The translations under genes were made by a program, and so were the position numbers. This document shows positions 1 to 34,347 of a stretch of 34,347 nt of DNA, piece after piece. The notes beneath the pieces are model-generated. The model saw only the letters and a list, made by a program, of their open reading frames with translations. It was not told where the DNA came from and searched no databases. The stretch is from a virus. How positions within the stretch are numbered: the first letter of the stretch is position 1; each line of letters opens with the position of its first letter. Where the stretch lies: IMG/VR virus record IMGVR_UViG_3300037847_005892, positions 1 to 34,347 of that record; one strand, written 5' to 3'.

Positions 1-412
1 CACCACCTTTAAACCAGTCGCGGAGCGAGTAACCTTTGGACTTAGCAGACTTACCATCGCGTTTTTCAGTGATGATTTCTTCATTCATTTTTCTACCCCG
101 ACAGTGTGCTCGCTGGGAGAATCCTTTTGGATTATTGCAATCGATGGATTTTTTATATTTTGCACTCCACGCTTCCGATACTCCTCCGCCATTAGAGCCC
201 CCATTAGACCCCCCATTCCCATTTCCATTGCCATTTGAACCATTTCCGTTGCCATTCTTCTTCGTACTCTCTGTATCATCGGAAGATTTTTCTTCCTCTT
301 TTTCTTTACGGAGCCAACCACCCATACCAACGACATATCCCATAGGAAGTCTCTTACACTTCTTTGAAGCGTAGCAATAATAATATCCTTTCTTACAGGA
401 CTTTTTCGCCAT
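1..412 (-). CDS. Cys/Gly/Asn-rich cyanophage protein (DUF5872-like), 3' end cut by window
   Basis: 137 codons are visible from ATG at 412 and the frame stays open to the left edge, so the C-terminus is missing. The start overlaps the gp16 stop as TAATG, which suggests translational coupling. Residues 1-35 are basic with three cysteines (C6, C13, C19) and many tyrosines. Residues 36-52 are charged. Residues 53-77 are a pure Gly/Asn/Ser linker. Residues 78-108 hold a second compact segment containing AWSAKYKKSIDCNN and C104. The tail, with KSKGYSLRDWF, is basic. From memory, T4-like cyanophages carry a protein of this make-up beside the terminase genes, and its missing end often matches DUF5872; that part cannot be seen here. 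Function unknown. Location next to gp16 hints at a role in packaging or the virion, but this is inference. Confidence 0.75.
   Translation of the reverse strand, partial: MAKKSCKKGYYYCYASKKCKRLPMGYVVGMGGWLRKEKEEEKSSDDTESTKKNGNGNGSNGNGNGNGGSNGGSNGGGVSEAWSAKYKKSIDCNNPKGFSQRAHCRGRKMNEEIITEKRDGKSAKSKGYSLRDWFKGG
182..256 (-). repeat. Gly/Asn/Ser low-complexity linker coding repeat
   Basis: Short degenerate repeats of AAT/GGN codons encode about 25 residues made only of N, G and S (residues 53-77 of the edge gene). It separates two Cys-containing basic segments and is most simply a flexible linker. Its antisense strand gives a spurious proline-rich reading frame. Confidence 0.85.
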
Positions 413-843
413 TATTTGGTAGTATCTTCTGTATTATTTAGAAAACCTTGTTTCAGTAATTTAGATAGTTCGCTGGTAGATCCAACAAACAATGCATTAT
501 TAGTAACATTACTCGGACCTTTCTTTGTATTATCTTCTTCTAAGTCTTTTAATTTCTTTTGAAGGTCTGCAAGTTTATCAGTAGTATCTGCAACACTCTT
601 GATTAACTGACCAGCAACTTCATACGCTCTAGGACTTGCACTCTCTGCTGCAAGTTCCATAATACCATTAATTGCTTCTTGACCTTTTTCTACCAGGGAA
701 TATAAATTTGCACGAGTATATTCATAATCCTTCTTTATATCATCCTTTTCCACTTTTGGTGGAACAGGTTTGATTGGTTTAGATTCAACAATGCTACTCT
801 CAGTATTGAGTGCTTTGTCAATGGACTCATAATTATCACTCAT
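412..843 (-). CDS. 16: Terminase small subunit (T4 gp16-like)
   Basis: 143 aa, slightly shorter than T4 gp16 (164 aa). In T4-like phages gp16 assembles as a ring that regulates the large terminase gp17 during headful packaging. The central part (about residues 45-105) is predicted helical, with SLVEKGQEAINGIMELAAES followed by a heptad-like stretch ending KLADLQKKLKDLEE. This fits the coiled-coil core of small terminases. The N-terminal 40 residues are acidic or proline-rich, and the C-terminal 35 residues are polar and probably disordered. It follows gp15 after a 5-nt gap and its stop overlaps the next start. Identification rests on this composition plus the gp13-14-15-16 order. The large terminase is not in the window; it is expected further left. 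Confidence 0.85.
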   Translation of the reverse strand: MSDNYESIDKALNTESSIVESKPIKPVPPKVEKDDIKKDYEYTRANLYSLVEKGQEAINGIMELAAESASPRAYEVAGQLIKSVADTTDKLADLQKKLKDLEEDNTKKGPSNVTNNALFVGSTSELSKLLKQGFLNNTEDTTK

Positions 844-848
844 GATTA

Positions 849-1694
849 TTAAATATCAGTTTTTCTAGTTGGACTGTAAGTCTTGCCGTCACCTAAGAAC
901 TGCCAATCTTCATCAAATCCAAAGTTATCACCTGGCATGAGAAGTGCATGATCTTGTGAATCAATTACACCATCATTGTTTTTATCTTCTTTAGCAGTTG
1001 GTGTAACTGTATAACGCATTTCACGCTTAGCAGTTGCTCTATCGGTATTTGCATACATATCAACCTGAACCTTACGGATAAGTCCATCACTACTATCAGC
1101 AATGTGACCAAACAGATATGTTTTTGCTGTAAATCTTAAGGTGTGAATTAATGCTCTTCTTGTATCAAAATTTCCTTCATAATCATCCTGGAAACTTACA
1201 GAATCTAGAATAATGGGAATATCTCTTTTCTCACCAATTGATTCAACTAAGTCAATTGTCAAATTAAAATGTGGTTGAAAGTATGGAAGAATCTGCTCTA
1301 AAATCTGTAATGAATCATCATTCAGTTTTGAAAGAACATTTAATTCAAAACCAATATTATAAGGAACAGGCATGAAAACCTTTTTAACCTTATCTCCATT
1401 ATCACATGTTTTGAATGTTTGAACCAAACTAGATTTTCTAGTCGAATCGTAATCAATAGAAGTCATTTCAAATGACATTCTAGGCATGGTCATTTGAACT
1501 GCTTTGTTCAAATCTGCTTGTTGAGTTATTCTTGCAAGAAACTTTTGACTGGGACCGTATGCTAGAGGAACTTTTATTTGACTCTCAGCATTACCATTTT
1601 GATCAGAATGGCGAACATGAACGTCATTGAACAGTGTTCCAAACGCTATAATCGTCTTTCTAATTATTTCGTGGTAATAATAATTTCCTAACAT
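849..1694 (-). CDS. 15: Tail sheath stabiliser / tail completion protein (T4 gp15-like)
   Basis: 281 aa, close to T4 gp15 (272 aa). gp15 forms the hexameric tail terminator that caps the sheath and tube and meets the neck. The N-terminus MLGNYYYHEIIRKTIIAFGT and the segment MPVPYNIGFELNVLSKLNDD (about residues 108-127) are typical of T4-like gp15. A beta-rich body runs to about residue 230. The start ATG at 1694 overlaps the gp14 stop (TAATG), which fixes the start and suggests coupling. An unusual extra near the C-terminus is a full 12-residue calcium-loop pattern, D237-x-N-x-D-G-x-I-D-x-x-D248, annotated separately. The tail after it ends FGFDEDWQFLGDGKTYSPTR. Confidence 0.92.
   Translation of the reverse strand: MLGNYYYHEIIRKTIIAFGTLFNDVHVRHSDQNGNAESQIKVPLAYGPSQKFLARITQQADLNKAVQMTMPRMSFEMTSIDYDSTRKSSLVQTFKTCDNGDKVKKVFMPVPYNIGFELNVLSKLNDDSLQILEQILPYFQPHFNLTIDLVESIGEKRDIPIILDSVSFQDDYEGNFDTRRALIHTLRFTAKTYLFGHIADSSDGLIRKVQVDMYANTDRATAKREMRYTVTPTAKEDKNNDGVIDSQDHALLMPGDNFGFDEDWQFLGDGKTYSPTRKTDI
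951..986 (-). other. Dockerin/EF-hand-type calcium loop within gp15
   Basis: Residues 237-248 of gp15 read DKNNDGVIDSQD. This matches the 12-residue consensus with D at 1, N at 3, D at 5, G at 6, I at 8, D at 9 and D at 12. Asp rather than Glu at position 12 is the dockerin style. Only one loop is visible and no paired loop follows. Calcium binding is inferred from the pattern alone. Confidence 0.7.
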
Positions 1695-3751
1695 TAAAAT
1701 GTCCCAAATGGATTGGTTTCAGTGAAATCTAAGAGGTTATCTCCAAGAGTTTCAAACTCATCGTTCTCGCTATATTTATCATAAGTATCAAGTGGGTTAT
1801 AAATTTGGACTGGATATGATGCTCCAGAATCTCTGCCAATAATTTCTTCACCCTCAAAGAATACAGAACCCGTAGTTGTTCCAATACCAACATTGGCAAC
1901 TTTTAGGCGGAATAAATCTGCATCCCACTCTTTAACTCTTGCTTCAATACCAGACCTAGAACCATAAACAACTTCATTAAATATGTAATTTCCAGATGAT
2001 TTAATTGTTTCTGGATCTGCAATAGTAACCGTTGGATTTGAACTATATCCTTTACCAGCATTTTTGATAAAGATGGATTTAACAATAACATTATTTCCAT
2101 CTTTACCAAGAGAAGCAATGCCAACAGCGGCGGCAGTACTTGGATCCTTGAATTGGGGATCATTAGATACTGTAACTACTGGTGCATTAGCATGTGGAGA
2201 TTTGGTATATCCACTACCAGGATTTGTTAATGTAATACCAGTGATAGTACCACTATTGCTTAAGACTGCTGTTCCTGTTGCCGTCGTTCCAACAACTGTT
2301 TCAATTGTTTCTGGAGTTAATCTGAAACCAGATCCACTCATACTACCAGAAATATTTACTGCATTAAAACTTGTACCTGTTTGATAATCATATCCACCAT
2401 AAAGTTGTGTAAATCCGGTAATTTCTCCATATTGATTTACGGAATCAATACGGGCTCTTGCCTCAGTTCCAGCAAATCCAACCCTATTGAATGTAACTAC
2501 ATCACCAACCTGATAATTTGAACCATGACTTCCTGCAAATCCTCCTACTCCACTACTATTAAGATTTCCGTTTGGATCTTGCGTGTAGACATCGCCTGTT
2601 TTGATACCAGCACTATTCAATCTAAAGGAACTGATTGATCCAGATCTATTTGGTGGTGTTACTGTTACCGTTGGTGTTGAAACATATGCTTCACCAGCAC
2701 CAGTCATAGTAAATGATGTAATAGTTCCGCTAACACCTACTGTTGCAGTTGCTGTTGCTCCTACATCAGGTCTAGGAATTGTAACTACCGGTGGAGTTGC
2801 ATATCCAGTACCACCATCAGTAACATTAAATCTAATAACACCTGCACCTACTGTTACAAGTTGTGCAGTTGCTGCAGCACCAACTCCTCCACCACCAGAA
2901 ATAGTAATTTTAGGCGGAGATGTATAACCAGAACCTGCCTGTGTCAAGAGGATTTCCTTAAGGGATGTAACACCACCCTTTGTGGTAAGAATACCTACAG
3001 CATATGCATTATCACCCTCTTGTCCAGTGGGAGATGGGTCAATTGTAATATTTGGTGCAGAGGTATATCCAGAACCATCATTATTCAAGAAAACTTGTCT
3101 AACATATCCACTGGCAGAAGTTCCCTGAATCTGTGCAATTGCAGTTGCAGTTCTACCAACACCAATCAAATTCAACGTAGTAATATAACCTTCATCTTGA
3201 ACTTGAGAATCAATCATCTCAATAGAGGTATCAATTACCTCATCTTCGTACTCGAAGAGTTCACACTTAAGTTGATAAACATAATTTTTTCCTAACTGGT
3301 AGAAAGGATCTTCATGCTCAACAAACTTAACTTCAAATAATCTTTGACCTAGTGGGAAATATATTAAATCGCCTTCTCTTGGTCTTGTAGATAAGATAAT
3401 CTCTCCTTCTCCAGTCCCATCATCAAGACCTGCCATAAATGGAGCGATGAACTCTTCAAATCTTTCCTTTGATATTGTAAGAATAAGTTCATCTCTTACA
3501 CTTACACCAAACTTCGTAAGAACATCTCCAGCACCAGAGTATCCATCAAAATTATTGACGTATGCTTCAATAGAATAGTTGTCATCAAACTTGGAAGTTT
3601 GAACTTCTTCTATTATACTTTTTTTATTAACGTATTTTCTGGGAATATATGTTACTTCTACACCATGAAATTGCAGATGCTCATTCACAATATCTTGAAT
3701 GAGTCTCTGCTCAGAAGCAGTCCCTTGTAAGAAAAAAGGATTAAGTGCCAT
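1694..3751 (-). CDS. 14: Neck protein (T4 gp14-like) with large internal repeat insertion
   Basis: 685 aa against 256 aa for T4 gp14. gp14 forms, with gp13, the neck ring that closes the filled head and receives the tail. Residues 1-185 look like ordinary gp14: MALNPFFLQGTASEQRLIQD at the start, then a passage with KFGVSVRDELILTISKERF and a REGDLIYFP turn. Residues 590-685 resume with a passage ending LLDFTETNPFGTF. Between them (about 190-590) lies a Gly/Thr/Ser/Val-rich beta region with six G-x-G-Y units, described separately. The reading frame is continuous, so this is an expansion rather than a fusion of two genes. Start overlaps the gp13 stop (TAATG); stop overlaps the gp15 start (TAATG). 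Assignment rests on the two ends and on order between gp13 and gp15. Confidence 0.88.
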   Translation of the reverse strand: MALNPFFLQGTASEQRLIQDIVNEHLQFHGVEVTYIPRKYVNKKSIIEEVQTSKFDDNYSIEAYVNNFDGYSGAGDVLTKFGVSVRDELILTISKERFEEFIAPFMAGLDDGTGEGEIILSTRPREGDLIYFPLGQRLFEVKFVEHEDPFYQLGKNYVYQLKCELFEYEDEVIDTSIEMIDSQVQDEGYITTLNLIGVGRTATAIAQIQGTSASGYVRQVFLNNDGSGYTSAPNITIDPSPTGQEGDNAYAVGILTTKGGVTSLKEILLTQAGSGYTSPPKITISGGGGVGAAATAQLVTVGAGVIRFNVTDGGTGYATPPVVTIPRPDVGATATATVGVSGTITSFTMTGAGEAYVSTPTVTVTPPNRSGSISSFRLNSAGIKTGDVYTQDPNGNLNSSGVGGFAGSHGSNYQVGDVVTFNRVGFAGTEARARIDSVNQYGEITGFTQLYGGYDYQTGTSFNAVNISGSMSGSGFRLTPETIETVVGTTATGTAVLSNSGTITGITLTNPGSGYTKSPHANAPVVTVSNDPQFKDPSTAAAVGIASLGKDGNNVIVKSIFIKNAGKGYSSNPTVTIADPETIKSSGNYIFNEVVYGSRSGIEARVKEWDADLFRLKVANVGIGTTTGSVFFEGEEIIGRDSGASYPVQIYNPLDTYDKYSENDEFETLGDNLLDFTETNPFGTF
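2021..3079 (-). repeat. Six-unit G-x-G-Y repeat array inside gp14
   Basis: Six related units begin near residues 225, 271, 312, 351, 512 and 564 of gp14: DGSGYTSAPNITI, QAGSGYTSPPKITI, DGGTGYATPPVVTI, GAGEAYVSTPTVTV, a GSGYTKSP unit with a short insert before PVVTV, and NAGKGYSSNPTVTI. The first four are 38-46 residues apart; a different Gly-rich segment (about 370-500) separates them from the last two. Likeness is visible in the DNA as well, with recurring runs near GTATATCCAG on the plus strand. This fits small beta-strand modules; no function is proven. Confidence 0.85.
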
Positions 3752-4581
3752 TATCCAATAAAGTCGAGAGGTGGTAATTCATACTCAGACATCATTCTTC
3801 CTTTGATATCTGCAATTTCAGATTCTGCTTGTTGCAGAATTTCTCCTCCATTTAGTTCGATTCCACCAGGAAGTTTGACTCCACGGAATTTACTTAAGTT
3901 TCTTCCCCACTGTCTCTTGATAAGTGCAGTAAGATATTGCTTCATCCAACTATCATTGTAAATTTGTACAAATGATTCTGGATCAAGTGCTCTATAGCAC
4001 TCAATGATGATAAATTCGTCTTTTGGTTGAGAACCCCAATCTATATCGAGATATAATCTATCTTGTCTCTTATTAAATCTTATCTGTTTATCAGTTGTCA
4101 ATAAGAAGTCAATGTCCTCAAGATAACTCTTGGTCATTGCATACTGAAGGAGTTCAACTGAGTTGAAGTAGTAAAGGTCGTTCAAAAACAGTTGATACTT
4201 GATACTAAACATTCCACCAGAAATGGAACTAGTATCAAATTTAAAAATCTTTTCGATTCCAATTACAGAATCGGGAACTTGAATGTAGTTGGAAGTTTCG
4301 TAAAAGTTGTAAGTTCTATTGGAAGTATCGGTAGCAGTTGTGTTTACAATGCCTGTTCCAGTAGTTCCTTGTGCCTTTCCTCTATCTACATCATCCTGTG
4401 TAATCTTATACTTAAGATACATCTTTTCAACACCGTCATAGTGACGCTCGTTGAAATATTGAATGGCATCATCAACTAAATCATCAATTTGATCATCATC
4501 CACGTTGATTTCCAACACTGGAGCACCAAGTTGACGCAAACAGTAATCTATAAGTCCTTGCCTAGTTGATGGTTTTGCCAT
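3751..4581 (-). CDS. 13: Neck protein (T4 gp13-like)
   Basis: 276 aa (T4 gp13 is 309 aa). With gp14 it forms the neck that seals the portal after packaging and allows tail joining. The first 60 residues are strongly gp13-like: LIDYCLRQLGAPVLEINVDD, then DDLVDDAIQYFNERHYDG and YLKYKIT. The middle has a short low-complexity Gly/Thr loop (about 73-90), and residues 100-200 contain an Asp/Tyr-rich stretch. The tail SEIADIKGRMMSEYELPPLD is also typical. It begins 1 nt after the 61-aa gene and its stop overlaps the gp14 start (TAATG). Confidence 0.92.
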   Translation of the reverse strand: MAKPSTRQGLIDYCLRQLGAPVLEINVDDDQIDDLVDDAIQYFNERHYDGVEKMYLKYKITQDDVDRGKAQGTTGTGIVNTTATDTSNRTYNFYETSNYIQVPDSVIGIEKIFKFDTSSISGGMFSIKYQLFLNDLYYFNSVELLQYAMTKSYLEDIDFLLTTDKQIRFNKRQDRLYLDIDWGSQPKDEFIIIECYRALDPESFVQIYNDSWMKQYLTALIKRQWGRNLSKFRGVKLPGGIELNGGEILQQAESEIADIKGRMMSEYELPPLDFIG

Positions 4582-4582
4582 A

Positions 4583-4768
4583 TTAACCTTCTAATTGTGC
4601 CTTGAGGTCTGCATTTTCTTCTAGCAGAGCATCCATTTGTTCCTTGAAATCCTGAGTCAAGGTTGCTAACTTTGCCTCAAGAAGAACGTTTTGATTTGAT
4701 ACCGTTGCTAGTTTAGAATTGTATATTTTAATGAGAACATTAACATCCACTTCACTTTGATTTTCCAT
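4583..4768 (-). CDS. Small coiled-coil protein, 61 aa
   Basis: Most of its length looks like one amphipathic helix or coiled coil, with regularly spaced Leu/Ile/Val (ASKL-type and LLEAKLATLTQDF segments, ending ALLEENADLKAQLEG). It is acidic, with no cysteine and no membrane segment. GAGGT overlapping the stop of the upstream gene serves as ribosome binding site 7 nt before the ATG. I recall similar short proteins next to gp13 in cyanophages, but no function is established. Its place between a fibre-like gene and gp13 suggests a minor virion or assembly role (inference). Confidence 0.8.
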   Translation of the reverse strand: MENQSEVDVNVLIKIYNSKLATVSNQNVLLEAKLATLTQDFKEQMDALLEENADLKAQLEG

Positions 4769-4776
4769 TAATTACC

Positions 4777-6402
4777 TCAGAAAGTACCCCCGTCAAGTGT
4801 CGAAGTCCAGTGGGGCTTATTAGTATATATTACGCTAACAGAACTGGGAACTGAACCAAGATTAGCGATTGCACCGTTTTGACCTTCTCTTCTCAAATTG
4901 TTGGAAGTATTAAATGTACCTTCAACACCAACTAAGTTAACAGTGCTGCTATTAGTAACTCCAGATTCAACAATACCATATGCACCTGTGCTATCTTGTC
5001 TAACAATATCGCCAGTTGCAGCGGTAATATTTGCACCAAGAGTTAAAGTATTCTTTGTGATAGCAGTCAGAACTTGCTTAGAAGTAATAACTGGAGCAGC
5101 AGGTGCGTTTGTAGATCTTTGAAGACCTGTGTCATCGAAGAATACAACACCACCAGTTGCAAAGTCACCAGATTGATAATAGATACCTTTGATATCTAAG
5201 AATCCTTTTGTTCCAGTGACAACACTGTTAGCAATAGCAGCATCAGGAACATAAGTCCATCTTCTGCTATCATCAGCATGAGTTCCATGGTTATCAGCAT
5301 CTGCTGCGCTGTCGGCAATGGAACTATCATCCATACCAAAGAAACCAGTCTTATTATTAGCGGTTCCAGAACTGGTATTGAATGCGAAAGAAATACCTCT
5401 GTCGGTATTGCTATCGTATCCGTGAGTGATTGTTACTTGTGCTGTGGTAGAAATACCAGCAGTAGTGGCGTTATTAAACGTAATTGTTTTAGCGCCAGTA
5501 TTGTAAGAACTGATTACGGTTGCAGCAGCAATACCAGTTCCAGCAAGAGAGTCGCCAGTGTTGATACCAACAACAGAATCCAGAGTCAGTGTTGTAGCAC
5601 CACTGCTGGCATCTGCCATAACAGTTCTGGTGCTAGTTGTATCACCAATATGGAAAATTGGATCATTAAGAGTCTTGGATGTGGAATTAACTGTAGTGGT
5701 TGTTCCATCAACCTGAAGACTACCCTTGATGATTACAGTACCTTCATTACTTAAACCATCGGGATATGGATCCAGATACAGAATATCTGTTCCACCAGAT
5801 TCTGTAGAAATAATATTATCTTCAATTTTTATATTACCGAATCTTGATTGTGCGGTAACAGCAATGTCAGTATTCCAGGTCCATCCAGCACCAGTTACCT
5901 GGACACGGTCAGTACCATTCTCATCATATTCAATCTTTGCATCTTTATCATCACCTAAAGATACGAAAGTATCATCAGGAATATGAACTTCACCAGAACC
6001 ATGAGGATCTAATTTGATGTCCCCATCAGTATCGGTTGATGAAATTACATTTCCATCAATTCTAAGATTATCTACGTTCCACTGGTCTACCTTGAGCGAT
6101 TCTGCTCCGCCCAAACCAGAGTTAGTTGCTGGTGCCATGATGGCAACAACACCTCTATCTGAATTTCTAGTATTATGAGACGCTGCTGGAATATTTCCAG
6201 GAGTGTGCTCCATCATGGAGGTGTAGTAATGACCACCAACGGGGTGAGTGTTGGTTCCATCATCACCAAGGAAAATTCTATCCTTGTATTGGTTTACTCC
6301 TCCGAAGCTACCAATACCAGTTACATAACCGAATTCGCCCCATGCTAAGGTTGATGGTTTACTAGTACCTGAGGATCTTTTGATCCTGATAATACTTGCC
6401 AT
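4777..6402 (-). CDS. Virion structural, tail-fibre-like protein, 541 aa
   Basis: The N-terminus ASIIRIKRSSGTSKPSTLAW followed by GEFGY resembles the N-terminal segment of phage receptor-binding proteins of the Mtd type, where a short beta unit has an R-R-G-T/GE-L-GY pattern. Residues about 113-146 and 189-225 form two related units: LRIDGNVISSTDTDGDIKLD and IKIEDNIISTESGGTDILYL, each followed by a D-P. This is typical of beta-solenoid fibre proteins. The rest is Thr/Ser/Gly/Ala-rich, with VMADASSGATTLTLDSVVGI and similar strands. The C-terminus ends LDGGTF. It lies between gp8/DUF4815 and gp13, where T4 has gp9-gp12 and the whisker gene, so an adhesin or baseplate-fibre role is plausible. The exact function is inference. 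It starts 1 nt after the stop of the 75-aa gene. Confidence 0.72.
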   Translation of the reverse strand: MASIIRIKRSSGTSKPSTLAWGEFGYVTGIGSFGGVNQYKDRIFLGDDGTNTHPVGGHYYTSMMEHTPGNIPAASHNTRNSDRGVVAIMAPATNSGLGGAESLKVDQWNVDNLRIDGNVISSTDTDGDIKLDPHGSGEVHIPDDTFVSLGDDKDAKIEYDENGTDRVQVTGAGWTWNTDIAVTAQSRFGNIKIEDNIISTESGGTDILYLDPYPDGLSNEGTVIIKGSLQVDGTTTTVNSTSKTLNDPIFHIGDTTSTRTVMADASSGATTLTLDSVVGINTGDSLAGTGIAAATVISSYNTGAKTITFNNATTAGISTTAQVTITHGYDSNTDRGISFAFNTSSGTANNKTGFFGMDDSSIADSAADADNHGTHADDSRRWTYVPDAAIANSVVTGTKGFLDIKGIYYQSGDFATGGVVFFDDTGLQRSTNAPAAPVITSKQVLTAITKNTLTLGANITAATGDIVRQDSTGAYGIVESGVTNSSTVNLVGVEGTFNTSNNLRREGQNGAIANLGSVPSSVSVIYTNKPHWTSTLDGGTF

Positions 6403-6403
6403 G

Positions 6404-6631
6404 TCAGAAATTTCCTCCGTTGATGTCTAAATTCTGAGTCGCGCCTGGTGTAAGAGTCAACGTTGCTTCCCACTTTTGGATTGAACTGTTATAAACCAGT
6501 ACCATTCCATTTTGTAAGTTTTGAGCACTAACATCGCTAAGTTCAGCCAAAGAGAGACCTTGAGCACCAGCAAGTGAAGATATTACTTTTACTGCAGGTT
6601 GTTGCCCTACTCTGACCTTAATATCAGCCAT
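6404..6631 (-). CDS. Small virion protein candidate, 75 aa
   Basis: Begins MADIKVRVGQQPAVKVIS, contains LSLAELSDVSAQNLQNGMVL (about 25-44) and a W in SIQKWEATLTL, and ends LDINGGNF. The middle motif, 'LSDV...L.nG.vLvyns...kW', is common in phage tail-fibre proteins, where it forms a beta unit. It is the first gene after the late promoter at 6660-6667 and sits immediately before the 541-aa fibre-like gene, whose C-terminus has a similar G-G-x-F ending. No clear Shine-Dalgarno sequence precedes the ATG. A structural role is likely, but no specific function can be named. Confidence 0.75.
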   Translation of the reverse strand: MADIKVRVGQQPAVKVISSLAGAQGLSLAELSDVSAQNLQNGMVLVYNSSIQKWEATLTLTPGATQNLDINGGNF

Positions 6632-6653
6632 TTACTATAGATTTTCAGGATCT

Positions 6654-6672
6654 AGGAATTATTTATATTCCT
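6654..6672. repeat. Short inverted repeat around the late promoter
   Basis: Plus-strand arms AGGAAT (6654-6659) and ATTCCT (6667-6672) flank a 7-nt AT-only centre. The late promoter box lies across the centre. It may be chance in AT-rich DNA, or may act on the transcript 3' end or the promoter. Confidence 0.45.
6660..6667 (-). promoter_or_regulatory. T4-type late promoter (TATAAATA)
   Basis: Exact TATAAATA on the minus strand, 28 nt before the ATG of the 75-aa gene. It is the T4 late consensus read by a gp55-type sigma with gp33/gp45. It overlaps the TAA stop of the 59-aa gene. Likely drives the 75-aa/541-aa/61-aa/gp13-gp16 group. Confidence 0.75.
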
Positions 6673-6842
6673 TCAAGTCCCAATCTGCCTACAACTTCTT
6701 GTTGCTTCAGATAAAGTTTTGCGTAAGATTTTGCAATATCTTTTAATAATGTCCTATCGTCACAAGAATCAATCTCTTTCGCAAGTTTCGTATATTCAAA
6801 ACTTTTAGAGAGATTTTCTAGAGTGATTTCATTTGGGTCCAT
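6663..6842 (-). CDS. Small conserved-type protein, 59 aa
   Basis: Translation from ATG at 6842 begins MDPNEITLENLSKSFEYTKL and continues with an acidic DSCDD segment, then a helix with AKSYAKLYLKQQEV, ending RLGLEGI. It is mostly helical with one cysteine and no membrane segment. The start lies inside the end of the 72-aa gene (14-nt overlap, different frame). The TAA stop is part of the late promoter box. I have an impression of similar proteins at this place in other T4-like cyanophages, which with the tight packing supports it as real. Function unknown. Confidence 0.75.
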   Translation of the reverse strand: MDPNEITLENLSKSFEYTKLAKEIDSCDDRTLLKDIAKSYAKLYLKQQEVVGRLGLEGI

Positions 6843-7047
6843 TAGTAAGCTCCTTCAGTAGAGATTTGATTTCTTCAATATCCTTTTTAAGTGTATCAAG
6901 TTCTTCTCGTTCTGTCTGCCTTCGTTGTTTCATTCTTTTATATTGTGCGTAACCGGAGGTATCCATATTAACGATTGCTCCGGTATTTCGATCCCTAAAC
7001 AGATTAGGTTCTCCCTCAACGGGAATTAAATCCTCTTGATTCATCAT
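6829..7047 (-). CDS. Small protein with C-terminal coiled coil, 72 aa
   Basis: The N-terminal half (about 1-36) contains PVEGEPNLFRDRNTGAIVNM, which suggests a small beta unit. The C-terminal half is a charged coiled coil: QRRQTEREELDTLKKDIEEI then KSLLKEL. The start overlaps the stop of the 2466-aa gene as ATGA. A second ATG follows directly (residue 2), so the true start could be 3 nt later. Probably a virion or assembly accessory protein, since it sits in the late structural operon. The exact role is unknown. Confidence 0.78.
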   Translation of the reverse strand: MMNQEDLIPVEGEPNLFRDRNTGAIVNMDTSGYAQYKRMKQRRQTEREELDTLKKDIEEIKSLLKELTNGPK

Positions 7048-10000
7048 GCTAATGCAATTGCTCTAAAGTCTTTCAGTTTCACTGGAGTGGATTCATTTGA
7101 GGATGAGAGAACAACTTTAATTGAGAAAGCAGTAAACTCATCAAGGTTATTTGCACTGAATTGATATTCAGAGAAACCTTCTTTATCACTTGCTGGAACA
7201 AAGGCATCCGCTCTTCCACTATTCTTATTAGGATCTCTTACGCGATCACCAAATCCATCACCATCAGTGTCGTCCAGATTATCGTAACCAGGGAATGGTA
7301 CAAACTTCTGCTCAACTTCGGTAGAATCTGCTTTGAACAGTTTATACAGAACTCTGAAGTCTGCATCTTCCTGTCTGTTAGCAGCAATAATAACTTTGAG
7401 GCTAGTTGCTGGTTGTGCGAGAGAAATTGCCTTGGTTACAAATACTGCACCATGTGGATCACCCTCCTCCGCATTACTTCTAGCATCTTCAACATAATCA
7501 TCAATTGGTTTGTTGGATTTGTTTCTGCCAAGGACGAATGTTGCATTCTGAGTATCCATCATTGGTGACAAATCCTCATTTTGTGTAGCAAAATCAACTC
7601 TTAATGTGAGTGATTTATTTCTTGGCATTTCATCCAATCTTGCTGTTTCATTCTCCTTAGAAGCAACCATTCTTGGAGTATCGAAGTAGATTGGTTTATT
7701 CAATGTAACTGCTTCAAAACCTTGGTCGATGAAGGAAGTTTCTCTTCCTCCAGCACTTGTTCCAGAAATGGTTCTGAGGTTTGCTTCAATCTTAGTTCCC
7801 TTACCAGGGGTAATAACATTGAACATTGGTTCAAGAACACTGAACTGATAGTTTTGAGAAATACCAACAGTGTTTCCACCCATACCCTTCTCAGATTCAA
7901 AGTTCAACATAGAAGCACCTGAAGATCTGTTGATAGGAGTGCTTCTATCAAATTCCAGATAATAATTGTCAACGTTTGAATTATCAGTCTTGTAAGATGT
8001 TGCTGGGATAGGAATAGATGTGTTGATTCTCATCAGAGAAACACCATTAACCTCATATGGTTGAATTGCAGCATCTTTGGAATGAGCGGTCTTAGGACTA
8101 TCATTCAAACCTCTTGCAGTGATTGTCAACTGACCTGCTGGTGCAGAAGTTTCAGTGATTCCGTTGTAAGAGATGATTTCATTTCCGAGCAATGCATATC
8201 CTCTGGAAGTTGTGATACCTTCAAAGTGTCCAAAGATAGTGGTGTTTGCAACTGATACAACAGTTCCAGTCAAATCTAAATCTGCAGTAACTTCAGTCTT
8301 GGTAGTATCTGGTTCAATATCAACAATAGAGATTCTATTGTTTCCACCATGATGACCATGATTAAACTGCTTAACACTGAATACGTTTCCAGTGTATCTT
8401 GCATCTACAAGAGATGATGTACCATTTACGGTAACACCAGTATTGTTAGTTCTGGTCGATTCATCAAGAGGATCTGTATAGTAGAAGAGTGCTGTGCTAT
8501 TTGTGAAGTTTTCGCCCTGAACATCAGTCAAATACAGAGTATCTTCTGTTGCATTAAGAGTCTTAACTGTAACTCTTGCACCAGAACCTCTTCTGTTTGC
8601 TGCACTAAGTGTAGATGTTGTGATACCAAGGATTTCTCCCTTAACGTATCCAGTACCAGAATTGGTAACAGTAACGCTACTGACTTTACCATCTGCATCA
8701 GTATTGATTGTTGCAACAGCACCAGTTCCTTGACCAGTAATTGAGAACAATCCAACACCTGTTATACTGCTTCCACTCTTAACATAACCACTACCACCTT
8801 TGGTAAGGTCTTGAGTGGCAATTGGAGCACCAATATTTTCAACATAACCAGTGATTCCACCAGTTTGAGTTTCACCAATTCTAATTCCAGGAACAACTGC
8901 AGCATCTAAAGTACCTGTTACAGGCAACTTGAGTTTTCTTGGTAATCCCTGAATTGGATTATTGTTGAGATCTGCAGCATTATCTCCCTTAGGAGTAACA
9001 TCTGGATTGTGCCATGTAAGAGTACCAGACTTCTTGAACTTCGCTTTGTAAAGTTTGAAAGTCAAATCGGACATTTGGTTTGGAGTCCAAATAGTTCCAT
9101 TTTGAGACTCAAACAGAGAACCACCAATATACTGCTTACTAACAACAACTTCATCAACATCAGGCAGTGATGATGTGTTTACAGTCTTACCACCCATTCT
9201 TGCAGTCCACATCTCATAGAGGTCTGAACCAGGAGAGAGAATAACGATAGCATACTCTCTATCTTTTTCCAGATATACTGGAGATGGGAAGCGAACTCTT
9301 GTTGGAAGTGGATTAAATGGATCTGCTTCGTTGATAACAATATCTTGAGGATTCAAAGCAACCTGAGTATAATCTTGAACCAGGATATTTGTTGGAATAC
9401 CCAACTCCATGGTTCTAAGTTCAACAAAGACTTTAGATGATGGGTCCTTACTTGCAAAGTACAAATCAAAGGATGTTAGGAATATACCCTGTCCATCAAC
9501 AGTAAATGATTGTGCAAGAGGGTCTCTGTGAGGTGCTTTAACTTCAACCTCAACTTGAGTTTTCTTCCTTGGTGGTTTGGGTGGATTTCTAACAGAAACT
9601 CTAGAAGTTTCTTGAGTCAGAATAGTTCCACTTCCACTGTACTGACCAATTGCTTCAGAAGCAAAGATAGTAGAACCTGGAAGAACGACTGTATTTGGTG
9701 GAACTGCAGTAATCTTAACTGCTTTAGTTCCAGACTTGAGTTTATATGGTGGTTGTGGCTTGCTATTTGGATTTCTAAAGAAGAATGCTGCAACAACATC
9801 ACCCCAGTTATCAGTAACTAAGTCTGCTCTTGTAATTTCTGCAACGGCACCTGAAGTTGCTCCAACAACCTTAAATCCCTTCTCAACATATCCAAAATAT
9901 TTTTCTAAGTTTGCAAGTGATCTAACTCCAAAGTTGATTAACTCGGATGTTGGCGAATATCCATTTCCTGGTGCAGGTGCATCCTTATCATATGGATTTA

Positions 10001-13000
10001 CTTGATACTCCTCAACAAGAACTGCAGGTGAACCAAGTCCAGCACCGATATCAGGTCTCTTTGTATCTCCAAACTTATGATTTGGTCTTTGGATTCTAAT
10101 GAATCCAACCTTTCTGCCATTTCTATGGATGATATGTGCATCTTCAAATACCTGGAAAGTTCCAGAAACCATTGAAATTTGACATACTTTAGGAACAATA
10201 TCAACCTGTTGACTATCAAGGAAATGATAATGCTTTTGGAAAGGTCTCAATCCATTTGCATTGAAGTAAACGTTTCTTGAACGCATCCATGGATCTGCCT
10301 CACCCGAGACTTTTACATTCTCAACATAATCAAATTCTCTAGAAGGTCCTCTGAGTTTAGGTTTGAACTTGGTTGTAGTTGTAATTGTAGTTGTAGTAAA
10401 TGCTCTAGTCTTTCTTTCACCTCTACCACCACCTTTCTTGTAGGTGACGTATTCAGTTTTCTTATCTACATCTTTAGTAGTAGTTGCTTCTTGCTTCCAC
10501 TTAGCACCAGTAGATTCAGTTCTATGGTCATCAATGTAGATGGTTCTTACCCAGTTATCAGATGCTGGGTCAAGTACAACACCACCAACAAATACAATAA
10601 CGTTGAATGGGTTTACATTTTTAACTTCAGTTGCATGAATCTGAGTCAACCAATCAACTTCTTCATATGCCAAGGTGAGCATATCACCAGTTTTTTGGAT
10701 ATTAGTATCTTGAAGCAATAAGTTTTGACTTAGGTCAGCAGTATTGACATCAATTCTTGAATCAAATGCAGGTTCTGCAGTCATTGACCAGGTATCTACT
10801 GGTGCAATTGCAGTAGCGTTTGCCTTATCAATGTCAATGGTTGTAAATCTTGGATCTGCAAGAGATCTATCTCTGAAATCAGAAACAATGAATCCACTCT
10901 TAAATCTACTCAGTCCATTAGCATCAGTAACTTCAAGAGTTTTTGCATTCATCTCAAGCATCGAGAGACTTGTCATCTCTTCAAGAGTTTCAATTCTGTC
11001 CTCAAGTTTTCCGATGTCGCGCATCGTGAATCTTCTGTTATCTCTCAGAAGAACTGCGGGATCATTATTTGCATTATAAACATATGGTGGAAGAAGAACC
11101 TGAGCGATTTCCATTGCATCATCTGCAAGGATGGGTGCTTGTGGTATATCTGCAGGTGCGCCCTTTACAACTTCTACTTCACCATCTTTATTGATGGTAA
11201 CCATATCAATTCTTGGCAGATAGTACTTATACCCAACAAATGTTGTTTCATCTGGTGAGAGAACATAACTATATGTTGTTTCATACTGTCTACTTTCAAA
11301 TGCAAATGGTGATGCAGTTGTTGAAGTAAATTCCTTGACTCTGGGGCGGAAATCAATAATATCAGATACTCTCAATCCATTTCCTAATGCAGGAATATCA
11401 GATGTGAATCTATCTTTTCCGTAAGAATTTACAGTTAGTAAATCTCCGGTTACTGTAGAACCTGCATTGAGTTTGAACTTATCAAAAACAACCAAAAGTT
11501 GTCTTGTTGGTGTTGGAGAACCAGGTCTTCTTACAAGTCTAGAATAATCGCAGAATTGATGACGTTGTCCCTTTTCTAATCTATAGTTTGCAGTCTTATC
11601 AACGTAACTTCCTTTAGTATTCTTTTGAAGAACAGCAGAGATTGAGGAATCTTTAAACTTAACGTCTTCTTCTACAAAGAAATCGTTAGTATTCAGTGGA
11701 ATATATGTAATGGTATTTGAAGTTCTTCCTACAACTTGACCAACTGCTCTACTTTCCTGTCCAACAATTTTTTCACCAACAATTGCTTCTGTATCTAAAG
11801 ACAATCCAGTCGCAAACGTGAGTGTATCTAAAACGGGTGCATTCTCAGTAGTTGATTCGTAAACTGCACGAACATTTACAACATCTGGAACATTCAGGGA
11901 GATCTCTTGGTCTTCAACTCTCAATCCATAGAACTTACTATTTGTAAGACCATTGATTGCTTTAGATTTTTGAGTTTTATTGACAGCAATGGTTTGACTT
12001 CTAACAAAGTCTACAGATTTGCTAGTAACATTCTTCTTAGTTAATGTTGCAATAACAGTAACAGCGGTACTAGCATGTGAAAGACCAGTAAATTTGACAC
12101 TTTCACCATTAGGACCAAACTCAAAATTGCCAGAAGTTAATTCTTCAGTTTTGCCTTGGTGGGAACCATGATAGTGAATAGAGTATCTTTCAGCATCAAA
12201 AGTCTCATAGAATACGCTGGTAATACCCGCTGCAATATCGATTACATCTGCGGTACCTATTTCAAGTTCACCATTACTATCAGTTGATTTTCCAGTAATC
12301 TGCTTGGTGATTGTGATTTGAGAATTTGCCAAATCAACACTTGAGATATTAGCAACGGGAAGTGTGGTATACAATCCATTACTACCATACTGGCGGATGT
12401 GTGGAACCATCAGGTCAAATGTTCCACTGAATGGATTTACAATTGACTTATTACATACACCAGCAACATCATCAGGTGCTGCTGCAAGAGTCAATGCATC
12501 TGATGCAGCATTGATAGAACTAACTACGTTAAATTGGGGAACTGCATTAGTATCTTGATATCTAATGATTGCTCCTGCTTTGAATCCAGTCTTCTTATTG
12601 AAGAATCTACCCGCAACTTTACCTGTAGTTCCTGTAATTTGAAGAGTATCTGTTGCACCAAAGTCTGGAAGTGCTCTTGGATAAAGAACAGTATCTGCTA
12701 AGAATGTTCCTTGTCCAGATACACCAGAAATAGTTGCAGTGTCTTGGAAAACTGATTTGATATCTTCTGTATTGTGTACAACAATATCTTTAATACCATC
12801 CTTAAGTGCTACATCATCATTGATGATAATTTGTTCACCCTCAAGAAATTCTCCAGATGTTTGTGAGAGATCTAAACGAGTGCTATTTCTTCCAGAAACA
12901 AATCCTGTTGCACCACTAGAAAGACCTCTGACCAAAGAACCATCGGGAACATTAGTTCCGTTATGTGCAGTTCCAACAGTCAGTGAAGTAAATGTTTGAA

Positions 13001-14444
13001 TATCATACAGATACAAGTCCCACTGAGTGGAGTCTCCTGTATATGATGCATCACTAACACCATACCAATATACTCTTGCCATACCAATCTGTGTACCAAG
13101 ATTGGTTCCGTTTACTGTAGAAGCATCTCTTCTTGCATTGAAGAGTTTGATTATATTAGTATTAGTGGAATTTGCACCGCTAGCAGCATCACCAACGTTA
13201 ATATATGGAACACCATGAACATTATTAATAGTAATCAGACTTCCCAGAGAAAAGTCTATGAGAGAACTAGGAATATGCTTCTCTGTTCTTGGTTTTTCTA
13301 CGTCAACTACAGTAGAACCAACCAAATCAACATCATATCCTCTTACATACGCAGTTCCTGCCGAAACAGTAACTGCCATCAAATCCTTAGTTGGTGTGTT
13401 ACCTTCATCGGTTACATCACCTTCCTTAAACAGACCACCATTTCCAGTCTCATTATCTAAGGATTCTGCAGTATCAACAATAAAACTATCAACCGCATAG
13501 TTACCAGACTCTTCAAAGGTTCTCTTTGCGAAATAGTCTTTAATTAAATTATATTCACTCTTATTCTGAAGTTTCTTGATTTTTCCTTCATCAATTTTAA
13601 CCAACTCAACGAAGTTGGTATCATCATAATCAGTGAGTTGTTTCTTCGCTAATCTTACACTGATTTTAAGTCTATCTGCACCAGGAGCAGCATAGTTGGT
13701 AAAACCTCTAGCATTGTCATTCAGTTGTGGTTCTTGATCTGAATTGACAACTTCTTCTACAATATCAAAACCGACTCTGTACGATACTTCATTATCATAA
13801 GGATCGAGAACGATTTGTGAGTTTGGAACATCAACAAATATTCCTCTGATAAAATATACGCCTTGTGCAACGCCAACTGCATATCCTGTTGCAGTTGCTT
13901 CTTCACTGACAAGAGTAATTGCAGTATCACCTTCAACTAAGGTGGTATTGCCATACGTAATATTTTCTAAAAGATTTAAGACTTCTCCGTTTTGGAAAAC
14001 AGTATTTTCTCCATCGTCTGCACCTTCAGCATACTTGACAAAGAGTGTAATTTGCTCAACACCTTGATCTGGTGGTAAAATATATCCCTTAATCGTGCCA
14101 GTTGCACCAGAAGTTAATCCCTTAACTTTTGTTCCAGAACCATTATTGGCATTGACCATTGCATCAAGGTATACCGTAATATCGATACCTAGGTGCAGCG
14201 GATTTACCTTAATGGTAGTAAATGCATTATCGCAGGTAATTCCTCCAGGAATCACCATAGAACCCTCTTTGAACATATGTTCACCGAAGGATGCTATCTG
14301 ATTCTGGAGAATTGACTGAAGACCAGTTAATTCCCTTGCCTGAACAGGGTACCCAGGCTTGAAGAGAACTCTATAATAGTTATCTAACTTTTCAAAGTCG
14401 TCATAATAAGGGCTTACATTGAGATTAGTCTTCTGCTGTGGCAT
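7044..14444 (-). CDS. Giant DUF4815-type virion structural protein, 2466 aa
   Basis: Residues about 10-70 show the DUF4815 signature: PYYDDFEKLDNYYRVLFKPG, then VQARELTGLQSILQNQI and FGEHMFKEGS. DUF4815 is found at the N-terminus of large structural proteins in marine T4-like phages; its function is not established. Residues about 1142-1170 form a predicted coiled coil (GKLEDRIETLEEM). About 1334-1362 is a basic Gly/Arg patch followed by a Thr-rich tract. About 1878-1940 has two G-x-G-Y units (GGSGYVKSG and NSGTGYVKG). An NHGHHGGNN segment starts at 2028. The C-terminal 250 residues are mixed and end KLKDFRAIALA. The gene starts 3 nt after gp8, where T4 has gp9/gp10, so a role as peripheral baseplate component or fibre anchor is likely but inferred. 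No frameshift is visible over 7.4 kb. Confidence 0.85.
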   Translation of the reverse strand: MPQQKTNLNVSPYYDDFEKLDNYYRVLFKPGYPVQARELTGLQSILQNQIASFGEHMFKEGSMVIPGGITCDNAFTTIKVNPLHLGIDITVYLDAMVNANNGSGTKVKGLTSGATGTIKGYILPPDQGVEQITLFVKYAEGADDGENTVFQNGEVLNLLENITYGNTTLVEGDTAITLVSEEATATGYAVGVAQGVYFIRGIFVDVPNSQIVLDPYDNEVSYRVGFDIVEEVVNSDQEPQLNDNARGFTNYAAPGADRLKISVRLAKKQLTDYDDTNFVELVKIDEGKIKKLQNKSEYNLIKDYFAKRTFEESGNYAVDSFIVDTAESLDNETGNGGLFKEGDVTDEGNTPTKDLMAVTVSAGTAYVRGYDVDLVGSTVVDVEKPRTEKHIPSSLIDFSLGSLITINNVHGVPYINVGDAASGANSTNTNIIKLFNARRDASTVNGTNLGTQIGMARVYWYGVSDASYTGDSTQWDLYLYDIQTFTSLTVGTAHNGTNVPDGSLVRGLSSGATGFVSGRNSTRLDLSQTSGEFLEGEQIIINDDVALKDGIKDIVVHNTEDIKSVFQDTATISGVSGQGTFLADTVLYPRALPDFGATDTLQITGTTGKVAGRFFNKKTGFKAGAIIRYQDTNAVPQFNVVSSINAASDALTLAAAPDDVAGVCNKSIVNPFSGTFDLMVPHIRQYGSNGLYTTLPVANISSVDLANSQITITKQITGKSTDSNGELEIGTADVIDIAAGITSVFYETFDAERYSIHYHGSHQGKTEELTSGNFEFGPNGESVKFTGLSHASTAVTVIATLTKKNVTSKSVDFVRSQTIAVNKTQKSKAINGLTNSKFYGLRVEDQEISLNVPDVVNVRAVYESTTENAPVLDTLTFATGLSLDTEAIVGEKIVGQESRAVGQVVGRTSNTITYIPLNTNDFFVEEDVKFKDSSISAVLQKNTKGSYVDKTANYRLEKGQRHQFCDYSRLVRRPGSPTPTRQLLVVFDKFKLNAGSTVTGDLLTVNSYGKDRFTSDIPALGNGLRVSDIIDFRPRVKEFTSTTASPFAFESRQYETTYSYVLSPDETTFVGYKYYLPRIDMVTINKDGEVEVVKGAPADIPQAPILADDAMEIAQVLLPPYVYNANNDPAVLLRDNRRFTMRDIGKLEDRIETLEEMTSLSMLEMNAKTLEVTDANGLSRFKSGFIVSDFRDRSLADPRFTTIDIDKANATAIAPVDTWSMTAEPAFDSRIDVNTADLSQNLLLQDTNIQKTGDMLTLAYEEVDWLTQIHATEVKNVNPFNVIVFVGGVVLDPASDNWVRTIYIDDHRTESTGAKWKQEATTTKDVDKKTEYVTYKKGGGRGERKTRAFTTTTITTTTKFKPKLRGPSREFDYVENVKVSGEADPWMRSRNVYFNANGLRPFQKHYHFLDSQQVDIVPKVCQISMVSGTFQVFEDAHIIHRNGRKVGFIRIQRPNHKFGDTKRPDIGAGLGSPAVLVEEYQVNPYDKDAPAPGNGYSPTSELINFGVRSLANLEKYFGYVEKGFKVVGATSGAVAEITRADLVTDNWGDVVAAFFFRNPNSKPQPPYKLKSGTKAVKITAVPPNTVVLPGSTIFASEAIGQYSGSGTILTQETSRVSVRNPPKPPRKKTQVEVEVKAPHRDPLAQSFTVDGQGIFLTSFDLYFASKDPSSKVFVELRTMELGIPTNILVQDYTQVALNPQDIVINEADPFNPLPTRVRFPSPVYLEKDREYAIVILSPGSDLYEMWTARMGGKTVNTSSLPDVDEVVVSKQYIGGSLFESQNGTIWTPNQMSDLTFKLYKAKFKKSGTLTWHNPDVTPKGDNAADLNNNPIQGLPRKLKLPVTGTLDAAVVPGIRIGETQTGGITGYVENIGAPIATQDLTKGGSGYVKSGSSITGVGLFSITGQGTGAVATINTDADGKVSSVTVTNSGTGYVKGEILGITTSTLSAANRRGSGARVTVKTLNATEDTLYLTDVQGENFTNSTALFYYTDPLDESTRTNNTGVTVNGTSSLVDARYTGNVFSVKQFNHGHHGGNNRISIVDIEPDTTKTEVTADLDLTGTVVSVANTTIFGHFEGITTSRGYALLGNEIISYNGITETSAPAGQLTITARGLNDSPKTAHSKDAAIQPYEVNGVSLMRINTSIPIPATSYKTDNSNVDNYYLEFDRSTPINRSSGASMLNFESEKGMGGNTVGISQNYQFSVLEPMFNVITPGKGTKIEANLRTISGTSAGGRETSFIDQGFEAVTLNKPIYFDTPRMVASKENETARLDEMPRNKSLTLRVDFATQNEDLSPMMDTQNATFVLGRNKSNKPIDDYVEDARSNAEEGDPHGAVFVTKAISLAQPATSLKVIIAANRQEDADFRVLYKLFKADSTEVEQKFVPFPGYDNLDDTDGDGFGDRVRDPNKNSGRADAFVPASDKEGFSEYQFSANNLDEFTAFSIKVVLSSSNESTPVKLKDFRAIALA

Positions 14445-14447
14445 TTT

Positions 14448-16040
14448 TTAGAATTCCAGTATAATTTTTAAGTCTTCTTTTTGGCGAGGGTTTCTAGCAA
14501 TACTTGCCCTATTATCAAGGTAAATAACTTCCCCTGAACCTTTATTTATTTCAGGAACGGCAGCGCCGCTAATGAAATCAATACCAAGGTTGATTAACTT
14601 GGTTCCAGATGGGTTTGTAGTAATACCAGCGAATCCAGTATCTACTGCACCTTGGAAATTAGAGATATCACCTCTAATAACAGCAGGGTTGTTTGTGTTT
14701 TCAAAAGAGTAAATTCTACCGTTTGTAGAAATACCAGTATAATCTTGCTGGTCTAGTGTTGTTTGATTAAAGAACAATGATCTATCTTGGAAATATTTTA
14801 GAACGAATGTTTCCTTATCAAATGATGCAACATAACCATACGCTTTACCTCTACCAGAATCAACAATTTGAGAGATTTTCTCACCAATTTTTGGAGTTCC
14901 TGTAAGGGTATTATCACTTCTAAGTTTGAGAGCATTCAAACCATTAAAAGTATTATCTTCATAAACAAGGTCTGTTCCAACTTTTGTTGGATTCTTAACG
15001 ATTTGAATCTGGGCAAAACTGACTCCACTATCATCTGGGAAGTCTCTTGTAGAATCATCAAATCTTCCATAAACCAGAACCTTGTCAGTTCCAAGTTCTT
15101 TATAGATGTCATAACCATGACCTCTAGAAGGTGGAATGATTGGTACCAGTTTTGCTGGAGTTGCACTAGTATTGGAGTTTAGTTTACCTAAATCAACCAA
15201 TCCATAGGTATATCCCTTACCACCAGATACTACAGTTGTTCCAGTAATCTTTCCACCAACAACATCAACTCTAACTTTTGCTCCAGTTCCATCACCAAGA
15301 ATTTCACATTCTTGTCCTAAACCATTGGCATAGTTTTCACCCGATTTTTCAATATAAACGGTTTTAATTTGATTCTCATTAACTTCAGAGTCCGCTGCCT
15401 CTCTGACTGTTCTAATTTGAGAATCAATAGATGTTGCCCATTGATTAGGAACAGTTATATATTCAGTAGAATCGAATTTAATAATATCACTTGGAGAAAT
15501 AGTGTAGAGATACTTCCAGATGTATCCATCACCACTATCACCTGCTCTGGATGGTTCCAAGTCGGTGAACTTGGGTTCATCTAGGGAAACATTTCCTTTT
15601 CCTGTAGCAGAATCTCTTGCTCCACTAGCACCATTTTCAATACAAATATAAACTCTGAAATCAGAGTTAATTACATAGTAATTTGCATCATATAATCTAG
15701 ATGCATTAGTGATAGGTGCCTTATTTGTGACACTATAATCATCTCTATACATTTCATACCGAGTACCAGCAACCCAGTCAATTTTCCTGGCAAGGCGTCT
15801 AATGTTGGCAGAAGTTATCTTCTTACCAAACATGACAACATCACCCGTATGAGCAACATTAGAAATGCTGTCAATGGGTGCTGGAGGCGCATTAGTCCAG
15901 GTGTTAGATCTTCCATATCCAACAATGGTTGGGTTGGGAAGACCTACGGTGATGTAATATGCGTTGTCGTCGTTTTCTACAGACTCAACGAAATTACTGG
16001 CATTCAGGATTCTAAACTGATCAGTAACAAGCGCGGACAT
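14448..16040 (-). CDS. 8: Baseplate wedge protein (T4 gp8-like)
   Basis: 530 aa against 334 aa in T4. gp8 is a dimer in each baseplate wedge, binding gp7, gp6 and gp10 in T4. The gp8 family pattern is visible: TDQFRILNASNFVES at the start, then YYITVGLPNP, WTNAPPAPIDS, IRRLARKIDWVAGTRYEMYR and GDGYIWKYLYTISPSDIIKF (about 168-190), then ITVPNQW. A second family-like block is PPSRGHGYDIYKELG (about 300-315). The added length includes a repeat region near residues 220-285 with SGENYANG and SGGKGYTYG, the same G-x-G-Y module seen in gp14. The gene has its own late promoter 18 nt upstream and no obvious Shine-Dalgarno site. Confidence 0.93.
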   Translation of the reverse strand: MSALVTDQFRILNASNFVESVENDDNAYYITVGLPNPTIVGYGRSNTWTNAPPAPIDSISNVAHTGDVVMFGKKITSANIRRLARKIDWVAGTRYEMYRDDYSVTNKAPITNASRLYDANYYVINSDFRVYICIENGASGARDSATGKGNVSLDEPKFTDLEPSRAGDSGDGYIWKYLYTISPSDIIKFDSTEYITVPNQWATSIDSQIRTVREAADSEVNENQIKTVYIEKSGENYANGLGQECEILGDGTGAKVRVDVVGGKITGTTVVSGGKGYTYGLVDLGKLNSNTSATPAKLVPIIPPSRGHGYDIYKELGTDKVLVYGRFDDSTRDFPDDSGVSFAQIQIVKNPTKVGTDLVYEDNTFNGLNALKLRSDNTLTGTPKIGEKISQIVDSGRGKAYGYVASFDKETFVLKYFQDRSLFFNQTTLDQQDYTGISTNGRIYSFENTNNPAVIRGDISNFQGAVDTGFAGITTNPSGTKLINLGIDFISGAAVPEINKGSGEVIYLDNRASIARNPRQKEDLKIILEF

Positions 16041-16058
16041 TTGTTATCTTTTTTTATA

Positions 16059-16066
16059 TATTTATA
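16059..16066 (-). promoter_or_regulatory. T4-type late promoter (TATAAATA)
   Basis: Exact TATAAATA on the minus strand in the 40-nt gap between the gp7-like gene and gp8. It leaves only about 18 nt to the gp8 ATG, so the leader would be very short. It probably gives gp8 and the DUF4815 gene transcription independent of the 14-kb gp7 gene. Confidence 0.8.
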
Positions 16067-16080
16067 TCTGGTTTAAAAAG

Positions 16081-19000
16081 TTATGAATAGAAAGGTAAAT
16101 CACTATCAACTACGCGACTTGGATCACTTTGTGGTTTGATGGCGCGAACCGCTCCAGTCTTACCTTGTCCAAAGTTACCCCTTCTCTGAATAGTTGGGAA
16201 AGTTGATAAACCAGCATCAACAGTCAACCCAGTAACACCGATTGAAATTGGGTTAGCTCTCTCATCGAAGTTGTATATTCTTCCCCAAGAGATAGTTCCA
16301 AGAGAAGTTGTAAATCCGATTTGAGTATCGTTAAATCCACCAGTGGAACCAATACCAGTTAAATTGGAAGCACCGTGAACATTACAAATAATTTCACCAT
16401 TTGCAGCAACCTGGAATCCAGTTGTTCTAGAGTCAACAATGTAGATATTATCTAAGAATGTTGTTCCAACACCAACAACTGAATCATTGCTATCATATAC
16501 AGAAACAACACCATGACCAACACCAGTTCCGTAAATCATAACTGGATAACCAGGTTGAAGTGCGTTGGTGTCTGAAGCATTTTGTGCCTCACCATTTATA
16601 CCATAATCAGTAAGTGCATTGAAGAAGAACTGAATCGCCTTGTGTCCAGTAGAACCTATAGTTTCTTTTATTCCAGTAATAATTCCACTGAATCCCTGAA
16701 CGTTAGAAACTTCTTTAATATTTTCATATTGAACGGCAGGAACTGGAGCAATAACACTTGGAACTACTGCTCTGGTTGTAATTCCAGTAGTAGTAAAGTT
16801 AGAATTAATTCCAACTGCACCACTGTTGATACCAATATTACCAGTTGAAATGGTAACAAAGTCAGTATATCCAAAACCAGGATTGGTGATGGATACCGAA
16901 GAAACTTGTCCATTTTGAATGGATGCTGTTGCAGTTGCAGTTGTTCCAATACCAACACCAACTTTAAGTGGTGCAGAGAACTTCAAGTCAATTTGATTTC
17001 CAGTGTATCCTGCACCTGGATTTGCAATTTGAACGGCACTAATTGTTCCACCAGAACCAACAACTGCAGTAAATCCAGCACCAGTAACTTCGCCATGTGG
17101 CATTACGAAGGCATCAAAATCAAATGAGTTTACATTCAAATCATAAATGACTTCATCGTAATCGAAGAATTGTGCATTATCAACAAATATTTGTGTAGAT
17201 TCTGGAGTGATGTCACCAATGACCTTTGCGGTTGGGAAGATCTTAGGTTCAATGGAATCTCTTGTCTTATAAACAACATCTCCCTTGATGAACTTGTCTC
17301 TCTTCTGCTTTGCCCATTCAAATGGTTTGAAGATGTCCTGACTGATTCCTGGTCCAGTGTAAACAGAGGTTTCCAGAATGTCGGAACCAGTGATTTCAGC
17401 AATTGTTCTCTTAGTAAGTTGAGATGCTGTTCCTGGAACTGATGGATTTGCTCTTACAAATACATCATCACCAACCTTCAAGGTTTCTGTTACAGTAGTG
17501 ATTCCAACATCGACACCCTTCTGACCAACGTAGAAGAAGATATCAACATCATCATTTACCCTTGGTGCCTCAGTAAAGATAACTGAAGTTCCTCCAGTAA
17601 ACTGATATGCATAACCTGGGGTTTGAAGAACACCATTGATGAATATCAGAAGAACAGAATCAAGATTAATTGCTGAAGAAAGATTATTAGTAAGGTCAAT
17701 CTCAAAACTTAGCAGTTCTCCATTATAGAAGAGTGGGAATCTCTTTCTATTTCCATCCTGATAACCCTTTACATTATCAATATAATCCATCTGTCCAAAG
17801 GACCAAGCAGAGTAGAAATCGTTGAAAGTTTGAGTGATTTCTACTTTGAAGTCTTCAATTGGTTGTGTATAGTCCTTAGCAGTAACTAATCCAACAACCT
17901 TAACAACATCACCAGGTTTGAATCCATAACCATTTCTAGCAATCTTGAAGTCAGAAACATTGAACTGAGCACCAGGTGCTGGAGTTCTGGTTGGGATTGT
18001 TGATTGACCAACTGCGAAGGTTACAATACCAGCAAGTGTATGAATTGCAGATGCAACGTTTGCACATTGTGCTGGAGTTGTAGTGGAGGACAATCTGTAC
18101 TCTACTGCGTTGGTTATTGCAGATACGAATGTATGTGTATATTGCTGACCTGAAGGGGATGCACCAACGTTAACTCTGAAAGTATTTGTAGTTACGTTGT
18201 CAATGGTAAGGAAATTGCCGCTTGCTGGGTCAGTTGAACGTGGATATGTGTGATTAGTTAAGTTACCATCTTTAGAGCAAGTGAAGGTAAAGGAATTATC
18301 CTTAAATCTTACTTGATCGCCAATTTGGAATCCGTGGTTAGCGATTGTAACTACGAAGTTACCATTCGATGCAGTATAAGTTGCATTGGTTGGTGTATAC
18401 TCAACAATGTCATCCGTAATTGTTCTATCAAATACTTGAGCAAGAGTTGAATATCCACCAACAGTAATGGATTCATTACGCATTGCTTGGATTGCCATGT
18501 CTCTTGCCTGTTCAAAGGCATAGATGGTTTCTGCTTCTTCGCCTGCTACATGTGCTCCAGTAATATAAAGATTAGCGGCATCAACTGTAAGGTCATTTCC
18601 ACCAAACTTGGTGTTATATGCAATAGATTCAAGAACATCAACAATATCATCCTTACAATCTCTTCCACTTGTTCCTGCGGGAGGTGTATATGATGGGAAT
18701 TGTGCCAACATTCTGCCGTAAGCAATGTCAGCAATAAATGCCGCATTGTCTTCAATCAGATTTGCTGCATCAAAGAACCTATCACCAGTTTCTTTCTCAG
18801 TAGTTTGTGCAATAGTAAGATTGAGAAGAAGATTTTTTCCAGTTTCAGTAGTAGAACCAGTTCCAAGGCGAGATACACCAACAACTGGCATATTCTCATA
18901 ATTTGGTTCTGGAATGATAAGTTTTGGATTAACATATCCAGTTCCACCACTTACAAGATTGAATCCAAGAGTTCCGCCTGCACCAACTGTTGCAGTAACG

Positions 19001-22000
19001 TTTGCACCATATCCTGCACCACCACCAGGACCAACATTGACAGTGATTGTGTTAGTGGATACTGAAGTGATTGCAAGGTTTTGACCAGATGCTGGGTCAG
19101 TTGAGCGAGGATAAGATTGATCCGTGAAGAATCCATCATCAGAACACTGGAATACCAGTCCATCATCCTTGATGAGGATGGTGTCACTTGTGGTCAATCC
19201 ATGATTTGGAATTGTAATAACAAGTTTTCCACTGAATGAAGTATAATCTGCTCCTGTTGCAGTAAATGGACCACCAGAACTTGCAGTGATACTACCAATA
19301 CCAGATCTTACAAATCTATGCTCATATGCAATATCTGTAACTCCAATTGATACAGGTCCTCTATATCCAGAACCAATATTCAAACTGAATTGCTCAAAGA
19401 TTTCACCACCACTTACATAGTGATGCTCAAGTGTGCTAGGTCCGATACGAACGTTCAGTGTTTCTGCATCAACAATATTGAAAATATCGTAGGAACGATC
19501 TTTATCTGGATAGGTCTTAGGAGTTGATGGAGCGAGGTCACATGTGAATCCCAATCCTGCAAGGAAAACTCTGTCTCCAGATCTCAAACTATGACGCCCT
19601 TGTGTTGTAACCTCAAGGATTCCAGAGAATCTATCGTACTGTGCTGTAGAAACTGCAACAGGGTTCACATAGGTGTTGATACCAACGATTTCAGTAAGAG
19701 TACCAGAGGAATTCTTCTTAGCGATTGCTTTTGCACCAACAAGAGGTGCATAACCAAGACCTGGTGTAGAACCGAGAGAAACAACCAAACCACCTCTAGG
19801 AATCTGATTTTGGTTGATATCAAATTCAGATTGAATGAATGAACCATCAGTTGAAGTAATTCCTGTGAATACAACACTAGAAATACCAGCATTGGCATCA
19901 TTTTCAAAGAAGTAATTGTTACCAGCGTTATTTTCTGTTGTTGGTGTTTGGAATACCCCGTTAATGAAGAGAATACCATTTCCTTCGTCAATACCTGTAG
20001 TATTAACTCCGAGGATTGTATTGGTGTATGTCTTACCAATTCCAGTGAATTGGTCGGAGATATCATCAAACAGCATGTTGGTGCTGTAATTAGATCTCAA
20101 GAAAGTTCTACCAGAGAACTGTGCTCTTACATAAGGAAGATTTCCTTCATCTCTTCTTGCTCTTGTATTACCTTTTGGTGGATCAACAAAGTGCAGAGTG
20201 TTCTTAACAATATTGATTGAACCTCTGTGAATCTGAACATTAGAACCATCAGTGTGGTCTGTTGCTGCAGTTCCAACAATACCCCTTTGAACAGAAACTG
20301 TTGGATGAGTTGCAGCAGCACCAGCAGCGATAATACCATTGATTGGTCCAAGAATTTGACCATTAGCATTAGTACTGAATCCAACTTCAATGACCTTCAT
20401 GTATTCATCATCAATCTTGAGAATATCTCTTGGTTGAACCGAAGAAATGCCACTAAGGTTGAAAGTTGAGATACCAGCATTGATACCGCCACCATTATTT
20501 TCAAGGTCATGCTTCACAGGTGTGAAGGTGATTGGTTGCTGAACAATACCATCAAGACCGATAACAGTCTTAGTAAGTTTCTTGGTAAACTCTAATTCGT
20601 GAGCATTTCCAAGACCAGCATCTGTAAATGTTACAAAGATACCTGCCCTTGCATACTCTTCCTTGGTTGCAAGTTTAAATGTGTCTGGAGTAAGAGCGAT
20701 TGGGAAAACAATATCAGGAAGTTTTGTGGTAACAATACCTGCATAACTTTCAGTTGCTCCAATACCCATTGCGGTTTGACCAACACTGATAAAGGTTGAT
20801 TTTGGAATGTATGTAAGTTCCTCACCTGTATTGAAGAAGTGATTTGGGAAAGTGAACAATCCAGTTTCATAATCCAGTTTTGTGGTATCGGCAGGATCAA
20901 ATGACTTGTTATAGATTGGGAAGTTATTGTGAGTTATTTCAAAAGCAGTTCTATTTGCTCTGAGACCGTTCAATCCATCAAATGCTGTAAGAAGAAGTCT
21001 CTTATTAATTGGACCATAATTGAGATCCAATGCTTGATTGTCAAAATCAGATACTCTATAGAATACCTCATTCATTGCTTGTGCTTCAACAGTATATCCA
21101 GCATCTGGATAGAAGTTCAAAGTAAATTCTCTACCGTTGACAACTCCACCAAATGTTCCAATACCAACAGAATTATTAGTTACTGAATATGGTCCTGGTG
21201 TTACGGTAACCGACAAGTCCTTATCATTTGCCATGATAACAACTTGGTGCAGAGATGAAGTAGAGCCAGCAGCAACACGAACAATTGAATTTGAAGATGA
21301 AATAGTGTCAATATCAAAGGTTCCAAGAGAAACTGCTGTTGTACCGAATCCAACTGTAGATTCAATTCTTGCACTTCTTTCATCACCAGGTGGTTGATTA
21401 TTGAGAAGGAATCTATAAGTTCCGATTCCTGCAGTTGTTGCACCAAATCCAATAATATTGGAGCGAACATCATATACTGGACCTTCAGAAGTAATTGCAA
21501 CGTTTCTTGCTCTCAAGGAAACAATACCAGCATTAGAATCATATGCAACAGTCAAGATTCCAGTTTGAGTTGCACTATATGCTTGAGTTGTTGTATCAAA
21601 GTAATACTCACTAAGGAAAGTATTAGTTCCATCAAAGTCAATATATGCTTCAATGTAATGATCTGGTTCTGTTTCAAATCTATCAGTAATTTCAACTGAA
21701 GCAAATGCACCATTAAAGTTTGCAGAATCAAAACTTGCAAGGGTTTTAATACTGGTAGAAATTCCAGGGGCAACACCAATACTATTGATACCAGAAACAA
21801 AAGAACCTGTTAAATCAACCTGACCAACTGTTTGAGTACCAATTCCTGTTTCGGATGCGGGAAGATCTTGATAGAGATAGGTCTTTCTCAGAAGTTTGAT
21901 ATCATGGTCTCTTTCATATGGATCGGTTGGTTCAAAGATAAGAGTCTTTCTTCCAACACTATCAATATCTGCACGGAAATCACCAAGTTTTTCATTTGTG

Positions 22001-25000
22001 AAAGTAGAATACTTTTCAAAGAGGAACGTATTAGTATCACTAGATTGAAGAATAACTTCTGATACTTGCATATCAGATGTATCTGGATCAACAATTTGAA
22101 TAGTGTATCTGATGTGATTATCTTGTGCCTGAACTTCTTCGAGTTCACTAAAGACATCTTGGAAACCTCTGGAAGAGAACTTATCAGAGATATCATCATG
22201 AATTAGAACTCTATTAGTTCTACACTCCGTATAGTCTGTAAGTTTTCTGTTTTCAAGTTGCAGAGAATTAGATTGTAAGAAAGTACTAACTCCACTTGGT
22301 CTTGGGTCATTATCCAATCCAAAGTCGAAGTTGTTGATTACATCAACTCTCTTCTCACCGACAACATCAAGGATTACAATACCAATAGTGGAAATTGTAT
22401 CTCCAGCACCAACCTGAGCAGCAGAAGAAATGCCAACGTCGGCAAAGTTCTTCATACCTGCAGGGTGAACAATACTGTTTACAGGTGAAGAGAACTCTTG
22501 CCAAGTTATTGGACTCTTAATAGAATAAGAAAGGTTCTGGTAATAATCATTGTTAGGTATAACCTGATAATCTTGACTAATCTTACCAACATCATCTCTC
22601 CAACCAATATCCTGTTTAGATGCATAATCAATTACAATCTTAGATCTCTTACGATCAACAGATACAACTTCCGCAATCGAACCACTAACTTTACCTCTGA
22701 TTCTGGTTGTTACAATACCAGAATTATTAGTTGCAGATGGAACAAGGTTATATGTTCCTTTGACCTTGATATAATCATCTCTAACAAGAGAAATTCTTAA
22801 ATCAGTTTCTTGCCACAATCCTGTCTTATTTGAATCAACATACAATTCTTCATTGATTTCAAACTTAGATCTTTCTTGAACAATATTCAGAATTGGGAAG
22901 TTCTTCTTATTAACAATTGTTCCATATCCAGATTGATATGTCTTAGCAATACCTGGATTGGTTGTCAGTCCAACACCATCTTCACCAACAAGTTCAAATG
23001 TAAGAATTGCAGGGCTAGTGTTATTGAATTCTTTTACTCTGAAGAATTTGAAGTCATAATCTGCAGAGTTCCATCCAGAACCAACATAACTATCTTCACT
23101 CTTATTGGTAGTTGTTCCAATACCAATTGCACTTAAGTGTGGACCATTTGATGGGATAGAGTGCTCAATGTTTTCAACATAAACATAATCTCCTTGTTCA
23201 AACAATACTTGATTGAATCCTAAGATTGGAGTTGTAAGAACACATGTTGCAATTCCAAAATGACTGGTTGTCATTGAAACAATACCAACACCATTTTGGT
23301 TATCGATTGGAATCAATCTATGTGGCTGAGAATCTAATCCACGGATTGGTGCAATCTGCTCAACTTCAGAAATAGAACCGTTAGGTGCAGATGCAATAAA
23401 TGTCTCTCTATCAATAATTTTCTTGCTTTCATCATTCCAGAGAATGAGTTTTGGTGGTGCAAGATAGTTTTCTCCACCAAATTCAATGTCTACACTAGTA
23501 ACAGTATCAAGATTATCAATCTCAACAACAGGAGGTATAGATGCCTCAGGTCTCAGAGTTTTATCCGAAGAGTAATCATATCCAATATCCTTGAATCTTG
23601 TTTTCTTAATTCTTCCAATAGAAGTTGATATTGCAACCAGGTTAGCATTTCTGCCCTGAGACTTATCTGTTACTGCATCAACAACCTCTTTAAATTTGGG
23701 AAGTTTATCAAAACTAAATCCTTTGGAGAGAACTTCAACATTACCAATAGCACCCAAACCTGATGAAGATTTGGTTCTATACTCTAATTTGTCACATTGA
23801 TCTGAAGTATAGTTGAATACACTGGGCAACTTAGATGGTGAAACAAAGAATTGAGTTGAAGTCTCATCAAAAATCTGATATGTGCCATTATAAGCACTGT
23901 CAACGTAGTTAATTTCACTGAAAGAAGTAACTTCTTTATCTGCTGTACTAATATAACCACCTTTCTCTAAAGCATAATAAAGTTTAGATGGAATATTCTT
24001 AGAATAATTAACTGTCAGAGATGCATTAGATGCTGTTCCAAGACCAATAGTTCCAACACTTTGAACATTGAAATCTCTAGAATCAAAAGAAGAAACATAT
24101 TCATTAAGGAATTCTGGTTCTCTGTAGATTTTTAACTCATATCCATTAAGAGTTGGACTCTGTAAGTTGAACTGAATATCGCTATTTCTAACAACATTAA
24201 TTTGTGGATTAATTAATGCAAATGTATGAGTTGTATCACCAGTTCCAACGATGTTGACTTCTTTTTCAGTTAGTGGGTTGGTATCATAAAGAGTTTCTGC
24301 TAAGCGGAACTCATCTTTACCATCTCTAATTGCATAGTAATTTTCAGAATCTGTCAATCCACCAAATGGTTCGACGCTTGTATAATACAGTTTGTCACCT
24401 GTCTCATACCCATGATTTGCAAGAGTAATGGTGTTTGTAAATGTATTGATTCCTGCAGATGCAATTCCAGTTGGATTTACAAGAATTTTCTTATCAATTT
24501 CATTAAATGCAAGTGTTAACGCTGCAGTTGTTCCAACACCAACAACAGTATTTGGTTGAACCGTCAGTTTAACAGTATCTCCTCTAACAAGACCGTGAGT
24601 TGAACCGCAACTTACAAGGGTCTTGATTCTGGAGATATCGCCAGTAATTTGTTCTTTAAGAGATTCAATCTTATACTCATGACTATCACTTACTCCAGTG
24701 CTGAAGTAAACACCATTACCAGAGGTTGTTAATCCAACCTGAGTAGCAAATCCAATAAAATCTCTACCCTTATCAATTACATAAAGATCTGAGAAATTAG
24801 TGTTTACATCAGGGATGAGAATATTTCCTGCAGTAGTTTGATCAAAACTTATAATCAGTGAATTTAATCCTTGACCACCTGGTTTACTGAATCTAACTTT
24901 CTGACCATTCTTAAATGGATGATTAGGAATGTGAATTGTTTGTGTTGGAATTGAAACTGTGTATGAAGTAACTCCAACATTATATGTTCTTTGAACAGCA

Positions 25001-28000
25001 CCACCTGCAGTAGTTCCCAAACCAACTGCTTCAGATGTGTTCAGATATACAATATCTTGGCGTTCAGAACTAAATTTCTGTGTTCTAACGGGTAACGTAA
25101 CCCTGTCATTTAGTAAATCAATTCTACTGCCAAGAGTATGTGCAACACCAGAAGAACCATGTCTCTTAACTTTGAGAACTCCATTTCTAAAGTTATTGAG
25201 AACGGTCATGTGCTCACCGTTAACTCTAATGCTATTACCAATAGATACGGTGTTCAGTTTGGTTGAAAGGAAAATATCTTCAACAAAACCATTTGATTGT
25301 GCATTATATTGAGTCATGGTTCCAGCAAGAGCAACCGACTCTGTGGTGAATCCAATCTTAACAGAACCTTCTAACGAAGTAATAGAAGTTGAAAGACCTC
25401 CAACAGTAACAACATCATTCAGATTCAAATCAAATCCAGAACGATTATATGCAGAAACTTGGGAACCATTGTCCCAAACCATAACAACATCTTCATACAA
25501 GTCTAATGTTGTATCGATAGATGAAACCTCAGTTCCAACAATCTCAGAAACTTCTGCTCTTAATCCAGCACCTCCCGATCCTTCAAGGTCAAATTCAACT
25601 CTGTCACCAATTTTATATCCAACTCCACCATCATTAATTTTGACCTGATTAACTTCACCTTGAGTTACTGCTAAAACTTCACTTTCCTGTCTGAAGAATT
25701 CATATCCTTCATTGAGGAAATCATAGTCAGCATACTTCTGGTTTACATTATATGGGAATGTGTTTCTAGAAATATTTGCATTATTAAAATCAAATGAATG
25801 ATCTAAGACCAAGTTCTCTGTAATGAGATTTCCTTTATAGTGCTCACCAATAAAATATGGATATGCTGGTTCAAAGTTAGGTGTTGTTTGACTTGTAGTT
25901 ACACCTGCAAAATATGCATATACACCATCTGGGAAATCTGGAGTCTTACAGAATCTACCATTATGCTTATCTAAATCACCAACTCCAGTATATTCAAAAT
26001 CTTCAACAAAGAATCCATCAACAAAGTTTGGTCTATCTTCAATAGTAGATGGTTTTAACTCATAACTAGATTTCATCAATCTAGGAGTTCCTACAGTACT
26101 TGTGCTATCAAATCCATATGGACCATAGATTGGATTTCCATCATACGCCCATCCAATGATTGGTGAGTGTTGTTGACCATTATCATCATATGTGGATGCA
26201 AGATCCTGAGAATATCCGTAGATACCGTAGACCAACTTATCCTTCTTATCATCTTTGGTAAGGCTGGAGAAGATTTTCTTACCTGATCTGCTTCTAGAAT
26301 ATTCCGCAAATCTTTCAGCATCATTGACTTCAAGATTTCTTACGTTTGCTTGGAACTTAGCACCAAACTCTCTTTGTTTGATAAAGATGTTTGTAGAAGA
26401 AGCACTGTATCCAATACCAGGATTGATAACAACAACATCATCAAGTTTACCATCAATAATAACAGGTCTTAAGATTGCACCTGTACCATCACTTCCCAAA
26501 TCTTCAGCAATGAGTGCTGGTGGAGAAACATAGTCTTGTCCTTTATTCAGAACCTGAACATCAGTAATTTTTCCATTAACAATAACTGGAGCAAGTTGTG
26601 CGTTCTTGCCTTCCTTAGTATTGATAAGTGGTCTCTTATGGAGATTCAGAGTTGTGGTTCCATATCCCGTTCCTGGTTCATAGAGATAGGTGTCAACAAT
26701 AGGACCAGCAACAAATGGTGTAAATATAAACTCACCTTCAGCAGTTGAAGCATAAGATACGTTTGCTACAATCTTAATTGGTGGATACTGGAAACAGTGG
26801 TATCCACTATTTGGATTGAGGGTATCTGTTCCAACACCAGTAATATCAACGTGATGATTTCTGAGCAGATTATCCTTTATACTATTACCAATACCAACAT
26901 CAATAACTCTGAAACTATGATCATCTACCTTATCAATAGAATATTGCTTATTAGTATCCAGACCAAATACACTAAGATCATTAGTTGTAGTTAATCCGGC
27001 AAGGGTAGTTACAGAGTAATCAACAATCTCTCCAGTTTTAAATCCATGATTTTTGAAACTGAATGTATTGTATTCTGTAGAAATACCAGATTGTGTAACT
27101 CTAAGTTTTCTATTGCTATATCCAGAACCACCATCAATAACTTTAACTTGACGAAGATTTCCTCTAGAAAGTGTCCTGAACTTATGGATACCACTAGCAT
27201 CTGTTGCGGTAGAAAGACCAATGGTATTAATACCAGGTCTTGTGATATTACCATCCTTATCAGTTAATGGAGCATCTGCTTCAGTTCTGTAAAGTTGAAT
27301 TGATGTACTGTTGATAAATCCAACAACATATCTGTCACCACTTACAAAGTAGTTACTAATTGAATTAGTAGGATCTCCGTAAATACCAATTCCAATTGGT
27401 TCATTACCATTTTGGTTGTATATGATAGTATCACCACTATTCAAGAAGTGTGGTTCTAAGAATGTAATTGTTTCTTGATTAATATCAACACCACCACCTA
27501 AGTTAAGGGGACGACTATCAAACTGAATTTCTCTGAACCTATTACCTACGATTGGTTCGAGTACACATCCATTACCATTACCACCAGTAAGAGTGACAGA
27601 TTTACAATCAACAATATCAAATACTTGTGGGTCAACTAAAACTTCTTTAACACTACCTTCAATAACTGGCTCAACATATGCTTGTTTTGAGACACCTGAG
27701 ACATATGCAGTGTTACCAACACCACTTACAATACTGATTGATGGTGGAAACTGAACATTATAATCTCTACCACCATTGAGAACTTCAAAAGAATCAAGAG
27801 GACCATAATAAATGCTGTCTCTAGAATCTGGTGAAGTAATTTCAACACCATCGATAAGCATACCAACATTACCGATATTTCTCTTATCGGGTTTTTTGTC
27901 GGTTAAAACTTGTCTTAATGGGAACTTTCTGAGGATTTCTCTAGAAGATAAGAGTTTATCTTCATGACGGTCTAATACAAACTCATGAGAACCTGCAACC

Positions 28001-30117
28001 TCATTTGCATCAAATCTTTTATACTCATCACCTCTTAACTGTGACTTTGAAATGTAGAGACGAACTTCTTTTGGTCTGATTACTTTAACATAGTAAGATT
28101 CTCCAGACTCCAATCCAGAAAGTGGATTAGTTGCGGTATAGATGACTCTATCGCCACTAATCAATCTAGTATTATCAGGGAATTTGATACTAGAATAAGA
28201 CTTATGATACTCACTGTAACTTCCTAATCCAACTACATTGATTGTTTGATCAATTGGATCAAATGCAGTTGTTGCTCTATTAACATCTAAACTTGAAACA
28301 ACAATATCATTTTCAATACTATATCCTGGAAGTGACAGAGATGCAGCATATCCAAACTCTTCTGCATCATCTGTGTAAACATTGAGAGTATTAGCAACAT
28401 AGTTGTTGACTCCAAGATCAATTCCAACACCAGCAGTATTGACTTTCTTCAGATTTCTTCTGATGCTGTAGTCGGTGTTAGGTGCCTCTACAAACCCCGC
28501 AAGGTTTGCTAGGGTAATTTCATTGGTAGAAGCGTTAATCGATTGGACAACGGCGTTCTGGTGTACAATGGTGTTGTTATTTGAATCAGTTGTGATAGCA
28601 ACGTTGTTGCTTCCACCAATCATCAAGTCAACACTATCACCTTCTCTTAATGATGCTTTATCAACGTTGGTAAAGAGAGTAAATGTTGATCCATTAATTT
28701 CTTTTACTTCATATCTGGACTTAGTATTGTAAACCCAAGAATTGGCGAAAACTTCTTTATAAGTCTTATCTCCATCTGGATTGTAAATTACTTCACCAAC
28801 ATTCTTAACGGTGATGACTTCATCCTCTTCCATCAGAGGAATATCCTCTAATGTTTGCAATTCTGAAAGAACGCCAGTTATGCGAAGTTCAACTCTCTTG
28901 GTTGGATCTCCATTTTCAAATCCAAAAGCAACTTCATCTTCTCTAATACCATCAGCAATAGAGAGTGCGGTAGATACTCCTGCAACTTGATTAACACCAT
29001 AGAATTGGTTGATGCTCTTTGAGGAATATTCAAACGTTCCACCCTTGGATTTCAATATACCAGTTGCACCAAAACCAATTGTAGAATCAACGGTGATGAT
29101 AGATGCACCGATTGAAACTGGTTCTAAGATTCTTGTGAATCCTGGAACATCAAAAATACCTTCGACTAAGTCTCTATCGTTGTAACCAACGAATAGACCC
29201 ATCTTATAGAATGCCTTATTCTCTCTAGTAAAGATTTCTACCTCAGAGACGGATGCATTTGTATTCAAATCGTTTGATCTGAATATTGTTTGCCCCTCTA
29301 ATGCAAATGGGTCACCAAAAACGTTATCATTTTCAAACTCATTGAAGTATTCTAAGTTCTCTACAACGATAGTTTCTCTTCTAATATACTCAGCAGAAGA
29401 AGGTTTGATTAATCTTGTTTCAAGATCAATAACTTCTGCTTCTGCACCATAAAGAACTTTGAACAGAATTCTAATAGATTCTGCAATACCTTTGGATTGA
29501 TAGAAACTTCTTGCATGTTTAATGAAGTTTCCAACATCAAGGTCGGATACAAAATCATACTTTTCCAGACCAGGAGTAAATGTTGCCTTTAACTTGGTAT
29601 AGAACTCTTGTAAAAATAGAACACTAAGGTTCTCTACTGTAGCACTATTGCTATGTGCTGCTGCCTTACTATCTGAGAAGACAATATTTTGCTTGTTTAC
29701 GTTTGAGAAAACGCTAGTGATACCGACATCATACCCAGTGATACCACTAAATCCACGAACACATCCTGTAAAAGATGTTGTGGTCTTAGCAGTGTAAGTT
29801 ATAACCTCATCACCAATCTTGATTAGACCATAGTCATCAGGAAAACCTTTGGTCGATGCAACATTGATTGTGGTATCGGTGGTTGCAACTGCACTTGTGA
29901 GAGTAGTTTTACCGACAATAACCTCAGGAACGAGGTTATCAATCTTGATATATCGATCAAGATTATCAACCAAGTCAATGTTACCTCCCTGGTGTTCCTG
30001 GGAGATGTAATATTGTCTGAAAAACTCAATTGCTTTTGGAAAATCGGCAACCAAAAACTCAGGGAGTTGGCTCTCAATAATCTTATTGAGTTGAACTCTC
30101 TTCTCAAAATGCGACAT
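16081..30117 (-). CDS. 7: Giant baseplate wedge protein (gp7-like), 4678 aa
   Basis: Continuous frame of 14 kb; T4 gp7 is 1032 aa. Residues 204-229 (with SFYQSKGIAESIRILFKVLY) align with the C-terminal core of T4 gp7 (DFYSTKGIEASYKFLFKVLY), and the position between gp6 and gp8 agrees. gp7 links gp6, gp8 and gp10 in the T4 wedge. After about residue 260 the protein is a chain of beta-type modules: an 80-100-residue 'TGD-x-V-x-Y' unit (near 645, 880, 1018, 1730, 1898 and 3088), many G-x-G-Y units, a YHYH-like segment (1320-1429), two FINGV[FL]QTP units (about 3380 and 4155), and a duplicated 65-residue cassette (3632-3696, 3921-3985) flanking a helical segment (about 3777-3883). The C-terminus has PTIQRRG, an ending I recall from cyanophage structural proteins. 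AGAGAGG about 9 nt before the ATG is a good ribosome binding site. Confidence 0.88.
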   Translation of the reverse strand: MSHFEKRVQLNKIIESQLPEFLVADFPKAIEFFRQYYISQEHQGGNIDLVDNLDRYIKIDNLVPEVIVGKTTLTSAVATTDTTINVASTKGFPDDYGLIKIGDEVITYTAKTTTSFTGCVRGFSGITGYDVGITSVFSNVNKQNIVFSDSKAAAHSNSATVENLSVLFLQEFYTKLKATFTPGLEKYDFVSDLDVGNFIKHARSFYQSKGIAESIRILFKVLYGAEAEVIDLETRLIKPSSAEYIRRETIVVENLEYFNEFENDNVFGDPFALEGQTIFRSNDLNTNASVSEVEIFTRENKAFYKMGLFVGYNDRDLVEGIFDVPGFTRILEPVSIGASIITVDSTIGFGATGILKSKGGTFEYSSKSINQFYGVNQVAGVSTALSIADGIREDEVAFGFENGDPTKRVELRITGVLSELQTLEDIPLMEEDEVITVKNVGEVIYNPDGDKTYKEVFANSWVYNTKSRYEVKEINGSTFTLFTNVDKASLREGDSVDLMIGGSNNVAITTDSNNNTIVHQNAVVQSINASTNEITLANLAGFVEAPNTDYSIRRNLKKVNTAGVGIDLGVNNYVANTLNVYTDDAEEFGYAASLSLPGYSIENDIVVSSLDVNRATTAFDPIDQTINVVGLGSYSEYHKSYSSIKFPDNTRLISGDRVIYTATNPLSGLESGESYYVKVIRPKEVRLYISKSQLRGDEYKRFDANEVAGSHEFVLDRHEDKLLSSREILRKFPLRQVLTDKKPDKRNIGNVGMLIDGVEITSPDSRDSIYYGPLDSFEVLNGGRDYNVQFPPSISIVSGVGNTAYVSGVSKQAYVEPVIEGSVKEVLVDPQVFDIVDCKSVTLTGGNGNGCVLEPIVGNRFREIQFDSRPLNLGGGVDINQETITFLEPHFLNSGDTIIYNQNGNEPIGIGIYGDPTNSISNYFVSGDRYVVGFINSTSIQLYRTEADAPLTDKDGNITRPGINTIGLSTATDASGIHKFRTLSRGNLRQVKVIDGGSGYSNRKLRVTQSGISTEYNTFSFKNHGFKTGEIVDYSVTTLAGLTTTNDLSVFGLDTNKQYSIDKVDDHSFRVIDVGIGNSIKDNLLRNHHVDITGVGTDTLNPNSGYHCFQYPPIKIVANVSYASTAEGEFIFTPFVAGPIVDTYLYEPGTGYGTTTLNLHKRPLINTKEGKNAQLAPVIVNGKITDVQVLNKGQDYVSPPALIAEDLGSDGTGAILRPVIIDGKLDDVVVINPGIGYSASSTNIFIKQREFGAKFQANVRNLEVNDAERFAEYSRSRSGKKIFSSLTKDDKKDKLVYGIYGYSQDLASTYDDNGQQHSPIIGWAYDGNPIYGPYGFDSTSTVGTPRLMKSSYELKPSTIEDRPNFVDGFFVEDFEYTGVGDLDKHNGRFCKTPDFPDGVYAYFAGVTTSQTTPNFEPAYPYFIGEHYKGNLITENLVLDHSFDFNNANISRNTFPYNVNQKYADYDFLNEGYEFFRQESEVLAVTQGEVNQVKINDGGVGYKIGDRVEFDLEGSGGAGLRAEVSEIVGTEVSSIDTTLDLYEDVVMVWDNGSQVSAYNRSGFDLNLNDVVTVGGLSTSITSLEGSVKIGFTTESVALAGTMTQYNAQSNGFVEDIFLSTKLNTVSIGNSIRVNGEHMTVLNNFRNGVLKVKRHGSSGVAHTLGSRIDLLNDRVTLPVRTQKFSSERQDIVYLNTSEAVGLGTTAGGAVQRTYNVGVTSYTVSIPTQTIHIPNHPFKNGQKVRFSKPGGQGLNSLIISFDQTTAGNILIPDVNTNFSDLYVIDKGRDFIGFATQVGLTTSGNGVYFSTGVSDSHEYKIESLKEQITGDISRIKTLVSCGSTHGLVRGDTVKLTVQPNTVVGVGTTAALTLAFNEIDKKILVNPTGIASAGINTFTNTITLANHGYETGDKLYYTSVEPFGGLTDSENYYAIRDGKDEFRLAETLYDTNPLTEKEVNIVGTGDTTHTFALINPQINVVRNSDIQFNLQSPTLNGYELKIYREPEFLNEYVSSFDSRDFNVQSVGTIGLGTASNASLTVNYSKNIPSKLYYALEKGGYISTADKEVTSFSEINYVDSAYNGTYQIFDETSTQFFVSPSKLPSVFNYTSDQCDKLEYRTKSSSGLGAIGNVEVLSKGFSFDKLPKFKEVVDAVTDKSQGRNANLVAISTSIGRIKKTRFKDIGYDYSSDKTLRPEASIPPVVEIDNLDTVTSVDIEFGGENYLAPPKLILWNDESKKIIDRETFIASAPNGSISEVEQIAPIRGLDSQPHRLIPIDNQNGVGIVSMTTSHFGIATCVLTTPILGFNQVLFEQGDYVYVENIEHSIPSNGPHLSAIGIGTTTNKSEDSYVGSGWNSADYDFKFFRVKEFNNTSPAILTFELVGEDGVGLTTNPGIAKTYQSGYGTIVNKKNFPILNIVQERSKFEINEELYVDSNKTGLWQETDLRISLVRDDYIKVKGTYNLVPSATNNSGIVTTRIRGKVSGSIAEVVSVDRKRSKIVIDYASKQDIGWRDDVGKISQDYQVIPNNDYYQNLSYSIKSPITWQEFSSPVNSIVHPAGMKNFADVGISSAAQVGAGDTISTIGIVILDVVGEKRVDVINNFDFGLDNDPRPSGVSTFLQSNSLQLENRKLTDYTECRTNRVLIHDDISDKFSSRGFQDVFSELEEVQAQDNHIRYTIQIVDPDTSDMQVSEVILQSSDTNTFLFEKYSTFTNEKLGDFRADIDSVGRKTLIFEPTDPYERDHDIKLLRKTYLYQDLPASETGIGTQTVGQVDLTGSFVSGINSIGVAPGISTSIKTLASFDSANFNGAFASVEITDRFETEPDHYIEAYIDFDGTNTFLSEYYFDTTTQAYSATQTGILTVAYDSNAGIVSLRARNVAITSEGPVYDVRSNIIGFGATTAGIGTYRFLLNNQPPGDERSARIESTVGFGTTAVSLGTFDIDTISSSNSIVRVAAGSTSSLHQVVIMANDKDLSVTVTPGPYSVTNNSVGIGTFGGVVNGREFTLNFYPDAGYTVEAQAMNEVFYRVSDFDNQALDLNYGPINKRLLLTAFDGLNGLRANRTAFEITHNNFPIYNKSFDPADTTKLDYETGLFTFPNHFFNTGEELTYIPKSTFISVGQTAMGIGATESYAGIVTTKLPDIVFPIALTPDTFKLATKEEYARAGIFVTFTDAGLGNAHELEFTKKLTKTVIGLDGIVQQPITFTPVKHDLENNGGGINAGISTFNLSGISSVQPRDILKIDDEYMKVIEVGFSTNANGQILGPINGIIAAGAAATHPTVSVQRGIVGTAATDHTDGSNVQIHRGSINIVKNTLHFVDPPKGNTRARRDEGNLPYVRAQFSGRTFLRSNYSTNMLFDDISDQFTGIGKTYTNTILGVNTTGIDEGNGILFINGVFQTPTTENNAGNNYFFENDANAGISSVVFTGITSTDGSFIQSEFDINQNQIPRGGLVVSLGSTPGLGYAPLVGAKAIAKKNSSGTLTEIVGINTYVNPVAVSTAQYDRFSGILEVTTQGRHSLRSGDRVFLAGLGFTCDLAPSTPKTYPDKDRSYDIFNIVDAETLNVRIGPSTLEHHYVSGGEIFEQFSLNIGSGYRGPVSIGVTDIAYEHRFVRSGIGSITASSGGPFTATGADYTSFSGKLVITIPNHGLTTSDTILIKDDGLVFQCSDDGFFTDQSYPRSTDPASGQNLAITSVSTNTITVNVGPGGGAGYGANVTATVGAGGTLGFNLVSGGTGYVNPKLIIPEPNYENMPVVGVSRLGTGSTTETGKNLLLNLTIAQTTEKETGDRFFDAANLIEDNAAFIADIAYGRMLAQFPSYTPPAGTSGRDCKDDIVDVLESIAYNTKFGGNDLTVDAANLYITGAHVAGEEAETIYAFEQARDMAIQAMRNESITVGGYSTLAQVFDRTITDDIVEYTPTNATYTASNGNFVVTIANHGFQIGDQVRFKDNSFTFTCSKDGNLTNHTYPRSTDPASGNFLTIDNVTTNTFRVNVGASPSGQQYTHTFVSAITNAVEYRLSSTTTPAQCANVASAIHTLAGIVTFAVGQSTIPTRTPAPGAQFNVSDFKIARNGYGFKPGDVVKVVGLVTAKDYTQPIEDFKVEITQTFNDFYSAWSFGQMDYIDNVKGYQDGNRKRFPLFYNGELLSFEIDLTNNLSSAINLDSVLLIFINGVLQTPGYAYQFTGGTSVIFTEAPRVNDDVDIFFYVGQKGVDVGITTVTETLKVGDDVFVRANPSVPGTASQLTKRTIAEITGSDILETSVYTGPGISQDIFKPFEWAKQKRDKFIKGDVVYKTRDSIEPKIFPTAKVIGDITPESTQIFVDNAQFFDYDEVIYDLNVNSFDFDAFVMPHGEVTGAGFTAVVGSGGTISAVQIANPGAGYTGNQIDLKFSAPLKVGVGIGTTATATASIQNGQVSSVSITNPGFGYTDFVTISTGNIGINSGAVGINSNFTTTGITTRAVVPSVIAPVPAVQYENIKEVSNVQGFSGIITGIKETIGSTGHKAIQFFFNALTDYGINGEAQNASDTNALQPGYPVMIYGTGVGHGVVSVYDSNDSVVGVGTTFLDNIYIVDSRTTGFQVAANGEIICNVHGASNLTGIGSTGGFNDTQIGFTTSLGTISWGRIYNFDERANPISIGVTGLTVDAGLSTFPTIQRRGNFGQGKTGAVRAIKPQSDPSRVVDSDLPFYS
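18163..18357 (-). repeat. 65-aa cassette, downstream copy, in the gp7-like protein
   Basis: Encodes residues 3921-3985, starting FVVTIANHGF and containing FTCSKDG and YPRSTDPASG, ending RVNVG. It has the same length as the copy at 19030-19224 and about 35 of 65 residues are identical by eye. The run YPRSTDPASG is unchanged in both. Confidence 0.9.
19030..19224 (-). repeat. 65-aa cassette, upstream copy, in the gp7-like protein
   Basis: Encodes residues 3632-3696, starting LVITIPNHGL with FQCSDDG and YPRSTDPASG, ending TVNVG. A third, diverged relative lies just before it at residues 3501-3559 (19441-19617), with LRSGDRVFLAGLGFTC and a TYPDKD turn. Confidence 0.9.
24205..28180 (-). repeat. 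Dispersed 'TGD-x-V-x-Y' modules in the gp7-like protein
   Basis: Five approximate copies occur here, with a sixth near 20580-20855. Each begins with a strand plus N-H-x-F/Y-x-x-G-[DEQ]-x-[VL]-x-[YF]. A central [YV]-Y-[VA] or YVI strand follows, then an FRLA-like strand (RLYIS, FRLAE, FRVID, FKLAT), and each closes with an H-x-F strand (SHEFVL, THTFAL, IHKFRT). Spans are about 70-100 residues. Boundaries are by eye. Confidence 0.75.
25831..26160 (-). other. YHYH-like domain in the gp7-like protein
   Basis: Residues about 1320-1429. IIGWAYDGNPIYGPYGF (W1323, D1326) is the hallmark 'G-x-A-x-D-G-x-P-I-Y-G-P' of the YHYH domain family. A D-x-x-N-G-R segment and DGVYAYFAGV follow, then YPYFIGEHYKG (from 1419). 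The name-giving Y-H-Y-H is Y1400-A-Y-F here, so both histidines are absent. YHYH function is not established. Confidence 0.8.
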
Positions 30118-30120
30118 ATT

Positions 30121-32058
30121 TTATTTCCTCTCTAAATCTCCGTTTGAGTAACTTGAAGTATAGTAATCTCTTGTGAAAGAAACGCCAGAAATATCTTCAC
30201 CAGATGCAATAACATCTTTAACCATATTTATCGTAGTATTTGAAACGTCCAGTGTGAGATAAAGGTCTTTCAAACCAACAACATCATTTGATTCTGGGAA
30301 CGCCTGAATCTCAATTATTTCATTTGGTGCAACGGTAGAAGTGATATTTATTGTGTTAACAAGAATTTCACCCTTCATATAATCAACGGTTCCAATACTC
30401 TTTCCAACAACCATGAGAGAACCATCATTGGTCTTCTTAACAGTTGAAATAATACCCTTACCACTTCCATCCAGATTGCCATTTGCATCTTTATTTGGAA
30501 CATCTGTGAAGTAAACTAGGTCAGATGAACCTGCAATAGTGAATCCTGTACTCTTAATATTGTATCCAGCAGGATTAATATGGAATCTGTTACCAAAACA
30601 GAGTTCATACTGGGCAAATTGGTTCTTGAGAACCTTCATATCCCTTCTAATTTTTACTTTCGTAATGTTAGAAACGATTGCATTATCAACACGGTCAATT
30701 AATTGCAAGATTTTACTGTATTTGAAGCGCCCACCAAAGCGATTCATGTCAATATCCTTAGAATAGATGCCCAAAGCACTAGTAATTCTTGATTTCAGGT
30801 CATCACTACTACTAATTTGTGAAATATTGTAGTAAATGGTCGAATCAAGTTCGACATAAAGCACTTTCAAGTCAACAATCGACTGATTAATGCCTGCAAT
30901 AGAGTATTGCTTCAGTTTTAGAAGGATTTTTTGCTTATCAAAGTCGGAAACATAGGTTCCATTCTTTGGTTTGATGCTTATTTGTACTGTTCCAAACTTT
31001 GGTGGAGATAATTCCTCACCACCAACCACTGCTACCGACTCAGTATTGGGATAAACATCAGAAATAATTGCTTCATAGTCCCTTGATGTAACCGCTCTGT
31101 ACTGCGCTGAGTAAAGGCGAGGAGCAAAGTACTTAATAGAAGAGGTACTCTCTACTTCACCGCCGTTAATCGCCCCCTGAACGGTTGTCACGGAGACTGA
31201 ACCATCAGGAACCAGTCTTATAGCATTTTGATTGAGTAAACTTCCTTGGAAATCGAACACAGATGGTCCATTTCCTGCTTCGCCATCAGTAATAATGTAC
31301 TCAACAAGAACTCTTTGCCCATTTTCTAGTGGACGACCAAAATATCCATCACCAAATAGCAATTCATAGCGTTCTTCACCGATTTCTTGCATCAAAAAGA
31401 TCTCAGAAGTCTTATCGATGTTCAAAATGTTGTCAACCATCTTCCATTGACGACCTTTTCCTGTATCATTAGGTCCTTTTACATAGACTCTAACGGTAGA
31501 GGTGTCAATATTTGGGTTGTCAAGGATATAACGTGTATCTTGAGAAAGATTTACAGTAAATTGCCTTCTCAATAATGTTCCTTGGAACACTTCAAGTGGA
31601 ACTTCTTGTGTTCCAAACACTGCCTGACTGTTTCTAACCCTTGCTGTTACGTTTTCGGGTACTGAAAAGCGATATGTGGTGTTATCTACGTTGCCAATAC
31701 ACGCCAGACCCGCCTCAAGCGTTACCACAGAAGGTGGATTAGTGCCTGTAGTGTCTACAGGTACCGTAAGGATTACATTTGCCTTAGCGGCGCTCCTAGA
31801 GCGAGGCACATAACCAATGTTTCTAGCAAGAGAAACCACATTTTCACGAACCGTCGCTCCATCAAGGAACGATTCATTAACTACCAGGTTCGCATTGAAT
31901 GCATTAATGTACGTATTGTACGCTAAGGTGTCGATTAAGACAGAAAAATTAGACCCCTCAAAGTCAAAATCCGTGAAATTAGAATTTGCACGGAGATAAT
32001 CTTTGATCTGGGTCTTTATTTGATCAAAATCGAGATTTGTAAACTGTGTAAAAGGCAT
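30121..32058 (-). CDS. 6: Baseplate wedge protein (T4 gp6-like)
   Basis: 645 aa, very near T4 gp6 (660 aa). gp6 forms the continuous inner ring of the baseplate and controls its hexagon-to-star change. The N-terminus has the gp6 pattern: FTQFTNLDFDQIKTQIKDYL, then FEGSNFSVLIDTLAYNT and NANLVVNESFLDGATVRENV with SLARNIGYVPRS (to about residue 90). Residues about 318-350, with AVTSRDYEAIISDVYPN, match the baseplate J-like family core, followed by KFGTVQISIKPKNG. The C-terminus is mixed and ends YSNGDLERK. It starts 3 nt after gp25 and ends 3 nt before the gp7-like start. Size and motifs are ordinary, in contrast to the swollen neighbours gp7 and gp8. Confidence 0.95.
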   Translation of the reverse strand: MPFTQFTNLDFDQIKTQIKDYLRANSNFTDFDFEGSNFSVLIDTLAYNTYINAFNANLVVNESFLDGATVRENVVSLARNIGYVPRSRSAAKANVILTVPVDTTGTNPPSVVTLEAGLACIGNVDNTTYRFSVPENVTARVRNSQAVFGTQEVPLEVFQGTLLRRQFTVNLSQDTRYILDNPNIDTSTVRVYVKGPNDTGKGRQWKMVDNILNIDKTSEIFLMQEIGEERYELLFGDGYFGRPLENGQRVLVEYIITDGEAGNGPSVFDFQGSLLNQNAIRLVPDGSVSVTTVQGAINGGEVESTSSIKYFAPRLYSAQYRAVTSRDYEAIISDVYPNTESVAVVGGEELSPPKFGTVQISIKPKNGTYVSDFDKQKILLKLKQYSIAGINQSIVDLKVLYVELDSTIYYNISQISSSDDLKSRITSALGIYSKDIDMNRFGGRFKYSKILQLIDRVDNAIVSNITKVKIRRDMKVLKNQFAQYELCFGNRFHINPAGYNIKSTGFTIAGSSDLVYFTDVPNKDANGNLDGSGKGIISTVKKTNDGSLMVVGKSIGTVDYMKGEILVNTINITSTVAPNEIIEIQAFPESNDVVGLKDLYLTLDVSNTTINMVKDVIASGEDISGVSFTRDYYTSSYSNGDLERK

Positions 32059-32061
32059 ATC

Positions 32062-32463
32062 TTATCGTGTTGCCTCTAAGATGAACGAAAAGGCTTGTGG
32101 AGGAAAATCTTGTCCCACAATATCGAAGTAGACTTTCACTTCAAAACTGTTTTCATCAGGTCTTGGATCAACTTGAACTCTTAAGTTATCAATACGATCT
32201 TCAAAAGTTCCAACAGTATTCTTAATTTGGTCTTCAATTACGATGGCAGTTGCTAAATCAACAAAATCAAAAAGACTTCTACGGATGTCAGTCCCTAGAA
32301 GTGCATTAAAATAACGTTCTGTTGGAATAGTCTCAACTAAATTACGTACAGATCGAACGATTGCACGCTCATTAATCAAGACAGGAAGGTCCTTCGTCAC
32401 AGGATGTGGATCAAATGCGAAACTAATATCCTTAAATGCTCTGGAGACCCTTCTGGTTGCCAT
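32062..32463 (-). CDS. 25: Baseplate wedge protein (T4 gp25-like)
   Basis: 133 aa, matching T4 gp25 (132 aa). gp25 sits at the centre of the wedge with gp6 and gp53 and primes sheath assembly. The GPW/gp25 family core is visible at about residues 38-70: NLVETIPTERYFNALLG, then TDIRRSLFDFVD; the usual 'N-L-x-T-x-x-G-E-R' has T in place of the G. The C-terminal strands end FSFILEATR. The gene follows a late promoter 23 nt upstream and is the first gene of the baseplate wedge set. No strong Shine-Dalgarno sequence precedes the ATG. Confidence 0.95.
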   Translation of the reverse strand: MATRRVSRAFKDISFAFDPHPVTKDLPVLINERAIVRSVRNLVETIPTERYFNALLGTDIRRSLFDFVDLATAIVIEDQIKNTVGTFEDRIDNLRVQVDPRPDENSFEVKVYFDIVGQDFPPQAFSFILEATR

Positions 32464-32486
32464 CTATGTGGTACATTTTCTGAATT

Positions 32487-32494
32487 TATTTATA
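32487..32494 (-). promoter_or_regulatory. T4-type late promoter (TATAAATA)
   Basis: Exact TATAAATA on the minus strand, 3 nt after the stop codon of the 48-aa gene at 32498 and 23 nt before the gp25 ATG. It is positioned to start the gp25-gp6-gp7 transcript. Confidence 0.82.
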
Positions 32495-32497
32495 CCC

Positions 32498-32644
32498 TCA
32501 CTCTTGATTTTGCTCCTCTTCAGTCAACTCTTCTGCTGCATCACTTGTTTCATGAGGTTTGGTCCAATAATCAGTAATCAAACTAGTTGTACCCCACATA
32601 CGGTACATATATTCAACATCTCTATCAACGTGATACTTGGACAT
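32498..32644 (-). CDS. Small protein, 48 aa
   Basis: Starts MSKYHVDRDVEYMYRMWGTT, continues SLITDYWTKPHETSDAAEEL and ends in an acidic tail (TEEEQNQE). An in-frame ATG 12 nt upstream (32656) would give 52 aa. The inner ATG is preferred because GGAG lies 8 nt before it, whereas the outer one has no such site. It is helical with aromatic residues and no membrane segment. It lies between the 226-aa gene and the gp25 promoter, with the TGA stop just before the promoter. Coding is supported by the ribosome site and by filling the gap; function unknown. Confidence 0.75.
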   Translation of the reverse strand: MSKYHVDRDVEYMYRMWGTTSLITDYWTKPHETSDAAEELTEEEQNQE

Positions 32645-32686
32645 CTGTTTCTCCATCTTGGTTAAACAGAACTTTTAAAGGGGTTT

Positions 32687-33367
32687 CTATCCCTCATCGG
32701 TATTTATTTCGTCCTCTTCTGCTCGCTCCTTTGCAGTCTTCCAATGGTATTCATCTTCACGCCCCATACCAAGGCGGTCATAACCATTTTCTACTGAATA
32801 ATATTGAGTAGATACCTTAAAGTCAGGCATCTTAGGATCAACAGGAGTCAAACTATTATCAAAGATACGTAACCGATTATTTGGATACAGAGCATACTGC
32901 CCATTCTCCAGTTCAATTAAGTTATGGGACTTATGTTCTGCTGGGTTTTCACTCGTCGCCCAATCAACATAATCAGGGTCATGATGATAGTTATCGATAG
33001 TACAAACGTAAGTACCTTTCATGATTCCATGGTCTCTGGTATAACATTCAAAGTCCATTGAACCAATAAACTTCTTATCAACTGATACTACACCATAGTC
33101 CATACAGTTCCAGAACTGTAGGTTAGGTAAACTCATATCAGGTTTTGGTGTTTCTGGGTCTGTTACGAATGCAGCAATCGGCAACTTATCATACATTGCC
33201 GCATAATCTGGTAGATAGGTTTCAAAATAAAAAGCGCGTCCAGGTATCGACTTAACTGATACCCAAACGCCCTTTACGAATTCACCATGCCCAGATTGAT
33301 GGTCGGTGAGATATTCTTTACGTACCCATACTTCCACTGAAGGAAGATTAGCAATCAAGCACGCCAT
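32687..33367 (-). CDS. Uncharacterised protein, 226 aa
   Basis: Begins MACLIANLPSVEVWVRKEYL, followed by a DHQSGHGEFVKGVWVSVKS segment (about 22-40) and GRAFYFETYLPDYAAMYDKL. The middle has FWNCMDYGVVSVDKKFIG (about 84-101) and a His/Asp cluster DNYHHDPDYVDWAT (about 124-137). Later parts include YALYPNNRLRIFDNSLTP, and the C-terminus is very acidic (AEEDEINTDEG). It looks like a soluble globular protein with mixed alpha/beta make-up; no signal peptide or membrane helix is seen. I believe similar proteins lie upstream of gp25 in T4-like cyanophages, but I cannot name a function or a T4 counterpart. No clear Shine-Dalgarno site precedes the ATG. Confidence 0.85.
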   Translation of the reverse strand: MACLIANLPSVEVWVRKEYLTDHQSGHGEFVKGVWVSVKSIPGRAFYFETYLPDYAAMYDKLPIAAFVTDPETPKPDMSLPNLQFWNCMDYGVVSVDKKFIGSMDFECYTRDHGIMKGTYVCTIDNYHHDPDYVDWATSENPAEHKSHNLIELENGQYALYPNNRLRIFDNSLTPVDPKMPDFKVSTQYYSVENGYDRLGMGREDEYHWKTAKERAEEDEINTDEG

Positions 33368-33388
33368 AACATTTGTTTACATCTGTGC

Positions 33389-33535
33389 TTATTTACCTTG
33401 TCCGCGATACTTCTTTTTTGCATTATTGCGAGACGTAGCGGCATACTTGGTGTTTTTCCCAAACCCTTGACGAGTTTTCTTCGGTTGGGACTCGATCATC
33501 TTTTCACCAGAGAGACCGACTTTAGAGCGTGCCAT
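33389..33535 (-). CDS. Small basic protein, 48 aa
   Basis: Translation from ATG at 33535 begins MARSKVGLSGEKMIESQPKK, continues TRQGFGKNTKYAATSRNNAK and ends KKYRGQGK. It is strongly basic (Lys/Arg about a third of residues), without cysteine or aromatic core, so likely unstructured or nucleic-acid binding. The start is 2 nt after the stop of the 54-aa gene. I recall nearly the same short protein from many T4-like cyanophages, which supports it being real; its function is not known to me. Confidence 0.82.
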   Translation of the reverse strand: MARSKVGLSGEKMIESQPKKTRQGFGKNTKYAATSRNNAKKKYRGQGK

Positions 33536-33537
33536 AA

Positions 33538-33702
33538 TTAATCATCTGTAGTAATTTGTGTATCAAGCTCCGAGGGATTCGGAGTACCTGACGAGTAGAA
33601 ATCCTCTGCCAGGTCCATCATTTTATCAAGGTATTCAGTTTGGGTCAAGCCCTCAAAGAGAACCTGACCTTTATGGAGAATTGTATACAACTCCTGAGCC
33701 AT
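33538..33702 (-). CDS. Small acidic protein, 54 aa
   Basis: Begins MAQELYTILHKGQVLFEGLT, continues QTEYLDKMMDLAEDFYSSGT and ends SELDTQITTDD. The start at 33702 is chosen because it follows the stop of the glycosyltransferase-like gene by 1 nt and the protein then makes sense as a compact helical unit. A longer reading from 33966 exists but would run through that gene in another frame with no sensible protein character. The protein is acidic and helical, with a disordered tail. Function unknown. Confidence 0.78.
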   Translation of the reverse strand: MAQELYTILHKGQVLFEGLTQTEYLDKMMDLAEDFYSSGTPNPSELDTQITTDD

Positions 33703-33703
33703 A

Positions 33704-34347
33704 TCAGATAACGCGAGTTTTTTCGTGCCCGACTCTAATACGAGGATCGCACCAAATCTCAAATCCTGCCTCTTTTGCATCCAGACAGAATGATACATCC
33801 TCTCCACACATGTCTTGTACTTCACCAGACTCAAAGACCTGCATCTTAGGTGCAAACCATGGGTAAGGCATACCTTCGTGTTCAAACACACCATTCTTGA
33901 TGAGCAACCATCCAAAACCTGTGTAGTCCACAGTGAAGGGTTTCTTACGCTTCGCGATACTATCAAGAGTTTCGTGATTCATTACACCACCATTGTTGCG
34001 GAAGTCATCTTCTTCCAACCAGTGTGCAACCGATGTAGTCTGTCCATCTTCAGTGCAATACCATCCACCTGCAATGTCCTTATCCATCAGAATCAATTGA
34101 TAGAACTTCTCAGTGTTAAACACAATGTCACTATCAATCCACAGTTGCCAATCATAGTTCAACTTACCATCCCATGGTTTCTGGTCAGGACCACGAAGAA
34201 CATTTGCACCTAAACACTTACATCGTGCAAAGTTCACCATGGAACTGTAGTCCTGGGAAATCTGGATACTTGCTCCTGCTTGTACCAGGTCAAAACAAAG
34301 TTGTACAAAGTTCTTCAGAAAGGTGTATGATACACCGCGACCTGGGA
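33704..34347 (-). CDS. Glycosyltransferase-like protein (GT-A type), 5' end cut by window
   Basis: The frame is open to the right edge: 35 codons precede the first internal ATG (34240), reading PGRGVSYTFLKNFVQLCFDL and QISQDYSS, so that ATG is not the true start. At least 213 residues are visible. LWIDSDIVF (D71-S-D73 of the visible part) is the metal-binding D-x-D of GT-A enzymes. Further on, DIAGGWYC, VDYTGFGWLLIKNGVF and GEDVSFCLDAKEAGFEIWCD give the late acidic 'E-D' position and the acceptor-side strand, then VGHEK. The pattern recalls Anp1/GT62-like or other GT-A families that cyanophages carry near structural genes. Sugar donor and target are unknown; modification of a virion or host surface glycan is possible. 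Confidence is good for the GT-A fold, low for specificity. Confidence 0.75.
   Translation of the reverse strand, partial: PGRGVSYTFLKNFVQLCFDLVQAGASIQISQDYSSMVNFARCKCLGANVLRGPDQKPWDGKLNYDWQLWIDSDIVFNTEKFYQLILMDKDIAGGWYCTEDGQTTSVAHWLEEDDFRNNGGVMNHETLDSIAKRKKPFTVDYTGFGWLLIKNGVFEHEGMPYPWFAPKMQVFESGEVQDMCGEDVSFCLDAKEAGFEIWCDPRIRVGHEKTRVI

Follow-up and report, generated by a model that had tools for sequence, protein, structure and literature searches.

A repeat array in the neck protein gp14 of cyanophages that behaves as an exchangeable cassette

It is usual to regard neck proteins as conserved genes of the structural core. In a 34,347-nucleotide stretch of viral DNA (the window, meaning the whole stretch analysed), a gene of this kind carries a long internal array of repeats with the motif GxGY. 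An earlier note on this DNA had proposed a gp14 neck protein whose array projects outward and may replace the T4 whisker protein (wac).

The identification as gp14 with an internal GxGY array was confirmed by domain and family profiles, a repeat HMM and shuffled sequences. Residues 3-185 match the Pfam family T4_neck-protein (PF11649, E = 5e-33, over the curated cut-off), the protein matches the profile of PHROG 460, 'head closure Hc2' (E = 2e-134), and the neck domain matches PDB entries 9mkb/9lu4 (E = 1e-26, by phmmer). Its nearest named relatives are P-SSM2 and related entries. The gene order gp13-gp14-gp15 is present, and the locus is arranged as in P-SSM2, with the 541-aa gene, a small gene, gp13, gp14 and gp15 in succession and gp16 further on. 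The protein is thus identified, by sequence, as the gp14 of a T4-type cyanophage. The features of the locus are the following.

849..1694, minus strand: gp15, tail sheath stabiliser, 281 aa (Pfam PF16724, T4-gp15_tss, E = 2e-89)
1694..3751, minus strand: gp14 neck protein gene, 685 aa (Pfam PF11649 and PHROG 460)
1697..1894, minus strand: C-terminal tail of gp14, aa 620-685, with the conserved LDFTExNPFG end
1973..3115, minus strand: array of six GxGY repeats (repeat HMM) with one further module, aa 213-593
2039..3118, minus strand: segment exchanged relative to the near-identical contig L015, aa 212-571 (two-rate scan and pS)
2285..2641, minus strand: module A, aa 371-489, between repeats 4 and 5
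3194..3751, minus strand: neck domain, aa 1-186, a homologue of the barrel solved for T4 gp14
3751..4581, minus strand: gp13, head-tail adaptor, 276 aa (PHROG 211, E = 4e-48)
4583..4768, minus strand: 61-aa coiled-coil-like protein adjoining gp13 (coiled-coil family matches below cut-off)
4777..6402, minus strand: 541-aa fibre-like gene at the T4 wac position, the same position as P-SSM2 gene 118

The N-terminus of the 541-aa gene product resembles tail-fibre genes of other marine phages. The 61-aa coiled-coil-like protein is conserved in relatives.

The repeat HMM located six copies in the window gp14 (aa 213-254, 260-300, 302-340, 341-379, 499-542 and 556-593), each of about 40 aa and together spanning about 380 residues; shuffled sequence amounting to 53,412 aa contained no copy. 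Chance would give 0.35 GxGY motifs, and five are present; the best self-match over 35 residues scores 68, above the highest value from 500 shuffles (54, with a mean of 34). Glycine and proline hardly vary at their positions in the repeats. The interval first assigned to the enlargement, 2021-3079 (aa 225-577), runs from the first motif to just past the last. It had been described as about 400 residues of beta repeats; the span and the modelled beta structure bear this out, but residues 380-498 are a separate module and not GxGY repeats (the first residues of module A overlap the HMM-called end of repeat 4). In two AlphaFold runs the repeats were modelled as beta structure with pLDDT mostly 80-95, helices were nearly absent and the array contained no coiled coil; the full-length run modelled the neck domain poorly. 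The window gp14 has no Pfam Ig-family match, and the array profile matched no PDB sequence. Against PDB folds the array model gave nothing at E <= 0.001, in a search that the chained multi-repeat model may have blunted; the repeat fold has no significant counterpart among solved structures in the PDB searches made. Related repeats do occur in other virion proteins. The window also encodes a giant protein of baseplate-wedge type (4678 aa, 16081-30117), with weak copies of the gp14 repeat near aa 4355-4437.

The number of repeats, counted by HMM, ranges from 0 to 7 across gp14s; the window gp14 has six, that of P-SSM2 four and that of ACG-2014d two, and those of T4 and Mosig lack them. We collected 77 distinct gp14-like proteins: four repeats, a length of 460-499 aa and an intact C-terminal tail characterise 46 of them, 18 are longer forms (540-699 aa, six or seven repeats) and 11 are truncated forms with three. 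Four repeats are thus standard for cyanophage gp14, and only the additional 205 or so residues of the window protein (a repeat, a module and a repeat) are unusual; the suggestion that enlargement by an array is peculiar to this phage fails, as P-SSM2 gp14, at 470 aa, already has the four-repeat form. The longest gp14 ORFs seen, in L151-L157, have 945-952 aa and eight or nine GxGY motifs, with module B at aa ~415-420. In Synechococcus phage S-8S53, which also has a long gp14, gp13 (L083, 4872-5990) is 372 aa long with an internal insert of about 100 aa.

Since neither T4 nor the related Pelagibacter phage Mosig has it, the array lies outside the gp14 core fold. It is nevertheless conserved among cyanophages, being kept in most of their gp14s with an open reading frame in all lineages seen, so the earlier note's own ground for refutation, homologous gp14s with the array inside the conserved fold, is half borne out. 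Both ends of gp14 had been thought preserved. For the N-terminal end this is so; the C-terminal end (LLDFTETNPFGTF in the window) is conserved across the cyanophage family, including the repeat-free Mosig (DDILDFTERNPFG), and is only weakly alignable to T4.

We then compared near-identical phages. Between the window and contig L015, the 541-aa gene, gp13, gp15 and gp16 are 97-100% identical, and within gp14 the ends are 94-100% identical versus 58-89% for the array, from which 205 codons of the window version are missing in L015. A two-rate scan delimited a segment, aa 212-571, differing at 20.9% versus 1.9% elsewhere. The pS of the array is 0.304, compared with 0.067 for the core, 0.079 for the tail and 0.023 for gp15 (P = 3e-14 by Fisher's exact test). 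The silent sites show the array of this pair to be an import of a diverged copy, and not the outcome of relaxed selection alone. Other pairs agree: array pS is 0.221 in L007/L009 (core 0, gp13 0.012; here the tail is replaced too), 0.241 in L062/L078 (versus 0-0.07) and 0.282 in L026/L041 (versus 0.05-0.12), and in L002/L003 the arrays are 58-81% identical while the remainder of about 11 kb is 91-100% identical. The sole other clear identity dip in the L002/L003 contigs, short and at 85%, lies in the 541-aa gene (L109 near 4651).

Arrays are less than 92% identical in 13 of the 46 pairs, mostly of metagenome contigs, whose cores are at least 97% identical; because the pairs overlap, these represent about six independent groups and not 13 events. 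The ends of the exchange are not always at the edge of the array, as the segments in L007/L009 and L036/L052 extend into the tail. Exact-pattern scans for further strain-level relatives yielded L001 and the L015 contig alone. The array acts as a cassette that near-identical phages swap. We found no sign of positive selection, array pN/pS being higher than that of the core yet below 1; a published selection signal for gp14 lies within the false-positive rate and is weak by its authors' account (PMC5112629). Point hypermutation or a diversity-generating element seems less likely, since silent sites and length change across the whole array, which recombination fits better.

The module between repeats 4 and 5 is itself mobile. 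Module A is present in the window and L002, where it is 93% identical although the cores are 83% identical, and at lower identity in L004/L005; module B occupies the same site in L003 and L007-L009. A and B are alternative forms at one site. L002 and L003 share 99% identity in the core and 100% in the tail, versus 34% in the module (A versus B), and L003 and L007 show the reverse, with 74% in the core, 45% in the tail and 96% in the module. The modules therefore move horizontally between gp14 lineages, across which they are conserved at 84-98%. Neither matched the cultured phage records searched. Of the 16 further loci with module A or B, two are contig-cut ORF ends that retain the gp14 tail; in the other 14 the ORF has a start of the gp14 type.

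In one clade the chain itself is interrupted. In L018-L024, L027 and others (a subset of this span was read individually), gp14 ends after repeat 3, at 372-374 aa, and the second half (gp14-C) is a separate ORF of 229-237 aa, with the last repeat and the C-terminal tail, directly before gp15. Between the halves lies a cassette of 5-6 kb. It carries a gene of 243-252 aa whose start is gp9/10-like, then a gene for a subtilase (Peptidase_S8, E = 5e-25) and another encoding 734-1194 aa; seven or more contigs contain both halves, with their genes in the same order. In L092-L094, L098, L100, L104, L106, L108 and L113, gp14 is cut inside the array into two ORFs, gp15 follows the second half, and the stretch in between holds a pin-like gene, a large gene and, in most cases, a recognisable subtilase. 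The large gene encodes 767-1075 aa (L092:4857-8084, L093:4368-6671, L094:4943-7294) and had no Pfam or PHROG match in the two members scanned.

At its start, gp14-C matches the beginning of the baseplate wedge family PHROG 708 (E = 1e-26), and the order pin, subtilase, wedge gene recurs in Synechococcus phage S-H38 beside its gp7-like gene. The end of the first half (gp14-N) aligns with the last ~100 residues of the S-H38 gp7-like protein (E = 2e-5); for the very last peptide this similarity is marginal, 23 of 2000 shuffles being as good, and a search of phage records with that peptide gave no match. On the simplest reading, a baseplate block would have recombined into gp14 via shared repeats. 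We set aside a split intein joining the halves: the new ends measure only ~30 aa, and gp14-C begins like baseplate-type genes. The natural split points to stopper parts that may not need covalent joining.

What, then, is the array? We consider it probable that it is a solvent-exposed modular arm within the C-terminal extension of gp14, exchanged as a cassette. The exposed, modular arm is well supported, if indirectly; it would make variable accessory contacts. In the T4 virion, whose gp14 is known to be a hexamer with stopper loops, the C-terminal arm (aa 178-256) contacts gp15 (PMC12270204), and the insert falls at the corresponding part of the protein. By analogy with T4, the array would be exposed between the ring-forming barrel and the tail peptide, which is expected to dock on gp15; if the window gp14 is hexameric too, six beta-rich arms would encircle the joint between head and tail as a kind of built-in collar. 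Lying outside the channel and the ring contacts, such an arm could be lengthened, swapped or cut. Cyanophages probably swap it through homologous recombination, in many cases with endpoints close to the first and the last repeat. The outward projection originally proposed is likewise consistent with the T4 arm position, the range from 0 to at least 7 repeats, the swaps and the break in the chain. Its role would be in contacts at the virion surface, with the host envelope or folded tail fibres, and not in DNA gating. We count against a contact role the failure of a neck fibre from cyanophage A-1(L) to bind the host (PMC10966104), and we found no structure of a cyanophage neck with such an array. 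Only tentatively do we entertain the stronger version, in which the array is an actively exchanged, adaptive contact surface, hypervariable, recombined near its edges, and independent enough of the ring for gp14 to exist as two proteins with baseplate-type genes between them.

Exposure and exchange might also be expected of a passive spacer, that is, an arm without selected contacts whose unconstrained repeats tolerate any array while shared repeats promote recombination. The pN/pS of the array, above that of the core and below 1 and with positive selection not seen, fits this explanation, and the related repeats of other virion proteins would supply the homology. We nevertheless think it rather unlikely, as most cyanophage gp14s keep an open four-repeat array, the glycine and proline positions are so constant, and modules A and B are more similar across lineages than free drift would leave them.

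A whisker substitute appears improbable. Under this explanation the array performs the task of T4 fibritin (wac), holding the folded long tail fibres and sensing conditions, and varies to match variable fibres. It would sit at the neck, fibritin likewise has swappable modules (PMC3797505), and P-SSM2, S-8S53, ACG-2014d and S-H38 lack a wac homologue, as do the others tested, Mosig and one 231-kb relative; no wac family was among the profile matches of the window gp14. T4 fibritin, however, docks on gp13 domain III and not on gp14 (PMC12270204), the wac position is filled by the fibre-like 541-aa gene and the coiled-coil-like gene, Mosig lacks both wac and the array, and the array model has no coiled coil. 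Given the docking site, the occupied slot and Mosig, we reject, as stated, the proposal that the array replaces wac.

Nor do we give much credence to a mechanical brace that strengthens the neck. The ring and the tail expected to bind gp15 hold the array at its two ends; in phage 812 loss of neck decoration proteins goes with broken necks (PMC12886913), and the Milano collar links sheath and neck (PMC10491603). A brace should hold its length and continuity, whereas arrays differ greatly in length and in one clade the chain is cut. Finally, collapsed or chimeric repeats are a hazard in metagenome contigs, which the window and most of its relatives are, repeats being hard to assemble, but we reject an assembly artefact as very improbable, given an identical 685-aa gp14 in contig L001 (100%), the different gp14 sizes of the cultured phages P-SSM2 (470 aa) and S-8S53 (644 aa), and the recurrence of the split, its gene order unchanged, in seven or more contigs, with all frames open.

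The preferred reading, an exposed modular arm, implies that a neck part thought to be fixed is a fast-changing and probably exposed module, as the array swaps and the split in one group indicate. With a near-identical locus around an array that differs in sequence and length, gp14 behaves more like the tip of a tail fibre. If this is correct, some of the most abundant ocean viruses have an additional variable virion surface, gp14 is a risky phylogenetic marker, and the question of what the neck touches becomes testable. In pelagimyophages, gp14 marks the end of a hypervariable island for host recognition (PMC7029224). Neither variability within gp14 nor a split gp14 was found in the open-licence literature searched, which is no proof of priority.

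Among known systems, T4 gp14 (head closure Hc2; PDB 9MKB, 9LU4-9LU7) resembles the window protein in its position between gp13 and gp15, its neck domain and its C-terminal extension; it has 256 aa and no repeats, whereas the extension of the window gp14 holds an array of about 380 residues that is exchanged between phages. The gp14s of P-SSM2 and S-8S53 share family, repeat type and C-terminal end with the window. That of P-SSM2 has four repeats and lacks about 205 residues, including module A; that of S-8S53 is long but of a different repeat make-up. T4 fibritin is also neck-associated and modular, with swappable parts, but is a separate trimeric coiled-coil protein on gp13, whereas the array is predicted to be beta. 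Its module swapping was ancient and then ceased or became fixed (PMC3797505); gp14 arrays, unlike fibritin modules, differ between near-identical phages. The stopper of Staphylococcus phage 812 has an extra external beta domain lacking in its relatives; it is a single beta-sandwich and no variable array, and the available part of the report does not mention exchange (PMC12886913). The array resembles in behaviour the Ig-like surface domains of phages, beta modules apparently shared and shuffled among several virion proteins; it gave no Pfam Ig-family match and no significant PDB fold match, the latter in the search that its chained model may have blunted.
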